Of a DNA stretch of 64,000 bases, positions 1 through 64,000 are shown piece after piece; within the stretch, counting starts at the first letter, position 1; each line of letters begins with the position of its first letter. The stretch lies in contig QAZA01000025.1 of assembly GCA_003054695.1 (NCBI GenBank), positions 186,001 to 250,000 on the forward strand, written 5' to 3'. This DNA comes from Verrucomicrobia bacterium LW23 (GTDB lineage Bacteria; Verrucomicrobiota; Verrucomicrobiia; Methylacidiphilales; UBA1321). A program made the translations under genes and the position numbers. Below the pieces are notes generated by a model that had not been told where the DNA came from, did not search any database, and saw nothing but the letters and a program-made list of their open reading frames with translations.

Positions 1-6
1 TCGTCG

Positions 7-1278
7 ATGCTGTTTCTAATCGCCCTGGTAATGGGGCCGCTGTTGGTGTTGCAAATCATCCACGGCATGGCCCTGCACGCCCGGGCTGAGCGCGGCAACC
101 CTCATGTGCAGCTGGAGGGCAAGACCATAGATGACATGATAGCAGCCTACATGAAGGAGCACGACGTCTCCGGGCTGACGCTGGCTATTGTGCAGGCGCC
201 TTACATTACCCGCGTGGCAGGCTACGGCGTGGTGGACCGCGAGGTCAAACTGCTCGCCGCCTCCAACACCATGTTCCCCCTGCCGCCCCGCTTTGGCGAG
301 GCCTACACGGCGGTGGCCGTTATGCAACTGGTGGAGGGCGGCAAGCTGGGGCTGGACGACCCGATCGGCAAGCACCTGCCGCAGTTGCCGGAGCCCTGGA
401 AGGGGCTCCCTGTGCGCGCCCTCATCCTCCACTCCAGCGGCCTGCCCGATTTTACCGCGCCGCCCGACTACGACAGCAACAGCAACACGCCCGCGGATAA
501 ACTGATTGCCAGCGTGGCCGGCCAGCCCCTGGCGTTCCCCACTGGCACACAAGTGCGCCCCAGCGCTACGAATCACCTTGTGCTGCAGATGCTTGTGGAG
601 AAGCTGAGCGGCGGCAGCTACCAGGCGTTTGTGCGCGCCAACCAGTTCGAACGCCTGGGGCTGAAGTACACGTACTTTTCCACGGAGCTGGGCAAGTTCC
701 CCCGCGAGCACCTGAAGAAGGACGAAAAGCACAGCAAATTCCTGGTCGAGGCGCCGCAGATCAACCCCATCGAGGTGGCCGTCGGTTATCGCGGCGCCGG
801 CAGCACCCTCACGGCGGTGCCGCCGCTCAACCCGGACGGCCTGGCGCTGCCGCGCGGCGCCGTTATCTACACCAGCTCGCACGACATCAGCGTGTGGGAC
901 GTGGGGCTGGCGGGCGGCATCCTCATCAAGGACCCCAACCTGCGCGCCGTCATCTACACCCCGCAAAAGCTGGCCGACGGCAAGGAGGTCCCCACCTCCG
1001 GCCCCTGGGCCTTCCCCGGCCGCAAAGGACTCATGATCGCCGCCGGCACCGAGTACGGCTGCAGCGCCTTCCTCAGCCGCTACACCGCGGCGGAAGATCT
1101 GCTGTGCGTTACGTTGCAAGCCAACAAGGAGGGCCTGGACTTTACCGAGCTGGCCACCAAAATCGCCGGCTCCTTCGACGCAAGACTGCTCGTCACCACC
1201 GCCGAGCCCCCGCCCGCCCCCGCCGAGGAGAAAAAGCCCGCCGCCGCGCCGAAGGGTGAGCAGCCGAAGAAGAAGTAG
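7..1278 (+). CDS. Degenerate beta-lactamase/penicillin-binding-protein-fold protein, probable pseudo-enzyme
   Basis: A 423-residue protein with an N-terminal hydrophobic signal or anchor (about residues 1-26). Residues 40-370 look like the serine beta-lactamase/esterase family C fold: the segment after the active-site helix (AYTAVAVMQLVEGGKLGLDD) and the downstream LHSSGLPDF segment are typical. However, the position of the catalytic SxxK motif reads RFGE (residues 95-98), and the YxN position reads SATN, so both catalytic motifs are lost. The C-terminus is a Pro/Ala/Lys-rich tail. The start lies six bases from the window edge, so the gene may begin further upstream. A non-catalytic binding or scaffold role is inference. 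Confidence 0.75.
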   Translation: MLFLIALVMGPLLVLQIIHGMALHARAERGNPHVQLEGKTIDDMIAAYMKEHDVSGLTLAIVQAPYITRVAGYGVVDREVKLLAASNTMFPLPPRFGEAYTAVAVMQLVEGGKLGLDDPIGKHLPQLPEPWKGLPVRALILHSSGLPDFTAPPDYDSNSNTPADKLIASVAGQPLAFPTGTQVRPSATNHLVLQMLVEKLSGGSYQAFVRANQFERLGLKYTYFSTELGKFPREHLKKDEKHSKFLVEAPQINPIEVAVGYRGAGSTLTAVPPLNPDGLALPRGAVIYTSSHDISVWDVGLAGGILIKDPNLRAVIYTPQKLADGKEVPTSGPWAFPGRKGLMIAAGTEYGCSAFLSRYTAAEDLLCVTLQANKEGLDFTELATKIAGSFDARLLVTTAEPPPAPAEEKKPAAAPKGEQPKKK

Positions 1279-1439
1279 GGCGGCTGCACTACAGGTAAGT
1301 ACGACGAGGCGATCCGAAGCGCCAACGGCGCTTCGGAGAGGTTGTGCTGCGCAGGCCCATTCTGAAGCGGCTACAGCCGCTGGGATGGATTCATTTTTTG
1401 CTGTGGAAAAGTGATAGCATCCCGGTTACAATGTAATCG

Positions 1440-2048
1440 TTGATACCGCGCCAATCGCAACCTTCGGGGAGGCCGCCCGCTCTTCCGCCCCCTCTCCCTC
1501 GCTCTCCCGATGCCATTGATGAGGCAAAGTCGGAGCAGGAGGCGCGTTTTTGGCGTGTTGCTTTGTTGCTCATCTTTGCGTTTTACGCGGTTCCCTGCGT
1601 GCTGGTGTTGTACAGGCAATGCCTGGGCGAGGCGCGCTATGCCTACAGCGTTATCCCGGAGCCTCGGCTGCGGGAGTGCCTGGCGCGTCTCGAACCCAGG
1701 AAATTGAGGGTGGGGCTCCAGATCTTCCAGCACAATGGGCGGGAATACATGGATGTAAGCCCGGGCGTCGATGTCGATAACCTGGGCGGCGCGATTCCGT
1801 CCAGCGGCCCCGCCTATATTTACGATCGCAACGGCAACCTTGTCGATTGGGTGGACGACGGTGGCGACGGCGCCGGATACTCGCTGTCCAAACGCTGGGG
1901 CGACCTCTATTTCCACAAGCCCACGCAGCCGGTTAGCTTTGAGCAAGCCCGCGCCTGGCTGGATAAAAAGCTCTCCTCGGATCAGCTGCCGCCCGCCATG
2001 ACGAGCAACGAACGCTACAGGTTAAAGGAAGAATCTTCAAAGCCCTGA
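1440..2048 (+). CDS. Small proline-rich single-pass membrane protein, unknown function
   Basis: A 202-residue protein: proline-rich N-terminus, one transmembrane segment at about residues 39-58 (VALLLIFAFYAVPCVLVLY), then a soluble domain with the segment IPSSGPAYIYDRNGNLVDW. A second copy of this architecture follows directly at 2048-2650 (VPSSGPTYIYGSDGRIADW), so the two are tandem paralogues. The stop codon overlaps the next start (TGATG), suggesting translational coupling. I do not recognise the family. The ATG at 1440 is used; the true start could be later, but it must precede the membrane segment. Confidence 0.6.
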   Translation: MIPRQSQPSGRPPALPPPLPRSPDAIDEAKSEQEARFWRVALLLIFAFYAVPCVLVLYRQCLGEARYAYSVIPEPRLRECLARLEPRKLRVGLQIFQHNGREYMDVSPGVDVDNLGGAIPSSGPAYIYDRNGNLVDWVDDGGDGAGYSLSKRWGDLYFHKPTQPVSFEQARAWLDKKLSSDQLPPAMTSNERYRLKEESSKP

Positions 2049-2650
2049 TGCCGATGAACTTGCATGGGCCCAGCACCACCAGTACCAGCCCCGGCGCCGC
2101 TCCGGCTGCCCCCGCGGGCGGGAAGCCGTCGTCGAAAGCGGCGTGTTGCCTGGGCTACGTAAACACGCTGCTTATGCTACTCTTTCTGCCCCTGTAGTTT
2201 GTCGGATCGGAGATTCAGTACCACCACTTTATCCAGCCGACGCCGCTGCTGGCGGATTACCTGACGCGTCTCAGCGACAAGCCGGCGCACCGGGTTCGGA
2301 TCCGGATGGTTCCGTTTGAGGGCAAAGAGTATGTCATCATCGAGCCCCCGTTTGAGTCGCTGCCGTTTAATGTGGCGGTGCCTTCGAGCGGCCCCACCTA
2401 CATTTATGGCAGCGACGGCCGCATTGCGGACTGGGGCGGTGGCGCTAACACCCTCACGAAATCAGGCCCGCTTTTGCAGAGGCTGCGCTCGCAAATCAAA
2501 ACGGTGCAACCCCTTACCATCCCCCAGACGCGTGAGTGGCTGAACGGCACGCTGGCGCGGGAGACTCTGCCCCCCGCAGTCTCGCCGGAGCAGGCGGCCA
2601 GGGAGTGGGAGGCATACCGGGTGAAGGAGAAGCTGCCGCCGCTGAGGTGA
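2048..2650 (+). pseudogene. Paralogue of the upstream membrane protein, interrupted by in-frame TAG
   Basis: From the ATG at 2048 the frame encodes a Pro/Ala-rich head and a hydrophobic run, meets TAG at 2195-2197, and continues open in the same frame to the TGA at 2648-2650. The part after the stop keeps the domain shared with the upstream gene (VPSSGPTYIYGSDG). An ATG at 2306 could restart translation and give a 114-residue soluble piece without the membrane anchor. The stop falls just at the end of the hydrophobic segment. Either a recent pseudogene, a sequencing error, or two separate products; a pseudogene is the simplest reading. Confidence 0.6.
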
Positions 2651-2799
2651 GGGGGTGGAAAGCATAACATCTGGCCCCGGCTCTGGCAGGGGCTGCGCTT
2701 GTGCGATACCCCTTGCGCCGCTCCTGCCGGGGCGGGTTTCGGAGGGGCGCGTACCGGTCGTTCCCGCTCGCAGACTTGCTTCACCACCGGCTAAGACCC

Positions 2800-2951
2800 C
2801 TTCGCACAGTTATTTGCGCTTTATGCGGGCCGCTTTTGGGCTATGGCCGCACTGAAACTCCGGTCGAGCATTATCCTAATGCACTCCCTCCGTTTCAGCG
2901 CACCCATAGCCCAAAATCAGCTCCGCATAAAGCGCAAATAACTGTGCGAAG
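2800..2951. repeat. Long near-perfect inverted repeat (stem-loop) between convergent genes
   Basis: Positions 2800-2828 are exactly the reverse complement of 2923-2951 (29 bp), and 2834-2846 is the reverse complement of 2904-2916 (13 bp), with further short complementarity (CTGAAAC/GTTTCAG) inside. It sits in the 369-base gap between the broken gene ending at 2650 and the convergent gene ending at 3020. It could be a bidirectional terminator, but it is unusually long; a small non-autonomous element is the alternative. No gene is supported elsewhere in this gap. Confidence 0.8.
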
Positions 2952-3019
2952 TGGTCTGATTTACGTTCGCGCCTCCGGCGCTTCGGAGTCCTTCAGCTTG
3001 TCTACACCTGCTTTGAAAC

Positions 3020-5185
3020 TCACTTCGCGTCCAGAATCATCACCTCCACGCTGGTCGCGTCGAAGGCCGTGCCGGCGCCGGCGTTTATGGTAAAGTCGAT
3101 GCACTGATCCTTCGCCACGTCCGTCGTCACCTCAAACTCGGCGCGGACGGAGGCTTTGCCGCCGGCTTGCGCGTTGTGTAACTCTTTGCCGTCCAGCAGG
3201 ATGCGGGTATGGACGCCATCGCCTTTGCCGCTGTTGGTGAAGGCGCCGCGCAGGGTGAGGCGGCCGGTGACGGGGCTGCGCCAGCGGTACACGGCGTCGA
3301 GCGGCTTTCCTCCGACGATTTCCGGGTGGGCGCTGCCCTGGGAGACGCTCAGGTTCTTTGCGCCTTTGACGCCGCCCCAGTTGTAGCCCCACATCGTCTC
3401 CACCTGGCTTAGCTCCGTAAAGGGGCCGCCGGCCTCGGTGTAGCCGTAGAACCAGTTGTTGCCGCCCTGCGTTTTGGTGTAGTCGTCCTGCAGCGAGGCG
3501 AGGACGCGGATGCCGGTGTCCAGCTCCGCCACGGACTGCGCCTCGCCGCGCAGGTAGATCGGATCTTGCGTCAGATCAAGCACATACGTGCCGTCCGGGC
3601 CGGGCGTCAGCGTTACGTCGGTGCCCATCAGGTTAGCGGCGGTGAGCCGCGCTCCGGGGGCCGGCTTTACGGTAATGCGGGCGGGCTGGGTGGCCCAGGC
3701 GACGCGGATCTGCTCGGCGTTAGCCCCGTTGCCGCGGGTAAAGAGGCACACGTGTGCGCGGGTGTATTCCCGCCAGGCCTCGCGCTTGCTAAATACCGCG
3801 CCATCAAGGTGATGAATCAGGTTGGCGTACGCCACGTAGGCGGGGGCTACCGCGTACTCGCCCATGCCGCTGGCCTCCTTGTGGTGGTGGCGCAGGAGGC
3901 CCATGCTGACGAATGTGGCGTGATCGCTGGCCAGGTACCAGTAGATCTTGGCGCAACCCTCCTTAAGCAGCAGCGTGTACTGGCGGGCCAGGTAGCGGGC
4001 GCCTTCCGCGCGGCCTTTCTCGTACATTTTACGGCCGCGTTCCCAGTCGTATTCATCCTTGGTGTGGCGGCCGGTTTCGGTTACCCATATGGGTTTGTCC
4101 TTGCCGTTGTTGTACTTGCGCATCAGGTCCTTAAGCTCGGCCACCTCTTTGTCCACGCCCTCCGGCGTGCCGCGGTACGGGTGGATCACGATGCCGTCCA
4201 TATACTGCAGGCCGCCCAGCTTAAAGATGCCCTCAAAGTAGGGCAGGGGGATGAGCACCGCCGCGCCGCCCAGCACCTGCACGTCCGGCCGCACCGCCTT
4301 GATCTTCTCGTACGAGGCTTTGAGCATGGCGGTGTAGGTGGTGTAGCGGGCGACAAGGTTCTTCTTGGCGGCGGGCGGGGCCCAGGTGCCGTTGTACTCG
4401 TTCCAGATCTCCAGCCAGCGCACTTCCGGGCCGTATTTCTTCAGGATGGCCTCGCCGTAGTTGGCGTAGCCGGCAAAGCCTTCGGGCGTGGTTGGGCCTT
4501 CGGGGTGGTCGTACAGCTTGTTGCCAAAGGTCATGGCGATAAGCGGCGCGATGCCTGCCCTGCGGCACGCCTCCATATACGCATCGCTTTTTTCTGGAAA
4601 GAGATACACGCCTTTCTCGCGCTCCACCTGCGCCCAGTAGTGTTCGTCGCGTATGGACTCAATGCCGATGCGTTTGAACGTATCCAGCATGGCGGGGTTC
4701 ATCCCCTGCGCAAAGTGGGTCATGACGCCGAACGGGGAGGCGAGGGGATCTTTCGTCTTGTGCGGGCGCACGATGGCAAAGCTTGTGTATACATCCTGCG
4801 GCGGCGCGCCGTCCTTCACCGGCGTGGCGCTCAGCAGGTAGTACCCCACCGCAGTCACCCCGGGGCGGATCACCGCCGCCCCGTCCTTTATCGCCGCGGT
4901 GCCCGCCGCAACTTGCTGGTGCCAAAAGTCATACACCTTCCAGGTCACCGACTCCGCCGCCGCGTTCGGCCGCAACGTCAGCTCTGCGGGTGCGCCGCCG
5001 GCGTCAAAGATGTTGCCCAGGGAGGCGGACTTCCACTCGGGGGCGGCCGCCGTCGCGGGGCTCTGCGCTGCGGGGGGCGCAGTTGTGTTCTGGCCCGGTG
5101 CGGCGGTGGGGGAGGCGATGGCGGCGGCGGCGATTGCCAGGAGGCCAAGGGCGGCAAGGCGGGGGAGGGAGCTGGGGCGTCGCAT
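3020..5185 (-). CDS. Secreted glycoside-hydrolase-like (beta/alpha)8 protein (clan A, GH39-like)
   Basis: A 721-residue exported protein: signal peptide at residues 1-30, an N-terminal beta domain, a TIM-barrel-like domain (about 150-470) and a C-terminal beta-sandwich that may bind carbohydrate. The barrel has the pattern of clan A glycosidases: EIWNEYNGTW places a likely acid/base Glu at 263 at the end of strand 4, and KPIWVTETG a likely nucleophile Glu at 370 at the end of strand 7. The closest known family by motif is GH39 and relatives; substrate cannot be read from the sequence. Divergent from the next gene across 340 bases. Confidence 0.75.
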   Translation of the reverse strand: MRRPSSLPRLAALGLLAIAAAAIASPTAAPGQNTTAPPAAQSPATAAAPEWKSASLGNIFDAGGAPAELTLRPNAAAESVTWKVYDFWHQQVAAGTAAIKDGAAVIRPGVTAVGYYLLSATPVKDGAPPQDVYTSFAIVRPHKTKDPLASPFGVMTHFAQGMNPAMLDTFKRIGIESIRDEHYWAQVEREKGVYLFPEKSDAYMEACRRAGIAPLIAMTFGNKLYDHPEGPTTPEGFAGYANYGEAILKKYGPEVRWLEIWNEYNGTWAPPAAKKNLVARYTTYTAMLKASYEKIKAVRPDVQVLGGAAVLIPLPYFEGIFKLGGLQYMDGIVIHPYRGTPEGVDKEVAELKDLMRKYNNGKDKPIWVTETGRHTKDEYDWERGRKMYEKGRAEGARYLARQYTLLLKEGCAKIYWYLASDHATFVSMGLLRHHHKEASGMGEYAVAPAYVAYANLIHHLDGAVFSKREAWREYTRAHVCLFTRGNGANAEQIRVAWATQPARITVKPAPGARLTAANLMGTDVTLTPGPDGTYVLDLTQDPIYLRGEAQSVAELDTGIRVLASLQDDYTKTQGGNNWFYGYTEAGGPFTELSQVETMWGYNWGGVKGAKNLSVSQGSAHPEIVGGKPLDAVYRWRSPVTGRLTLRGAFTNSGKGDGVHTRILLDGKELHNAQAGGKASVRAEFEVTTDVAKDQCIDFTINAGAGTAFDATSVEVMILDAK

Positions 5186-5525
5186 AGAGGGGGGCGCGGG
5201 AAGGGGGGGGAGTTATTGGTGTAAGGATATACTAATAGAGATGTAGCTGCCTGCACAACATAAATCGCAACGATTGCACCAGCCTGCCCCGCCTCCCCAC
5301 CACACTGCCGTGCAAAGTGCCTCCGTTTTCGATTGATCTCCCCCCGCCCCCTGCTACTTTGGCACCGGAGTTCCCGACGCCACGGCGCCGGGCGCTCCAC
5401 GCTGCGTGACGGGCGCGCTTCCCTCCCGCCGCGCAACCCGCTTTCGCAACTGACTGACGGACAGACCTTTACTTCCACGACAGCACCACGACACGACAGC
5501 CTCAGAACGACAGGACCCCCTACCC
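5186..5525. other. Divergent intergenic region, no gene seen
   Basis: 340 bases between two divergent genes (starts at 5185 minus and 5526 plus). It must hold promoters for both, but I cannot point to a convincing -35/-10 pair. Open frames across it are composition artefacts. Confidence 0.5.
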
Positions 5526-7253
5526 ATGACGTCACGCTCTGCTCATCGTACCGCCACCCCTTCCACCTCCGCCGCCGCGCGCCGCGCGCTGCGTTCCATG
5601 CTTGCCCTGGCTGTCGCCGGGGCCATCGCGTTGCCGTCTGTTACGTCCAGTGCCGCGCTACCGCACATGCACGGCTCTCACGCCTTCACCTCCGGCGTCC
5701 TGGCGCAGGCCAAAAAGAAGGAGAAGGAAGCCGCCCCGGCCGCCGAAGCCCCGGCGCCCGTGCACTTTACGGAGAAGCAGCTGAACGACTTTGCCAAGTT
5801 TATGGCCGGCCTGCCCGTCGACGCCGACTCCTCCGTGGCCGAGAAGGAGAAGACCACCAACTGGGTCACGTTCTCCAAGACGATCGACAAGAATTACAAG
5901 GACCTGGAAGCCGCGCGCCTGAGCAAAATCCGCACGTGGGCGGAGACGAACATGGGCGAGGCTTACACCAAAAAGGTGCCGCTGTACTACACCTTCAGCG
6001 GGCCGGATTACCTCTACGCCTCGCAGTTTTTCCCCAACGCCAGCCTGTACATCCTGGCCGGCCTGGAGCCCGTGGGCAGCGTGCCGAACATTGAGGCGCT
6101 CTCCAACCAGCAGATCAGCGCGGCGCTTTCGGGCCTGACCAACACGCTGGTGGATTCACTGGGCATCAGCTTTTTCGTTACCAAGAACATGAGCGGGGAC
6201 CTGCGCCGCAGCGCGTTTCAGGGCACCATCCCGGTCATCATGGTGTTTATGGCGCGCAACGGTGCTACCATCCACAGCATCAAGCACATAGGCTTGGATG
6301 AGAACGGCGCCATCCGCGAGATTGCCCCCAACACCAAGGGCTTTGTCCCGGGCGTGGAGTTTGTATTTACCAGCAAGACGGGCCAGAAGCAGAAGCTGGT
6401 CTACTTTAGCGGCGATATTCAGAACAACGCCATCAAGAAGAACCCCGCCTTTTTGAAGTACATGGCGGCACAGGAGGCCGGCAACGGCTTCTACAAGGCG
6501 GCCAGCTACTTGCTGCACGGCAGCATGTTCAGCTACGTCAAGCACATGGTGATGAACAAGAGCCACACTGTGGTGCAGGACGATTCCGGCGTGCCCGTGC
6601 GTGAGTACAAGCCCGAGTTCTGGGACGTGAACGTGTTTGGCAACTACGTTGGCCCCATCTCGCTGTTCAGCGGCAACTTCCAGAAGGAAATAGCCGGTGT
6701 GGTTAAGGCGCAGGGCGGCCCCAAACCCATGGGCTTTGGCCTGGGCTACCGCCACCGCGCCAACGAGTCGGCCGTCATCCTGGCCGTGAAGAAGAAGGAC
6801 GCTCCGCTGGAGCTGCCCGGCACCACCACGCCGGAAGCCGCCCCCAAGCCGGCCGCCGATACCTCCAAGCCCACGACTTCCGTGCCAGCACCCGCGCCCG
6901 CGCCGACTGCGGCTGCGGAGGAGAAGGACAAGACCGCCGCCCAGGATTCGTTCGTCGCCACCGCCACGGTTACGCCGGCCCCCGGCGAGGCCGTGCTGGT
7001 CATCACCATCCAGGATGACGGCAGCGCTGTCATCAAGGGCAAGGAGATGAACAAGGAGGAGATCACCGCCGAGGTGGAGAAGGTCGTGAAGGCTAATCCG
7101 GAGGGCGCCATCGTCCTGAAGGCCGACAAGGCCGCGCCTTACGCGCACGTCACCTACGTGCTGGAGATCTGCACGGCGGCAGGCGCCACCAAGGTGGCCT
7201 TTGCGTTTGCGGAGGACTCCGCGACCGCCGCGAAGGCCGACAAGAAGGACTAA
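5526..7253 (+). CDS. Secreted protein with C-terminal ExbD/TolR-like periplasmic domain
   Basis: A 575-residue protein with an N-terminal signal-like segment (about residues 21-43) and a charged linker. A large middle region (about 75-420) is one I do not recognise. A Pro/Ala-rich linker (about 430-480) follows, then a last ~90-residue domain: VLVITIQDDGSAVIKGKEM, EEITAEVEKVVKANPEGAIVLKADKAAPYAHV. This last part matches the periplasmic domain of ExbD/TolR biopolymer-transport proteins (beta-hairpin, helix, VxxKADK strand), but without the N-terminal membrane helix of ExbD. Periplasmic location is inferred. Followed by a 13-bp hairpin at 7280-7320. Confidence 0.65.
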   Translation: MTSRSAHRTATPSTSAAARRALRSMLALAVAGAIALPSVTSSAALPHMHGSHAFTSGVLAQAKKKEKEAAPAAEAPAPVHFTEKQLNDFAKFMAGLPVDADSSVAEKEKTTNWVTFSKTIDKNYKDLEAARLSKIRTWAETNMGEAYTKKVPLYYTFSGPDYLYASQFFPNASLYILAGLEPVGSVPNIEALSNQQISAALSGLTNTLVDSLGISFFVTKNMSGDLRRSAFQGTIPVIMVFMARNGATIHSIKHIGLDENGAIREIAPNTKGFVPGVEFVFTSKTGQKQKLVYFSGDIQNNAIKKNPAFLKYMAAQEAGNGFYKAASYLLHGSMFSYVKHMVMNKSHTVVQDDSGVPVREYKPEFWDVNVFGNYVGPISLFSGNFQKEIAGVVKAQGGPKPMGFGLGYRHRANESAVILAVKKKDAPLELPGTTTPEAAPKPAADTSKPTTSVPAPAPAPTAAAEEKDKTAAQDSFVATATVTPAPGEAVLVITIQDDGSAVIKGKEMNKEEITAEVEKVVKANPEGAIVLKADKAAPYAHVTYVLEICTAAGATKVAFAFAEDSATAAKADKKD

Positions 7254-7279
7254 GCTAAGTCCTTTGCATTCATTCACTT

Positions 7280-7320
7280 GCGCAGGCGCGGCTTTGGAGA
7301 GACTGCCGCCGCGCTTGCGC
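7280..7320 (+). terminator. Hairpin downstream of the ExbD-domain gene
   Basis: GCGCAGGCGCGGC (7280-7292) pairs with GCCGCGCTTGCGC (7308-7320): 13 bp with one G-T wobble, 27 bases after the stop codon. No clean T-run follows, so it may be an RNA stability hairpin rather than an intrinsic terminator. Confidence 0.45.
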
Positions 7321-7391
7321 GAGTTTCGCTTTCTTCGCTTCGATCCACAGCTGCTTAAGTAAGGTTTTACACAACAATTGGGGAATGATCC

Positions 7392-7519
7392 CGCTCTGCT
7401 TCCGACCTTTGTGTCTTCGTGTCTTTGTGGTAAATTGATTCCGGTTTTGTTCCGATTGCCGGGGACAGGGGAATTGTTCACCACGAAGACACGAAGACAC
7501 AAAGGTCGGAAGCAGAGCG
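7392..7519. repeat. 39-bp inverted repeat with the ACACGAAGACACAAAGG motif
   Basis: Arms 7392-7430 and 7481-7519 are reverse complements with a single mismatch, separated by 50 bases. The arm contains the tandem GTGTCTTCGTGTCTTTGTGG motif. From memory, this motif recurs in intergenic regions of many environmental bacterial genomes and gives spurious peptides such as TKTRRHKG. It fills most of the 7254-7602 gap together with the hairpin at 7280; no gene is supported in the gap. Confidence 0.8.
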
Positions 7520-7602
7520 TAATTACACCTGTACTTAATCTGCGCTGACTACCATCGCTCTTTCGCACCCGCGCTCGTTCCCGCACGCATAACTTACTGC
7601 AC

Positions 7603-8754
7603 ATGAAGTACAACGGCAAGCCGTACCGCACCATCTGGCTGGGCAGCAATGGCTGGATGGTGGAGGTGATCGATCAGCGCCTTCTCCCGCACCAGTTCGA
7701 GGTTGTCCGCCTTAAGGGGCTGGACGACACGGCTTTTGCCATCCGCGCCATGGTGGTGCGCGGCGCGCCGCTTATCGGTGCCACGGCCGCCTACGGCATG
7801 GCGCTGGCCATGCGTGCGGATGCCTCTGACGCGCACCTGGTTGCGGCGTACGATACGCTGCTGGCCACACGCCCCACGGCCGTGAACCTGCGCTGGGCGC
7901 TGGATCGCATGCGCGCCGCGCTGTCGCCCCTGCCCGCCGCCGAACGCACCGCCGCCGCGTACGCCCTCGCATCCGAGATTTGCGAGGAAGATGTTGTCAT
8001 CAACAGCACCATCGGCCGCCTCGGGGCGGAGCTGATCGCCGCCGCATGGGAGCGCGCCCAGGTTGCCGGTCGCCCGCGCGTTAACGTGCTGACCCATTGC
8101 AACGCCGGCTGGCTGGGCTGCGTGGACTGGGGCACCGCCCTCGCGCCTGTCTACAAAGCGCACAATGCGGGCATACCCGTGCACGTGTGGGTGGAGGAGA
8201 CGCGCCCGCGCAACCAGGGCGCCAGCCTTACCGCCTGGGAGCTGAAGCACCACGGCGTCCCCTACACCATCATCGTCGACAACGCCGGCGGCCACCTGAT
8301 GCAGCACCATATGGTGGACCTGTGCATTGTCGGCACCGACCGCACCACCAGCCGCGGCGACGTGTGCAACAAGATCGGCACCTACCTCAAAGGCCTTGCC
8401 GCGCACGACAACAACGTGCCGTTTTACGTGGCCCTGCCCGCCAGCACTATCGACTGGACGCTGGACGACGGCGTTGCGGAAATCCCTATCGAAGAACGGG
8501 ATGCGCGCGAAGTCACCCACATCCGCGGCCGCGCGGAAGGGGGCGCCATGTGCGAAGTGCTGCTCGCCCCCGAGGGCTCCAGCGCCTCCAACTTCGGCTT
8601 CGACGTCACCCCCGCGCGCCTCGTCACCGGCCTCATCACCGAGCGCGGCGTCTGCCCCGCCTCGCGCGAAGGCCTGCTGAGCCTCTTCCCCGAGCGCTCC
8701 GAGGGCGCCGCTGCTGCGGAGCCCTCCCCGGCGTCCGCCGGCGTTGTGGGTTAA
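7603..8754 (+). CDS. mtnA: S-methyl-5-thioribose-1-phosphate isomerase
   Basis: A 383-residue member of the eIF2B-alpha/MtnA family that isomerises 5-methylthioribose-1-phosphate to the ribulose form in methionine salvage. Family signatures are present: [52 protein letters not shown] (catalytic Cys), [13 protein letters not shown] and the catalytic Asp in [20 protein letters not shown]. Length is close to the usual ~350-370 with a short extra tail. No other methionine-salvage gene lies nearby. Cytoplasmic. Confidence 0.93.
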
Positions 8755-9010
8755 GGCTAATGGTATAGACCGTGACGAGGGGGAGATTCTTTTCGTCGCT
8801 TCTGTAGATTCCGTGTGAGTCGTGTGATCCGTGGTCAAACAATTTCCTTTCTTCACGACTTTCGATCGCACCCAGGCGGGGGGCAAATCCGCGTTTGAGC
8901 TTGAGTTTGGCCCGCGGTTGTGTCAGGCTTGTCCCTTTCCCCCGATCCACGGTTCGAATCCGTACCCGAGAGAAAAGTATACATTCATCCTTAAACATCC
9001 CTCATTTCCC

Positions 9011-10396
9011 ATGGGCAACTCCACTTCGACAGATCCCGCACTGATGGCCAAGATTGTGGCTCTGTGCAAGTCGCGCGGCTTTATTTTCCAGTCGTCGGAG
9101 ATCTACGGGGGCCTCAATGGTGCGTGGGATTACGGCCCGCTGGGCGCCGAGCTGAAGCGTAACCTTAAGGATTACTGGTGGAAGTGCATGACGCAGTACC
9201 GCGACGACATCGTGGGCATGGACGGCTCCATCCTGATGAACCGCGCCGTGTGGCGCGCCTCTGGCCACGAGGGCACGTTCTCCGACCCGATGGTGGACTG
9301 CAAGGCGTGTAAAAGCCGCTTCCGCGCGGATCAGATCGACCCGCTGCCCGATGGCTCGCGCCAGACCAAATGCCCCAGCTGCGGCGGCGAGCTGACGGAG
9401 CCGCGCGAGTTTAACCTGATGTTCAAGACCTACGTCGGCCCCGTGGAGAACGACAGCGGCGTGACCTACCTGCGCCCGGAGACCGCCCAGGCCATGTTTG
9501 TGCAGTTTAAAAACGTGCTGGAAGCCTCGCGCAAAAAGCTGCCGTTTGGCATCGCGCAAATCGGCAAGGCGTTCCGCAACGAGATTAACCCGCGCAACTT
9601 CACCTTCCGCTCGCGCGAATTCGAGCAGATGGAAGTGGAGTTTTTCGTCAAGCCGGACACCGGCTTTGAGTGGCTGGACAAGTGGCTGGAAGCCCGCCTG
9701 AGCTGGTACGAGGCCATCGGCATTCCGCGCAGCAAAATCCACGTGCTGACGGTGCCCGACGCCGACCGCGCGTTTTACTCCAAGGGCACGTACGACCTGG
9801 AATACGAGTTCCCCTTCGGCATTCAGGAGCTGGAGGGCATTGCCTACCGCACGGACTACGACCTCACGCAGCATCAAAACGCCAGCGGCAAATCGCTGGA
9901 GTACTTTGACGAGGAGACTCAGCAAAAGTACATCCCCCACGTGGTGGAGCCCAGCGCGGGCGTGGACCGCACCGTGCTTGCCCTGATTTGCGAAGCCTAT
10001 GCGGAAGAAGAACTTACAGACGCCAAGGGCAACAAGGACGTGCGCAACGTCATGCGTTTTGTGCCCCGCATGGCGCCCATCAAGGTGGCCGTGCTGCCGC
10101 TGCTGAAGAACAAGCCCGTGCTGGTGGAGAAGGCGCGCGAGGTCCAGGCCCTGCTGCGCCCCGTGTGCACTACCTTCTACGACGAAGCCGGCGCCATCGG
10201 CCGCCGCTACCGCCGCCAGGACGAAGTCGGCACCCCCTGGTGCGTCACCATCGACTTCGAAACGCTGGAAGGCGTAAAGGACGGCCCCCTGGCCGGCCAG
10301 ACCGACACCGTAACCCTGCGCCATCGCGACAGCATGGCCCAGGAACGCATCGCCATCGCCGACCTCCCCCGCTACGTGCGGGAGGCGCTGGCGTAG
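9011..10396 (+). CDS. glyQS: Glycyl-tRNA synthetase, single-chain (dimeric) type
   Basis: A 461-residue class II aminoacyl-tRNA synthetase charging tRNA-Gly. The ATG at 9011 is chosen because the conserved N-terminus (KSRGFIFQSSEIYGGLNGAWDYGPLG) begins just after it; the frame is open upstream but without family similarity. A four-cysteine zinc-binding-like insert (CKACKSRF...CPSCGG) and the class II motifs (YLRPETAQAMFVQFKNV, FRNEINPRNFTFRSREFEQMEVEFF, VVEPSAGVDRTVLALICEAY) are visible. A C-terminal anticodon-binding domain follows. This is the alpha2 type found in Bacteroidetes, Verrucomicrobia, Firmicutes and eukaryotes, not the alpha2beta2 type of most proteobacteria. Confidence 0.95.
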   Translation: MGNSTSTDPALMAKIVALCKSRGFIFQSSEIYGGLNGAWDYGPLGAELKRNLKDYWWKCMTQYRDDIVGMDGSILMNRAVWRASGHEGTFSDPMVDCKACKSRFRADQIDPLPDGSRQTKCPSCGGELTEPREFNLMFKTYVGPVENDSGVTYLRPETAQAMFVQFKNVLEASRKKLPFGIAQIGKAFRNEINPRNFTFRSREFEQMEVEFFVKPDTGFEWLDKWLEARLSWYEAIGIPRSKIHVLTVPDADRAFYSKGTYDLEYEFPFGIQELEGIAYRTDYDLTQHQNASGKSLEYFDEETQQKYIPHVVEPSAGVDRTVLALICEAYAEEELTDAKGNKDVRNVMRFVPRMAPIKVAVLPLLKNKPVLVEKAREVQALLRPVCTTFYDEAGAIGRRYRRQDEVGTPWCVTIDFETLEGVKDGPLAGQTDTVTLRHRDSMAQERIAIADLPRYVREALA

Positions 10397-10426
10397 GCGG
10401 CGAGAGGCGGGGCGCTGTCGCAGGGC

Positions 10427-10457
10427 GCCACCCGATTCCCGGGCGGAATCGGGTGGC
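10427..10457. terminator. Bidirectional hairpin between convergent genes
   Basis: GCCACCCGATTCC (10427-10439) pairs perfectly with GGAATCGGGTGGC (10445-10457), with a five-base loop. It lies in the 74-base gap between the convergent glycyl-tRNA synthetase and phosphoglucomutase genes, so it likely ends both transcripts. Confidence 0.65.
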
Positions 10458-10470
10458 GGCTCCCCAGGCT

Positions 10471-12405
10471 TTACGCGCCGGCTACGGGCGGCGCCACGCG
10501 CACTTTCACGTCGGCCTGCACTTCGTCCCACCACTGGTCCAGGGCGGCGCGGACGGTCACCTTCGTGGCGGCGAGGTCGCCGGTGCCGGGGGCGGTGGCG
10601 AAGAAGTAGAACTTGATCTTGGGCTCGGTGCCGCTGCCGCGCACGGCCATGCGGCTGCCGCTTTGCAGGTGAAAGATCAGCATGGTTTCCTTGGGGATGG
10701 CTTTGCCGTCCACATCCACAAAGTCTTGCAGGCCAAAGTCTTCCACGTTTACCACCTTTTCGCCGATAAATGTGGCAGGCGGGGTGCTGCGGTAGCTGGC
10801 CAGCAGGGTTTTGATCTGTGCCGCGCCGGCGGCGCCTTCGAAGGTGAGGGTGCCCAGTTTTTCCGTGTAGAAGCCGAATTTCGCGTAGATTTCGTCCAGG
10901 TACTCCGTCAGCGTTTTGCCGTTAACATGCGCCCAGGCAAGCACTTCCGCAAACATCAGGCTGGCTGCGTTGGCGTCCTTGTCGCGAACGTAATCGGCGC
11001 CGCTGTAGCCGTAGCTTTCCTCGCCGCCAAAGACGAAGAAGGTCCCGCGCTCCAGCTGCGCGGCGCGGCGGGTTTCGTAGGGCTGGGCGTCGTAGTTCTC
11101 CAGGCCGGTGGCTACTTCGTAGTCGCGCAGTTTCTCGCCGATGTATTTGAAGCCTGTGAGCGTGTTGATGATTTTGATGCCGAAATGCTCCGCAATGCGC
11201 GCCTGTAAGTCGGTGGTGACGAACGTCTTGATGAGGGTGGCGCGGCTCTTGTTGGCGTCCGTAATGACGCCTTTGGCAAAGAAGCGCTCCGTGCGGTAGT
11301 AGGCGATGATCGAGCCGATCATGTTGCCGGTGAGAAGCACCATTTTGCCGGAGCGATCGCGCACGGCGACGCCCATGCGGTCCGCGTCGGGGTCCGTGGC
11401 GATAACCGCGCTGGCGTTCTCGGCGTCGGCCTGCTCGATGGCGAGCTTAAGCGCCTCGGCGTTCTCCGGGTTGGGCGATTGCACCGTGGGGAAGCGGCCG
11501 TCCGCGGCGCGTTGCGCTTCCACGACGCTGTAGTTAAAGCCAAACTTGTCGAACAGCGTGGGCACGATGCGGATGCCGGTACCGTGGATGGGCGTAAACA
11601 CCAGCTTAAGGTCCGCCTTGGCCTTCGCAATGGCTTCGGGCTCAAGCACCAGCGTGCTGACGGCGTCTGCGTAGGCGGCGTCGGCATCGGCACCCAGGAT
11701 GATCGTCTCCGGCACAGCGCCGGTGGGTGGAGGAAGGGGCTGCTCGGCAATCTTGTTGACCTCCGCAATAACGCCGGAGGCAAAGGGCTCCACCAGCTGG
11801 CCGCCGTCGGCCCAGTAGGCTTTGAAGCCGTTGTCGTGCGGGGGGTTATGGCTGGCGGTGATGACCACGCCGGCCTTAGCCTTAAGCCAGCGCACCGTGT
11901 AGGAGAGCTGCGGCGTAGAGCGCTCGCCATCAAAGAGATAGGGCTGAATGCCCAGCTCCGCCACGGCCGTGGCCACCACGCGCGCCAGGTCGGGGGAGAA
12001 ATGGCGTGTGTCGTGCGCCACGACGACGGAGATGTCCTGCGGGTAGGTGAGTTTGAGGTACTGCCCCAGCCCCTGCGCCGCGCGGCGGATGTTGGCGAAA
12101 TTGAGCATGTTGCTACCCGTTGCCGCGTGCTCCGGCCGGCCCAGCGGCTGCGGCGCGCCCTTCTCCACCTGCGTAACAACGCGCCCCAAGGTGCGGCCGC
12201 GGATGCCGCCGGTGCCAAACGCCAGGCTTTTGTAGAAGCGGTCGTTCAGCTCCGTCCAGGCGGCGCCGGCAATCAGCTCGTCAATGCTGGCGCGCGCCCA
12301 GTCCGCCGTGGCGGGGGAATCGTAGACGGCGGCGATGTTTTCGACAGTGGAGGGGAGTAAAGCCCCGGCCGGCACGGCGGCCAGCTTCTCGGCGATAGAT
12401 GTCAT
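10471..12405 (-). CDS. Phosphoglucomutase/phosphomannomutase family protein
   Basis: A 644-residue cytoplasmic alpha-D-phosphohexomutase, interconverting hexose 1- and 6-phosphates. The catalytic serine loop is TASHNPPHDNGFKAYW, the metal-binding loop DPDADRMGV, the sugar-binding loop GEESYGYSG, and the phosphate-binding loop GSGTEPKIKFYF in domain 4. The ATG at 12405 is chosen over a TTG at 12450 because it directly precedes MTSIAEKLAAVPAG, the usual start of such proteins. It is longer than the ~460-residue ManB/GlmM type and nearer to the phosphoglucomutase/phosphopentomutase group (~570-600). Substrate preference is not certain. Confidence 0.88.
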   Translation of the reverse strand: MTSIAEKLAAVPAGALLPSTVENIAAVYDSPATADWARASIDELIAGAAWTELNDRFYKSLAFGTGGIRGRTLGRVVTQVEKGAPQPLGRPEHAATGSNMLNFANIRRAAQGLGQYLKLTYPQDISVVVAHDTRHFSPDLARVVATAVAELGIQPYLFDGERSTPQLSYTVRWLKAKAGVVITASHNPPHDNGFKAYWADGGQLVEPFASGVIAEVNKIAEQPLPPPTGAVPETIILGADADAAYADAVSTLVLEPEAIAKAKADLKLVFTPIHGTGIRIVPTLFDKFGFNYSVVEAQRAADGRFPTVQSPNPENAEALKLAIEQADAENASAVIATDPDADRMGVAVRDRSGKMVLLTGNMIGSIIAYYRTERFFAKGVITDANKSRATLIKTFVTTDLQARIAEHFGIKIINTLTGFKYIGEKLRDYEVATGLENYDAQPYETRRAAQLERGTFFVFGGEESYGYSGADYVRDKDANAASLMFAEVLAWAHVNGKTLTEYLDEIYAKFGFYTEKLGTLTFEGAAGAAQIKTLLASYRSTPPATFIGEKVVNVEDFGLQDFVDVDGKAIPKETMLIFHLQSGSRMAVRGSGTEPKIKFYFFATAPGTGDLAATKVTVRAALDQWWDEVQADVKVRVAPPVAGA

Positions 12406-12965
12406 AGGGATGGATGAATCGGTAGCGGAATCAGAAGCAAAGGCGGACAAGATCTCAGGTACTAAAAGCCATTGCGAGGGAATGCGGAAGCAAAAAAGCG
12501 GCGACTTTGGCGCCCTTTGCAGGGCCAGGTGGTGCCGACAGGCGAGGTATCCCCCTCGCAGCGCGATGCTCTAGGCTTTCGCGCCGGTGGCGCTCCAGAA
12601 GCAGCCGTTTCTAAGTTGGGGAAAAGGGGGAGGGGAAATGAAGGTTGATTGTTGAGGATGGATCCCCTCTGGCGAACCTTTCCGTCCTTCGCGATGTTAT
12701 CTGTAGATCCTTTATGCCCTTACGCCCAAGGCAGATAATATCGCCAGGGACGGAAAGTTTCGCCAAGGGGGATACGGAAAAGTAGACGTGTCGAAAAGTC
12801 GCAAGTGATGGATGCGCAGTTGTTTGTATGGCAAAGGCGGGCTCGGCTGGCGACATCGAGATCCACCTGATGCAAAGTTTCTGAAGATTTTTCTTGTGCC
12901 GCGACGCGTTCTGCCCCATATTGCACATCCCAAGGCGAAACACCCTTGGAAGTCTCCACAATGAC
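12406..12965. other. Intergenic region, nothing recognised
   Basis: 560 bases between the phosphoglucomutase start and the initiator tRNA. It should hold promoters for both, but I see no gene, repeat or strong hairpin. An open frame on the minus strand runs through it into the tRNA, and its last part is only the tRNA read backwards. Confidence 0.5.
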
Positions 12966-13042
<77 letters not shown>

Positions 13043-13080
13043 CTTATTGCAGAGCAAGTCGCTGTTATTCAGCAAGAGAA

Positions 13081-13112
13081 CGCCTCAGGCAACACCTGAG
13101 GCGTTTTTCTTT
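13081..13112 (+). terminator. Intrinsic terminator after tRNA-fMet
   Basis: CGCCTCAGG (13081-13089) pairs with CCTGAGGCG (13095-13103), followed by a T-rich run (TTTTTCTTTT). Classic rho-independent terminator. Confidence 0.88.
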
Positions 13113-13714
13113 TGGGGCGGACGGAAGGTACGAAGTTAGCTCCCTGATGGATTGCGCGTGCTGAGCTGCCAGTTGACGACGATGCGCGGGCAAGCATTGG
13201 TGTGGGGAGACCAGGCGGCGGTTTCGCGGCGGAGCGCTTCTGGAGTGCTTATTCATTTTCCGGCATTGCTGGTGCTGAGGAGTCAGCCGCTTGGTGTGGT
13301 TGTTTTTTGATGAAACAAGCAGCCATGGCTTCGCAGGAGGCACATCACCAAGCGGTGTGGGTGGAGTATTGCCAAGTAGACAGCCTTTAGAACTGATTAT
13401 CTTTACGATAAATGTTTTATTCGATAACAGAAAATATCGTTTATTACAAGAAGGACGCTAATGTTTGTTTGTTTAGAACTCAATAATTTGAGGAAGTTCC
13501 TCACTCGAGAGACATGGAGGGCATTTCCGCCGAATAGGGGTAACTGGTTAAACATCCCTTTTAGATTGCCCGGCTACAGTGGCAATTATGATAACATTGC
13601 AGGTACTATTCTCTCTTAATATCTATTCATTAAAAGTCAATAATGTAACTTCAACGGGACGTGCATTGATTTCCCGCGTGTTTTAGTCAACCAGCTAACT
13701 ACACAGCGGTTTTT
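13113..13714. other. Intergenic region upstream of the large exoprotein gene
   Basis: About 600 bases, AT-rich from about 13390 on, with no supported gene. It presumably holds the promoter of the exoprotein gene at 13715. Short open frames here have no recognisable content. Confidence 0.5.
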
Positions 13715-16700
13715 ATGTTTACAATCTATTTCCGGCAGCTTCGTGGTTCTTGTCTCTCCCGGGCGGTCTGGTGTCTTATCGGTGCCGTTGCTATTGTCGT
13801 TCAGTTTGGATCCAGGATGGCGGCTAATCCTTCTGGTGGCAGTGTTGTGGCTGGGTCTGCAGATATAACCAGCTCAGGCGGCCGGGTTACTGTTAAGCAG
13901 GGGAGTGATCGAGCGATTGTGAACTGGAAAGATTTCTCCGTGGGGCGCAGTGAAGAGGTCAGCTTTGTTCAGCCGTCGTCTCGTTCCGCCGTTCTGAATC
14001 GTGTGACTGGCAGCAGCATGTCGCGGCTGGATGGTACACTGAATGCGAATGGCAGCGTCTATCTTATCAATCGCAACGGTATCGTGATTGGTAAAACGGG
14101 CCGGATCAACGCAGCCGGTTTTACGGCGAGTACCAGCGATGTGGACAATGCGCAGTTTATGCGTGGTGGCAGCCTCAACTTCAGAGGCAGGTCGGACGCT
14201 TCTGTTGTCAATTACGGCAAAATCAGGGCTATCGACGGCGATGTAAGTCTGATTGCGCGGCGGGTGGAGAACCACGGTAAAATCTCGGCGAAACGTGGTC
14301 AGGTGAATCTGGCGGGAGCCACAGAAGTCCTGCTCAAGCCTCAGGGCAGCGGCGGCCAGATGGTTTACATCCAGGGGAAAAGCGATTCGGGCTCGGTTTA
14401 TAACTCGGGTTCCATTCGCGCCACAGCGGTTGAGCTTCGAGCCGCTGGGGGGAATGAGTACGCCTTGGCTGTCAACAACTCCGGCATTATTCGCGCAACC
14501 GCTATCGACAGAAGTGGCGGGCGCATTGTTCTTCGAGCGGAACGGGGATCCGTTCGAAACTCGGGCAGCCTGATCGCCAGGGCTGATCGTCCCGGCCGGA
14601 ATGGGGGCGACATTGTCGTAACCGGCGAGCACGTGCTTCTTACCTCCACGTCAAAAATCGATGCGAGCGGAATGCGCGGCCAGGGGGGGCGGATCAGAAT
14701 AGGCGGAGGTTTCCAGGGCAAGGATTCTTCGGTCTCTAACTCCCGCACTATTACGGTGGAAGCCGGAGCTGAGTTGCGTGCTGAGGGAGGAACCCGGGGA
14801 GGTACGGTCATCGTCTGGAGCGATGGCAACACCAGATTTGCAGGTAACATCCGGGCAGGCGCCTCTGCGCCGAATGGCGGCGGATTTGTTGAGGTAAGCG
14901 GCAAAAGCCTTCTTGAGTTCTGGGGAAATGTGGATACCGGCGGGGGGACCTTGCTGTTGGATCCCGCGAGCATCACGATCAGCACGGATCCCACGTCGGG
15001 AACGCTTGACACAGGTACGGACCCGATTGTTTCGACGATCGACTCTGTCCTTAACGTCGGGGACCTGGTCAACCTGATGCTGGTGAACAATGTTACCCTC
15101 CAGGCAACCGACTTTATCACCGTCGCCACGGCCATTACGTCGACATCCAATAACAACCTGACTTTGGATACGACAACACTGAATCTGCTGGCGCCCATCC
15201 AGCTTGGCTCCGGCACTCTCTCGGGCACTGCCACTGTAGCGAACGTAAGCGGCACGGGCCTTATCCAGAACGCGGTGCATGCGACGTCGACAGTAACGGC
15301 GCCCACAGTAAACGTGGCGGCAGGGACTTATCATGAGCACGATATCGTGATCAATAAGGCCCTCACCCTCAGCGGTGCGGGCAGCGCGAACACTGTGGTT
15401 AATGCGGATCAGGCAGGACGAGTTTTCCGCGTCACCTCTTCGGGGGCTGGAACGGTAATGATTGATGGAATGACGATAACCGGGGGCCTTGCCACCGTAA
15501 CAAGTGTGGGTGTCGCGAATCCACGGGCAGCCGCGGGAGGAGGCATTCTCCTTCACAACGGCGCCAGACTTGTCGTGAGCAATTCAGTCCTCACAGACAA
15601 CGAAGCTCGGGGAACTCCTACAGCAACAGCCCATGCCTTCGCCAGCGGAGGAGCCATCTACGTGGTTGCAGGTGGAAATCTGACAATTGAGAACTCCCAG
15701 ATTACCGGAAACCGGGCTACGTCCTCCAGCACCGTTACCATCGCCGGTAACACAAACTCCTTTGCCTTCGGTGGAGGCATCTACATCGCAAACGGCATTG
15801 CGTCGTCCAGGCTCACGATCTCCGGCAATACTGACATTTCGGGAAACAGCGCGACGGCGGACAGCAGCGCTTCGGCGAACACGGCAAACTCGGTTGCACA
15901 GGGCGGAGGTATCTACCTGGCTGGGGCGGGGATTTTCAACCTGGGTGGATCAAGCATTACTGGTAACTCCGCGGTGGCAAGGAGTTCTGCTTCACCCAGC
16001 ACTGTAGCTACCGCGGAGGGCGGAGGTGTTTACGCGACAGGCGCCGGTACGCTGACCCTTCCCGGAACGCTTGTCAGCAACAACCTGGCTTCCGCGACGA
16101 GCAATGGCACCGGCGTATCCTCCAATGTGAAGGCGAATGTCCATGGAGGCGGCCTGTTCTTTTCGAATGGCAACTACACGATCAGCAACGGCACACAGGT
16201 TAATGGAAATACGGCGACGGCGCGAGCGACGCCGGGCGACGCTTCTGACGCTTACGCTGAATCTTTTGGAGGAGGGCTTTACGCTTTCAACGCTGCAAGG
16301 CTCCAGATCACCGATTCGGAAATCAATACGAATACGGCCGGCGCAACCTCAACATCGGTCTTCGGCCAGACCACGACCACCTACGCGGAAGGAGGCGGCC
16401 TCTATATCCAGAGTGCGGCCGCCGGCACATACTCCATCACTGGCTCTCGCATCTATGGAAACTCCGCAACCGCCGGCAGCTCAAATTCGGCTTCCACCCC
16501 GGTAGATGTCTCCAGTCTGGCAAATGCTTACGGCGGGGGCCTTTATTTCTTCAACGGCGGCACTCTTACAGTATCGAACACCGAAATTGCGGACAACCGC
16601 TCTCATGCGACTGCTTCCGTCGCTACTGGTGATGCGACTACGGATTCCACTGCAAGGGCGGAGGCCTTTGGCGGCGGCGTTTATCTTCAGAACGGCACGT

Positions 16701-18328
16701 TTGTAATATCGTCATCCTCCCTGTACCGCAATGGTGGCGCCGCTGTCAGCAGCAACGGTTCCTCGAATCCCCTGAACGTATCTGAGAATCTGATGATCGG
16801 TGGAGGGCTGGCGGTCGGAACGCTCGACGCCACCCAATCGGTTACGCTTGAGAATGTAACGCTGAACCAGAACGCCGGGCAATACGGCGGTGGCGTCGCA
16901 TGGTTTGGCGATCTGGGGAGCGTTTCTCTCAACAGCGTTACGGTTGCTGGAAACTCGGCGTCCATTCACGGAGGAGGAATCTACCGAGGGAACCCATCTG
17001 GAGCAGCCACAACAGGCGATTTCACGGTTGCGAACTCCATTGTTGCTACAAATGCAAGCGCGACATTTACGGACGGGCCTGACGCTTCCGGCCGGTTCAC
17101 GGATGGAGGCTTCAATCTGATCGGCATTACGGACGGGGCTACAGGTTTTGGCAGCGGCGCGACTCCAAGCGACTCGGCGCTTTTGGGAACTTCCGCCGCT
17201 CCGGTCGATCCGAAACTTACTCCGCTGGGGATGAACGGTGGTACCACCCGCACAATGGCGTTGCAGGCGGGCAGCCCGGCTCTTGACGCGGGCTTTACAA
17301 GCCTTCTTTCCGACCAGCGCGGTATCGCCCGGCCGCAAGGTTCTCAGGCCGATATCGGGGCGATTGAGTCGACGGGGATCCTGTACACGCTGACTTACCT
17401 GGCAACCAGCGGAAGCAATCAGCAGGCCACGCTGGGGCAAGCCTTTGCCCTGCCACTGGTGGTGACGCTTACCGCAGACTTCGGGTTTGACGTAACGGGA
17501 ACGCCCATTTCTCTGCTTGTACCTCTTTCAGGGCCGACTGCTTCGGGCATACTGACACAAACGGTTGATTCGACGGGAATCGCCACATTTTTCCTTACTG
17601 CCGAGGGGGCTGCAGGAACGTTCAACGTGGGGATTTCCGGTGTAAGTCCCTCTCCTCTAACAACATTTTCACTGGAGAATCTGGCCATTCCCCTTTTTAT
17701 TACGCCCGACTTCATTACAAAAACCGTCGGCCAGGCGGATCCGGCGCTCACGTTTACGGTTACGCCGGGCTTGTATGGCAGCGACACGCTTACGGGCATT
17801 CTGGCCGGCAGCCTCTCGCGCACAGCGGGTGAAGGGGCGGGTCTTTACGACATTCTTCAAAACACCCTTGCTCTGCGGTCGTCCGCACTCTCTCGCTACA
17901 CGCTCGCTTTCGCTTCGGGGGCAAACCACTTCAGGATAATGAGTTCTCCGGTGACTCCGCCTCCGGTAACTCCTCCTCCTGACGGAACTCCGGCTGGCCC
18001 CGGCGTGCCCGCACCTGCGGCGTCTGAGTCGCCCGCTAACTCCCCGGATGGGCCGCCCGGGGCTGTGGATTCCACTCCCGGCCCTGCGACCGCTCGAACC
18101 CGGCCCGATTCGCCGAGGATTACGGAATTCAATGCCACACGTGGACGTAACGATACGGAGGATCCACGCCTGCGCAAAAAAGCTGTGCACACGCCCAAAG
18201 TAACCTACGTCGTGCGCCCGTATGTCGTGTCCGAAGACACAGTCCACCACGATTCCAGCTTTAAAGCATTTGCGGACCAGGAAATTCGTACATCTTCCGG
18301 TCGGGGAAAGCCTCGGTCGAAGCGGTAA
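13715..18328 (+). CDS. Large secreted two-partner-secretion-type (FHA-like) beta-solenoid protein
   Basis: A 1537-residue exoprotein. After a long signal region (about residues 1-38) comes a filamentous-haemagglutinin/TPS secretion domain: ITSSGGRVTVKQGSDRAIVNWKDFSVG, VLNRVTGSSMSRLDGTLNANG and VYLINRNGIVIGKTGRINA are the expected carbohydrate-dependent haemagglutination motifs. The middle (about 600-1150) is a right-handed parallel beta-helix with repeated GGGIY/GGGLY and SGNSATA turns. It ends with Ig-like/MBG-type beta domains and a Pro-rich basic tail. No TpsB transporter gene lies in the window. The next gene begins 36 bases later, so the two are probably co-transcribed. Role in adhesion or surface structure is inferred from the family. 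Confidence 0.82.
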   Translation: MFTIYFRQLRGSCLSRAVWCLIGAVAIVVQFGSRMAANPSGGSVVAGSADITSSGGRVTVKQGSDRAIVNWKDFSVGRSEEVSFVQPSSRSAVLNRVTGSSMSRLDGTLNANGSVYLINRNGIVIGKTGRINAAGFTASTSDVDNAQFMRGGSLNFRGRSDASVVNYGKIRAIDGDVSLIARRVENHGKISAKRGQVNLAGATEVLLKPQGSGGQMVYIQGKSDSGSVYNSGSIRATAVELRAAGGNEYALAVNNSGIIRATAIDRSGGRIVLRAERGSVRNSGSLIARADRPGRNGGDIVVTGEHVLLTSTSKIDASGMRGQGGRIRIGGGFQGKDSSVSNSRTITVEAGAELRAEGGTRGGTVIVWSDGNTRFAGNIRAGASAPNGGGFVEVSGKSLLEFWGNVDTGGGTLLLDPASITISTDPTSGTLDTGTDPIVSTIDSVLNVGDLVNLMLVNNVTLQATDFITVATAITSTSNNNLTLDTTTLNLLAPIQLGSGTLSGTATVANVSGTGLIQNAVHATSTVTAPTVNVAAGTYHEHDIVINKALTLSGAGSANTVVNADQAGRVFRVTSSGAGTVMIDGMTITGGLATVTSVGVANPRAAAGGGILLHNGARLVVSNSVLTDNEARGTPTATAHAFASGGAIYVVAGGNLTIENSQITGNRATSSSTVTIAGNTNSFAFGGGIYIANGIASSRLTISGNTDISGNSATADSSASANTANSVAQGGGIYLAGAGIFNLGGSSITGNSAVARSSASPSTVATAEGGGVYATGAGTLTLPGTLVSNNLASATSNGTGVSSNVKANVHGGGLFFSNGNYTISNGTQVNGNTATARATPGDASDAYAESFGGGLYAFNAARLQITDSEINTNTAGATSTSVFGQTTTTYAEGGGLYIQSAAAGTYSITGSRIYGNSATAGSSNSASTPVDVSSLANAYGGGLYFFNGGTLTVSNTEIADNRSHATASVATGDATTDSTARAEAFGGGVYLQNGTFVISSSSLYRNGGAAVSSNGSSNPLNVSENLMIGGGLAVGTLDATQSVTLENVTLNQNAGQYGGGVAWFGDLGSVSLNSVTVAGNSASIHGGGIYRGNPSGAATTGDFTVANSIVATNASATFTDGPDASGRFTDGGFNLIGITDGATGFGSGATPSDSALLGTSAAPVDPKLTPLGMNGGTTRTMALQAGSPALDAGFTSLLSDQRGIARPQGSQADIGAIESTGILYTLTYLATSGSNQQATLGQAFALPLVVTLTADFGFDVTGTPISLLVPLSGPTASGILTQTVDSTGIATFFLTAEGAAGTFNVGISGVSPSPLTTFSLENLAIPLFITPDFITKTVGQADPALTFTVTPGLYGSDTLTGILAGSLSRTAGEGAGLYDILQNTLALRSSALSRYTLAFASGANHFRIMSSPVTPPPVTPPPDGTPAGPGVPAPAASESPANSPDGPPGAVDSTPGPATARTRPDSPRITEFNATRGRNDTEDPRLRKKAVHTPKVTYVVRPYVVSEDTVHHDSSFKAFADQEIRTSSGRGKPRSKR

Positions 18329-18364
18329 ACGCCCATGTGCCAGACACCAACTCCACAAACAACA

Positions 18365-20512
18365 ATGAGAATCAAACGACTTACTCTGAGGAAGCTGTGC
18401 CCCCTTGCCGCAGCGACGCTGGCCCTTTTCATCACTCATCATCCGACATGCGGTAACGCCCAGACCACATATACCCAAACCATTACCGGAACAGCCAGCG
18501 ATACATCGTATGTCACTTCCACAGATGCAACAGGCAAGCACTATAAGTTTAATGCCAACGACAGCATCAGCGTAACGAACAACAGCGACCTGCCGGCTGC
18601 TGTAAACGTGGGAACAAGCGCACCCAAGGTGTGGCTTGACCCGAGTGGAGCATTTACTATAAACGCTACGCGCAGCCTGGTAACTCCCGTGGTAAGCGGC
18701 CGGGCCGTGGGTATTTTTGCGAACGGCGGTGCAATTACTGTCGGACGGCCGATTACCATCAACTCACGCGATGTTAATCCATTGCATTATGCAACCGCCG
18801 TCTGCCTTTACGCCGTGGGCTCGACTGCCCAGATCGTCATCAATGGGAATGCTTCGCTTAATGCGGTAACCGATTCCTCCAAAAACAGCGGATATTCCCA
18901 CATCGTTCAAACTTTAAGTGGTGGAACCGTTACCATCAACGGAGATGTGACTGCGGACGCACGGTGCCATCAGACCAACTACGCCATATATGGTCAAACG
19001 GGCGCCTTTAATGTCAATGGCAACCTCACTCTCAAAGCTATTGGTATCTGGCCGTCGGATAATGTCAACGGCATTTGGAACGTAAATGTTAACAGTACGT
19101 TTACAAATGTTTCCAAAAACCTTGATATCTACGCGGAGTCAAATGGCTCCACAGTCATGGGAATCCGCAATAACGGGGTTATTACGGTCGATGGCAATAC
19201 AAAGATTCAGGCCATCGGCCCACGTACATCGTTTGGCATCGCTGCTCAGCACAGATTCTCAAGTACTGTCATGAAGGGAGATGTCAGCATCACAGCCAGC
19301 GGAGGTTTCAATACCTTTGGAGATGTACTTGGAATTATCAATAATGGATATCTGGGTAATGGAAAGATGCACATCGGCGGATCGGCCCAGATTTCGGCTA
19401 CCGCATCTGACACCCATGCAGTTGGTATCTTAAATTCTGGAAAGCTGACGTTTTTATCAACGACCAAAGGGGTTAAGATAACTGCCAACTCCACACACAA
19501 GACGAAGGTATATGACGCGTTTGGGATTCGGTGCCTGGGTGGTATTTCAGGAACGATAGTGAGCAATGCGGGCATGGATATATCGGCAACAACAGTCAAC
19601 GGCACTGCATACGGCATTCTGAACTTCGGATCTATTGTTTCTCCGGGGCCTCTCAAGGTTACTGTTCTTCCCTCTCAGGGCGCCATCACCTATGCTCTCT
19701 GCGCACGGGAGAGCGATGCCGCGGACAGCAAAATGACTTTCAATGCCGCGGGAGGAAAGGATGTCATGATCGACGGCAGAATCGCAACCGGTTCGTCCGC
19801 AACCTATAAGGGAATACTCGAACTCAAACTGGACACGGCAAAATCATACCTCAACGGCCTTATAACGGGCACCACGTTATCAGGTACCTACCAGGTGGGA
19901 AAGCCGAGCCTCGAGTTCAAGAGCGGTGCGTCCTGGCGCCCTCCGGGCAATAGTACGTTAACAAATGATCTCGGCAGTGGCTCGCTCGTCCTGGGCTCCG
20001 GCAGTGAAGTGGACATGGGAGCCTACTGGGGCCCCTTCAGTCCCGGCTCAGTCCCCGCGTTCTCCCCCCGTACCATGATTGTCACCAGCACAAAGCCGAC
20101 CGCCGGAGCGTCAGTTACCATTCAAGACGGAGCCACATTCCGCGTTACGAGCGACGTCCTTGGCTACAATGGTTGGGCAACTGCCGACGAGATCGATTTT
20201 GGCAGCGGAATCAAGACGCTGAATACATCCGGAACGCAAAAGGTCGCCATTTCCTACGACCCTCTCTTTGAGGATATCGACAGCACTACAGCCACCGAGG
20301 GTACAATCATCCACGCAGGAACCCCGATAACTCTGGTCGACATAAGTGACGTTGGCAACGGGTTGTCCACATTCAACAGCGTTGTCGGCGTCGAGGGCAT
20401 GTGGAAGGCCAACGACAATCCGGATGTAGAGTTCTCCTACATGCCCCAGGTTGCCCTCTCAGCTGACAGACGGCAAATCCTGCTCTACGGAATCCTGATT
20501 ACCAAAAGATAA
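18365..20512 (+). CDS. Secreted beta-solenoid repeat protein
   Basis: A 715-residue protein. The ATG at 18365 is chosen because a good signal peptide starts there (MRIKRLTLRKLCPLAAATLALFI, cleavage near GNAQTTY). The mature part is built of short beta-strand repeats rich in Gly, Asn, Ser and Thr (GDVTADA, GNLTLKA, GNTKIQA) like passenger domains of autotransporters, but no C-terminal beta-barrel is visible. It lies 36 bases after the TPS-type exoprotein and is probably in the same operon. Function unknown; a surface or matrix role is inferred. Confidence 0.72.
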   Translation: MRIKRLTLRKLCPLAAATLALFITHHPTCGNAQTTYTQTITGTASDTSYVTSTDATGKHYKFNANDSISVTNNSDLPAAVNVGTSAPKVWLDPSGAFTINATRSLVTPVVSGRAVGIFANGGAITVGRPITINSRDVNPLHYATAVCLYAVGSTAQIVINGNASLNAVTDSSKNSGYSHIVQTLSGGTVTINGDVTADARCHQTNYAIYGQTGAFNVNGNLTLKAIGIWPSDNVNGIWNVNVNSTFTNVSKNLDIYAESNGSTVMGIRNNGVITVDGNTKIQAIGPRTSFGIAAQHRFSSTVMKGDVSITASGGFNTFGDVLGIINNGYLGNGKMHIGGSAQISATASDTHAVGILNSGKLTFLSTTKGVKITANSTHKTKVYDAFGIRCLGGISGTIVSNAGMDISATTVNGTAYGILNFGSIVSPGPLKVTVLPSQGAITYALCARESDAADSKMTFNAAGGKDVMIDGRIATGSSATYKGILELKLDTAKSYLNGLITGTTLSGTYQVGKPSLEFKSGASWRPPGNSTLTNDLGSGSLVLGSGSEVDMGAYWGPFSPGSVPAFSPRTMIVTSTKPTAGASVTIQDGATFRVTSDVLGYNGWATADEIDFGSGIKTLNTSGTQKVAISYDPLFEDIDSTTATEGTIIHAGTPITLVDISDVGNGLSTFNSVVGVEGMWKANDNPDVEFSYMPQVALSADRRQILLYGILITKR

Positions 20513-21090
20513 ACGCCCTGTGCAGAAAGGTTAGTCCGTTGCAGCGTGTTGATGATGAAGGGAGATTTTTGCTTGCTCCTCCCCAGCTCTCAAGCGCTGG
20601 CTACAGGGAAGCACTGGCGTCGTTTCGATTGCCCGCTATACGTTTGCCGTCGACTTATGGTAGACTGCCTCCGTCTGCATCCAATACTTGGCAGATCGAC
20701 CCTTCGAGCGGTCCCACTCTTAATGCCCCGGAGCTTGCTCCGGGGTTCTTTACGTAATCTGGCGGTAGTCGTCGCTGAGTATGCGACGATGCTTGTGGCT
20801 CGTTCCCGCGCTTGTATCGCGCCCATCCAGCTATGAGCGCACTGTTCTCGCTGCTCCATGCGATATAACTATCGCAGAAGTACAAGTGTCGCGTCCCTTC
20901 TGCATGATCCGGGATATCACCACGTGCTTGGCTATAACCTCGAAGAAGGGGCATACGCGTAAAAAGTGGCAAACATGGATTGACTATGGTGTCGCCTTCT
21001 GGTATCACAACACGTATCCTAATAGAAAGAACTGTCGAATCGTTTGCATGGCCCCGGAGTCGCTCCAGCATCGTAAGACGCACTTTTCCT
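20513..21090. other. Intergenic region between exoprotein genes and the defence-type module
   Basis: 578 bases without a supported gene. It contains the terminator at 20726-20751 and a small palindrome GCGATA-TAAC-TATCGC at about 20860-20875 that could be an operator for the downstream genes. Short open frames here show no family features. Confidence 0.5.
20726..20751 (+). terminator. Strong intrinsic terminator
   Basis: CCCCGGAGC-TT-GCTCCGGGG followed by TTCTTT. A perfect 9-bp stem with a short loop, 214 bases after the end of the exoprotein gene. Confidence 0.85.
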
Positions 21091-21882
21091 ATGAAAAAAC
21101 GTAAGACAAAGCCGCTCGTTTCCCCGGAGACTCGAGCAGTTGAGGAGATTCTTGTGAGGTTGCGGCGTTGCGATGCCAGAGGGGTTTATCCTGGGAAAGG
21201 CGAGCTCATCAAGGGCAAAGGCGAGGCGTCTCGAGCGGCCGCTCTCGAGTACCTGGCACGAAGTGGCAAAGTCGTCAATCTGGGCACGCCAGGGGACGGT
21301 GCATTTGCTGAGGTTGTGGGGGGATCTGCGGAGAGCCTGATCGAGCGTAAGGCTTTGGATACCTTGTATAAGATCGGTTCTACCGTTGGATCGCAGCGTT
21401 TCACGCCTGTGTCGGTTGCGGCGCTTGAGGAATTTCCAGGGATTCCACAAAGGGTGAAGAAGCAGCTCAAGAACGTACTCAGCAAGCTTCGAGACAGGAA
21501 CGAGGCCGTGACGTTTAAGGTTGGAAATGCCAATTACTTCCTGCTTCGGGAGACGGTGCTGAAGCATTTTGGGGTAGCCGCCCCATCGCGCGAGATTTCC
21601 GCAGCGCCGGAACCAAGTGTGGCGGGCGTAGCGGCCAAAATCCAAAGCGCCTACAATCGCCTCGCGGCGGAGCGCAAATCGCAGGAAGTGCGTATTGCGG
21701 ACCTGGCCCGGGAGTGCGGTGTTCCTCTGCCGGAGTTTCACGCATGGCTTGAGGAGGCGTGTCGCACATACAAAGCGGTACCTTACGTAGGGGAGCCCAC
21801 GCTGGCCACTCCGGAGGAAAGGCGTACAGCGCTTATACTGAAGGGAGAGGCGTTTTACCAGATCCGCATCCAGGGTGCGTAA
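21091..21882 (+). CDS. Small probable DNA-binding protein of the ATPase/nuclease module
   Basis: A 263-residue protein (MKKRKTKPLVSPETRAVEEILVRL...). The ATG at 21091 is chosen for its basic start. Predicted helices with SVAALEEFPGIPQRVKKQLKNVLSKLRDR (first part shown, winged-helix-like) and a C-terminal helical domain (IADLARECGVPLPEFHAWLEE) suggest two helix-turn-helix units. I do not recognise the family. The next gene starts 18 bases after its stop, so it is the first gene of a three-gene set. A DNA-binding role is inference only. Confidence 0.6.
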   Translation: MKKRKTKPLVSPETRAVEEILVRLRRCDARGVYPGKGELIKGKGEASRAAALEYLARSGKVVNLGTPGDGAFAEVVGGSAESLIERKALDTLYKIGSTVGSQRFTPVSVAALEEFPGIPQRVKKQLKNVLSKLRDRNEAVTFKVGNANYFLLRETVLKHFGVAAPSREISAAPEPSVAGVAAKIQSAYNRLAAERKSQEVRIADLARECGVPLPEFHAWLEEACRTYKAVPYVGEPTLATPEERRTALILKGEAFYQIRIQGA

Positions 21883-21899
21883 GCGCAAGAGGGACCCCT

Positions 21900-23945
21900 A
21901 TGCCAACCGCCACATCCTCCGCAACCCGAGCGAACCCGTTCGAGGATTCCATCGTTACCGAGCCCAGACTTGTGGAGCAGACGAATCCTGCGCTTAACAA
22001 GGAGGCGTTTGATGACATTTGCAGGGCGTTTCGCAACGTGCAGGAGCAGCCAGTTCCACGTCTGCGCGCGGAGTATCCTATCTTCCTGATGACTTCGCCG
22101 GAGGCCGGATTTGGGAAGTCGCATCTTATTGGGCGGCTGTTTCAAGCCTTGGATGATGACGCAACGCTGATCTACCTGCGCCCCTTTCAGGATCCGGAAA
22201 CGCGCTGGCGCAACATTCTCAGTAAGATTGTCAAGGAGCTGGACTACCCGGATCGCCCCGACGCTATCGCGTGTAAACCAGGTGAACCTACCCAGATGGA
22301 TGCGCTCGTTTGCTCCGTGCTGGCTCACCTGCTGGCCTCCGGGCTGGAGAACGACACCCTGGAATCGTCCGAGAACAAGGACGAATTGATTGCGGAGCTT
22401 CGCAAATCGCCCCTGGCCCTGCAGAAGCCGGATCAGACCGCGTTGCTTGCCACAACGTACGATGACATGCTGGACAAGCTGGACGGGGAATTGCAGCGAA
22501 CCGGCGTTCAACTCAATGCCAGCCGCAGGGCGTGGCTCAAGATCCTCTTCCATTACCTCAAATCGGCCGGAAACCCCTCCGCCAGAGCGCTTTGCCTGAG
22601 CTGGATAGAGGCTCAGCCCATGGAAAGGGAAGAGCTTGCGGAGATCGGTCTTCGCCTGGCCGACGGACCCGACGCCGATGCTTCCTCTGTGGAACGTAAC
22701 GAGATGGCGTTTCAGCGCATTTGCGATCTTTGCCGGCTGTCCGCCTTCTACCGCCCGTTCCTGTTTTGCTTCGATCAAACCGAGCTCTATGATCGCGGTC
22801 CCGAGCTTGCTCACGCTCTGGGCAACGTGCTCTCACGGTTGCGGAGAGAGTCCGTCAATCATCTGACACTTGTCACGGCAAATGTGGATACATGGGAAAA
22901 ACAGCTGTTCGTCCACTTTGAGAACGCCGACCAGCATTGCTTCCAGTCGCAACCGGTACGCTTGAAGGGGGTGCAGCGGAAGGAGGCAGAGGAGATTGTG
23001 GCTGCGAGGCTCAAAAATGTTGGGCAGGATCCTGGCGAGATCGCCAGCTTTCTGCGTAAGCCCTTCTTCAACAAATTGTTTGAGTATCAGCAGGATCGCA
23101 GTATTCGAGCGGTGCTGAAGGCCTGCGCTACCGCCTGGTCGCCCCATACGAGGCCCGATATGCATAAGCTGTTGCAGTCGTATGTGTTGAGTGTCAAGAA
23201 GATGCCGAAGGGCCTCGACTTTGACGCCGGCATGCTGGAGTGGGCCTATACGGACGTTTTACCGCTCGCATCCGGATTCTCCCTCGATCCTTCCTGGCGC
23301 AGCGCACGTGGATATCTCACCCTGCGATGGAACAATCCCAGCGCCCACCACATCCATCTCTTTTGCTTTGAGGAGAAGGGCAACTACATGCGTTGGAAAG
23401 CAATTCTCGGCGAATCCGACCGCTACTTCCAGCAGGCGCGCAAGAGCCAGGACGACGCGAGCACCCTCTACTTTCGCACACCTGCGCAGAAGCCGTTTGG
23501 GAGCAAGGTTGACCAGGTGCTCAAGGCGAACTCCCAACACATTAAGCCGATCCAGCTCGCACCCGACGACGTTGCAGCTCTGTACGGCGCACATGATTTC
23601 TTTGCTGATGTGAAACAGGGCAATCACGCAGGCATTACGGAAGTACAGGTGCTGCAGTTCCTGGGGGATTACTTCAAGCCAAATGTGGAACGCTTCTACG
23701 TGCCGATCCCAGGTCCAGGCCCGGGAGGCGGTCCAAAATTGCCGCCACAAGCGCTCCTTGACGCAATCCTGAGCTCCGTAGGCACCGGCGAGTTCATTCC
23801 CTGGCCGACAATGAAGAAGCGGCTTGCCGATCTTAAGTTTGGCTCGACGCGCGAGGAAGTGATCTCCGCATGTCGCCACCTTGCGGCAGATATCCGCGTC
23901 TTTATTGGCCCCAGCAACGCCGTTTTCCGCCGATGCACCAAGTAG
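21900..23945 (+). CDS. AAA+/STAND-like P-loop ATPase of the three-gene module
   Basis: A 681-residue protein. The ATG at 21900 precedes MPTATSSATRANPFEDSIV. The P-loop is TSPEAGFGKSHLIGRL (about residues 64-80); a Walker B-like segment FLFCFDQTELYD has DQTE in place of DE; LTLVTANVDTWEK resembles the sensor-1 strand. The C-terminal half is helical and ends with a winged-helix-like segment. The ATPases of BREX and similar defence systems share this style of P-loop, but I cannot assign it to a named family. It overlaps the next gene by 13 bases, so translation is coupled. Confidence 0.65.
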   Translation: MPTATSSATRANPFEDSIVTEPRLVEQTNPALNKEAFDDICRAFRNVQEQPVPRLRAEYPIFLMTSPEAGFGKSHLIGRLFQALDDDATLIYLRPFQDPETRWRNILSKIVKELDYPDRPDAIACKPGEPTQMDALVCSVLAHLLASGLENDTLESSENKDELIAELRKSPLALQKPDQTALLATTYDDMLDKLDGELQRTGVQLNASRRAWLKILFHYLKSAGNPSARALCLSWIEAQPMEREELAEIGLRLADGPDADASSVERNEMAFQRICDLCRLSAFYRPFLFCFDQTELYDRGPELAHALGNVLSRLRRESVNHLTLVTANVDTWEKQLFVHFENADQHCFQSQPVRLKGVQRKEAEEIVAARLKNVGQDPGEIASFLRKPFFNKLFEYQQDRSIRAVLKACATAWSPHTRPDMHKLLQSYVLSVKKMPKGLDFDAGMLEWAYTDVLPLASGFSLDPSWRSARGYLTLRWNNPSAHHIHLFCFEEKGNYMRWKAILGESDRYFQQARKSQDDASTLYFRTPAQKPFGSKVDQVLKANSQHIKPIQLAPDDVAALYGAHDFFADVKQGNHAGITEVQVLQFLGDYFKPNVERFYVPIPGPGPGGGPKLPPQALLDAILSSVGTGEFIPWPTMKKRLADLKFGSTREEVISACRHLAADIRVFIGPSNAVFRRCTK

Positions 23946-26110
23946 CCCTGAGCGTTTCGCAACTTCGTTGCGCCTGTGTCAGTCCCGAGTGGCGAGAGGA
24001 TTATCTGGCCGGCGGCAAGCCGTCGACATTCTCCTTCGGCAGCGGCGTTGCCGTCCACGGCGCCGCGTTTCACCGAATCGCCGAGGACTTTATCGACTGG
24101 GCGCTGCATCCCTCTTATTCGCGTGAGGCTGACCAGCTTGACGACGAGTCTTCCATCGCCCGAAAGATGCAACATCTGGGAGGCGAGGAACTCATCGAAA
24201 AGTTGCTCCACCAGGGCGAGGTAGATTCCGCTGCCCTGGTGGGCGAGGCCATGTTCAATTTTGCACGCAGGCTTGTGCAGCTGCGCCAGGCGCGCCGGTC
24301 GTTTGCCTCCTGGGGTGAGATATTCCTTTCCCAGGAGGTCACCATCTCCAACGTGCTGGTGTATGGCGGCGGCGAAGGCGCTGTGTTTGTCTCCGGCAAG
24401 CTCGATTCCCTGCGCATTCACCCCAACGGCCAGTTGGAAATCGTCGATTACAAGCTATCCCACGGCTCCGAGATGGAGAAAGAGCTGGTGCAGATCGCCA
24501 TCTACCGCAAGCTCCTGGAGCAAACGCGACGCGGGTTTCGCTACCGGGGGTGCCTGGAGTATTTCCTGCCCGAGCTGGTGACGCAGGAGCTGGATCCGGA
24601 CGACCTCGATGCGATCTACGAGAAGTGGGTGACGCCCACGCTGCCGCTTTTGCTGCCACAGCAACAGGCAAAGGCGACGCCCGTTACGGTGCCTGCCGCA
24701 ACCAGCTTAACGCCCACTCCAGAGCCAGACGCGGCCAAGCCTCCGAAGGAGCAGAAGCCCCCATCCAGTGCAGATTCACCTTCTGCCTCAGGTCCCTCCG
24801 CAGCAACCTCCGCCTCCGCTCACGATACGAAGCCGCTATGCCTGGGCAAGGGGATCGGCCTTGCATCGCAGCCCGTCACCCTGGACGCGGAGCAGCTCAA
24901 ACGGCACTCCGCCTTCCTCGGCGGCGCCGGCAGTGGCAAGACGACACTGGCCCTTCTGCTTATCGAGCAACTTCTGGAACGCGGAATCCCCGCCGTGTTA
25001 CTCGATCGCAAAGGCGATTTGTGCCGCTATGCCGATCCGGACGCCTGGGCGACGCCCCCCGGAGCCGGCCCGGATGCCGAGTCCCCCAGTCGCCGAAAAA
25101 AGCTTCGCGACTCGCTCGACATCCGCCTCTACACGCCGGGAAGCCCCGCCGGCCGGGAGCTCACCATCAATCCGGTGCCGGATGGCATCATGGATCTCCC
25201 TCCCTATGAACGCGATACGCTTCTCAAAAGCTCGGCGGCGGCACTTGGCGGCATGCTGAACATCACCAAAGCCGGTGATCCTCGAATCCCCATCCTGGCG
25301 CAGGCCTTCCGCCTGCTCACCACCCACCGCCCTCAGGAACGCGTCTCACTTCAGACTCTCATTGAGTTTATCGGCTCGGGCGATCCCTCGCTCCAGGAGG
25401 CGATCGGCGTTATCGACAAGAAGCACTGCGCCAAGCTGGCCGAGAATCTGCAAACTTTTGATCTCATGCAGGGGCACCTGCTCAGCGGCAGCGCATCATC
25501 ATCCTCCACCCATCGCGGCGCTCCGGCGGCGGAGGAACTCAACGCGGAACTCCTCCTCGGCAGAGGTCAGCACGCCATTCCGGGGCAAACCCGGCTTTCC
25601 ATCGTCAGCACCAAGTTCCTCGGCGACAAAGAGACGACTCTCTTCTGGGTCGCGCAGCTGCTCATCGAGCTTAACCGGTTCGCCAGTCGCAATCCGTCCG
25701 CCACCCTGCAGGGAGTGCTCCTCTTTGACGAGGCCGATATGTACCTGCCGGCCATCGCCAAGCCCGCCACCAAAGAGCCCATGGAGAACCTCCTTCGGCG
25801 CGCGCGCTCCGCCGGGCTTGGCGTCATGCTGGCCACCCAAAGCCCCGGCGACCTGGACTACCGCTGCCGCGAAAACGTCCTCTCCTGGTTCATCGGCCGC
25901 GTCCAGCAGCCCACCGCCCTGGAGAAGCTCCGCCCGCTGCTACAAGACAGCGGAATCGCCCAGGAAAAGATCGCCTCGCAATCCGTCGGCCAGTTCCATT
26001 TCGTCGATGAATCCGGCGCGCGACCTATCAAAACGGACCGCAACCTCGTCTCCACCGAACAATTGCCGGAGGAGCGCATAGTGTACCTGGCGCATGCGCA
26101 AAGGAGCTGA
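23933..26110 (+). CDS. PD-(D/E)XK nuclease fused to HerA/FtsK-like ATPase
   Basis: A 725-residue two-domain protein. Residues about 1-235 are a RecB/Cas4-like PD-(D/E)XK nuclease: GKLDSL, then LEIVDYKLSHG (the D and ExK-type positions), then QIAIYRKLLEQ. A Pro/Ser-rich linker follows (about 240-300). Residues about 305-725 are a HerA/VirB4-like ATPase: Walker A GGAGSGKTTLALL, VLLDRKGDL, Walker B GVLLFDEADMYLPA, and the motif RSAGLGVMLATQSPGDLDY. It overlaps the preceding ATPase gene, forming a three-gene operon, and ends 178 bases before cas3. HerA-nuclease pairs are common in anti-phage systems; the defence role here is inference. Confidence 0.78.
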   Translation: MHQVALSVSQLRCACVSPEWREDYLAGGKPSTFSFGSGVAVHGAAFHRIAEDFIDWALHPSYSREADQLDDESSIARKMQHLGGEELIEKLLHQGEVDSAALVGEAMFNFARRLVQLRQARRSFASWGEIFLSQEVTISNVLVYGGGEGAVFVSGKLDSLRIHPNGQLEIVDYKLSHGSEMEKELVQIAIYRKLLEQTRRGFRYRGCLEYFLPELVTQELDPDDLDAIYEKWVTPTLPLLLPQQQAKATPVTVPAATSLTPTPEPDAAKPPKEQKPPSSADSPSASGPSAATSASAHDTKPLCLGKGIGLASQPVTLDAEQLKRHSAFLGGAGSGKTTLALLLIEQLLERGIPAVLLDRKGDLCRYADPDAWATPPGAGPDAESPSRRKKLRDSLDIRLYTPGSPAGRELTINPVPDGIMDLPPYERDTLLKSSAAALGGMLNITKAGDPRIPILAQAFRLLTTHRPQERVSLQTLIEFIGSGDPSLQEAIGVIDKKHCAKLAENLQTFDLMQGHLLSGSASSSSTHRGAPAAEELNAELLLGRGQHAIPGQTRLSIVSTKFLGDKETTLFWVAQLLIELNRFASRNPSATLQGVLLFDEADMYLPAIAKPATKEPMENLLRRARSAGLGVMLATQSPGDLDYRCRENVLSWFIGRVQQPTALEKLRPLLQDSGIAQEKIASQSVGQFHFVDESGARPIKTDRNLVSTEQLPEERIVYLAHAQRS

Positions 26111-26288
26111 AGTTTCTCCGAAGCGGAATGATGTTGCCGATCGTCGCGTTCACAATCCCCTGGTACGGTGAAACAGAAATTTTGGGAGGGACTACGGATG
26201 TCCCTCCCCCATGATATTATTGGGCACTAAGGTAATTCAATTTTCGCAAAATGCCTGCCGATCTTCCTCCCCAAAACTACGATCCTTG

Positions 26289-28991
26289 ATGAGCGCACCT
26301 GATTTTTCATCTCTTTTTACGGTGTTGACGGGCAGGGCGCCGTTTCCCTGGCAGGAGGCCTTGTACAAGCGTTTTGTGACAGACACCATCGCGGAGCGCT
26401 TTCCTGCGTGTTGCGATCTTCCCACCGGGCTGGGCAAGACGTCCGTCGTCGCGGTATGGCTTATTGCGCTTGCGCTTTATCCCGACAGGGTGCCACGCCG
26501 GTTGGTCTACGTGGTCAACCGGCGCACGGTGGTGGATCAAACCACGGATGAGGTGGCCAGGCTGCGGGCCAACCTTGAAGCCCTGCCGGAGCTTGGGGTG
26601 ATCCGTGAGCGGCTTGCGCGACTTTGCGCGATTGCCGTGGAAGGTTCGCCGCTGGCGATCAGCACGTTGCGCGGCCAGTTTGCGGATAATCAGGAATGGT
26701 CCGCCGATCCCTGCCGCCCCGCGGTCATTACGGGGACGGTGGACATGATCGGGAGCCGGCTGCTCTTCAGTGGCTATGGCATCGGCTATAAAATAAGGCC
26801 GCAGCACGCGGGCTTTCTTGGGCAGGATGTTCTGCTGGTGCATGATGAGTCGCATCTGGAGCCCGCATTTCAGGCGTTGCTTGATGCCGTGAGGGTGGAG
26901 CAGCGCAGGGACTTTCCCGAGCAGCGGCGCCTTAAAGTCATGCAGCTTTCCGCCACGACACAGAATGCCGGCGGCGGCCCGGGTGAATCTGCGACAGGCG
27001 GGCCGGTGTTCCGCCTTACTCCGGCGGACGAGGAGCATCCTGAAGTTGTACGACGCCTGACCTCCGTCAAGATGTTGCACCTGCATGAGAATGCTGACGG
27101 GAAGAAGCTGGCCGAGGAACTGGTCGCCCTCGCGCTGCGCCACAAAGAATCGCAGCAGACTGTTGTGATTTTCGTCCAGTCGCTTGATCTTGTACACAAG
27201 ACCGTGGAGGGACTGAAACGGCAGCAGCCGAAGCAGGTCATCGCCCTTACCGGGACAATGCGAGGTCTGGAACGGGATCGCCTTGCCGCGAGGGACCCGA
27301 TTTTCCGGCGCTTTCTGCCCACACCACCGCCGACGGGCGACGCCGCGGACGCAGGCAGCGAGACTTCCGGCACGGTATATCTTGTATGCACAAGCGCCGG
27401 CGAGGTCGGCGTCAATATCTCGGCGGATCATCTTGTGTGCGACCTCTCCACCTACGAGAGCATGGCGCAGCGCCTGGGGCGCGTCAACCGCTTCGGGCTC
27501 CGCAGCGACACGCGGGTGGATGTTGTCTACCCCTCCGTGTTTGACGCTGCCTCAGAACTGGATCACCGCCGGCAACTGACGCTTGGGCTGCTCCGGCAGC
27601 TCAACGGCGATGCCAGTCCGCGGGCGCTGGGCCTGCTGCCGCCCGAGCTTCGGAGCCAGGCGTTCCGTCCGCCTCCGCGGATTCCCGAAGTGTCGGATAT
27701 TCTCTTTGATGCATGGTCCCTCACAACCATCCGCGGCGAACTCCCCGGGCGGCCGCCGGTGGAGCCCTGGCTGCACGGCATTTCGAACGAAACACCGCAG
27801 ACCCACGTGGCATGGCGCGAGGAAGTGGAGGTCATCACACCGGACCTGACGGCGTTTTATCCCCCCGAAGACCTGCTCGAAACCTATCCGCTAAAACCGC
27901 ACGAGTTACTGCAGGATAGCTCCGACCGCATCCTTGGCGAGCTCGGCAGCCTGGTACAGCGTAGACCCAGTCTCGCCGAGAAGCCCGTGTGGCTGGTGGA
28001 CAGTCAGGGAACTGTCGAGGTCATCACCTTTGGCAGTATTGTTGACCGGGAGGCGACTCCGGCCGCCCGCCAGGCGAGAATCAAGAGCAAGACACTGCTT
28101 CTGCCGCCCCAGGCCGGCGGGCTCGATCCGCAGACTGGCATGCTGGACAGCAAATCGGACTGGGCTGATGACGTTGCTGACTTGTGGGGGACGGATGGCC
28201 CCGGCGGGACGCAGCTTAGCCAGCGCCGCAAGCGCGTATGGGACCCCGAGCATGCGGATCATCCGCCCAAAGATATGCGGACCATCCGCGTCATTGATCT
28301 CCAGCCGACTCCTCAGGACAGCGAAACCGAATCGGATGACACCGACGAGGGAAGCGAAGAGCGCCAGCCGCCGCCTCGGCGATGGTACTGGTACGAAACA
28401 CCCCGTTCGGCCGCGGGACAGGCCACCGCATCTGCGAGAAAAGCCGTTCTGCTTCAAACACATACGGACGACGTGACGCGGAACATGCGCAGCATCGCCG
28501 CCAAACTGGCCTTTCCCGAGCCCATGCAGCGGGCGCTGATCCTCGCGGCGCAATGGCACGACCTTGGGAAGGCCCGGCCGCACTGGCAGCGCAGCATCGG
28601 CAACTTCGGCACACTGGTCCTGGGCAAATCGGCGTCGCGGGCGATGGACATGTCGATGCTCGATGACTACCGCCATGAATTCGGCTCCCTGCTCGATGTC
28701 CGGCGCAATGCGGAGTTTTGCGCGCTGCAGGACGACCTGAAAGATGTTGTGCTTCACCTCATCGCCACCCATCACGGCCGTGGCCGGCCTCACTTTCCAT
28801 CGCCGGAAATCTTTGATCCTGAAGTAAACAGCACAGAAGCAACCGCTGCTGCGCAGGAAGTGCCGCTCCGCTTCGCCCGGCTTCACCGCCGCTACGGGCG
28901 CTGGGGCCTCGCCTGGCTCGAATCCCTCCTGCGCGCAGCCGACCAGAACGCCAGCGCCAGGCCCTCGCAGTTTGTGGAGGACAATGTATGA
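26289..28991 (+). CDS. cas3: Type I-G (I-U) CRISPR-associated helicase/nuclease Cas3, HD domain C-terminal
   Basis: A 900-residue helicase-nuclease that degrades target DNA after Cascade binding. The ATG at 26289 precedes MSAPDFSSLFTVLTGRAPFPWQ, the usual N-terminus of this subtype. Helicase motifs: Walker A DLPTGLGKTSVV (Lys 50), DEAH-box variant VLLVHDESHLEPAF, motif III QLSATTQ, and motif VI-like YESMAQRLGRVNRFG. The HD nuclease domain is at the C-terminus (AAQWHDLGKARPHWQ, YRHEFGSLLD, LIATHHGRGRPHF), the arrangement typical of type I-U/I-G rather than other type I systems. Its stop overlaps the start of csb3 (ATGA), so the effector genes are coupled. Confidence 0.9.
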   Translation: MSAPDFSSLFTVLTGRAPFPWQEALYKRFVTDTIAERFPACCDLPTGLGKTSVVAVWLIALALYPDRVPRRLVYVVNRRTVVDQTTDEVARLRANLEALPELGVIRERLARLCAIAVEGSPLAISTLRGQFADNQEWSADPCRPAVITGTVDMIGSRLLFSGYGIGYKIRPQHAGFLGQDVLLVHDESHLEPAFQALLDAVRVEQRRDFPEQRRLKVMQLSATTQNAGGGPGESATGGPVFRLTPADEEHPEVVRRLTSVKMLHLHENADGKKLAEELVALALRHKESQQTVVIFVQSLDLVHKTVEGLKRQQPKQVIALTGTMRGLERDRLAARDPIFRRFLPTPPPTGDAADAGSETSGTVYLVCTSAGEVGVNISADHLVCDLSTYESMAQRLGRVNRFGLRSDTRVDVVYPSVFDAASELDHRRQLTLGLLRQLNGDASPRALGLLPPELRSQAFRPPPRIPEVSDILFDAWSLTTIRGELPGRPPVEPWLHGISNETPQTHVAWREEVEVITPDLTAFYPPEDLLETYPLKPHELLQDSSDRILGELGSLVQRRPSLAEKPVWLVDSQGTVEVITFGSIVDREATPAARQARIKSKTLLLPPQAGGLDPQTGMLDSKSDWADDVADLWGTDGPGGTQLSQRRKRVWDPEHADHPPKDMRTIRVIDLQPTPQDSETESDDTDEGSEERQPPPRRWYWYETPRSAAGQATASARKAVLLQTHTDDVTRNMRSIAAKLAFPEPMQRALILAAQWHDLGKARPHWQRSIGNFGTLVLGKSASRAMDMSMLDDYRHEFGSLLDVRRNAEFCALQDDLKDVVLHLIATHHGRGRPHFPSPEIFDPEVNSTEATAAAQEVPLRFARLHRRYGRWGLAWLESLLRAADQNASARPSQFVEDNV

Positions 28992-29818
28992 CCAGGACCA
29001 CAAGCCACATTCGCATTGATGTAGATCCGGCCAATCCCGGCCAGTACTTTGCCTGCTGCGGCCTGCTGGAGCTCGCGTCACGGCTGCAGGCTGCGACAGG
29101 CGCATCGGGCTGGTTTGAAGATGGCGCCTTTTGCCTGGCGACGGGGCTAAGCCTTGAGGAACTGATCGGCGCTGTCGGTAGAATCAGTCTGGTGCAGGTG
29201 GACCCCGACGATGGTACGGCGTCGCCAATCCTGATGAAATACGCGCCCGAAATCGGCGCCCCGCCCGTGCCGGGCACAGATCCGTTCGAACTGCTTCTCA
29301 ATTGGTGGAAGTCGGACGATCGCGCGATTACGGACCTGAAAGTCTGGGCCGGCACCATGGACAGTTACCGCATTGCGCGGGCCATGCAGTCCGCCATCCG
29401 CGACAAGCAGTTCTTCCAGCCGAATCTCCTGGATGTTGGCACCATCGCCTACGATCCGGACGAGCCGACCAAGAAGGTGGAGCCCTACTACTTTGACGCC
29501 CGGCGCGCTCCCAACGCCCACTCCCGGGATGTCGGCTTTGCTCCCAATGACCTTGGCATGACGACAACAGCCTACCCTGCCGTCGAGTTCCTCTGCTTCG
29601 TCGGTCTGCAGCGCACCAAGCCGGTGCCGGCGGATCCCGAGCGTCCCCGCATTTTCCGTTACCACCTGTGGTATCAGCCGCTAGACGCCCTGCTCCTGCC
29701 CGCGGCGACGGCCGGGCTCCTTCCCGGCCAGCGCGGGTACGAGTTTGAAAGCATGTTCCGCACGGGCCAGAAGAAGCACAAAGCATTTCAGGCCGCCATG
29801 TCCAAATCTGTCTCCTGA
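28988..29818 (+). CDS. csb3: Type I-G CRISPR effector subunit Csb3
   Basis: A 276-residue protein. The N-terminal signature IRIDVDPANPGQYFACCGLLELA is characteristic of the Csb3/Cas8u2-like subunits of type I-U/I-G systems; positions 111-130 (NWWKSDDRAITDLKVWAGTM) also match the family style. It probably acts as the large or Cas8-like subunit of the effector complex. The start overlaps the cas3 stop by four bases; csb1 follows after 39 bases. The assignment rests on motif memory and position. Confidence 0.8.
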   Translation: MTRTTSHIRIDVDPANPGQYFACCGLLELASRLQAATGASGWFEDGAFCLATGLSLEELIGAVGRISLVQVDPDDGTASPILMKYAPEIGAPPVPGTDPFELLLNWWKSDDRAITDLKVWAGTMDSYRIARAMQSAIRDKQFFQPNLLDVGTIAYDPDEPTKKVEPYYFDARRAPNAHSRDVGFAPNDLGMTTTAYPAVEFLCFVGLQRTKPVPADPERPRIFRYHLWYQPLDALLLPAATAGLLPGQRGYEFESMFRTGQKKHKAFQAAMSKSVS

Positions 29819-29857
29819 ACGAAAAAACCTTGCTACCGTCACCTCACCCCCACTCTC

Positions 29858-30928
29858 ATGAGCAACACGACTACATTCGATTACCTGCTGTCCGACGAAG
29901 GACCTGCCGCGCTTGTTATCCGCCAGCACCTTGTACCGGTTGAAGGGGCTGATGGCGTATTGTTTCCATCGACGTATGCCGCCGGTGACGGTTTTCCCGG
30001 CGGGTACAACATCGACGAATTTCCCAATGGCCGGAACATCTGCCTGATCGACAGCGTAGGTTCACAGGCCAATCGCATCGAGCCCATCTTCATGGAAGAG
30101 AAATACCAGCATCTGGTTCCGCAGATCACGGTCAGAGCCGGAGAGAAAACCGTCAACCTGCTGGAGGCAGGCCATCGCGCGGGCGACGCCATTGTCCGGT
30201 GCACCACTTTAAAGGAGGAGTTTCAAAGTGCCTTCAAAGCATCCCTTAAGGGAGATGCGACGCCGATGGCGAAACTCGCCCCCACGTCCCTTGTCTTCGG
30301 CGTATGGGACTCCCGCGATACACAGGCGAAGCTTCCCCGGCTCGTCTCCTCCACCATCCGCGCCTACAATGTGCGCAAACTCAAGCGCTCCGCGCAGTAT
30401 GTACCTGCTGCGGAGTACATTGCATCGGGATTGCTGGAAGAGCCCGCGGACAAGAAGCTGAAGGATGCCTACTCCGAGCGCGGCTTTATCCATGTACCCG
30501 CCACCGGCGCGCCGGGCGGCGTCATCGCGGAAGGAGGCGTACGCCGCGACGCCACGCTCTCCCTGGCCGCGCTGCGGCTGCTGAACGCGAAGGATACCGA
30601 ATCTACCGTAAAACTCCGGCGCTACATCCTCGGCCTTGCGCTGACGGCCTTTACGCGACCCCCGACGGGTTACCTGCGCCAGGGCTGTTTGCTCGTGCTG
30701 GATCCGGCACCCGCCGTACCCAACGAATTCGTCGAGGTGTTTTCGACAGGCGAGCGTAAGCCGAGCTCCATCACCCACAGCGATGCTCTGGCCTATGCCA
30801 CCGCCTCCGCCGCGGAGTTTGGCGTCGGGGAAAGCCGCACTGCGGATTTTGAGAAAGAGAAGGCGAAGCAGGACATCGCAGGAGACGCGGACACGAAGAC
30901 GAAGCCCAAGAAGGCCAAGGCTACCTGA
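29858..30928 (+). CDS. csb1: Type I-G CRISPR backbone protein Csb1 (Cas7 group RAMP)
   Basis: A 356-residue protein of the GSU0053/Csb1 family, the Cas7-like subunit expected to form the filament along the crRNA. Visible features: FPSTYAAG...GYNIDEFPNGRNICLIDSVGSQANRIEP near the start, LVFGVWDSRDTQAKLPRLVSS in the middle and a Lys-rich tail. Length agrees with the family (~300-360). It lies in the order cas3-csb3-csb1-csb2, with csb2 starting seven bases after its stop. Confidence 0.87.
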   Translation: MSNTTTFDYLLSDEGPAALVIRQHLVPVEGADGVLFPSTYAAGDGFPGGYNIDEFPNGRNICLIDSVGSQANRIEPIFMEEKYQHLVPQITVRAGEKTVNLLEAGHRAGDAIVRCTTLKEEFQSAFKASLKGDATPMAKLAPTSLVFGVWDSRDTQAKLPRLVSSTIRAYNVRKLKRSAQYVPAAEYIASGLLEEPADKKLKDAYSERGFIHVPATGAPGGVIAEGGVRRDATLSLAALRLLNAKDTESTVKLRRYILGLALTAFTRPPTGYLRQGCLLVLDPAPAVPNEFVEVFSTGERKPSSITHSDALAYATASAAEFGVGESRTADFEKEKAKQDIAGDADTKTKPKKAKAT

Positions 30929-30935
30929 GTCGTTT

Positions 30936-32567
30936 ATGACGAAATACCTGAGTATCGCCGTCCGGTTCCTGCAGGGAATGTATCACGGCCGGGCCGACGG
31001 GGGGGAGCCGGAGTGGCCGCCTTCGCCATTGCGCCTCTTCCAGGCCCTGGTTGCCGCTGCAGCGGCACGTGCCAACGAGCGCGAACTCCTCCAGTCCGGC
31101 GCGCCGGCGCTTCTGTGGCTGGAGGACCAGGCGCCTCCTCTCATTGTAGCCCCGGCGATCCGCGTCGGCGCCAAGTACAGGCTCTATGTCCCCGACAACG
31201 TCACCGATCTCGTGGCAAAATCGTGGGCGCGCGGCAACGACGCAAACATCACCGACTACCGCACAGAGAAGGATGTGCGCCCCACGCACATCATGGCGGG
31301 CCATGCCGAAGATCGGGCTGCTACTGGCGATGCGATCCATTATCTGTGGTCCATCGCCGACGACGAGGGGACTTTGCCGGCGCAGTTGGAGGCTCTCGAG
31401 AAGATTGCGCGCTCGGTCACCCACGTGGGGTGGGGTGTCGACCAGGTCGTGGCTCACGCGCAAATCCTTACCAAAGAAAGCGTTGCGGCGCTTTCGGGCC
31501 ATCGGTGGATACCTGTGGAATCCCCCTCCGACTTCTCACTCCGCGTCCCGTGCCGGGGCACGCTGCGCAACCTTGGCCGCAAGCACACGGCATTTCTCGG
31601 CCGCGCTGGCAGGGATACATTTCGTCCTGTTCCCCCGCTTTCCACATTCTCTGTCCAGCATTATCAGCCGGATACGCAACTCGCCCCATCCCCATTCGCC
31701 GCTTTCGGCCTGCTGCAAAACGATGCGGAGGCATACTGCATATTCGATACTGCCCGCCGGGGCCTGCAGGTAGCCGGCATGATGCGTCATGCGGCGAGCC
31801 ATTCCACCATCGCCACATCCCTTGGCTGGACCCAGGAGAAAGTGGGGCAGCTCATCCTGGGCCATGCCGAACCCGAGGGCTCGCCGCACATCCCTGTTGA
31901 CGGGCACCGCATCGCATTCCTTCCACTGCCCAGCCTGGAGAGTCGCGGCGGGAAGAGCAAGGTCCGCACCGTCGGCGCCATCCGCCGCGTCCTTGTCGCC
32001 GGGCTGCGGGGCATTTCCCAGCAGGAAATCAGCGCCCTCGCTCAACGTCTTGCCAACCAGCATCTCATCGACGAAGCCTCCGGAAAACCGGTTGCGCTCC
32101 TCTCCCGGCTTCCAAGGAATGAGAGCATGGTTTGCGAGTACACAAGGCCTTCTGCGACCTGGGCTACGGTAACTCCTGTTATCCTGCCCGGCTTTGATGA
32201 TCCCGGCAAATACCGCCGGCGCCTCGGCGGCTCCGCCGAAGACTCGGCCGTTACGTCAAAAGAGCAACGGCGCATCCTGGAAAAACTCGACTCCCGCGTC
32301 GAGAACCTCCTGCGCAAGGCCATCCGCCAGGCAGGCTATTCTGAAGAACTCGCCACCCACGCCGGGCTGGAGTGGAGAGCGACGGGATTCCTCCCCGGCG
32401 CGGACCTTGCCACGCGCTACCACGTACCCGAAAAATTCCGCCGTTTCCGCCGCGTCCACGTCCGCATTACCTGGAGCGACCGCCGAGGAAACCAGGTCTC
32501 CCTCCCCGGCCCCATCTGTCTCGGGCGCGGCCGCTTTAGCGGGCTGGGGCTATTTGCGGCCATTTAG
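30936..32567 (+). CDS. csb2: Type I-G CRISPR protein Csb2 (Cas5-Cas6 fusion)
   Basis: A 543-residue protein of the GSU0054/Csb2 family, combining a Cas5-like domain (crRNA 5' handle) and a Cas6-like domain (pre-crRNA processing). The ATG at 30936 precedes MTKYLSIAVRFLQGMYHGR, the standard N-terminus with a trailing PEWPPSPLRLFQALVAA; the open frame extends upstream only because it shadows csb1. The C-terminus ends with VHVRITWSDRRGNQVSLPGPICLGRGRFSGLG (Gly-rich RAMP loop). It is the last gene of the cassette. No cas4-cas1, cas2 or repeat array follows. Confidence 0.87.
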   Translation: MTKYLSIAVRFLQGMYHGRADGGEPEWPPSPLRLFQALVAAAAARANERELLQSGAPALLWLEDQAPPLIVAPAIRVGAKYRLYVPDNVTDLVAKSWARGNDANITDYRTEKDVRPTHIMAGHAEDRAATGDAIHYLWSIADDEGTLPAQLEALEKIARSVTHVGWGVDQVVAHAQILTKESVAALSGHRWIPVESPSDFSLRVPCRGTLRNLGRKHTAFLGRAGRDTFRPVPPLSTFSVQHYQPDTQLAPSPFAAFGLLQNDAEAYCIFDTARRGLQVAGMMRHAASHSTIATSLGWTQEKVGQLILGHAEPEGSPHIPVDGHRIAFLPLPSLESRGGKSKVRTVGAIRRVLVAGLRGISQQEISALAQRLANQHLIDEASGKPVALLSRLPRNESMVCEYTRPSATWATVTPVILPGFDDPGKYRRRLGGSAEDSAVTSKEQRRILEKLDSRVENLLRKAIRQAGYSEELATHAGLEWRATGFLPGADLATRYHVPEKFRRFRRVHVRITWSDRRGNQVSLPGPICLGRGRFSGLGLFAAI

Positions 32568-32913
32568 GCCACTTTCCGCCATTGTACCAGTTAACGTCTG
32601 GAAGTGGTGGCGCCGGCAAAGTTGCGGCCGGGCGCGGAGTCGCGGCAGGCATGGCATAGTGGGCCGGGGGGCTCCGCGGCACCACGTTGACACGATGCCC
32701 CAGGTGTTATGCCCCGCTACAATGGCGATTTTACCCAGCCCCGGCCGCAGCGCCAGCCGATGACGGAGTCTGCTTCAAAGATCGGTCCCAGCACGATGGC
32801 GGCTGCCTTTTGTACTACCGATCTTTGATGGTGGGTATGCCCAAAGGGCGCTGCTTCCCATCGGCTTTGGGTATTCGCCTCCGCCTCTCTAAGCGACGGC
32901 GCTGCGGATTGCC
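32568..32913. other. Gap between CRISPR effector genes and rtcR with two stem-loops
   Basis: 346 bases without a gene, where a CRISPR array might be expected, but no repeated units occur. Two inverted repeats are visible: CAAAGATCGGT (32776-32786) with ACCGATCTTTG (32817-32827), 11 bp perfect; and a 10-bp stem around CCCAAAG (about 32838-32850) with CTTTGGG (about 32865-32875). They may be terminators for the convergent genes csb2 and rtcR. Confidence 0.6.
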
Positions 32914-34698
32914 TTATCCCTGCACGGATTCCCAACTTAACCCAAAGCGAATCAAATACTTGCGAAGCCGGTCTGCATCGTTGGGCTGGCGTCGCCTGGT
33001 GCGGGAGATGGCGAAAAGGGCGCGGCCGGCGTCGGAGATGGTGCGGCTTTGGCGGCACACGTGGATAACGTGTTGCAGTTGAGCAAGATCGAAGGAGTCA
33101 AGATTTTCCGGGTCTACCCCATCGGGCAGGGGCAGGGGAAGATCGGGACGCGTAACAGTCTGGCTTGCAACAATTTCAGCTGCTTCTGCTTGTACGCGCT
33201 CGGCTGTTCTCCCACTGTCCGTGCCCTCGTCCTGACACTCCGCTCCCCGCCCGAGGGTGCTGCCGGGCACCGCCCATTTGGCGCGCAGCCGTTCGATTTC
33301 CTGGTCCACAACCTCCACGGTAATGCGGCCGGCGCGGGAGAAGGTGGACATGCGCACCACGCTGGCGTTCAGGTCACGGAAATTGGCGCTCCATGTGGCT
33401 TCCCGGCCGGTGGCAAAGGCCAGGTAGCGATCGCGGGCCTCCTTGTTAAAGGCGACGCGGTCGCCGCCGGCGCGGGCGAGCTTTTCCAGCTCAAAATCCA
33501 GGTTGGGCTCGATATCCTCGGCCCGCTCGCGCAGGCCGGGCAGGCGGAAGGTCCACAGGTCGATACGCGCGAGCAGGTCCTCGCGAAAGCGCCCCTCGGC
33601 CACGTCGCGCTGCAGGTCGCGGTTGGTGCCGGCAATCAGCTGGAAGTTGCTGGCCACTTCGCGATCCGCGCCGAGGGGCAAGAAGAGGCGCTCCTCCAGG
33701 GCGCGCAGCAGCATCGCCTGCTCGTCGCAGCCGAGCTCGCCGATTTCGTCCAGGAACAGCAGGCCGCCGTCGGCCGCCTTCAGCAGGCCGGGGCGGTCGC
33801 GCATGGCTCCGGTAAAGCTGCCTTTGATGTGGCCGAAGAGCGTCGACATGGCCGCGTCGCCGCGAATGGTTGCGCAGTTAATGCTCACAAACTCGCCGGT
33901 CACCAGCCGCTTTTGCTTGCGCAGCTCGTACACTTTGCGGGCCATGTGCGATTTGCCGGCACCGGTCGGCCCGGTCAGCAGCATAGGGTCGCGCGATGCA
34001 AGTGCCACGCGCTCCATCTGTTCGATCAGCGCGTTAAAGGAGGCGCTGCGCGTGCTTATGCCGCTTTTGAGCAGGGAGACGCTCTCCTCCTTCTCCTGAT
34101 GAAACCGCGTTGCCAGCCTGTCGTACCGGGAGAGATCGAGGTCGATCAGCGAGTAGGTGCCGACGGAATCTTCCCCGCGCAGGCTGGGGGAGGTCTGCAG
34201 GAGAATGCCTGGGATGTAGCGCGCTTCCGTCAGCAAAAAGAGGCAGATTTGGGCGACATGCGTGCCTGTGGTAATGTGCACCGCGTAGTCCTCCGTCTCC
34301 GGCGAGAAGGGGTAGCCGCGCGCGAAGTCGAGCAGCGCACCATAGACTTCTTCGAAGTCCCACGGGTCAACAAACTCTATATAGTGGCTGCGCACGGTTG
34401 TCTCCGGCGAGACTTGCGCGATGTCGGCGCGAACCTGTGTTGCAATCTTCTCAAAGCGTTGCTGATAAAGTACTTCGAACCGGCTGACGAGCAGTTCCTC
34501 GTGCTGGCACAATGCCACGGAGGGGCGCCACATGTTCCACCGATCCGGCCCGGTGGAGCGATCCAGTTGCGGCCCGAGCAGCCCGATGACGACCAGCTTT
34601 TTGGTGGAGGCCCGGCGCGTCTCCTTCGGAGCGGGCACGGCTGATCGGTGCGAGGGGGATTTCCAGTGTCGGTTTTGCTTGCCGGTTTTCTCTGCCAT
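32914..34698 (-). CDS. rtcR: RtcR, sigma-54-dependent activator of the RNA repair operon
   Basis: A 594-residue regulator. The N-terminal sensor domain (about 30-200, KKLVVIGLLGPQLD ... AVHITTGTHVAQICLFLLTEARYIPG) matches the RtcR N-terminal domain, which belongs to the CARF superfamily and in other bacteria responds to RNA ligands such as broken tRNA. It is followed by an AAA+ sigma-54 interaction domain (Walker A LTGPTGAGKSHMARKV; the GAFTGA loop reads GSFTGA; Walker B LLFLDEIGEL) and a C-terminal DNA-binding region. It is ~60 residues longer than the E. coli protein, mostly at the N-terminus and in the linker near 470-520. Transcribed divergently from ro60, whose sigma-54 promoter at 34868 is its expected target. 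Confidence 0.92.
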   Translation of the reverse strand: MAEKTGKQNRHWKSPSHRSAVPAPKETRRASTKKLVVIGLLGPQLDRSTGPDRWNMWRPSVALCQHEELLVSRFEVLYQQRFEKIATQVRADIAQVSPETTVRSHYIEFVDPWDFEEVYGALLDFARGYPFSPETEDYAVHITTGTHVAQICLFLLTEARYIPGILLQTSPSLRGEDSVGTYSLIDLDLSRYDRLATRFHQEKEESVSLLKSGISTRSASFNALIEQMERVALASRDPMLLTGPTGAGKSHMARKVYELRKQKRLVTGEFVSINCATIRGDAAMSTLFGHIKGSFTGAMRDRPGLLKAADGGLLFLDEIGELGCDEQAMLLRALEERLFLPLGADREVASNFQLIAGTNRDLQRDVAEGRFREDLLARIDLWTFRLPGLRERAEDIEPNLDFELEKLARAGGDRVAFNKEARDRYLAFATGREATWSANFRDLNASVVRMSTFSRAGRITVEVVDQEIERLRAKWAVPGSTLGRGAECQDEGTDSGRTAERVQAEAAEIVASQTVTRPDLPLPLPDGVDPENLDSFDLAQLQHVIHVCRQSRTISDAGRALFAISRTRRRQPNDADRLRKYLIRFGLSWESVQG

Positions 34699-35189
34699 GT
34701 CGACGTTATACTAGCTATAGAGCGCAGAGGCTAGCATATAAGATAGGTACTCCACTTCGTCAGATTTCTGCCAACGCCCGCTCAATACAGTTCTCCCTCT
34801 CCGCGTACTTTTTCAAGCCTCTTATTATGAATGAGTTAGCGATGCAGAAATGCAAGTTCTCAAAAGTTGGCACGCTTTCTGATTACATACAAAACAGAAC
34901 ATCGTCGCATCAATGCAACGACGGGATAAGCGGGAAACCAACCCTAGACGGAAAAGAAAAACATCGCAAACGTGTAAGACAATTTCTTCACCCCGCGATC
35001 TCCTCCTTACCCATTAATGCCTGAGGCGAAGTTCGCAAAAACCCACGACAGGTACTCAGTAACTGCAGTAAAGCATGGATCCGCACGGAATGCCCGGAAG
35101 CATTCCATATAGCAAAATCAAAAGCAGACAAAAGAAGGAAGGATCCCTCTGCATTTAACGCGGTCATCTGGTCCGAAAGGAATACTCCC
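34699..35189. other. Divergent control region and long 5' leader of ro60
   Basis: 491 bases between rtcR and ro60. It holds the sigma-54 promoter at 34868-34883, so the predicted ro60 leader is about 300 bases. In the leader a hairpin CGTCG...CGACG near 34905 and a 7-bp hairpin GGAATGC-CCGGAA-GCATTCC near 35091-35110 are visible. The second resembles the AATGCC motif of the downstream Y-like units, but the stems that define those units are missing. No protein gene is supported. Confidence 0.6.
34868..34883 (+). promoter_or_regulatory. Sigma-54 (-24/-12) promoter for ro60 and the RNA array
   Basis: TGGCACGCTTTCTGAT matches TGGCACG-N4-TTGCW with a perfect -24 box and a weaker -12 box (CTGA instead of TTGC). 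The GG and the -12 G have the required 10-base spacing. It points toward ro60 and lies next to the divergent sigma-54 activator gene rtcR, as in known rtcR-controlled RNA repair operons. Confidence 0.7.
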
Positions 35190-36818
35190 ATGGCTAACAC
35201 GTCGCTCTTCAAATCCATCGTCGGCAAGCTTGTCCCCGCCACCAATACGCGGAACGAAGCCGGTGGAAGCGCCTACGCCTTTACCCCCCGGCACGCCCTG
35301 GCGCAATACGCCACTACCGGCTGCCTTACCCGCACCTACTACGCCAGCGCCGAGACGCAGCTGGAGAAAGTGCTGGGCTTTGCCAGGCAGGTAGCCCCGG
35401 AGTTTCTGGCCAAGACCGCCGTGTACGCTCGTGAGGCCGGCTTTATGAAGGACATGCCCGCGCTGCTGTGCGCCGTGCTGGCCACCCCCGTGGCGCATGC
35501 GGACATCGAGCCCGGCACGCCCGCCGCTGCCGAGCTTGCCGCCGCCAACGCGGCCCGTGCGGAGCTTCTGAAGAAGATCTTCCCCCGTGTGATCGACAAC
35601 GGTCGCATGCTGCGTAACTTCGTGCAGATCATCCGCTCCGGCCAGACGGGCCGCAAGTCCCTGGGCTCGCTGCCCAAGCGCCTGGTGGTGGACTGGCTGA
35701 ACGCCGCCACCGACAAGACGCTCTTTGAGGCCAGCGTAGGCAACGCCCCCAGCCTGGCCGACGTGATCCGCATGGTGCATCCGCGCCCCGCGGACCCCGC
35801 CCGCGCCGCGCTTTACGGCTACCTTATCGATCAACCCCACGACGCCGCGCTGCTGCCCGAGCAGGTGCGCGACTTTGAGGCCTACAAGGCCGGCGCCACC
35901 AGGGTGCTGCCCAAAGTGCCCTTCCAGATGCTGACCGCCCTGGAGCTGGGCAAGGCCGAGTGGACCTCCATCGCCGAGACGGCCCCCTGGCACATGACGC
36001 GTATGAACCTGAACACCTTTGCCCGCCACGGCGTTTTTGATAACAACGACGCCATTGCGGACACGGTAGCCGCCCGGCTGCGCAATGCGGAGGCGATTGG
36101 CAAGGCCCGCGTGTTCCCCTACCAGCTGCTGGCCGCGTACCTCGCCAGCGCCTCCACCAGGGAGGTGCCGCGCAAGGTAACCGAGGCGCTTCAGGACGCG
36201 ATGGAAATCGCGACCGCGAATGTGCCGGTAGTGCAGGGCAAGGTGTGGGTGCTGCCGGACGTGTCGGGCTCCATGAGCTGCCCGGTGAACGGCTACGGCA
36301 CGGCCGTAAGATCCAAAGTGCGCTGCATTGATGTGGCCGCGCTGATCGCCGCGACGATTCTGCGTAAGAATCCCGAGGCGCAGGTGCTGCCCTTCGATAC
36401 CGAGGTGCGCAACGTGACGCTTAATCCCCGCGACAGCGTGATGACCAATGCCCACAAGCTGGCCAGGCTGCAGGGCGGCGGCACCAGTTGCTCCGCGCCC
36501 CTAATTGAGCTGAACCGCCGGCGCGCCCAGGGCGACCTGGTCATCTACGTCTCCGACAACGAGAGCTGGATGGACACGCCCCGCGGCCGCGGCACCTGCG
36601 TCATGCAGGCCTGGAAGGAGTTCAAGAAGCGCAACCCAAACGCAAAGCTGGTGTGCATTGATTTGCAGCCGTACGGCAGCACGCAGGCGGAGGAGGCGGA
36701 CGATATCCTCAACGTCGGCGGCTTCTCGGACCACGTGTTTACCATAGTGCGCGATTTTGCTGAGGGCAACCTGAGCCCCGCGCACTGGGTGGGCGAGATC
36801 GAGAAGATTGCGCTGTAA
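35190..36818 (+). CDS. rsr: Ro60 orthologue (TROVE/vWFA RNA-binding ring protein)
   Basis: A 542-residue protein. Residues about 20-340 form the TROVE module of HEAT-like helical repeats (YATTGCLTRTYYASAETQLEKV, GRKSLGSLPKRLVVDWLNA, TRMNLNTFARHGVF). Residues about 345-540 form the von Willebrand A domain with the MIDAS motif DVSGSMS and matching GGTSCSAPL and YVSDNESWMD loops. Bacterial Ro60 (Rsr) binds Y RNAs and the ends of misfolded RNAs, and helps exonucleases handle structured RNA. It starts the operon that continues with the tRNA/Y-RNA array and rtcB. Confidence 0.95.
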   Translation: MANTSLFKSIVGKLVPATNTRNEAGGSAYAFTPRHALAQYATTGCLTRTYYASAETQLEKVLGFARQVAPEFLAKTAVYAREAGFMKDMPALLCAVLATPVAHADIEPGTPAAAELAAANAARAELLKKIFPRVIDNGRMLRNFVQIIRSGQTGRKSLGSLPKRLVVDWLNAATDKTLFEASVGNAPSLADVIRMVHPRPADPARAALYGYLIDQPHDAALLPEQVRDFEAYKAGATRVLPKVPFQMLTALELGKAEWTSIAETAPWHMTRMNLNTFARHGVFDNNDAIADTVAARLRNAEAIGKARVFPYQLLAAYLASASTREVPRKVTEALQDAMEIATANVPVVQGKVWVLPDVSGSMSCPVNGYGTAVRSKVRCIDVAALIAATILRKNPEAQVLPFDTEVRNVTLNPRDSVMTNAHKLARLQGGGTSCSAPLIELNRRRAQGDLVIYVSDNESWMDTPRGRGTCVMQAWKEFKKRNPNAKLVCIDLQPYGSTQAEEADDILNVGGFSDHVFTIVRDFAEGNLSPAHWVGEIEKIAL

Positions 36819-36842
36819 GCCATTGCGCCACAGATACAAACG

Positions 36843-36882
36843 GGTGCCGTGGGTCGGAGATGGAAATCAGACCTGCGGCATC
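36843..36882 (+). other. Hairpin between ro60 and the tRNA-like array
   Basis: GGTGCCGTGGGTC (36843-36855) pairs with GACCTGCGGCATC (36870-36882): 13 bp with three wobble pairs and a 14-base loop. It lies 24 bases after the ro60 stop, followed by a run of eight G. No T-run, so it may separate or protect mRNA ends rather than terminate. Confidence 0.55.
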
Positions 36883-36900
36883 TCAAGGGGGGGGCATAAA

Positions 36901-36973
36901 GGCTGGGTAGCTCAACAGGCAGAGCGGATCTCTGAAGATGATCAGGTTATACGTTCGAGTCGTATTCCAACCA
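36901..36973 (+). tRNA. tRNA-Phe-like unit (anticodon GAA)
   Basis: 73 bases folding as a cloverleaf. The acceptor GGCTGGG/TCCAACC has one C-A mismatch and one G-T. The D arm is GCTC-AACAGGCA-GAGC. The anticodon loop CTGAAGA gives GAA on a stem with a T-T mismatch at its last pair. The T arm ATACG-TTCGAGT-CGTAT is perfect. Discriminator A, no encoded CCA. It could be a functional but divergent tRNA-Phe or a mimic. It begins the non-coding array, 82 bases after ro60. Confidence 0.75.
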
Positions 36974-37013
36974 GGCGTTCCACTCAAGTCACAGAAGGTA
37001 GAAACACTACTTG

Positions 37014-37084
37014 CGATCCATGTTGTAAAAGCAGCATAGACGGCTGTCTACCGTCAGGAGCGGGAGCATTACCCGCTGGATCGG
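37014..37084 (+). tRNA. tRNA-Asp-like unit (anticodon GTC), odd T-loop
   Basis: 71 bases. Acceptor CGATCCA/TGGATCG is 7 bp perfect; short D arm GTTG-TAAAAG-CAGC; anticodon arm GACGG-CTGTCTA-CCGTC, anticodon GTC; T stem GCGGG/CCCGC perfect. The T-loop reads AGCATTA instead of TTCRANY, and the D-loop has no GG, so the normal D-loop/T-loop contact is not possible. Discriminator G, as in tRNA-Asp. The perfect stems with non-canonical loops suggest a tRNA mimic rather than a translating tRNA. Confidence 0.65.
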
Positions 37085-37152
37085 CACTTCTCCTCGAATA
37101 GTGACTAATTAACTCTAATACTATAGCTAACGCAGTTCCAACTACATACTTT

Positions 37153-37225
37153 TGCGGGGAAGTCAAATGGTTAAGACGCCAGTTTCATAAGCTGGAAACA
37201 GTGGGTTCGATTCCCACCTCCGCAA
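37153..37225 (+). tRNA. tRNA-Met-like unit (anticodon CAT)
   Basis: 73 bases. Acceptor TGCGGGG/CTCCGCA is 7 bp (one G-T); D arm GTC-AAATGGTTAA-GAC; anticodon arm CCAGT-TTCATAA-GCTGG; T arm GTGGG-TTCGATT-CCCAC is perfect with a canonical loop. Discriminator A. CAT could be elongator Met or, if the C is lysidine-modified, Ile. It is the most canonical unit of the array and may be functional. Confidence 0.82.
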
Positions 37226-37301
37226 CCTCTTTCCTTCAGTACTTACATACTCTGTCGCCTGGCTATATCCATGCATAAGGAATGTCTTCACCTGAAAGCA
37301 A

Positions 37302-37376
37302 CAGGCACGAGGAAGACAGTAATCCGTGTGGATTGGGACCATGAGACACGGGGTGCGACTCCCCGGTGCCTGACCA
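37302..37376 (+). tRNA. tRNA-Pro-like unit (anticodon TGG) with encoded CCA
   Basis: 75 bases with an encoded CCA. The acceptor CAGGCAC/GTGCCTG is 7 bp perfect and has the C1-G72 pair typical of bacterial tRNA-Pro. Short D stem GGA/TCC; anticodon loop ATTGGGA giving TGG on a stem with two wobble pairs; T arm CGGGG-TGCGACT-CCCCG with a slightly unusual T-loop. Encoded ACCA follows the acceptor. It is divergent but anticodon and C1-G72 agree on proline identity. Confidence 0.68.
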
Positions 37377-37423
37377 ATTTATAACGGAAGATTCATATCT
37401 TTCCAAACTCACATACTGCTTAC

Positions 37424-37495
37424 GGCGTCATAGTGTAGGGGCTAACATCTCTGATTTTCGCTCAGAAGACGAGGGTTCGACTCCCTCTGGCGCTA
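37424..37495 (+). tRNA. tRNA-Glu-like unit (anticodon TTC)
   Basis: 72 bases. Acceptor GGCGTCA/TGGCGCT with two G-T pairs; three-pair D stem GTG/CAT; anticodon arm TCTGA-TTTTCGC-TCAGA giving TTC; T arm GAGGG-TTCGACT-CCCTC perfect and canonical. Discriminator A. It is the last linear tRNA-like unit before the Y-RNA-like units begin. Confidence 0.75.
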
Positions 37496-37572
37496 CTATC
37501 CATCCTCCCCAACAAGGGACAACTTCACAACAAAACCCTTTACACATATGCAATCCATGCTAAACTACTCCC

Positions 37573-37671
37573 GCTGGGCGAATGCCGGTAGGACTCCATC
37601 TCCACCACAATCGGGGACGCCCATGAGGTAACACTCGTGGATTAAATCTTACCAACTACTTGTCGCCCAGC
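37573..37671 (+). ncRNA. Y-RNA-like unit 1
   Basis: The closing stem GCTGGGCGA (37573-37581) pairs with TCGCCCAGC (37663-37671). After an internal loop (ATGCC on the 5' side, AACTACTTG on the 3' side) a second stem GGTAGGA/TCTTACC forms. The sequence resembles the Ro-binding helix of Y RNAs (5' CCGAAGGTAGT, 3' ACTTGACTAGTC in human Y1). Inside the second stem lie a hairpin TCTCC-ACCACAATC-GGGGA, looking like an acceptor stem closed over an A-CCA, and a hairpin CCATGAG/CTCGTGG. T-rich sequence follows at 37674. Best candidate for the principal Ro60 ligand. Confidence 0.8.
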
Positions 37672-37747
37672 CCTTTTCGTTTTGTGCGAGCGGCAGCAGC
37701 TCCGATTCTACCGCTCTGGTCAACGTGCTCCGGCCGTTTCCGGAACA

Positions 37748-37813
37748 CGGGCCGAATGCCTTGACGGGATTACATTCCATGCCAGCGCAATCTCGTCTAC
37801 CACTAGTCGGCTT
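37748..37813 (+). ncRNA. Y-RNA-like unit 2, minimal form
   Basis: The closing stem GGCCGA (37750-37755) pairs with TCGGCT (37807-37812), and a second stem GACGGGAT (37763-37770) with ATCTCGTC (37790-37797). Between them is the AATGCC motif on the 5' side and CTACCACTAG on the 3' side. Only 19 bases remain inside, so there is no room for a tRNA-like module. A separate 9-base hairpin (GTGCTCCGG/CCGGAACAC) lies just upstream. Confidence 0.6.
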
Positions 37814-37837
37814 CAGAGCAACATCATTATCCCCGGT

Positions 37838-37982
37838 TTACTGGCGGCAAATGCCAGATGGAACTACATAGGGAGCGTAAGGTGCGGGTTCAAATCCTGC
37901 CCCGCTGACCAATCGGCGGGTGGCTTAACCTGGCAGAGCGTACGCTTAAAACGTTTCATCGCCCTCTTGTTGCCGTCAGTAA
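37838..37982 (+). ncRNA. Y-RNA-like unit 3 with complete circularly permuted tRNA
   Basis: Closing stem TTACTGGCGGCAA (37838-37850) pairs with TTGCCGTCAGTAA (37970-37982), 13 bp with one wobble. AATGCC motif follows; second stem GATGGAA/TTTCATC. Inside, in this order: anticodon-stem 3' strand AGCGTA (37874-37879), T arm GCGGG-TTCAAAT-CCTGC (37884-37900), acceptor 3' strand CCCGCTG, linker ACCAAT, acceptor 5' strand CGGCGGG (37914-37920), D arm GCTT-AACCTGGCA-GAGC (37923-37939), anticodon-stem 5' strand TACGCT (37941-37946). All stems pair in normal tRNA topology. The molecule is a tRNA opened in the anticodon loop, where the Y stem attaches, with its ends joined through ACCA. Confidence 0.85.
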
Positions 37983-38011
37983 CGCGGAGATAAAGTTATT
38001 CTTCTACCACC

Positions 38012-38154
38012 TTCTGATAAATGCCCGACGGACCTACATGGTAAGAGCAGGCTCTCTGAAAAGCGAGCCAGGTCGCGGACTTCGACATCCGCACGTAAAG
38101 GCTAAAGCTTTGACGTTAGCTCAGTAACTGTTCGCCAAATCCTTGTTATCAGAA
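38012..38154 (+). ncRNA. Y-RNA-like unit 4 with tRNA-Phe-like module opened in the D-loop
   Basis: Closing stem TTCTGATAA (38012-38020) pairs perfectly with TTATCAGAA (38146-38154); AATGCC motif; second stem CGGAC/GTTCG. Inside, in order: D-stem 3' strand GAGC (38045-38048), anticodon arm GGCTC/GAGCC with a TCTGAAAAGC loop (GAA, Phe-like), T arm GCGGA-CTTCGACA-TCCGC (38075-38092), acceptor 3' strand ACGTAAAG, linker GCTAAAG, acceptor 5' strand CTTTGACGT (one bulged G), then TA and D-stem 5' strand GCTC (38119-38122). The D stem GCTC/GAGC therefore closes the module onto the Y stem: the circular permutation is cut in the D-loop, not the anticodon loop. Confidence 0.8.
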
Positions 38155-38182
38155 TACCCACGTTATTCCACTCCTTCCGCCA

Positions 38183-38288
38183 CTGTCAGCAAATGCCTGC
38201 GGAATTACACTGGCACCCTGTGCAGGTTCGAATCCTGCGCTGGCCCCACGGCCGGACAGGGAATTTCGCAACTGTTTGTTGCTGACAG
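38183..38288 (+). ncRNA. Y-RNA-like unit 5 with T-arm/acceptor mini-helix
   Basis: Closing stem CTGTCAGCAA (38183-38192) pairs perfectly with TTGCTGACAG (38279-38288). AATGCC motif, then second stem TGCGGAATT/AATTTCGCA (9 bp, one wobble). Inside: CCCTGT/ACAGGG closes a module with T arm GCAGG-TTCGAAT-CCTGC (perfect, canonical loop) and a six-pair acceptor-like hairpin CTGGCC-CCAC-GGCCGG whose loop starts with CCA. No D arm. It reads as a reduced version of unit 3. Confidence 0.78.
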
Positions 38289-38331
38289 GATTATCGACTC
38301 CTCAACTATTCTATATCATCAGTGCACATAA

Positions 38332-38449
38332 GTCTGCCGGCAAATGCCTGCGGAACTACATAACGCCTCTAAGGTGCGGGACTACTCACCGCTTCCCCAC
38401 TCCGTAAGGAAGGAAGGCAGGCTTTCGCAATATCTTGTTGCTGTCAGAC
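38332..38449 (+). ncRNA. Y-RNA-like unit 6, reduced and degenerate module
   Basis: Closing stem GTCTGCCGGCAA (38332-38343) pairs with TTGCTGTCAGAC (38438-38449), 12 positions with one mismatch. AATGCC motif; second stem TGCGGAA/TTTCGCA. Inside: a degenerate T arm (GCGGG/ACCGC, loop ACTACTC) and an acceptor-like hairpin CTTCC/GGAAG whose loop CCACTCCGTAA starts with CCA. Similar plan to unit 5 but with a non-canonical T-loop. Confidence 0.7.
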
Positions 38450-38472
38450 AATAGTGCATATCAACGCCGCTT

Positions 38473-38599
38473 TGAAGTCAAATGCAGATGGAACTACATT
38501 CCAAACCGAAGATCAGGTTCGATTCCTGACTCGCTTGCAAGAGCGACGGAGTATGGTTACTCGTCGGATATACGTTTCATCAATACCTCGTTGACTTCA
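38473..38599 (+). ncRNA. Y-RNA-like unit 7 with permuted tRNA opened in the anticodon arm
   Basis: Closing stem TGAAGTCAA (38473-38481) pairs perfectly with TTGACTTCA (38591-38599). Motif AATGCA; second stem GATGGAAC/GTTTCATC (8 bp). Inside, in order: anticodon-stem-like CCGA (38506-38509), T arm TCAGG-TTCGATT-CCTGA (38513-38529), short acceptor hairpin TCGCT-TGCAAG-AGCGA, D arm GAGT-ATGGTT-ACTC (38549-38562), then TCGG (38564-38567). Same order as unit 3, with a shortened acceptor and no CCA. It ends 30 bases before the rtcB start. Confidence 0.78.
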
Positions 38600-38629
38600 T
38601 CTCTTTACACTCCCCTACACAAAAACAAT

Positions 38630-40195
38630 ATGAACATCCAGGCTGAAGAAATGCCCGCCGTTGCGGTGATCCCCGCGCCTCCCACCGCCCCGCGGCGGCC
38701 GGAAGATCTCGTTATTCACGTCACCGGCGAGGCCACTGGCTTCATCCCGGCCCCGGGAAGCAACGGCAAACCCATCACCGTCATCGGCACGGAGGCTATC
38801 CGTAACGCCTTCGACACCACATGCTTACGACAGGCGCTCAACTCTCGCGGCGCCCCTGGCGTCACCGACCTGGTGTTGAACCCCGACGCGCACGCCGGCT
38901 ACGGAGCGCCTATCGGCTGCGTTATGGTCTCGCCAACGCACATTTACCCCGGCCCCGTAGGTGTCGACATCAAGTGCTCCATGTCGTTGCTGCAGACGGA
39001 CTTACCCGAGGAGGCGATTAACGAGAAGCCCATTCGTCGCGCCATTATCAACGCCATCCTGGAACGCATCCCCACCGGCCCCGGCCGTGGCCAGCGCAGC
39101 GTAAAGAAGTCCCGCGCAGTGGGTTACGACCTGGGCCGCCGCGTCGTGGCCGAAGGCGCGTGCGAGGCCGTATGTACCGCGCTCGGCATCCCGCCCGAGT
39201 GGGCGCACCGCTGCGAGGACGCCTTTCATCGGGGCCACGACGACACCGTCGCCGCCCTGGAGGCGCGCATCGATCGCATCTACAACGGTCAGTTTACGCG
39301 CTTTGAAGGCAAGATGCGCCAGCTCGGCTCCTACGGAGGAGGCAATCACTTCGGCGAGTGCGAAGTGGTTCGTGTCCAACAGGATACGCACATGCGTGCG
39401 ATTGCGGAGACGTTCGGCCTGCTCGATGGACGCATCGCGTTTCTCTCCCACTGCGGCTCCCGCGGTTTCGGCTACGACCTGGCGGAAAACCAGTTCCGTG
39501 CCCTACAACGCAAGTTTGCGCAGTGGAACATCCCGCTACCCGGCGGCGACCGCGAGCTCGTCTACGCACCGCTGGGCACACCGGAAGCCAACGACTACAT
39601 TGACGACATGGCGCTCGGCGCCAACTTTGCCACTGTTAACCACTTGCTTATCAACGCATTAGTGCTGGAAGCCTTTCAGGAGATCATTCCCGGAACCACG
39701 GGAACCCTGGTCTACTTCATCAGCCACAATATTGCACGTAAGGAATTGGTGGACAACAAGTTAGCGTGGGTTCACCGCAAAGGCGCCACGCGCGCTTTCC
39801 CGGCGGGCCACCACGCCTTGCGTCACACGCCGTTCGCCGAAACCGGCCACCCGATTCTGCTACCCGGCAACCCGCGCGACGGCTCCGCCGTGATGGTGGC
39901 TAACCAGGGCGCCGCGCTTAGCTGCTACAGTGTCAACCACGGGGCAGGACGCGCGATGGGCCGCAAAGCCGCGATCCGCACGCTGGATCAGGACGCTATC
40001 GAAAAGGAGCTGGCCGATGCCGACATTCTGAGCAACTGCCGCAAGTACCCCACCGACGAAGCGCCCGCCGCGTACAAAGACTTTGCGGAAGTACTTCGCT
40101 CCGTGGAGCTTGCGGGCCTTGCCAGCAAGGTGGCCGACCTCCGCGCACGCTTCGTCATTAAAGATGCCGATGAAAGTCTGCGCGGTGCAGCGTGA
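38630..40195 (+). CDS. rtcB: RNA-splicing ligase RtcB
   Basis: A 521-residue GTP- and Mn-dependent RNA ligase joining 2',3'-cyclic-phosphate (or 3'-phosphate) ends to 5'-OH ends. The ATG at 38630 is used; the frame is open upstream only through the non-coding array. Active-site features: PDAHAGYGAPIGCV, VGVDIKCSM (metal ligands Asp 113 and Cys 116), GGGNHFGECE, SHCGSRGFG, HNIARKE, RKGATRAFPAG, and VNHGAGRAMGR containing the guanylylated His. It is somewhat longer than the common ~400-480 residues. In the same direction as ro60 and the array, so probably co-transcribed from the sigma-54 promoter. Confidence 0.95.
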   Translation: MNIQAEEMPAVAVIPAPPTAPRRPEDLVIHVTGEATGFIPAPGSNGKPITVIGTEAIRNAFDTTCLRQALNSRGAPGVTDLVLNPDAHAGYGAPIGCVMVSPTHIYPGPVGVDIKCSMSLLQTDLPEEAINEKPIRRAIINAILERIPTGPGRGQRSVKKSRAVGYDLGRRVVAEGACEAVCTALGIPPEWAHRCEDAFHRGHDDTVAALEARIDRIYNGQFTRFEGKMRQLGSYGGGNHFGECEVVRVQQDTHMRAIAETFGLLDGRIAFLSHCGSRGFGYDLAENQFRALQRKFAQWNIPLPGGDRELVYAPLGTPEANDYIDDMALGANFATVNHLLINALVLEAFQEIIPGTTGTLVYFISHNIARKELVDNKLAWVHRKGATRAFPAGHHALRHTPFAETGHPILLPGNPRDGSAVMVANQGAALSCYSVNHGAGRAMGRKAAIRTLDQDAIEKELADADILSNCRKYPTDEAPAAYKDFAEVLRSVELAGLASKVADLRARFVIKDADESLRGAA

Positions 40196-40212
40196 GTGGT
40201 AAAAACAAGCCT

Positions 40213-40246
40213 AGCATCATACAAATGTGGATTTGTATGATGCTAT
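40213..40246. terminator. Bidirectional terminator between rtcB and the PPK2 gene
   Basis: TAGCATCATACAAA (40213-40226) pairs perfectly with TTTGTATGATGCTA (40233-40246), 14 bp with a six-base loop, in the 74-base gap between two convergent genes. Confidence 0.75.
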
Positions 40247-40269
40247 AGTCTTCCTGTGCCCTACAATAA

Positions 40270-41391
40270 TTACTTTTTCTCTTCAACCTCATAGATATGA
40301 CGGGCAGAGCCCACAATCTTGGGATCCGAAGGAGCAAGTGAGCCAAGATCTTTGCCAATGTAAGGAATAGAACTGAGCATGTACTTGATGGCGTTAAGCC
40401 GTGCTCGCTTCTTATCATCGCTGCGAACTACCGTCCACGGCGCATCGGCTGTATCTGTATAAAACAGCATAGCTTCCTTCGCTTTTGTATACTCGTCCCA
40501 ACGGCCCAGAGATTCAACATCCATTGGGCTCAGCTTCCACTGCTTGAGAGGATCCTTTGCGCGGCTAAGGAATCTGCGCAGCTGTTCTTCGCGGCTGACA
40601 GAGAACCAGAACTTGATAAGTTTAATACCACTACGTACAAGCATACGCTCATACTCAGGTGCCTGTCGCATAAACTCGAGGTATTCGTGGCTTGAGCAAA
40701 AACCCATGACATGTTCAACACCGGCACGATTATACCAGCTGCGATCAAAGAAAACAATTTCGCCCTTCGTCGGTAATTGCTGAATATAGCGTTGAAAATA
40801 CCACTGGCCACGCTCCGTTTCCGAAGGCTTGGTCAACGCGACAACGCGGGCGCCGCGAGGATTTAGATTTTCAGTAAATCGCTTGATCGTTCCCCCTTTG
40901 CCGGCAGCATCGCGCCCTTCAAACACGAGTACAACCCGCTCGCCAGTCTCCTTCACCCAGGATTGCATTTTGACGAGCTCAATTTGCAGGAGCTCAATCT
41001 CATCTTCGTACTCCTCCCGTAGCATGAGCTCCGGATACGGGTAAGTGCTGCTGATAATCTCCTTCTTCTTGGCAGATTTAATTTTATCCGTAATCGCTTT
41101 GGGAACCGAGGTGCGCACTTGCTCTGCCACCAGTTCCACCATGGGAAAGGAGGATGCATTGACCTTCACGTTGCTCAGCAACTTCTTGCGATCTTTATGT
41201 TTAGCCGCTTTCTCCCGCTTTGCCGCATTGCGATCAACTTCGACGAGCTCCGGCGCTTCCAGCTCTATCGTCGGCTTCTCGGCAACGGGGGGCTGCGGCG
41301 GGGTGGAGGTCTCAGCAGGCGGCACCATGTCCGCCTGCTGAGCATCTGTAACCTGCTCATTAGCATTGACTTCTGAGTTCGTGGTTTCCAT
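40270..41391 (-). CDS. ppk2: Polyphosphate kinase 2 family protein
   Basis: A 373-residue PPK2 kinase, transferring phosphate between polyphosphate and nucleotides. A ~75-residue Pro/Glu/Lys-rich N-terminal extension precedes the catalytic domain. Motifs: Walker A VLVFEGRDAAGKGGTIKRF, lid PSETERGQWYFQRY, Walker B-containing IVFFDRSWYNRAGVEHVMGF, and the C-terminal DDKKRARLNAIKYML. The direction (NMP or NDP phosphorylation) cannot be decided by eye. It is on the opposite strand, between rtcB and rtcA, whose products consume GTP and ATP; supply of nucleotides under stress is an attractive but unproven link. Confidence 0.92.
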   Translation of the reverse strand: METTNSEVNANEQVTDAQQADMVPPAETSTPPQPPVAEKPTIELEAPELVEVDRNAAKREKAAKHKDRKKLLSNVKVNASSFPMVELVAEQVRTSVPKAITDKIKSAKKKEIISSTYPYPELMLREEYEDEIELLQIELVKMQSWVKETGERVVLVFEGRDAAGKGGTIKRFTENLNPRGARVVALTKPSETERGQWYFQRYIQQLPTKGEIVFFDRSWYNRAGVEHVMGFCSSHEYLEFMRQAPEYERMLVRSGIKLIKFWFSVSREEQLRRFLSRAKDPLKQWKLSPMDVESLGRWDEYTKAKEAMLFYTDTADAPWTVVRSDDKKRARLNAIKYMLSSIPYIGKDLGSLAPSDPKIVGSARHIYEVEEKK

Positions 41392-41499
41392 AGCAAATTG
41401 AGTAGTAGCGAAAAAGATTGACCGGGCCGTGCTTAGTCTCGCATTGCCAACGCCATCTGTTAAGTCTCAACTTTGCAAATTCACGGAGTATCGCCTGAT

Positions 41500-42552
41500 A
41501 TGATTCACATCGATGGGAGCGCCGGCGAGGGCGGCGGGCAAATCTTGCGTACGGCACTGGCATTGTCCATGTGCACGGGCCAGCCGTTTCGCATGTCCAA
41601 CATCCGGGCGGGGCGCAAGAAGCCGGGCCTTATGCGGCAACACCTTACAGCGGTTCAGGCCGCTTACGCCATTACAGGATCGCAAGGCGCGCCGGTTGCA
41701 ACCGGGGCGCTTGAGCTTGAGTTTGTGCCGGGCGTGGTGGCGCCAGGCAACCACACATTTGCTGTGGGGACGGCCGGTAGCGCAACACTGGTGCTGCAAA
41801 CGGTACTTCCTGCGCTGCTGATGGTTACGCAAGCGGCCGGAGCGGACGAGTCACCCATGGAATCCACATTGGTGTGCCAGGGTGGCACGCACAACCCATT
41901 CGCGCCTCCGTTCGATTTCCTTGAGCGCAGTTTTGCGCCAGTGCTCCGCCGGATGGGCGCGAAGATTGGGTTGACTTTGACGCGTCCGGGATTTTATCCC
42001 GCGGGAGGTGGGGAGATGCTCGCAAGGATTACGCAAGTGCCTAAGCTAAAGCACCTTAGCTTAGTGGAAAAAGGAGCGCTTGTGCGTCGGCGCGCCTTGG
42101 TTCTCCTGGCCTGCTTGTCGCGAAACATTGGCGAGCGGGAAATCCATGCGCTCCAGGCGAAATTGTCGTGGCCAAAGGATACATTTGAGTTGAAGGAGGT
42201 TGCAGGAGCTACCGGACCGGGCAACGTGATTATCATCGAGCAGGAGTTCGAGCATGTTACCGAAATAGTTACTGGATTTGGAGAACGAGGTGTTTCGGCC
42301 GAGCGTGTGGTTGAGCTTGCGATCGAGAAAGTGCGGCGATACGAGGTGGCGGCGGCCGCCGGGGCCGTAGTGGGGGAACACCTTGCAGATCAACTACTTG
42401 TGCCGATGGCGCTTGCGGGTGGCGGGGAGTTTCTGACGATGCGGCCTTCGCGACATTCTGTCACTAATGCGGATACGATCCGTAAGTTCCTGGATATCCC
42501 CATTCGTTTTACGCAACGGGCAGAGGATGTCTGGCATTGTGTGGTGGGGTAA
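41500..42552 (+). CDS. rtcA: RNA 3'-terminal phosphate cyclase
   Basis: A 350-residue enzyme that converts RNA 3'-phosphates to 2',3'-cyclic phosphates using ATP. The ATG at 41500 precedes MIHIDGSAGEGGGQILRTAL, the family N-terminus; a TTG at 41473 is an upstream alternative. Other signatures: IRAGRKKPGLMRQHLTAV, GTAGSATLVLQTVLP, RPGFYPAGGGEM, and RPSRHSVTNADTIRKF containing the nucleotidylated His. Length matches E. coli RtcA. It is divergent from the PPK2 gene, so it has its own promoter. Together with RtcB it can heal and seal broken RNA. Confidence 0.94.
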   Translation: MIHIDGSAGEGGGQILRTALALSMCTGQPFRMSNIRAGRKKPGLMRQHLTAVQAAYAITGSQGAPVATGALELEFVPGVVAPGNHTFAVGTAGSATLVLQTVLPALLMVTQAAGADESPMESTLVCQGGTHNPFAPPFDFLERSFAPVLRRMGAKIGLTLTRPGFYPAGGGEMLARITQVPKLKHLSLVEKGALVRRRALVLLACLSRNIGEREIHALQAKLSWPKDTFELKEVAGATGPGNVIIIEQEFEHVTEIVTGFGERGVSAERVVELAIEKVRRYEVAAAAGAVVGEHLADQLLVPMALAGGGEFLTMRPSRHSVTNADTIRKFLDIPIRFTQRAEDVWHCVVG

Positions 42553-42593
42553 TAACATTGCTTGCCGGGATTCGTGTGCTATTATTTCGGGCA

Positions 42594-44624
42594 ATGAGCA
42601 AAGATTCTTGTGTAGATCCTTACCTTTGGCTTGAGAGTATTTATGATGAAACGGCTCTGGACTGGGTGCGGAAACGGAATGATATTACGCTACGTGAGCT
42701 AGGAGGCGATCCGGAATTTGAAGCTCTGCGTTCAGGGCTGCTTTCTATCTATCAGTCCGATGCAAGAATTCCGGGCATTCATAAAGCAGGTGATTATTAC
42801 TATAACTTTTGGAGGGATAAAAAGCATATACGAGGCGTTTGGAGAAGAACAACGCTGGATGAATATCGCAAGGAACAACCGGAATGGGAAATAGTGCTTG
42901 ATCTGGATGCACTTGCTGAACTGGAGAATGAGAACTGGGTGTGGAGTGGGACCATTGGATTGCCCCATGACTATGAGTTATACTTAATTGTACTCTCAAA
43001 AGGTGGTGGCGATGCCAAAGTGTACAGGGAGTTTTCCGTTATTACAAAATCCTTTGTTGAAGGAGGATTCTATCTTGCGGAAGCAAAAAGCCGCGTCTCG
43101 TGGATAGATGATCAGCATGTCTATGTAGGCACCGACTTTGGTCCCGGCTCTATGACTTCGTCGGGTTATCCCAGGCTTGCCAAGCGTTGGAAAAGAGGCA
43201 CTCCGCTGTCGAGCGCGGAGCTGGTTTTTGAGGGACGCGCCGATGATCTGTCGGTATCCGCGTATCACGATCATACCAAAGGTTATGAGCGTGATTGGGT
43301 TACCAGAAATCCGAGCTTCTATACGTCGGAGCTTTATCTGAACACACCTGGCGGCCTGGCGAAGATTGATGCACCTGATAGTGCGGATAAATGGTGTTAC
43401 CGGGAGTTTATACTTTTGACTCTGCGAGATGACTGGGAAGTGGAAGGCAAACGCTATATTTCCGGATCGCTCCTCATAGGGAAATTGCAAGATTATCTTG
43501 CCGGTTCTCGCGCGCTTCATTTGGTTTTTGAGCCAACAGAGACGGCGTCCTTTTCCTGTTTTGCATTTACCAAGGACTATCTTTATATTACTTACCTGGA
43601 AGATGTTCAGGATAAAGTAGATGTCATCGATCTTAAAGACGAAGCGATGGTCCGCGTTCCCTATACCAATATGGGGAAATTTCTGTCTGTGGGGTTGTCC
43701 CCTGTCGATGATGAGGAGAGTAACGACCTGTTTATCTACAAGCAGAGCTTTCTTGTGCCGGCAACGCTTGAGCTGGGCGGTGTATCAGAAAAGAGCGAGA
43801 AGCTGAAGGCTAACCCGGAGTTTTTTGATGTTAAAGGGCTTGCGGTAGAGCAGTTTTTTGCGACAAGCAAGGATGGAAGCAGGATACCCTATTTTGTTGT
43901 GGGACCGGAGAACGCCGCTCGCGACGGTAATAATCCTGCTATTATTTATGGGTACGGGGGATTTGAAGTAAGCCTGTTGCCTTATTATAGTGGTAGTATG
44001 GGCCACGCCTGGCTATCGAAGGGCGGATTCCAGGTTATTGCGAATATACGTGGCGGAGGCGAGTATGGACCGAAATGGCACAGGTCCGCTCTTCGCGAAA
44101 ACAGGATGCGTGCTTATGAAGACTTTGCGGCGGTAACGGAAGATCTTTTCGCTCGTAACATCAGTTCGCCGTCAAAGGCAGGTGCTATTGGTGGTTCCAA
44201 CGGTGGGTTGCTGATAGGGAATATGGCAATGCACTACCCTCATCTCTATAAATGCCTTGTTTGTATGGTGCCTTTGCTAGATATGCAACGGTACAGCAAG
44301 TTGCTGGCGGGTGCCTCGTGGATGGAGGAATATGGGGATCCCGATAAGGAGGAAGACTGGAGTTATTTGCAGGATATTTCCCCGTATCATCTTGTAAAGA
44401 AGGGGGTTAAGTATCCCAGGATTCTTTTCACCACCTCCACCCGCGATGATCGGGTTCATCCCGGCCATGCCAGGAAGATGGTGGCCCGCATGGAGGAGCT
44501 GGGGCATTCCGTCCTCTATTACGAGAATATGGAGGGGGGCCATGGCGGCAGCGCCAATCAGTTGCAGGAGGCTCTGTTGCAATCACTTAGCTTTACTTTC
44601 TTTCGTCAGCAGCTTATGGGATAG
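42594..44624 (+). CDS. Prolyl oligopeptidase family serine peptidase (S9)
   Basis: A 676-residue cytoplasmic-looking peptidase. The ATG at 42594 precedes MSKDSCVDPYLWLESIYDETALDWV, a typical S9A N-terminus. A beta-propeller region is followed by the alpha/beta-hydrolase domain with nucleophile Ser in IGGSNGGLLIGNMA, Asp in TSTRDDRVHPGHA and His in EGGHGG. No signal peptide. It is visibly AT-richer than its neighbours and starts 41 bases after rtcA, so it may be a transferred gene. Role in the RNA repair context is unclear. Confidence 0.88.
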   Translation: MSKDSCVDPYLWLESIYDETALDWVRKRNDITLRELGGDPEFEALRSGLLSIYQSDARIPGIHKAGDYYYNFWRDKKHIRGVWRRTTLDEYRKEQPEWEIVLDLDALAELENENWVWSGTIGLPHDYELYLIVLSKGGGDAKVYREFSVITKSFVEGGFYLAEAKSRVSWIDDQHVYVGTDFGPGSMTSSGYPRLAKRWKRGTPLSSAELVFEGRADDLSVSAYHDHTKGYERDWVTRNPSFYTSELYLNTPGGLAKIDAPDSADKWCYREFILLTLRDDWEVEGKRYISGSLLIGKLQDYLAGSRALHLVFEPTETASFSCFAFTKDYLYITYLEDVQDKVDVIDLKDEAMVRVPYTNMGKFLSVGLSPVDDEESNDLFIYKQSFLVPATLELGGVSEKSEKLKANPEFFDVKGLAVEQFFATSKDGSRIPYFVVGPENAARDGNNPAIIYGYGGFEVSLLPYYSGSMGHAWLSKGGFQVIANIRGGGEYGPKWHRSALRENRMRAYEDFAAVTEDLFARNISSPSKAGAIGGSNGGLLIGNMAMHYPHLYKCLVCMVPLLDMQRYSKLLAGASWMEEYGDPDKEEDWSYLQDISPYHLVKKGVKYPRILFTTSTRDDRVHPGHARKMVARMEELGHSVLYYENMEGGHGGSANQLQEALLQSLSFTFFRQQLMG

Positions 44625-44783
44625 CCGGGGTACCTGCGGTTGGCGACGCGGCGCAACAGGCGGCGTTTCCAGCTCTCGCTTAGAGATTTCGCACCAAGCA
44701 TATCATTTTTGCGCGTGAATAGCTTCGATAGACAAAAAGAGCGTGACGTCGCCCCGTAAATCACGTAAGGGGAATTCCGCCAC

Positions 44784-45983
44784 GTGAAACCGACCACTCC
44801 TGCCACAAACGACGAGTATCGCGAGATCATCGCGATTCTGAAGAAGAAAAACTTCAAGCCCAACGCTTCGGTGGAGCGACAGGTGGCCGCGCACGTCCGC
44901 TCGCTGATTGAGAAGAAGAAGCTGGACGCACATGTGCGCCTTCCCCCCATACGCATGCTGGCGGAGCTGTGGGACACCAACTACTTTACGGTGCAGGCTG
45001 CGCTGAGCCGTCTGGTAGGCGAGGGGCTGATTGTGCAGAGCCCCAAGAAGGGCTCCTTTGTGGCGCCGCCCCGGCGGGCGCTGCGGCGCGCCTGTTTGTA
45101 TCACGACCAGAACCTGAGTGAGGACTGGCAAAAGGAGTTTTACTCGCTGCTGAACATCGCGCTTTATCGGATTCTCTCGATTCGCGGCGTCATTACTGTG
45201 CCGTTTTTTGATCATCGCCCAGTGGACAAGCAGCATACCGTGCCGCAGGAGCTGCGGGACATGGCGCGCGATGGTGAAATTGACGCCGTGATTGCGACGA
45301 GCATCTCATTCGGGGCCATCCCGTGGCTCACCAAGCTTGAGGTGCCGGCCGCCTCGCTGATGCTGGGCACGCCCGAGACGGCCGTGGTGCTGGACCACAG
45401 GCAGATGGCGCGGCATGCTATCGACGAGGCTATCCTGCTCAAGCGCAAGCGCTTAGGCCTGGTGCACATCTCCATGCCGGTAAAGGTGGCCAAGGGGGGC
45501 GACATGCTGTTGGCGGAGTTTGAGCGGCTGGGCAAGGAGGCTGGGATCGAAATTATCTGCCCCACGCCACACGAGAAGATTCCGCCGGACCACTGGGAGC
45601 ACGTGGGGGCCCAGCAATGTGCCAAGCTGCTGGACGGCGTCGTTGCGGCGCCGGCAAGTGCTTCAGGCGCAGAGGTTTCCGCACCCGCAAAATACAAGGC
45701 GCCGGATATGATTTTTGTGTACCCGGACACGTACATCCGCGGCGTGGCGACGACGCTGGTGCGGCGCCATGTGCGTGTGCCGGAGGAGATTGCGCTGATT
45801 TCGCATCGCAATCGCGAGTCGGCGATCTACCTGCCGTTCCCCGTAACGTGGCTTACGGTAAAGATTGACGACTTTGCGCAAGCGCTTATCGCGCAGGTGG
45901 ATAGGGCGATTGCCGGGGAGCCTCAGCAGCCGGCGATGCTTCCCCTGGCGGTGGAGCGCACGGCGCCGCACCCTATGGCGTAG
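44784..45983 (+). CDS. GntR-type transcription regulator with LacI-like sensor domain
   Basis: A 399-residue regulator. GTG start at 44784 with AAGGGG about 14 bases upstream. An N-terminal winged helix (LPPIRMLAELWDTNYFTVQAALSRLVGEGLIVQ... start) is followed by a periplasmic-binding-protein-like sensor domain (IDAVIATSISFG, RLGLVHISMPV, MIFVYPDTYIRGVATTLV, VTWLTVKIDDFAQALI). This GntR-LacI hybrid type is common in Verrucomicrobia as carbohydrate-responsive regulators. It precedes secreted beta-propeller genes, which may be its targets. Confidence 0.85.
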   Translation: MKPTTPATNDEYREIIAILKKKNFKPNASVERQVAAHVRSLIEKKKLDAHVRLPPIRMLAELWDTNYFTVQAALSRLVGEGLIVQSPKKGSFVAPPRRALRRACLYHDQNLSEDWQKEFYSLLNIALYRILSIRGVITVPFFDHRPVDKQHTVPQELRDMARDGEIDAVIATSISFGAIPWLTKLEVPAASLMLGTPETAVVLDHRQMARHAIDEAILLKRKRLGLVHISMPVKVAKGGDMLLAEFERLGKEAGIEIICPTPHEKIPPDHWEHVGAQQCAKLLDGVVAAPASASGAEVSAPAKYKAPDMIFVYPDTYIRGVATTLVRRHVRVPEEIALISHRNRESAIYLPFPVTWLTVKIDDFAQALIAQVDRAIAGEPQQPAMLPLAVERTAPHPMA

Positions 45984-46188
45984 CGGGTGGTGCGAGGAGA
46001 GGGGGGGGGAAGCAGGCCCCAGGCGATGGGGTCGGGAGCTCTGCGTTGTGCGGAGCGGTGCGATTGCGAGAATCGTACTGTATCTATTGCGTATATCTCG
46101 ATTTTCGCGCGCCATCTGTCCTAGGATAGGAGATCTGTCGGAGATTCGTGATTGCGTGCCTTACCAGAGTTTCCGCAACCCCTTTGCT

Positions 46189-49100
46189 ATGAAATACTTG
46201 CCTCCCTTTCGCTCGCTTGTTGCCTTGCTCGCTTGCAGTGTTGCCGGCTCGTACCTGCACTTTTCCGCGGCAACGACGGCCTTTGCCGCTCCGGGCTCGG
46301 CCGGTGGTAAGGATGAGCTCATCGTCGTCTCCAACGTCACCACGCCGCGAGTGGCGTACGATCTGGGCCGGCACGGCAATAACCTCAGGCTGACGCTGGA
46401 GGTTGCCGGATTCGATCCGGCCTCCGCCGCGCCGGGCAAGGATATCTCCGTGCAGGTGGGTGTGGCTGCGGATAAGGAAGTGCGCTTAACCGGTAAGGAG
46501 GCGAAGGTGGCCGGCGGCTCGTCGCCCGCAAAAGGCGTTGTGCGGTATGAGTTTACAATTCCCGCTGCCTCCATCGTCAACGGCTCCGGCCCCACGGCCG
46601 AGGGCTGGAATAAGCTGCGCCTGGCCTTTGCCGTGGAGTGGGCGGGCGCCCCGGGCATGCCGGCGCGTCTCAAGGCGTCGTACCTCCACGCCCGAGCCCG
46701 GGCCTCGCACGCCGGGCTGGCTGCGGCGGCGAGCGACTGGCAGCCCGTTGATCTGGCCGAGATGGAGCGCCAGGAGGCCGACCGCGCGCAAGAGATTGCC
46801 TTTGATTTTGAGCAGGTGCTGGACGGTAAATCCACCATCGTCATCGAGAACGCCGAGGGTGTGCGTGTGCGCAATCTCGTTACAGCGCAATCGTTTACAA
46901 AAGGCAAGCAGCGCATTGCGTGGGATGGACTCGACGAAAAAGGCAATCCGGCCCTGCCTGGCGAGTACAAGTGGCGCGCCATTTCGCACCCCGGCCTGGC
47001 TCCGCGCCATCAGATGAGCTTTGTCGACGCGCCCGGTTCTAATCACGGCACGCTTGAGGCTGCGGTCACCAATGGTACGTCGCTCTTTATGGCCGCTACG
47101 GTGGCCGAGGGCGGGCACGAGATTGTGGAGTTTGGCATGGACGGCACCTTCCGCCGCGGCTACAACCCGCCGCACGGGCACGGCCTCAAGGCGGTGGCGC
47201 TGGCGGCGGATGGCGAGTACCTGTACGCCGCGCACGAGGGCACCGCGTGGGGCGACAAGATTGATCGCAGCAAAAAGAACTGGGTCGGCGCCAACACGCT
47301 CAGTCTGCTCCGCGTCAATCTGGCCAACTGGAACCTTGAGGAATTTCCCAACCCGGCCGGCGATAAGGCTCCGAAACTCCGCTATGCCACGCTCGCCAAA
47401 TATCAGTTTGGCCCGGGCTCCCCTGGCGCGAAGGAGGATCCTAAGGTGCTTGGCGGCCTTGCGTGTGTTGCCGGGCGTCTCTATGTGGGCGATACGGAAG
47501 CCGGGCTGGTGCGCGTCGTTGACCCCAAAACCGGCGCGGAGGAGCGCTCCTTCGCCTTGGCCGGCATTAGCGCTCTGGCCGCGCGGGGCGACGCCCTTTA
47601 CGCGCTGGCGGACGGCAAGCTGCTGAAGGTTGATCCGACCACGGGGAAATCCACGCAAGTTGTTGCGCTGGAGGGGAAACCGTTTGGCCTTACTATTGGT
47701 GCCGATGGCCGCTTTTATGTCAGCGACGTTCAGGATCACATCGTGCGCGTGCTCGATGCGCAGGGCAAGCAGGTTGGCACTATCGGCAAGCCTGGCGGCA
47801 TCGCCAATGGTCCGTACGATCCGCTGCGCCTGCGTAACCCGGCCGGGATGGCCATTACCAACGGCATGTTGTGGATCACGGAGAGGAATCGCTGGACGCC
47901 TAAACGCTACGCCGCGTACGACTTAGCCACGGGCAACGTCGTTAAGGAGTTCTACGGCCCCACCAACTACGGAGCCCAGGGCGCGGGCTTTGATCCCCAG
48001 GATCACACCAAATGGATTGGCCAGGGCACCACCTTCAGCCTCAACTTTGCCGATAAAACCGCAACGCCAAAGTCCATTACCGGCGGCGAGAGCGGCCGTC
48101 GCCACACCTGGTGGCGGCAGGATGGGCGCACCTTTATTATTACCTCTGGCAAAGCCACTTACATTCAGGAGCTGCGCGATGACGGCACGCTTAAGCCGCT
48201 CGCCATGGCCTCCTCCAACCACCAGTTTGCGTATAGCGAGAACTGGGTGTTGCCGAAGCCGTTTATTGAGGCGTTTCAGCGCGATTTTCCTGACGAGAAG
48301 ATTGATTTCGTCGAAGGCAGCGACAGCCGCATCGCCCGCGGCTCCATGCACAAGCGTATCGGCGTTATGTGGGTGGACCGCAGCGGCGACGGCGCTATGC
48401 AGGCCGACGAGATCGAGTTTGCGCCCGGCGCCGAGAACATGCTCGGCAGCGGCTGGAGCCACGATTACCACGACCTGACGCTCCGCTTTATCGCCTACGT
48501 GGGCGGCAAGCCCATGCTGGTGGCGATGAAGCCCGACGGCTTTTACCCCGGCGGCGCGCCCAAATACCCGCCGCTTAACGAGACGGTGACCAAAACCGGC
48601 ATCCCCGTCAGTGGTTTCGGCCCGGAGAATGGCGAGTCCGCGGTCGATCGCTTCGGCAACCTTATTGTCAGCGGCTCGGTGCTGTGCGCCATAACGCCGG
48701 CTGGCAAGGTGATGTGGACCTACCCCAACAACTACCGTGGCGTGCACGGCAGCCACAAGGCGCCGTTGCCCAGCGTGGGGGAGATCCAGGGCGCCCTGTT
48801 CTTTAGCGGCGTGGTGCCGCTGGACGATAAGAGCGACGTGTTTTTGCTCAACGGCAACCACGGCCAGGCGTTTGTGCTGACGAGCGACGGCCTTTACGTC
48901 GACGCGATGTTTCCCGACGTGCGCCTGATGACCAACCCGCAGGGCGGTGGCATCGGCGTGCTGGGCGGGGAGTGCTTCGGCGGCTCGTTTGGCAAGAGTG
49001 AGAAGGATGGCAATTATTACTTCCAGGGCGGCGGCATCTCCTACCGCATTTACCGCATCGACGGCCTGCGTGAGCTCAGGCGATCCGAGGGGGCGTTGAA

Positions 49101-49947
49101 GCTTACCGCCGCCCAGGTCTCCGCCGCCGAGCGCACGAAATCGCGTGTGGACGCCGAGAAAGCGCAGCAGCACACCGCCGTGATTGCCGAGCTGCCTGCC
49201 GGCGCGAAGATTAGCGTGGACGGGCGCGAAAACGACTGGAAGGGCATTGCGCCTGCCGTCAAGTGGAGCAAGGCGTCCAACAAATTCCCGGTAAGCATTC
49301 GCGCGGCGTTTGATGAGGAGAATCTGTATCTCCTTTATAGCGTGCGGGATGAGTCGCCCTGGGTCAACAATGGCAAGGACTGGCAGTCGCTCTTCAAGAC
49401 TGGCGACGGCGTGGATCTGCAGATCGGCACCGATTCGGCAGCCAGCCCGCGCCGCAACGGTCCCGTGGCGGGTGATCTTCGCCTCTTTGTAGCGCCCAGC
49501 GCGGCGGGGGATGTCGCGGTGCTGTACCGCCACCGCGTGCCCGGCGCCAGGGAGGACGAGGGCGTGGTCTTCCAAAGCCCGTGGCGAAGCGAGAAGGTGG
49601 ACGTGGTGCGTAAGCTGGAGAGCGCAAAGGTGGCCGTGCAACGCCAGGGCGACGCCGAGTATCGCGTCGAGATATCCGTACCGCTGGCCGAGCTTGGCCT
49701 GAAGGGCGCGCTGGACAAGCGTCTGCGCGGGGACTTTGGCGTGATTTACGGCGACGGAGAGGGGACGATCAACACGTTCCGCAACTACTGGAACAACCAG
49801 AGTACCGGCCTGGTGAATGACGTGCCCGGGGAGATTATGCTGACACCCAACCTGTGGGGCGAAGTCATCCTGCGTACCAGCAAAGCCGCCGGGGAAGCTG
49901 CCGACGACGACGCGGCGGCGCCTGGCAAAAGCGCGGAGGGCAAGTGA
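46189..49947 (+). CDS. Large secreted protein with FlgD-like, beta-propeller and CBM9/DOMON-like domains
   Basis: A 1252-residue exported protein. The ATG at 46189 is chosen because a signal peptide follows (MKYLPPFRSLVALLACSVAG, cleavage near AFAAPG). Visible parts: a FlgD/Ig-like segment (about 240-310), NHL-like propeller repeats (about 320-750, e.g. GRFYVSDVQDHIVRVLDAQG, GMLWITERN), and a C-terminal CBM9/DOMON-like domain (about 1010-1230, KISVDGRENDWKGI, DGVDLQIGTD). Such proteins in Verrucomicrobia and Planctomycetes are linked to polysaccharide breakdown, but the role here is unknown. The next secreted propeller gene follows after 60 bases. Confidence 0.75.
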   Translation: MKYLPPFRSLVALLACSVAGSYLHFSAATTAFAAPGSAGGKDELIVVSNVTTPRVAYDLGRHGNNLRLTLEVAGFDPASAAPGKDISVQVGVAADKEVRLTGKEAKVAGGSSPAKGVVRYEFTIPAASIVNGSGPTAEGWNKLRLAFAVEWAGAPGMPARLKASYLHARARASHAGLAAAASDWQPVDLAEMERQEADRAQEIAFDFEQVLDGKSTIVIENAEGVRVRNLVTAQSFTKGKQRIAWDGLDEKGNPALPGEYKWRAISHPGLAPRHQMSFVDAPGSNHGTLEAAVTNGTSLFMAATVAEGGHEIVEFGMDGTFRRGYNPPHGHGLKAVALAADGEYLYAAHEGTAWGDKIDRSKKNWVGANTLSLLRVNLANWNLEEFPNPAGDKAPKLRYATLAKYQFGPGSPGAKEDPKVLGGLACVAGRLYVGDTEAGLVRVVDPKTGAEERSFALAGISALAARGDALYALADGKLLKVDPTTGKSTQVVALEGKPFGLTIGADGRFYVSDVQDHIVRVLDAQGKQVGTIGKPGGIANGPYDPLRLRNPAGMAITNGMLWITERNRWTPKRYAAYDLATGNVVKEFYGPTNYGAQGAGFDPQDHTKWIGQGTTFSLNFADKTATPKSITGGESGRRHTWWRQDGRTFIITSGKATYIQELRDDGTLKPLAMASSNHQFAYSENWVLPKPFIEAFQRDFPDEKIDFVEGSDSRIARGSMHKRIGVMWVDRSGDGAMQADEIEFAPGAENMLGSGWSHDYHDLTLRFIAYVGGKPMLVAMKPDGFYPGGAPKYPPLNETVTKTGIPVSGFGPENGESAVDRFGNLIVSGSVLCAITPAGKVMWTYPNNYRGVHGSHKAPLPSVGEIQGALFFSGVVPLDDKSDVFLLNGNHGQAFVLTSDGLYVDAMFPDVRLMTNPQGGGIGVLGGECFGGSFGKSEKDGNYYFQGGGISYRIYRIDGLRELRRSEGALKLTAAQVSAAERTKSRVDAEKAQQHTAVIAELPAGAKISVDGRENDWKGIAPAVKWSKASNKFPVSIRAAFDEENLYLLYSVRDESPWVNNGKDWQSLFKTGDGVDLQIGTDSAASPRRNGPVAGDLRLFVAPSAAGDVAVLYRHRVPGAREDEGVVFQSPWRSEKVDVVRKLESAKVAVQRQGDAEYRVEISVPLAELGLKGALDKRLRGDFGVIYGDGEGTINTFRNYWNNQSTGLVNDVPGEIMLTPNLWGEVILRTSKAAGEAADDDAAAPGKSAEGK

Positions 49948-50007
49948 GTAAGCGGGCAAGGAACTCCAACTGAGACCAATTGCGATATCTCTTACATCCA
50001 ACGACTT

Positions 50008-51864
50008 ATGCACGTGAAGCTCTCTTCTCTCACCACCTTCGCCTCCCTTGCCACGCGCGCCGCCGCCCTTGTGCTGTTTGCTGCGCCGCTGGCTTTTGCT
50101 GAAACGATTACCTGCACGGGCGTCCTCGGTAACTCCGGCGAGCAGGGCGCCACTCTCGTCAGGCAGCTGGACAAGCCCGCGCCCGGTTTTGGGGTGACGT
50201 ATGACCGGTTTGGGACGCTGTGGGACCGCGGTGGATCGTCCCATATCAACCGCTACTCTCCGGACGGCCGGCTTCTGGCCACCTATCCGTTCCCCACCCA
50301 AGGCAAAAAGGGCTCTCGGGGCGGAAACACCGCCGTGGGCACCAGCACGGTGCTGATTGGCGATACGCTGATGATCAAGTACGAAGGCCGCCTCTACACG
50401 CTGCCCGTTACCGCCCCCGCCGGCACGGAGCCCTCGCCGATGGAGGTGGAAGCCAGCCTCCTCTCGCCCAGCTCCCACAACGGCTGGGCCGTGGCGGCGC
50501 TGGACGGCGAGATTTTTCTCGTCAACACGGCCGGCGAGAAAAAGCCGGTGACTACCGTGAAGACGCGGCTCTTCGATGTGGAAATAACCGAAACCGGCGC
50601 CATTTACGCGCGCTATATGGACGAGGCGCCCTCCACCACCCACCGCGTGCATCGCATTGATGCCGCCGCGCCAGCCGATGCGCGCGGGCCGTGGCCCCGC
50701 CTGGGCAACCGCATGCAGTGGTTTCCCGGCCGTGATGGACAGGAAGGCAAGTGGTTTGCGCACGAGGGGCACGGCACCATCCGGCGCTTTAACGCGGACT
50801 TCAAGCCCGACCCGGGCGTGGTTCTGGGCGGCGCGTCAGGCTCCTTCATCGGTTACGTGCCCGGTGATCACGAGCTGGACAGCGGCATTGGCATGGCCCG
50901 CTTGGGCGAGAATCTCTTTGCTGTCTCCGGCCGCACAGGCATGGTGTTTTTGCTGGAGTGGCAGCCGGATAATCGCCGGATGGAGATTGTACGACGCATC
51001 GGCGCCATCCCTGATTGCAGTGCCGTGGCGATCAACCGCGAAGGCAAAGTGTACTGCAATGGCGGCTACTGGCTATGGACGGACGGGCCCGATGTGCCGC
51101 TTAACCATAGCCGCCCCATTCAGGACGACCTGATCGGCGCCGCCACCACGCCCGACGACACGACCATTCTCATCCACGCCGGCAAGAAGGAGGGGAGCGT
51201 CCATCTCACCAAAATGAATGGCCCGGCCGACCGCAACAAGGCGCCCGTCATCCCCAAAGACGCCGTTGCTGGCACGGTGGCGCCGGCTGGAAAGCGCCAC
51301 ATGGTTTTTGCCGTTAACGCCACGGGCCGCGGTGTAGCCTTCGGCGTGACCGGCCGTGGCGAGATGCAGGGGAAGCCGAGCGACGTGGAGCTGCAAACTG
51401 TGCCCGGGGCGGCCCCGCTCACGAAGCTTTCGACGCTGACCGCGCTGCCAGACGGCCGCCTGCTGGGCACCGATAACGGTGCCATCATCGAGTTTGCCCT
51501 GCCTGCCGGCGCGTTGGACGCGAAAGGAACCGGCCCGGCGGAAGGCGCCGCGCTTATCTACACGGAAGCGCGCCGCTGGAGCACCTGGACGGCCGACGCA
51601 GGTGGCGATGCGTCGTTTGGCGCGTCGCTTCGCACGGCGTTCAGCAAAGGCCGCCTCTGGGTCAGCGACACGGAGAAGAACCGCGTCCTTTGTTTTGCGC
51701 TGAGCGACAAGGGAGAGCCCACGCTCGTCGCCACCTTCGGTACCGGCAAGCCCGGCGACGACCTGGCGTCGGCCACGCGCCCCGAAGCCATTGCCGCATT
51801 TGGCGACCGCGCCGTCGTGCACGACTCCGGTAACCAGCGGCTGCTGAAGCTGGAGATTCGCTGA
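50008..51864 (+). CDS. Secreted beta-propeller (NHL-like) protein
   Basis: A 618-residue protein with a signal peptide (residues 1-31, cleavage after PLAFA). Repeated segments such as FGVTYDRFGTLWDRGGSSHINRY (first part), IPDCSAVAINREGKVYCNGG, LPDGRLLGTDNGAI and GRLWVSDTEKNRVLCFALSD are beta-propeller blades. It lies downstream of the larger secreted propeller protein with the same orientation, so an operon is likely. No enzyme motif recognised. Confidence 0.72.
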   Translation: MHVKLSSLTTFASLATRAAALVLFAAPLAFAETITCTGVLGNSGEQGATLVRQLDKPAPGFGVTYDRFGTLWDRGGSSHINRYSPDGRLLATYPFPTQGKKGSRGGNTAVGTSTVLIGDTLMIKYEGRLYTLPVTAPAGTEPSPMEVEASLLSPSSHNGWAVAALDGEIFLVNTAGEKKPVTTVKTRLFDVEITETGAIYARYMDEAPSTTHRVHRIDAAAPADARGPWPRLGNRMQWFPGRDGQEGKWFAHEGHGTIRRFNADFKPDPGVVLGGASGSFIGYVPGDHELDSGIGMARLGENLFAVSGRTGMVFLLEWQPDNRRMEIVRRIGAIPDCSAVAINREGKVYCNGGYWLWTDGPDVPLNHSRPIQDDLIGAATTPDDTTILIHAGKKEGSVHLTKMNGPADRNKAPVIPKDAVAGTVAPAGKRHMVFAVNATGRGVAFGVTGRGEMQGKPSDVELQTVPGAAPLTKLSTLTALPDGRLLGTDNGAIIEFALPAGALDAKGTGPAEGAALIYTEARRWSTWTADAGGDASFGASLRTAFSKGRLWVSDTEKNRVLCFALSDKGEPTLVATFGTGKPGDDLASATRPEAIAAFGDRAVVHDSGNQRLLKLEIR

Positions 51865-52052
51865 GGGAGATGGATTTGTGCTTCGGCGTTACCCGGGGGC
51901 CTTTTTCTGCGCCCGCGGGTGTGGGATGCCAACGATGCCGCCGCGATCTCGTATCTGCCTCCGCACGCCGGGGAGCTGAAAGCAAAACGCGCAAAGCGCG
52001 GCGCAGGACGGGAACGCGTAGCGCTCAGCGCTCAACGCCCCACGCCAAAAGC

Positions 52053-52092
52053 AAAAAGTCCCTCCACCCGCGAGGGGGTGAAGGGACTTTGC
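52053..52092. terminator. Bidirectional intrinsic terminator
   Basis: AAAGTCCCTCCACCC (52055-52069) pairs with GGGGGTGAAGGGACTTT (52074-52090), preceded by an A-run and followed by a T-run at the stem end. It sits between the convergent propeller and permease genes. Confidence 0.8.
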
Positions 52093-52124
52093 GTTGTTGG
52101 CAGACGTCGCGTGCGAGGGAGTGC

Positions 52125-53750
52125 TTACTCCGTCGCAGCGTGAGCACCATGCGGAAGCTCTTCTTCTTCCTTCGCGGTGATCGGCTCCGTCTTGGCGAAG
52201 AGATGACAGGCTACCAGCACACCAGCCACGCCGATGTAGCTGACGACGACGCCGAGCTGTACGGCAAAGCCAATCTTCTCACCGTGCATCAGGCCAAAGA
52301 ACGTGAGTGCGCCACCTACTCCGGCAAACGCGGCGGCCTGCAGCAGTTTGCGGTCGATGATGAACACCGCAATGGCAGCCAGGATGACGCCGCTGAGGAT
52401 GGAGCCGCCGCCCATCACCTCCAGGCCCTTGTAGAGGACGCCCGTGTTGCCCATGTTGGCAAGGATTGCCGGGTCCAGCGGATGCACGTTGACGCCTGCG
52501 GCACCCAGCGAGTTGTCGATCTGAATTTTGCACCAGTGGGCCAGGTGCGGCACCAGAGAGAGGATGATGGCCGGAGCGTGACGCTTCGGAGTCTCCTGAA
52601 ACGCCTGGGCGCCGATGAGCATGCCGATGTAGAGGAGAATCGGCGAGATGGCGACAAGCGGGATGAGCGCGGCCATCACGGAGATGATGCCAAACCAGCT
52701 GAGCACCAGCACCATAACGCCCGTTGCCGCGGAGTATCCTATTCGCCCGCCCATCGATTTCCACCCCGGGTGGCCGATGTAGACCGCGTTGATGAAGGGG
52801 TTGCCCAGCAGGCAGCCGATGAGGGAGATTACGCCGTCCGCAAACAGCACGCGGATCGTGGGGTAGGCATCGCCGGCAACTTCGGCGCTCTCCACGTTGT
52901 CGAGCGCTTCCACCAGGTCATAAATACCAAAGGGGATGGCCGTGACGAGGATGACGCTGAGGAACTGGAACCCGCCAAACACCTCCGCAAACGCGGGCTT
53001 GGGGAAGTTGAAGGCGAAGGCGCTGAGGGATGCATTGAGGGACGCCAGCGACATGTTGCCGTAGCTCTTGGGATCCAGCCCGGTGACACCCGCCGTAAGC
53101 GTAACGCCCCAGGCGATAAGGCAGCCCGCCGCAATGGCAACCAGGCCGGCAGGGATGCCGCCCGGGTACTTGACGCCGCCAAACCAGCTGACCAGGATGA
53201 TCGCGAAGCAGACGAAGCCGATGGTGGGCGTCATAAACATTTCCAGCGCGGGGCGCATGGAGATGAAGGCGATGGAGACGCCGGCCAGTGTGCCGAGCAG
53301 CGCGGCGCGAGGGGTGATTTTGCGGATAATCGGCGCCGCAAATCCGCCAAGCATCAGCACAAAGCTCTGGATAAACACCCAGGTAAGGCCCGCCTGCCAC
53401 GCCAGGTTGGGGTCATTCGTCGTTAGCTTGATGGGCAGCATGATGACGAAGACGACGACGAACATGTGCGGTACGCTTGTGCCGGATGGCAGCGCGCACA
53501 CGTCATCGCGTCCCGTCTTGACCGCCAGCTCGTACGCCATGTAAGCGTAGTACATCGTGCTGAGCGCCAGCATGATACCGGTGGCGGGCAGGATGCGGCC
53601 GAAGATCAGTTCATCCGGCATTTGCAGCACATACTTCAACAAGCCGGTAAGCACCAGCATGTTGGTAAGGATGTTGGTGCCGAAGCCGAAGAAGGCGTTA
53701 AAGTCCCCCGGCGTCCATAATTTGGGTTTAAAGACAGTGGCGGCGTTCAT
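52125..53750 (-). CDS. NCS2/AzgA-type nucleobase permease
   Basis: A 541-residue inner-membrane protein with many transmembrane segments, of the xanthine/uracil (NCS2, AZG-like) permease superfamily: WTPGDFNAFFGFGTNILTNM (start), FIQSFVLMLGG, GVTGLDPKSYGNM, TAIPFGIYDLVEALDNVESA and GHPGWKSMGGRIGYSAATG are recognisable. The substrate could be a purine, pyrimidine or a ring-nitrogen compound. It lies 340 bases downstream of the biuret-hydrolase-like gene on the same strand, which suggests uptake of the nitrogen source handled by the neighbouring enzymes. No clear sigma-54 promoter directly upstream. Confidence 0.85.
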   Translation of the reverse strand: MNAATVFKPKLWTPGDFNAFFGFGTNILTNMLVLTGLLKYVLQMPDELIFGRILPATGIMLALSTMYYAYMAYELAVKTGRDDVCALPSGTSVPHMFVVVFVIMLPIKLTTNDPNLAWQAGLTWVFIQSFVLMLGGFAAPIIRKITPRAALLGTLAGVSIAFISMRPALEMFMTPTIGFVCFAIILVSWFGGVKYPGGIPAGLVAIAAGCLIAWGVTLTAGVTGLDPKSYGNMSLASLNASLSAFAFNFPKPAFAEVFGGFQFLSVILVTAIPFGIYDLVEALDNVESAEVAGDAYPTIRVLFADGVISLIGCLLGNPFINAVYIGHPGWKSMGGRIGYSAATGVMVLVLSWFGIISVMAALIPLVAISPILLYIGMLIGAQAFQETPKRHAPAIILSLVPHLAHWCKIQIDNSLGAAGVNVHPLDPAILANMGNTGVLYKGLEVMGGGSILSGVILAAIAVFIIDRKLLQAAAFAGVGGALTFFGLMHGEKIGFAVQLGVVVSYIGVAGVLVACHLFAKTEPITAKEEEELPHGAHAATE

Positions 53751-54090
53751 GGCTATGTACAGGTTGTTCTCACGTGGGTGGGTGGGAGTGGTGGTTGTGG
53801 TGGTTAAGACTTTCCGCGGCCATCGACCGGTGGCCCCTGCCTGTGATGACTGACTAACTGACGGACCGAAAAAGACTGCGTGGGCGTGCCCCAGCTAAGC
53901 CCGGGTGGTGCCTGATCCACCCGGGCCGCTGTATGCACTTGACTGACTCTGTATTGCTGACCTGCTGACTGACTCTGACACTTGTGGAGGGTGGGAGCGG
54001 GAGAGCGCCCCCACCACGCTACGTCACTAGCGGGAGACAAAAGTGGCTGAAGGAGAAAGAGTTAGGGAGGGAGAACGCAGCCGGGCCGGC
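53751..54090. other. Intergenic region rich in TGACTGACT words
   Basis: 340 bases between the permease start and the hydrolase stop, both on the minus strand. Repeated CTGACTGACT words (about 53849, 53939, 53967) and a CCCGGGTGG-TGCCTGATC-CACCCGGG hairpin (about 53902-53926) are visible, the latter possibly terminating or attenuating between the two genes. No gene supported. Confidence 0.5.
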
Positions 54091-54768
54091 CTAGCCCAGC
54101 GCGGCGAGAATCTTGTCCGAGTCCGAGACCCAGCCAAAAATGCCGCCCTGCGCCTTGATCATCTTGAGGCCCATCTCCTGAAATTCCGGAAAGTACGAGC
54201 CGACGCAGTCCGACGGCACCAGGCAGTCGTACCCGCGATCATTGGCTTCGCGTACCGTAGTGTTGACACAAACCTCTGTGGTTACGCCGGTTACGACCAG
54301 CTTCTTAATCCCCTTGTTTTGCAGAATCGCCTGCAGGTCGGTGGCGAAGAACGCGCCCTTGCCGGGCTTGTCGATCACCGGCTCGTCGGGCAGCGGGTAA
54401 AGCTCCTTAATGATGTCGTGCCCTTCCTCTCCACGCACCAGGATGCGCCCCATCGGGCCAACATCGCCGATCGTCGTGGCGCTTTTGCCGCGGATCTTCT
54501 TGGCGGGCGGCAGGTCCGTCAGGTCGGGGCGGTGCCCTTCGCGGGTGTGAATCACCTGCAGGCCCGCCGCGCGCCAGGCGGCCAGAAGCTTTTTGTTGGG
54601 CTCGATAGTGCGGCGCAGCTGGCTGACATCATTGCCCAGCATTTCTCCAAAGCCGCCGGGCTCCAGGAAATCGCGCTGCATGTCGATGATGACCAGCGCT
54701 GTCTCGGCCGGTATGAATTCAAAAGCGTACGGTTCTGCTTCTACGGATACGAGGGTGCTCGTGCTCAT
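54091..54768 (-). CDS. Isochorismatase-family cysteine hydrolase, biuret-amidohydrolase-like
   Basis: A 225-residue cytoplasmic amidohydrolase. Catalytic triad positions: Asp in ALVIIDMQRDF, Lys in DKPGKGAFFATDL, Cys in VTGVTTEVCVNTTVREANDRGY. The segment [17 protein letters not shown] is typical of the biuret hydrolase group (biuret to allophanate plus ammonia), related to RutB. Pairing with a divergent allophanate hydrolase gene strongly supports biuret or a related ureide as substrate. Preceded by a sigma-54 promoter at 54869 and a shared upstream palindrome at 55070. Confidence 0.85.
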   Translation of the reverse strand: MSTSTLVSVEAEPYAFEFIPAETALVIIDMQRDFLEPGGFGEMLGNDVSQLRRTIEPNKKLLAAWRAAGLQVIHTREGHRPDLTDLPPAKKIRGKSATTIGDVGPMGRILVRGEEGHDIIKELYPLPDEPVIDKPGKGAFFATDLQAILQNKGIKKLVVTGVTTEVCVNTTVREANDRGYDCLVPSDCVGSYFPEFQEMGLKMIKAQGGIFGWVSDSDKILAALG

Positions 54769-54868
54769 CCAGATGGGTCCTCCTGGTGGTGGCGACGTTG
54801 GGGAGTGGGCAAGCCCCTGGCTTCAAACGGGAAGCCAGGGACGCATGTATGCCTACAAAAAGTGCCCT

Positions 54869-54884
54869 AGCAGCGGCCGTGCCA
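54869..54884 (-). promoter_or_regulatory. Sigma-54 promoter for the biuret-hydrolase-like gene
   Basis: On the minus strand: TGGCACGGCCGCTGCT, matching TGGCACG-N4-TTGCW with one mismatch in the -12 box. It lies about 100 bases upstream of the start codon at 54768 and reads toward it. Confidence 0.75.
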
Positions 54885-55069
54885 ACCTGCGTTGCGAGAA
54901 TTTTACCTGGCCGCCACACAAAGCGTAAGCAACTGACTATCAGGGGGAAGAGGATGTTGCCAGGAAATCTTGAGGAGAGCCGGGCAGGGGAGGCACGTTG
55001 TTGGCCTGACGAGGAGGAAGGGCGGGGAGGCGGGTTGTCCCATCTTACGCCATTTCGGGCGATGACTTT

Positions 55070-55102
55070 GTTGCAACTGTTGCGCTTCGCAACAGTTGCA
55101 AC
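55070..55102. promoter_or_regulatory. Palindromic upstream activator site between divergent sigma-54 promoters
   Basis: GTTGCAACTGTTGCG (55070-55084), three-base CTT, then CGCAACAGTTGCAAC (55088-55102): 15-bp perfect arms. Its core TGTTGC-N5-GCAACA (55078-55094) recurs with the same spacing at 62009-62025. It lies about 200 bases from the leftward promoter (54869-54884) and 180 from the rightward one (55263-55278), the usual enhancer distance for NtrC-type activators. Confidence 0.65.
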
Positions 55103-55262
55103 GCATTCCGATCCGCCTGCTACGCCAAAGTTGCCGCTGCATTTTGCCGCAATCGCAGGTTTTTGTTGTAAACAAAACAACTCAACGCCAGAGGCGGCGT
55201 AACTGCGGGCAGTTGGCATGCCGCACGGTCCGATGCCATCCAAAAGGCTCTATTTGCCCGAT

Positions 55263-55278
55263 TGGTCCGCAATTTGCT
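55263..55278 (+). promoter_or_regulatory. Sigma-54 promoter for the allophanate hydrolase gene
   Basis: TGGTCCGCAATTTGCT: perfect -12 box (TTGCT), GG-N10-GC spacing correct, -24 box TGGTCCG with two mismatches to TGGCACG. It reads toward the gene at 55392, giving a leader of about 100 bases. Confidence 0.68.
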
Positions 55279-55391
55279 GATACGTTGTCGCACAGCGCCA
55301 CACCCTGTGTGCTGGCTGCGCGAACTTCGACAGCTTCGCACCGCCTGAGCACGCGTCAAGCCCGCAATACTTATCTCCTACACTAACTGGC

Positions 55392-57263
55392 ATGGACCTC
55401 CATTCACTCCCGTTCACCATCGCGGATTTACGCCGGCTTTATCTGGATAACGCAGTATCCGTGGAGGAGGTGATGGAGGAGGCTTTGCGCCGGGCCGCCC
55501 GCTCGGTGGCGCACCCCCATGTGTGGATTCGCCTGCTGACCAGCGGCGAGGTCGCCCGCTACGTGGCGGCGCTGGATCCCGCCAGGAAGGGGGAGCTCCC
55601 GCTCTACGGCATCCCCTTTGCCATCAAGGATAACATCGACCTCGCGCACATCCCCACCACGTGCGCGTGCCCGGCCTTTGCGTACACGCCGGAAAAATCC
55701 GCCACCGTAGTGGAGCTGCTGATCGCAGCCGGCGCCATCCCCATCGGCAAGACGAACCTGGACCAGTTTGCGACGGGGCTGGTTGGCGTGCGCACCCCGT
55801 ACGGCGCGTGCCAGTCCGTATTTGATGCGCGATACGTCAGCGGCGGCAGCAGCAGCGGCTCGGGCGTCGCCGTGGCCGCCGGAATGGTGGCGTTTGCGCT
55901 GGGTACGGATACGGCGGGCTCCGGGCGCGTGCCGGCCGCCTTTAATAATATAGTGGGGCTTAAGCCGTCGAAGGGCATTTTCAGCACCACCGGCCTGTAC
56001 CCCGCGTGCCGAGCGCTGGACTGCATCTCCGTCTTCTCCGCCACGTGCGCCGATGCCGAAACGGTGATGCGGGTGGCGGCCAGGTTCGACGAGACCGACG
56101 CGTACTCCCGCGAACTGACCGACCTGAAGCTGCCGGAGAAATGCCGCGTAGGCATCCCATGCCCGGAGCACCTGCACTTTTTTGGCGATGAGCAGGCGGC
56201 CGAGCTTTACGCGCAGGCGGTGGCCAGGATCGAAGAGCTGGGTTGCCAGCGCGTCGACATCAACTTCGAGCCCTTTGCCAAAGCCGCCGCGCTCCTTTAT
56301 GCCGGGCCCTGGGTGGCTGAGCGCCGCGCCGCGCTGGGCGACTTCATGACAAAGTCAGCCGCCGAAATGGACCCCACCGTGCGGGGCATTGTGGAAAAAG
56401 CCGACGGCATGACGGCCGTGCAGGCCTTTGAAGGCGCCTACGCCCTTCAAGCCCTGGCCGCCGCCGCCGCGCGTGAGTGGAAAAAGATGGATGTGATGCT
56501 GTTGCCCACAACGGGAACGACTTACACCATCGAGCAACTGCGCGCCGAGCCCGTAAAGTACAACACCAACCTGGGCTACTACACCAATTTTGTGAACCTG
56601 CTGGACCTCTCCGCCGTCGCTGTGCCGGCCGGATTCCGCAGCACCAACGGCCTGCCGTTTGGCGTCACCCTCATGGCCCCGGCCTTTGGCGATGCCTCGC
56701 TACTCGCCCTGGGTGACCGCCTCCACCGCGCGCTGGCACCCAAAGTGGGTTCGCCCTCGGTGGGGATTGACCTGGCGAAGCAGCCGAGCCCGGTGGGGCC
56801 GATTGCGGAGAGCTCAGCCTCGGCTGCAGCGGGCTCGGGCACAATAAGCGTGGCGGTCGTCGGCGCGCACCTGGAGGGCCAGCCGCTCAATCACCAGCTT
56901 ACCAGCAAAGGCGGCAAGTTGCTCGGCCTTACCCGCACCTCCCCGCGCTACCGCCTCTACGCGCTGGCCAACACACGCCCCGCCAAACCCGGCCTGCGCC
57001 GCATGGACGACCCTGTGGAGCCGGCCGCTCCCGGCGCGGAACCCGGCATTGAGGTGGAGGTCTGGACGCTTCCCCTTGCGGCCTTTGGCGCCTTTATGCT
57101 CGAAGTCGGCCCGCCCCTCGGCATCGGCTCGCTCGAGCTGGCGGATGGCACCTGGGTCAAAGGCTTTATCTGCGAGCCGGCGGCGCTGGACGGCGCTGAG
57201 GACATCACGGAATTCGGCGGCTGGCGCAACTTCCTGCGTGCTGCGGCGGAGGCAAAGGGGTAG
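55392..57263 (+). CDS. atzF: Allophanate hydrolase
   Basis: A 623-residue amidase-signature enzyme converting allophanate to ammonia and CO2, the last step of biuret, cyanurate and urea-carboxylase pathways. The Ser-cisSer-Lys triad is visible: Lys in YGIPFAIKDNIDL, cis-Ser and nucleophile Ser in YVSGGSSSGSGVAVAAGMV and GTDTAGSGRVPAA. The C-terminal ~150 residues (AVVGAHLEGQPLNHQLTSKG, GSLELADGTWVKGFICEP) are the allophanate-specific domain, so it is the full AtzF/DUR1-type enzyme and not a general amidase. Divergent from the biuret-hydrolase-like gene and under a sigma-54 promoter. Confidence 0.92.
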   Translation: MDLHSLPFTIADLRRLYLDNAVSVEEVMEEALRRAARSVAHPHVWIRLLTSGEVARYVAALDPARKGELPLYGIPFAIKDNIDLAHIPTTCACPAFAYTPEKSATVVELLIAAGAIPIGKTNLDQFATGLVGVRTPYGACQSVFDARYVSGGSSSGSGVAVAAGMVAFALGTDTAGSGRVPAAFNNIVGLKPSKGIFSTTGLYPACRALDCISVFSATCADAETVMRVAARFDETDAYSRELTDLKLPEKCRVGIPCPEHLHFFGDEQAAELYAQAVARIEELGCQRVDINFEPFAKAAALLYAGPWVAERRAALGDFMTKSAAEMDPTVRGIVEKADGMTAVQAFEGAYALQALAAAAAREWKKMDVMLLPTTGTTYTIEQLRAEPVKYNTNLGYYTNFVNLLDLSAVAVPAGFRSTNGLPFGVTLMAPAFGDASLLALGDRLHRALAPKVGSPSVGIDLAKQPSPVGPIAESSASAAAGSGTISVAVVGAHLEGQPLNHQLTSKGGKLLGLTRTSPRYRLYALANTRPAKPGLRRMDDPVEPAAPGAEPGIEVEVWTLPLAAFGAFMLEVGPPLGIGSLELADGTWVKGFICEPAALDGAEDITEFGGWRNFLRAAAEAKG

Positions 57264-57459
57264 GGGAGGGAGAACGGGTCGACGGCCTGCCGGATGATCT
57301 GGCGAAACGCGCCATCCTGTTGCAGTACCAACGCTAAGAATCTCTCTTACGAATGATGCTCTGTAAAATGTTTCCTTTTGCACAACGCAAAGCTACCCAA
57401 GCTAAAGAACTTCCGTTATAAACGCTCCCCCTCATTTCCTCCTCCCTTCCTTTTACGAC

Positions 57460-60264
57460 ATGCTCTCCGCACCCTCCGCTCCCTCTGACGCCCCGCCCGG
57501 CGCCGACGCCCCGTCGACGGCGCCCGCGTGCGCAGGCACCGCGGATGGTGTGCCGCAGCGCCCCCCTTGCGCCGGCCCCCAGCGCCCGCGTGGCACCGGC
57601 GCGGCCGTTATGCTCGGCATCGTTGCGCTGGTGCTGTGCCTGGCGGCGACACTCGCCGCGGCGCTGGTCATCAATCACTGGGAGAGGCAGGCGCTGAGCG
57701 ACAGCCGGGAGCAGGACATGTCTGCCCGCGTGGAGGTGCTGCGTGTGCAACTCATTCGCTCGCTGGAGGTTCTGCAGGATATGGCGTCGCTGGTGGACGC
57801 CCACCCGGCCCTCACGCGGGATCAGTTCCGCGTCTTCGTCAGCGGCGCTCTGGTGCGCCAACCGGAGCTGCAGGCGCTCTCGTGGGATCCCCGCGTTCCC
57901 GCCGCCGACCGCGCCGCGTGGGAGGCCCGTGGCCGCGCCGAAGGGTTCCCCAACTTCCGCTTTACCGAGGCGGGACCGGACGGCCACTCCCTTATCCCGG
58001 CGGGCGATCGCCCCGAGTATTTCCCCGCGTTTTATCTGGAGAGCTACAACAAGAACGTGGCCGCGCTCGGCTTCGACGTCAACTCCGAGTCCCGCCGCAG
58101 TCAGGCCCTCCAGTGCGCCCGCGACAGCGGCAAGCCATGTGCCACCTCGCCCATCCGCCTGGCGCAGGAGCACGAGTCGCAGCTCGGCTTCCTCGTTTTC
58201 CAGGCCGTGTATAAAGGGGAGGTCTCGACGACGGAAGATCGCCGGCGCGAGCTGGAGGGCTTTGCGGTCGCCGTGTTTCGCATCGGCGATCTGGTGGACG
58301 CCTCTCTGCTTGCCGCCGTTGGCAAGGGCTACAATGTATGGATCGAGGACTCCGCAGCGCCCGGCGACATTTACCGTCGCACCGCCGGCGACCCCGGCGA
58401 CGAGCCTCCCATGGCCATGGACGTAAACGTGGCCGGGCGCGTGTGGAAAGTCTACTTCCAGCCATCGCGCGAACTTGCGGGGGCACGATGGATCTGGCAG
58501 CCCTGGGCCGCGCTGGGTGCCGGCCTGTGCATCACCGCACTGCTGGGCGTTTACCTGCGCGGTCAGGCATTGCAAGTGGCTGCTGTTGAAGCACGTGTGG
58601 AGGAAGCGACGCGCGAGCTCTCCGCCGAAATCGCCGAGCGCAAACGGGTGGAGTCCGCCCTCATCTCCGCACGCGATTTACTGGAGCAACGCGTGGCCGA
58701 ACGCACCGCCGAGCTGGCCGCCAGCAACCAGGCGCTGCTGGACGAAGTGCGCACCCGCAAGGAGGCCGAGGCCGAAGCCGATGCCGCGAATAATGCCAAG
58801 TCGGAGTTTCTGGCCAACATGAGCCACGAAATCCGCACGCCCATGAACGCCATCCTGGGCTACGCGCAAATCTTGCTGAAAGGCACCGGCCTGCATTCTT
58901 TTCAGCGCGATGCGATCTCCACCATTGCCAGCAGCTCGCATCACTTGCTGCGGCTCATCAACGAGATCCTGGACATCAGCAAGATTGACGCGGGCCGCAT
59001 GGAGGTGGCGACGGACGAGTTTGACCTGCTCGAAATGGCGCACGATCTCGCCGCCATCTTCCTCCCCGCGTGCGAGGAAAAAGGTGTCGGCCTGCGCATT
59101 AAGGGACTGGACCGCGTGAAGCACCTGCCCGTGCGTGGCGACGAAGGGAAGCTGCGCCAGGTGCTCATCAACCTGCTGGGCAACGCGGTTAAATTTACCA
59201 GCAAAGGCAGCATCACTTTCGCCGTCGCGTCCATCCCCGGCGGCAACGACTGGAATTTTGAGGTGGCCGACACCGGACAAGGTATCCCGCCCGACATCCA
59301 GGCCCGCGTCTTTGAGCCCTTTTTGCAAGGCCCCAACGCCAGCGAAAAGGGCGGCACCGGCCTGGGCCTGACAATCGCACGGCGCCAGGTGGAGCTGCTG
59401 GGCGGCGTACTCACGCTCAAATCCACCCCAGGCAAAGGCAGCCGCTTTTTCTTTACCATACCGTTGCAGCCGCCCGCCGAACCCGGGGAAAAGGCAGGCG
59501 TCAGCGAGGTGGAGATGGAGACAGAAAAACTGGCACCCGGACACACCGTGCGCGCCCTTGTGGTGGACGACATCCGCGAGAACCGCGAGGTGCTGTCGAG
59601 CATCCTGAATCTGGTAGGCTGCGAGGTGGCGCTGGCCGAGAGCGGGCGCCAGGCGATCGAAAGCGTGCGTGTGTTCCGCCCCAATATCGTCTTCATGGAC
59701 ATCCGCCTGCCCGAGATGGACGGCCTCACCGCCACACGCCACATTCTCGAGGAGCACGGACCGGACAGTCCCAAAATCGTGGCCATGTCGGCGTCCGTTC
59801 TCAAGCACGAGAGCGAGATGTACAACGAGGCGGGGTGCGACGATTTCATCGCCAAGCCATTTCGCCTGCAGCGCATCTGCACAAGCCTGGAAACGCTTCT
59901 GCACGTGGAGTTTACGCGCAAGGAAGCCTCCGCTGCCGAGGACGATCCGGGCGCGTCCATCGACCTGAGCAAGATTGCCGTGCCCGAGGACCTCGTCAAC
60001 CGCCTCGTCGTCGCCGCCGAGTTGCACAGCACCACGGTGCTGAAGAACTGCCTGAAGGAGCTGGAAGCCTGCGGGCCCAACGAGCAACGCCTGGCCGAGC
60101 ACCTGCGCGGCTTCCTCTCGGCCTACGATCTGGAGACGATCCAGCGCATCGTTGCGCAAATTCCGCTGCCTGCGGCGGCCCCCTCCGGGCCTGAGGCCGT
60201 TACCCCTGCCGAGGGCGCACTGGTTACGCCCGAAGTTGAAAAGCCGGACGACAGGCCCGCATGA
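57460..60264 (+). CDS. Hybrid sensor histidine kinase with periplasmic CHASE domain
   Basis: A 934-residue membrane kinase. Pro-rich cytoplasmic head; transmembrane helix (about 48-68); periplasmic CHASE domain (about 105-310, including [20 protein letters not shown] and [15 protein letters not shown]); second helix (about 345-365); coiled coil; HisKA with phospho-acceptor His in [17 protein letters not shown]; ATPase with [23 protein letters not shown] and [16 protein letters not shown]-terminal receiver ([12 protein letters not shown], phospho-acceptor Asp in [13 protein letters not shown]). Next to a sigma-54 response regulator 226 bases downstream, with which it likely forms a phosphorelay sensing nitrogenous ligands (inferred). 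Confidence 0.9.
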
Positions 60265-60489
60265 TGTAGCGCATTAACATGGATGCATAGCAACAGCATT
60301 AGAAAAGAAACAACCTTGTTTCATAGCAACATCATCCGGGAAATCAAAGGCTTCTATCAAAGCAATCTTTTGTTCGCTCATTCATACCTCTTTTTCTTTT
60401 AGCCTAAACCCATTTTTCCCGAAAGCACAGCCCTGTTGTTCTGGCACATCGGCACCCCCCCACCGCCTCCCCGCGCAACCCCTACGCAT

Positions 60490-61989
<1,500 letters not shown>

Positions 61990-62008
61990 GGGTGTTTGCC
62001 GTGCGGAT

Positions 62009-62025
62009 TGTTGCATAGAGCAACA
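62009..62025. promoter_or_regulatory. TGTTGC-N5-GCAACA palindrome
   Basis: TGTTGC-ATAGA-GCAACA, identical in arms and spacing to the core at 55078-55094. It lies about 390 bases upstream of the sigma-54 promoter at 62403 and 20 bases after the response-regulator gene. Candidate binding site for that regulator. Confidence 0.55.
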
Positions 62026-62200
62026 GATACACGTAAAGTTCACTCTGTTGGCATTAGTCTGCCATAAAAAGGTGCAAGATTGAAGAGGTAGGTCGTTCTA
62101 TGCTTAAAGTAAGGCAGCACAAAATTGATCAGGCTGGCTTTGTTTGAATAGCGCTGTGGTTCTGCGAGGCTCGTAAAAACGGTAAAAAGTTCCGCCGAAA

Positions 62201-62237
62201 CTGTTGCACCTGTCCTGTTGCAGGACAGGTGCAACAG
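62201..62237. promoter_or_regulatory. 17-bp palindrome, probable upstream activator site
   Basis: CTGTTGCACCTGTCCTG (62201-62217), TTG, then its perfect reverse complement (62221-62237). The outer parts again read TGTTGC and GCAACA. Centre is about 185 bases upstream of the -24 box at 62403, a normal enhancer distance. No T-run follows, so it is not an intrinsic terminator. Confidence 0.6.
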
Positions 62238-62402
62238 GTATAACTGCCGGGGCAAAGGGATTCCGATCCTATTTACGTGTTTATATGTTATTTTGTGGTT
62301 TTGTGTAAAAGGAAGGGTTGATGCTTTAGGTTCAAACGTTTAGCAAAAGCATGAACGTTTGTATAAGCACGACTTTCAACTTTTTTTACTATGCATGTAA
62401 TC

Positions 62403-62418
62403 TGGCACATCCGTTGCT
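62403..62418 (+). promoter_or_regulatory. Near-perfect sigma-54 promoter for the outer-membrane protein gene
   Basis: TGGCACATCCGTTGCT: matches TGGCACG-N4-TTGCW at all but one position. The predicted transcription start is about 12 bases after the -12 GC, near 62429. Confidence 0.88.
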
Positions 62419-62431
62419 TTGGATTTCGGCC

Positions 62432-63427
62432 ATGATCACGCCTCAATCCCTGCACCACACACAAAGACAGGCATTGTCTGCTCTGGCAAAAGGCGCGCGC
62501 CGCGCGTTCTGTTTGCTGGCCGCAGCCGCAATGTTCACCTCCGCCGCGATCGCCGGCCCCGAAGTAGCCCCCGATCCCAAAGCGGTGAAGACGGAATCCA
62601 AGCCGGCCGGCAGCCGATTCAGCGGCCTGCTTAACGTCGACATCTCCGACCAGTACATCACTCCTCGCGGTCTCAACATCGAGAACGAAGGCGTGGTGAT
62701 CCAGCCGATGCTGATTCTGTTCCTCAATGCGTACAAAAGCTCGGATCCCAACGCGTTCATCAACGACGTGACCCTGTTTATGGGTAACTGGAACAGCGTG
62801 CACACCCACGCGGCCGGCCCCACCCCCGGCAACTGGAACGAGACCGACCCGTTCTGGGGCATCTCCACCACGTTTGCCAAGGACTTCCGCTTCGACATCA
62901 CCGGCACGATGTTCATCTCCGGCGTCAACGCGTTCGATACGTCCTCCAACCTCAGCCTCAAGCTGAGCTACATGGACAAGTTCCTGCCCGAAGGCTGGTC
63001 GCTGAATCCCTCCATCGAGTGCTTCATCGAGTTGACCGAAAAGGCGACGATCGTCCTGAACGAGGCCACCTCCGACCAGGGCTTCTACTTCGCTTTCGCG
63101 ATCGAGCCCACCTACAAGTTCAAGGATATCCCCCTCATCATCTCGCTGCCCACCTTCTTTAATGTGTGCGACGACAGCTTCTACCAGAAGCTTGATGGCT
63201 CCGGCGGCGGCGCTGGTGTGGCCCTTGTCTCCACGGCCTTCCAGGTGCGCGTTCCGCTTACCTGCATCCCCGAGAACTACGGCAAGTGGTCCATCTACGC
63301 CAAGTATCAGTACTACCACCTGTTTAATCAGGGCGTGCTGGACGGCAACTTCATGTTCGGCGGCAACTCCGGCGAGTACCATGAAGACATGGGCCAGGTT
63401 CGCGGCGGTGTCACCCTCGCGTTCTAA
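62432..63427 (+). CDS. Outer-membrane/porin-like protein of the nitrogen regulon
   Basis: A 331-residue protein with an N-terminal export signal (ARRAFCLLAAAAMFTSAAIAG) and many alternating beta-strands ending in a C-terminal Phe (GGVTLAF), as in outer-membrane barrels. The ATG at 62432 lies only about three bases after the predicted sigma-54 transcription start, so either the mRNA is nearly leaderless or translation starts at the internal TTG at 62474 (preceded by AAGACAGG), which also gives a good signal peptide. No family assigned with certainty. Likely uptake channel for the nitrogen compound. Confidence 0.68.
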   Translation: MITPQSLHHTQRQALSALAKGARRAFCLLAAAAMFTSAAIAGPEVAPDPKAVKTESKPAGSRFSGLLNVDISDQYITPRGLNIENEGVVIQPMLILFLNAYKSSDPNAFINDVTLFMGNWNSVHTHAAGPTPGNWNETDPFWGISTTFAKDFRFDITGTMFISGVNAFDTSSNLSLKLSYMDKFLPEGWSLNPSIECFIELTEKATIVLNEATSDQGFYFAFAIEPTYKFKDIPLIISLPTFFNVCDDSFYQKLDGSGGGAGVALVSTAFQVRVPLTCIPENYGKWSIYAKYQYYHLFNQGVLDGNFMFGGNSGEYHEDMGQVRGGVTLAF

Positions 63428-63519
63428 CATTAGCCGCGCGGACTAACTAACTTAATGGTGCGGTAACCACTGCCGCCCTTTCCTACACAACGTCAGCCTG
63501 CATTCACACATTCGAGATT

Positions 63520-64000
63520 ATGAGCTACATCGAAGCGGATCCCTACAAATGGCCGTACAATGGAGACCTTCGTCCAGACAACACCACGCTCATTATCATC
63601 GACATGCAGACCGACTTTTGCGGAAAGGGCGGTTACGTGGATAAGATGGGCTACGATCTCTCGCTGACCCGCGCGCCGATCGAGCCCCTTAAGTTACTGC
63701 TCAAGACCTTCCGCGAGAAGGGTTTCCATGTTATCCATACCCGCGAGGGGCACCGTCCCGACCTGTCCGACCTGCCCGCCAACAAGCGTTGGCGAAGCCA
63801 GCAGCTGGGCGCAGGCATCGGCGATCCGGGCCCCTGCGGCCGCATTCTGACCCGCGGTGAAGCGGGCTGGGATATTATCGAAGAACTCTATCCCATTGAG
63901 GGCGAAGCGATTATCGACAAGCCCGGAAAGGGGAGCTTTTACGCGACAGACCTGGATATGTTGCTGCGCCGCAAAGGCATCCAGAACATCATCCTGACCG
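63520..64000 (+). CDS. Second isochorismatase-family hydrolase (biuret-hydrolase-like), 3' end beyond window
   Basis: Partial gene; 160 codons visible, starting [20 protein letters not shown]. Catalytic Asp in [10 protein letters not shown] and Lys in [14 protein letters not shown] are present; the catalytic Cys lies past the window end. [17 protein letters not shown] is nearly the same as in the hydrolase at 54091-54768, so the two are paralogues. It follows the porin-like gene by 92 bases and is probably co-transcribed from the sigma-54 promoter at 62403. Substrate probably biuret, ureidoacrylate or a similar ureide. Confidence 0.85.

Follow-up and report, generated by a model that had tools for sequence, protein, structure and literature searches.

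Three intact genes, here called A, B, and C, occupy positions 21091 to 26110 on the plus strand of a 64,000-nucleotide stretch of the Verrucomicrobia bacterium LW23 genome (the window, by which we mean the whole stretch of DNA analyzed). The genes overlap or nearly touch, with a gap of 17 nt between A and B and with the start codon of C, an ATG at 23933, lying 13 nt inside B. The features of the three genes and of the gene cluster that follows them are as listed here.

21091 to 21882, plus strand: gene A, encoding a fast-evolving, predicted DNA-binding protein of 263 aa with three winged-helix domains (translation, AF2)
21900 to 23945, plus strand: gene B (ATG at 21900), encoding a 681-aa predicted ORC/Cdc6-clade AAA+ ATPase with an REase-like insert and a C-terminal winged helix (AF2, Foldseek)
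21999 to 23150, plus strand: AAA+ core of B (residues 34 to 417), with Walker A GFGKSH and the motif FCFDQTE
23160 to 23699, plus strand: REase-like alpha/beta domain of B (residues 421 to 600; secondary structure, weak Foldseek match, family alignment)
23748 to 23933, plus strand: C-terminal winged helix of B (residues 617 to 678; AF2 model)
23933 to 26110, plus strand: gene C, encoding a 725-aa protein with a PD-(D/E)XK nuclease, a Pro/Ala-rich linker, and a HerA motor
23951 to 24574, plus strand: RecB/Cas4-like nuclease domain of C, of predicted active type (PDDEXK_1 match, conserved sites)
24800 to 26107, plus strand: HerA motor of C (HerA_C, DUF87, and mad8 matches, motif positions)
26211 to 32567, plus strand: type I-G effector genes cas3g, cas8g2, cas7g/csb1, and csb2 (NCBIfam), a neighbor outside the conserved module

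Elsewhere in the window, positions 13715 to 18328 encode a 1,537-aa predicted secreted protein that, on inspection of its sequence, is like filamentous hemagglutinin-type exoproteins. On the other side of the module lies an RNA-repair region (32914 to 42552) with RtcR on the minus strand, a Ro60-type vWA protein (35190 to 36818), three tRNA genes (36901 to 37496), RtcB (38435 to 40195), and an RtcA cyclase (41473 to 42552), along with further T-loop-like repeats at 37884 and 38222.

Protein A was predicted by AF2 (34 sequences, pLDDT 88) to consist of three winged helices in a row, at residues of about 11 to 78, 79 to 160, and 175 to 263, and each of the three units matched winged-helix proteins. 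Relatives of A are 16 to 30% identical to the window protein, with a mean column identity of 26%. A is fast evolving and, by its predicted fold, a DNA-binding protein.

The AF2 model of B, built with 35 sequences (pLDDT 88.7, pTM 0.82), places this protein in the ORC/Cdc6 clade of AAA+ ATPases. Compared with solved structures, the model matched archaeal Cdc6 (1fnn_A) with a Z score of 14.8 over 240 residues at 4.0 Å, in a tie with the transposition ATPase TnsC (Z score, 14.7). Many eukaryotic ORC rows also appeared in this comparison, several with alignments that reach residue 681. The top Foldseek row was yeast ORC (5zr1_D; E, 4.1e-4); a search of the solved structures with the sequence of B alone found nothing. 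Walker A of B lies at residue 70 and FCFDQTE at residue 289, and the letters DQTE are invariant among the 35 aligned sequences. Between the AAA+ core and the winged helix, residues 421 to 600 form an alpha/beta domain with an REase-like order of elements, and in the search with the whole of B this part gave a weak Foldseek row to EcoT38I (7e8r; probability 0.90, E of 0.07). No conserved D...(D/E)xK site was found for this domain in the family alignment, and the inserted domain, as modeled, is probably dead.

The nuclease domain of C matched PDDEXK_1 (E, 1.9e-9) and was weakly Cas4-like (PADLOC; E, 0.0097), and the motor domain matched HerA_C (E, 4.9e-11), DUF87 (E, 9.7e-11), and the PADLOC model for mad8 (9.6e-17). 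Motifs of the motor include Walker A GSGKTT at residue 333, LLFDEAD at residue 596, and ATQS at residue 634; a long stretch separates Walker A from Walker B, and C gave no FtsK_alpha match. Seven residues of the nuclease domain (H47, E135, D158, D172-x-K174, and Q187xxxY191) make up, as read from the sequence, the site expected of an active-type RecB/Cas4-like nuclease. The first-pass annotation had described a small DNA-binding-like protein, a P-loop ATPase with a DQTE motif, and a fusion of a RecB/Cas4-like nuclease with a HerA-like motor, encoded by overlapping or nearly touching genes at 21091 to 26110; its coordinates were right, all three descriptions agree with the domains found here, and its idea of a DNA-recognizing, translocating nuclease is supported as well.

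To place the trio among its relatives, loci were drawn from a search of genomes near LW23, from their neighborhoods, and from a GTDB scan with the B alignment, and they were re-read with iterated profiles; some of them end at contig edges. The same succession of A, B, and C was found at about 45 distinct loci in at least six phyla (Verrucomicrobiota, Acidobacteriota, Thermodesulfobacteriota, Nitrospirota, Planctomycetota, and Pseudomonadota), so the gene arrangement is not due to chance, and in some of these loci B and C are fused. Across the relatives' loci, no conserved fourth gene or neighbor family was found beside the trio, and we therefore take the three genes to be the unit. Defense models were matched by proteins of 14 families, one protein each, among 106 proteins flanking the relatives' modules, a small, raw count. 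Within the phylum, 16 of 388 Verrucomicrobiota genomes had a match to the B profile at an E value of 1e-10 or lower, a count that includes several weak, partial matches, and there was no match in 11 other searched genomes of LW23's family. B homologs were likewise not found in collections of phages, plasmids, and viral contigs. The distribution is patchy, as is that of mobile defense genes, a likeness that alone proves nothing. Stand-alone B homologs of about 25% identity, with A and C not detected nearby, are present in the same order as LW23 (L032:7938-10007, L033:8013-10034, and L034:7263-9293).

The seven nuclease residues and the motor appear, from the aligned sequences, to be selected together and kept or lost jointly, because none of the seven is altered in any of the 40 motor-bearing C rows (38 distinct, as two pairs are from the same genomes), whereas five of the seven are changed in the motorless C of two genomes (L051 and L052, which are identical to L022 and L021, respectively). 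Exceptions in the opposite direction are L029 and L084, where the ATPase is fused to FtsK and no nuclease was detected. The motorless C genes (L051:11959-12810 and L052:12043-12810) adjoin intact A and B genes.

The motor itself varies, and in most relatives of the trio it is FtsK. Full A-B-C loci with HerA are limited to the window, L047 (Verrucomicrobiota), and L048 (Acidobacteriota); the C protein of L048 is 46% identical to that of the window over its full length, and the HerA-motor form found in LW23 is rare among the relatives. In a maximum-likelihood tree of B, these three loci fall in one group (support, 100/99) beside FtsK-bearing groups, a topology consistent with a single motor replacement. 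Replacement of FtsK by HerA is the likely direction rather than a proven one, because the deep forks of the B tree are weakly supported. A third motor type is found in L036 and L135, where a nuclease of the same family is followed not by FtsK or HerA but by a motor of the RuvB type that includes the C-terminal winged helix of RuvB (genes at L036:4510-7926 and L135:5510-7309, with B at L135:3468-5528; RuvB_C E values of 1e-13 and 5e-18, respectively). In another genome (G322), a different ORC-like ATPase is fused directly to a HerA domain that is 47% identical to the window HerA (L130:7341-10490), and no PD-(D/E)XK domain was found in this chain. The G322 HerA domain is a possible donor or recipient in motor exchange.

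Neither A nor B has a meaningful family in Pfam, NCBIfam, or PADLOC. The first-pass annotation had called the system possibly unnamed, which still holds for the PADLOC and NCBIfam models, but a class of this kind was predicted in 2024 by Rakesh, Aravind, and Krishnan (NAR; PMC10853773, section 22) under the heading of ORC/CDC6-coupled HerA/FtsK capture systems. As the class is outlined in that section, an ORC/CDC6 AAA+ protein carries an inactive REase between its AAA+ core and a C-terminal wHTH and is joined by an active REase, a HerA/FtsK motor, and an extra protein with 2 to 4 wHTH units; the active REases are of two families, and the HerA type is without FtsK-alpha and has a 4-helix insert. 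The trio shares the ORC/CDC6-family AAA+ protein (from the predicted structure of B), the position of the REase-like domain, an REase of apparently active type in C, a motor in the same operon (HerA here, FtsK in most relatives), and a multi-wHTH protein, A, with three units. We consider it probable that the trio belongs to this predicted anti-invader class, as a rare HerA form that would load on invader DNA, pump it, and cut it. An RuvB motor is not mentioned in the text of PMC10853773, nor does that text report an experimental test of the class, and no experiments on the class were found in a search of mainly open-access journal papers.

An unlikely alternative is that the three proteins form a DNA repair or end-resection complex, in which A and B would be the loaders and which would act on broken chromosomes much as archaeal HerA-NurA does. 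The HerA_C/DUF87 and PDDEXK_1 matches of C would suit such a role, and the HerA-NurA machine also has a HerA translocase working with a nuclease; in C, however, the nuclease is a PD-(D/E)XK domain of the RecB/Cas4 type that is fused to HerA, and the partners are A and B. The patchiness within the phylum and the family counts against repair, because a repair function is expected to be more widespread, and the rapid change of A and the exchange of the motor for FtsK or RuvB also speak against it.

We regard as quite improbable the idea that the trio serves for restriction in a modification-based system resembling Dnd, Ssp, or MADS, with the protective mark made by genes elsewhere in the genome. 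DndFGH (DptFGH) is like the trio in having a wHTH protein, a P-loop protein, and an REase-HerA/FtsK protein, with “captured” motors, but according to PMC10853773 the eight domains of DndH, which is about 1,700 aa long, include TRDs and an inactive methylase, whereas C has 725 aa and two domains. SspFGH also comprises three genes, with a Walker A protein and a third protein with an FtsK-like C terminus (PMC8092258), but it is coupled to phosphorothioation by SspBCD. None of the three proteins matched the DndF/G/H or SspF/G/H models of PADLOC and NCBIfam. The FtsK-type relatives do match SspH at about 1e-60, but housekeeping FtsK matches it at 2e-58, and a phosphorothioate (Ssp) link by way of the SspH score was dropped because housekeeping FtsK scores equally high. 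In MADS (mad1 to mad8), the HerA-like mad8 resembles the motor of C, but A is marginal to mad1 (E, 0.026) and B matches none of the set. A PADLOC scan of the locus for mad1 to mad8 returned only mad8, through the C motor, and the five neighbors scanned are the type I-G cas genes and rtcR. Because mad8 and SspH match the motor alone, membership in neither MADS nor Ssp follows. Apart from the marginal mad1 score, the Dnd, Ssp, and MADS models gave no match to A or B, and no conserved modification gene is present in the flanks examined near the trio.

It is very improbable that the trio is part of a mobile element, in which B would select targets as a TnsC-like ATPase and the module would serve DNA transfer or integration; TnsC does tie with Cdc6 as a fold match for B, but no neighbor family is conserved beside the trio, and B went unmatched in the phage, plasmid, and viral-contig searches.

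The CRISPR neighborhood was also considered, since cas3g lies on the same strand and its called start is about 100 bp beyond the end of C. The first-pass annotation had pointed to adjacent CRISPR effectors, and type I-G genes do adjoin the module in the window, but this linkage is local and uninformative, as no cas genes were found among the 106 proteins flanking the relatives' modules (PADLOC, E values of up to 1e-10). Adaptation genes were not seen near the effectors at 26211 to 32567, and no CRISPR array was seen between window positions 12000 and 40000. The sole Cas1 match in the genome (Pfam) is a 642-aa frame on contig C28 with an N-terminal part that is Cas4-like by inspection, and no direct repeats were found in the 12 kb around it. 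That the trio assists the neighboring type I-G system, for example as a Cas4-like adaptation or target-degradation module, is extremely improbable despite the shared strand, the short spacing, and the weak Cas4 likeness of the nuclease, as none of the 106 flanking proteins matched a cas model and the genome already has an apparent Cas4-Cas1 fusion on another contig. CRISPR linkage of the trio was rejected on these grounds and on the lack of an array in the region searched, and the best reading of the arrangement is that of two defense loci lying next to each other.

We return to the trio as a probable member of the ORC/CDC6-coupled HerA/FtsK capture class, for which a defense role is inferred. 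The gene order, the domains, the intact catalytic residues, their conservation, and the exchange of motors are seen in the sequences and predicted structures, and with them we propose a course of events. The three winged helices of A, together with the winged helix and the REase-like fold of B, would bind a particular invader DNA or DNA structure. As an AAA+ switch similar to ORC, Cdc6, and TnsC, B would then assemble with ATP on the bound DNA and load C. C may assemble as a ring of HerA motors pumping duplex DNA, with the attached PD-(D/E)XK domains making cuts as the DNA is drawn in; such a machine would be comparable to HerA-NurA but would carry both the nuclease and the motor on a single chain.

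More tentatively, we speculate that one conserved chassis (a triple-wHTH protein, an ORC/Cdc6 protein with an REase-like insert, and a PD-(D/E)XK nuclease) may take FtsK, HerA, and RuvB motors interchangeably and may lose its nuclease activity without a motor. The choice of motor might then decide what invader or DNA structure comes under attack, and protection might be possible without any self-marking DNA modification. The locus in LW23 provides an intact, compact three-gene example, with a rare motor, of the class predicted in 2024. With the natural swaps among FtsK, HerA, and RuvB and with the motorless, nuclease-broken form, the contribution of the motor to an anti-invader nuclease becomes testable, as does the way in which such a system, with no modification gene conserved beside it, would spare the DNA of its host.

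Follow-up and report, generated by a model that had tools for sequence, protein, structure and literature searches.

The 64-kb window (the whole stretch of DNA analysed here) encodes a Ro60-family protein (ro60) divergently from the activator gene rtcR, and 1.8 kb of small-RNA sequence separates ro60 from rtcB on the same strand. What drives ro60, do the RNA array and rtcB belong to its transcript, and could the array RNAs act back on RtcR? The original prediction placed all three under RtcR through a sigma-54 promoter, TGGCACGCTTTCTGAT, which lies between rtcR and ro60 on the plus strand and reads into ro60. On direct checking, its sequence, position, strand and divergent rtcR neighbour were as claimed. 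Table 1 collects the features of the locus.

Table 1. Features of the rtcR-ro60-rtcB locus, in window coordinates
Feature	Position	Strand	Basis
rtcR, sigma-54 activator with RtcR/CARF, AAA+ and C-terminal domains	34698 to 32914	-	PF06956, Sigma54_activat, NF038308
Predicted RtcR enhancer (UAS) palindrome CTAGCATATAAGATAG	34731..34746		motif trained on 55 loci without the window
Predicted sigma-54 (-24/-12) promoter TGGCACGCTTTCTGAT	34868..34883	+	ortholog conservation and matrix score
Predicted ro60 5' leader, ~295 nt	34895..35189	+	start from sigma-54 spacing rule
ro60 (rsr)	35190..36818	+	PF25045 vWA_Ro60 69.7 bits, TROVE 25.2 bits, both above cut-off
tRNA-Phe-like (gaa), several mismatched pairs	36901..36973	+	ARAGORN; RF00005 53.0 bits
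Degenerate tRNA-shaped RNA, GTC in anticodon loop, no standard T loop	37014..37083	+	cloverleaf-like MFE fold, by eye
tRNA-Met (cat)	37153..37227	+	ARAGORN; RF00005 63.1 bits
Second degenerate tRNA-like unit, paired 7-bp ends	37302..37375	+	fold, by eye
tRNA-Glu (ttc)	37424..37496	+	ARAGORN; RF00005 59.6 bits
Y-RNA-like unit 1	37573..37671	+	motif and closing stem
Y-RNA-like unit 2	37838..37982	+	motif and closing stem; RF02553 YrlA 44.4 bits
Y-RNA-like unit 3	38012..38154	+	motif and closing stem
Y-RNA-like unit 4	38183..38288	+	motif and closing stem; RF02553 41.1 bits
Y-RNA-like unit 5	38333..38449 (38338-38443 in looser scan)	+	motif and closing stem; RF02553 27.0 bits
Y-RNA-like unit 6	38473..38599	+	motif and closing stem; RF02553 38.3 bits
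rtcB, RNA ligase family	38630..40195	+	PF01139 338.5 bits
ppk2, between rtcB and rtcA	40270..41391	-	TIGR03707 above cut-off
rtcA, RNA 3'-phosphate cyclase	41473..42552	+	NF003246, TIGR03399 above cut-off

A conserved sigma-54 site upstream of ro60

The consensus fit of TGGCACGCTTTCTGAT is weak. The site has two mismatches, and its -12 element reads GA where GC is the usual form. A consensus scan of the 64 kb allowing up to two mismatches returned 18 matches against 31.8 expected, which is no enrichment over chance. The consensus search alone was therefore dropped as support for the site and replaced by a comparison of orthologs. The sigma-54 weights of the locus scan and the starting consensus are general background values for such promoters, and the sequences called shuffles here are first-order Markov resamplings.

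The set of ro60 loci comprised the best 80 of 387 genome-contig loci, 3 plasmid loci, 1 phage locus and 36 viral contigs; the viral-contig search found no Ro60 when run with a single protein and found the 36 loci when run with an alignment. Loci in which tblastn placed RtcR within 700 bp upstream of ro60 form the divergent group, and a site was called when the best plus-strand sigma-54 score reached p<=0.05 against resampled sequence. A TGGCAC-type site directed toward ro60 is present in 55 of the 59 divergent intergenic regions, which span many phyla; these loci are not fully independent because of common descent, yet their Ro60 proteins are only ~50-60% identical to that of the window. Sites are almost absent from viral ro60 loci (1 of 37 phage and viral loci, phage Mx1 (L040) included; Fisher p 1e-20 versus the divergent group) and are found in 6 of 20 ro60 loci without detected RtcR (Fisher p 7e-8 versus the same group) and in 1 of 4 with a distant RtcR. 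Three of the six site-positive loci without detected RtcR (L049, L056 and L107) have less than 400 bp of upstream sequence each, so RtcR may be cut off there. One viral locus (L144) is cut inside ro60, with the wrong stretch scanned, and is counted in the 37 and excluded from the 36-locus enhancer control below. The rule also has exceptions, since four Caulobacterales-type loci (L088, L091, L096 and L099) have no site despite a divergent RtcR. Upstream of ro60, these four instead share a stretch that contains an inverted repeat.

On a matrix built from the 55 orthologous sites, TGGCACGCTTTCTGAT scores 15.4 bits, within the ortholog range of 12.6-20.6 and above 17 of the 55 orthologs. When every position of the window is scored on either strand, it ranks third. 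Of 2000 Markov resamplings of the 491-bp rtcR-ro60 intergenic region, 1 reached its score. An A occupies the same -12 position in 4 of the 55 orthologous sites. TGGCACGCCTTTTGATTA of Salmonella (STM0649.S), which has the same ending, was bound by sigma-54 in ChIP-chip, and its operon was induced 11-fold with a constitutive activator, according to the available part of that report (PMC3844500). RpoN is encoded once in the window's own genome.

Could TGGCACGCTTTCTGAT nevertheless be a look-alike that arose by chance, with ro60 driven by another promoter? Such a reading would fit the abundance of two-mismatch consensus matches in the window, the imperfect -12 element and the long leader. We consider it very improbable, because the site is conserved in orthologs and an enhancer is likewise found at the right distance from it (see below). 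That TGGCACGCTTTCTGAT is more than chance is thus judged on ortholog conservation and not on consensus fit. In all likelihood, TGGCACGCTTTCTGAT is a sigma-54 promoter of known type for ro60. A footprint from close relatives does not enter this judgement, since ro60 is absent from most of them (a match in 2 of 116 related genomes, the window's own among them).

The window also has a second sigma-54 neighbourhood, unrelated to rtc, at 54091-63427. Here TGGCACGGCCGCTGCT at 54869 (minus strand) lies 5' of an isochorismatase-like gene and TGGCACATCCGTTGCT at 62403 (plus strand) 5' of a porin-like gene, with genes for an amidase/allophanate-hydrolase-like protein, a hybrid histidine kinase and a sigma-54 response regulator between them (all named by eye from translations).

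RtcR and its predicted enhancer

The divergent gene encodes an activator with CARF-type and sigma-54 AAA+ domains, as is characteristic of RtcR repair operons. The protein passes the NCBIfam equivalog NF038308 (789 bits, cut-off 650), is 59% identical to E. coli RtcR, and has Walker motifs and a GSFTGA loop where E. coli reads GAFTGA. Its true start is uncertain because the first 32 amino acids have no counterpart.

Training on the sequence that separates rtcR from the sigma-54 site in 55 loci, with the window left out, yielded a palindromic motif of about YTATC-N6-GATAR. The best match to it in the 64 kb, CTAGCATATAAGATAG, scores 15.3 bits, a value equalled by none of 500 resampled sequences, and the runner-up scores 9.6 bits. 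CTAGCATATAAGATAG lies 137 bp upstream of the promoter, and most orthologs have their match 113-147 bp upstream. Matches of at least 9 bits occur in 50 of the 55 training loci versus 2 of 36 viral and 2 of 20 RtcR-less ro60 loci. An independent set of 29 further RtcR loci from Verrucomicrobiota, none of them used for training (the best 30 of the search minus the window's own, with overlap checked) gave such matches in 10 of 13 loci with a sigma-54 site of at least 12.5 bits versus 3 of 16 without one (Fisher p 0.003). The E. coli operon is described, in the available text, as carrying an RtcR UAS and an IHF site (PMC9650030). Our motif finds its best UAS-like matches in the rtcR/rtcB region of E. 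coli K-12 (8.9 and 8.6 bits) at 123 and 133 bp upstream of TGGCACGACGGTTGCAAT. These patterns make CTAGCATATAAGATAG a likely RtcR enhancer. A search of the window's own genome for a second RtcR target, using the UAS plus TGGCAC, gave 2 hits including TGGCACGCTTTCTGAT; the reversed-pattern control also gave 2, so the pattern alone proves little.

One predicted transcript from ro60 to rtcB

The ro60 product misses the cut-off of the NCBIfam Rsr model (NF041674, 98.2 bits, cut-off 900) but satisfies those of the Pfam Ro60 vWA and TROVE models, and we therefore call it a Ro60-family protein. It is 48% identical to the Ro60 of phage Mx1 and ~49-61% identical to those of the bacterial loci listed. 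rtcB lies 3' of ro60 on the same strand in at least 62 of the 83 bacterial loci, a lower bound because the query was the window protein alone; the annotated rtcB of one locus (L039) was missed.

No plus-strand terminator-like site was found from 34687 to 39424. Given the gene order, the shared direction and this lack of an intervening terminator-like site, ro60, the array and rtcB are most likely cotranscribed, and the ortholog sites, the UAS and the encoded RpoN make the transcript most likely one under RtcR and sigma-54. The claimed control by RtcR thus holds up at the ro60 promoter itself, where the ortholog sites and the UAS bear on it, and would reach the array and rtcB by way of the predicted cotranscription.

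Alternatively, the Y units, the tRNAs or both could be made from a housekeeping promoter inside the array, which would leave ro60, and rtcB through read-through, as the only RtcR-responsive genes. A sigma-70-like match with a TG extension (37539-37566) does lie just 5' of the first Y-like unit. However, sigma-70-like matches occur there at chance level (2 found, 2.4 expected), and no plus-strand terminator-like site separates ro60 from the array. We regard an internal promoter as rather unlikely and keep the single transcript as the preferred reading.

rtcA is probably outside this transcript. It does not share an operon with rtcB, since the opposing ppk2 stands between them, and no high-scoring sigma-54 or UAS match lies just upstream of it among the top matches listed. 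Several ro60 loci show no rtcA by tblastn, and we therefore treat it as a usual but not essential operon member.

Two other features of the region were seen. On the minus strand at 34900-34923, just inside the predicted transcript start, a ten-pair hairpin is followed by a T-rich run; it could stop antisense transcription toward rtcR, and such sites occur at chance level. Just before rtcR, at 26211-32567, lie a helicase-like gene and further large genes that by eye resemble a type I CRISPR-Cas set.

A long leader

We take the ro60 transcript to start at ~34895, from the spacing rule for sigma-54 promoters. The distance from the site to the ATG is 322 bp, compared with 48-206 bp in the 55 orthologs, and is the longest of the set. 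The leader folds only mildly more stably than resampled sequence does (z -1.70; 8 of 200 resamplings no less stable), has no match in Rfam and no meaningful BLAST match among the compared loci (best E 4.1), and is single copy in its genome. On these grounds, we rejected the leader as a known RNA, a repeat or a conserved element. Of the leader of about 300 bases with hairpins in the original prediction, the length stands. The leader is unusually long and is not clearly structured.

An array of tRNAs, tRNA-like units and Y-RNA-like units

The three tRNAs called in the array pass the RF00005 gathering threshold of 29 bits (53.0-63.1 bits), and ARAGORN made no call for the two degenerate units. 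That the array tRNAs are duplicates of host tRNAs was rejected: each is at most 70% identical to any of the 53 ARAGORN-called host tRNAs. For Phe, Met and Glu(ttc), further tRNAs are encoded elsewhere in the host genome.

The remaining six units share a closing helix whose 5' side carries AATGC ... RNYTAC and whose 3' side carries TTGT; this motif was read by eye from these same units and is expected 0.0 times in gap shuffles. Four of them score against the YrlA model RF02553 but miss its gathering score of 69 (27.0-44.4 bits), and for this reason we call the units Y-RNA-like; Y units of relatives pass the model with 85.6, 78.8, 75.9 and 74.5 bits. The gaps after ro60 in the 83 bacterial loci hold 207 Y-like units versus 3.6 expected, with 0-6 per locus, so that the six of the window tie the maximum, which is found in four loci. 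An earlier scan requiring a 7-pair stem undercounted (none in L091, whose units are obvious on inspection), and the counts given are from a looser scan.

Outside the RtcR-linked arrangement, eight loci (L043, L045, L046, L052, L053, L058, L110 and L111) and phage L040 have ro60 placed after, or in the midst of, several to many tRNA genes, with no RtcR detected nearby and, in several, Y-like units upstream of ro60. The viral loci L127, L128, L132, L152 and L154 have ro60 and nearby Y-like units without RtcR, and L132 also has an rtcB relative.

Do the array RNAs feed back on RtcR?

The premise that RtcR activators elsewhere sense RNA ends is established in Salmonella, where, in the available parts of the published work, the RtcR CARF domain binds 5' tRNA halves ending in a 2',3'-cyclic phosphate. 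With the promoter acting as described above, cut tRNA-like RNAs from the array that end in a cyclic phosphate could bind to RtcR and either strengthen or dampen its activity. An anticodon-type loop is present in the three array tRNAs and in one degenerate unit, and tRNA-like units of this kind are possible ligands. Salmonella RtcR, however, bound one tRNA-Leu half in preference to halves of tRNA-Trp and tRNA-Phe, and fragments of YrlA, the Y RNA encoded in its own operon, were not detected in the data available from that source, which makes the Y-like RNAs unlikely ligands. No feature of the sequence demands feedback. We therefore hold feedback by array RNAs to be quite unlikely and favour RtcR control of the operon without such a loop. 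The idea of RtcR-like CARF proteins coupled to RNA-fragment feedback has already been put forward for CoCoNuT systems, according to the available text.

tRNA genes inside repair operons

Intact tRNA genes recur in a few other operons of this kind. ARAGORN calls a tRNA-Arg(acg) between two Y units in the ro60-rtcB gap of L060, a tRNA-Arg(acg) in that of L105 and a tRNA-Asn(gtt) in that of L079, and all three loci carry the sigma-54 site. The four Caulobacterales-type loci have 2-7 ordinary tRNAs and 5-6 Y-like units ahead of rtcB, the tRNAs being drawn from Gln, Arg, Leu, His, Asn, Pro and Tyr. In L100 (Asp, Arg) and L111 (Thr, Gln), tRNAs lie 3' of ro60 with no rtcB in view. A tRNA-Leu in L076 was not counted because it sits within a Y-like unit. 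Searches of an open-access library returned no report of tRNA genes inside Ro60/rtcB operons.

Colicin E5 cleaves Tyr, His, Asn and Asp tRNAs. RtcR operons are reportedly activated by toxins that cleave tRNA-Arg and tRNA-Met, in the part of the literature available. In Anabaena, a silent tRNA array (the trn operon) is co-regulated with rtcB by the repressor TrcR (PMC10272220, available in part). The recurrence of intact tRNAs in a few other operons, the activating toxins and the Anabaena parallel together suggest that RtcR repair operons can carry damage-induced spare tRNAs, such that broken tRNAs would induce, through one sigma-54 promoter, the ligase for their repair, Ro60 and Y-like RNAs to handle the damaged molecules, and fresh copies of vulnerable tRNAs. 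We offer this tentatively and think it doubtful on present counts, the independent cases being few. Under this reading, the sequences suggest as candidate spares Met, Glu and perhaps Phe in the window, and Arg(ACG) and Asn in other ro60/rtcB operons; the group without a visible sigma-54 site would add His, Tyr, Gln, Leu and Pro.

Discussion

The locus very probably belongs to the rsr-Y RNA-rtcB type of RNA-repair operon and is controlled by RtcR and sigma-54, with an enhancer, a promoter, one transcript and rtcA outside it, as read from the sequence. In the mechanism we propose, RtcR would assemble at the palindrome, the DNA would loop across ~137 bp, and RtcR would open sigma-54 RNA polymerase at TGGCACGCTTTCTGAT. 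A single transcript from ~34895 would then carry ro60, the array of tRNA, tRNA-like and Y-RNA-like units, and rtcB, and rtcA would not be part of it. The Y-like RNAs would be partners of Ro60, and the array tRNAs together with RtcB may restore the tRNA pool.

A close known parallel is the rsr-yrlBA-rtcBA operon of Salmonella Typhimurium, whose expression depends on sigma-54 and RtcR according to the sources available to us in part (PMC7790460, PMC9879122, PMC9650030, PMC3844500, PMC11090510 and PMC10272220 for the literature drawn on as a whole). It shares with the window the divergent rtcR, a sigma-54 promoter (TGGCACGCTGGTTGCAAT) before rsr and the order Ro60, Y RNAs, rtcB. Unlike it, the window has six Y-like units, tRNA and tRNA-like units, a ~295-nt leader and an rtcA split off by ppk2. 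E. coli K-12 rtcBA likewise has a divergent RtcR, the site TGGCACGACGGTTGCAAT and UAS-like palindromes near rtcR, but neither ro60 nor an RNA array between rtcR and rtcB. The loci of Chthoniobacter, Pedosphaera, Schlesneria, Rhizobium, Methylosinus and others have the same gene order and sigma-54 site and mostly a UAS and Y-like arrays, and differ from the window in mostly having no ARAGORN tRNA in the gap and in their shorter leaders. The trn operon of Anabaena resembles the window in being a stress-induced tRNA array that shares control with rtcB; in contrast, its regulator is a repressor and not RtcR, the array is on a megaplasmid and rtcB on the chromosome, and the available text makes no mention of Ro60 (PMC10272220).

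The switch is thus of a known type, and the operon is a variant through its mixed RNA array and split rtcA; the tRNA genes embedded in it are the less familiar part of the locus. The analysis brings Verrucomicrobiota within the range of sigma-54/RtcR control over Ro60, Y-like RNAs and RtcB, and supplies a concrete motif for the enhancer. Should the embedded tRNAs prove to be functional spares, a repair operon would replace tRNAs as well as mend them. That would account for the tRNA genes within it and offer a direct way to test the purpose of Ro60/Y RNA operons.
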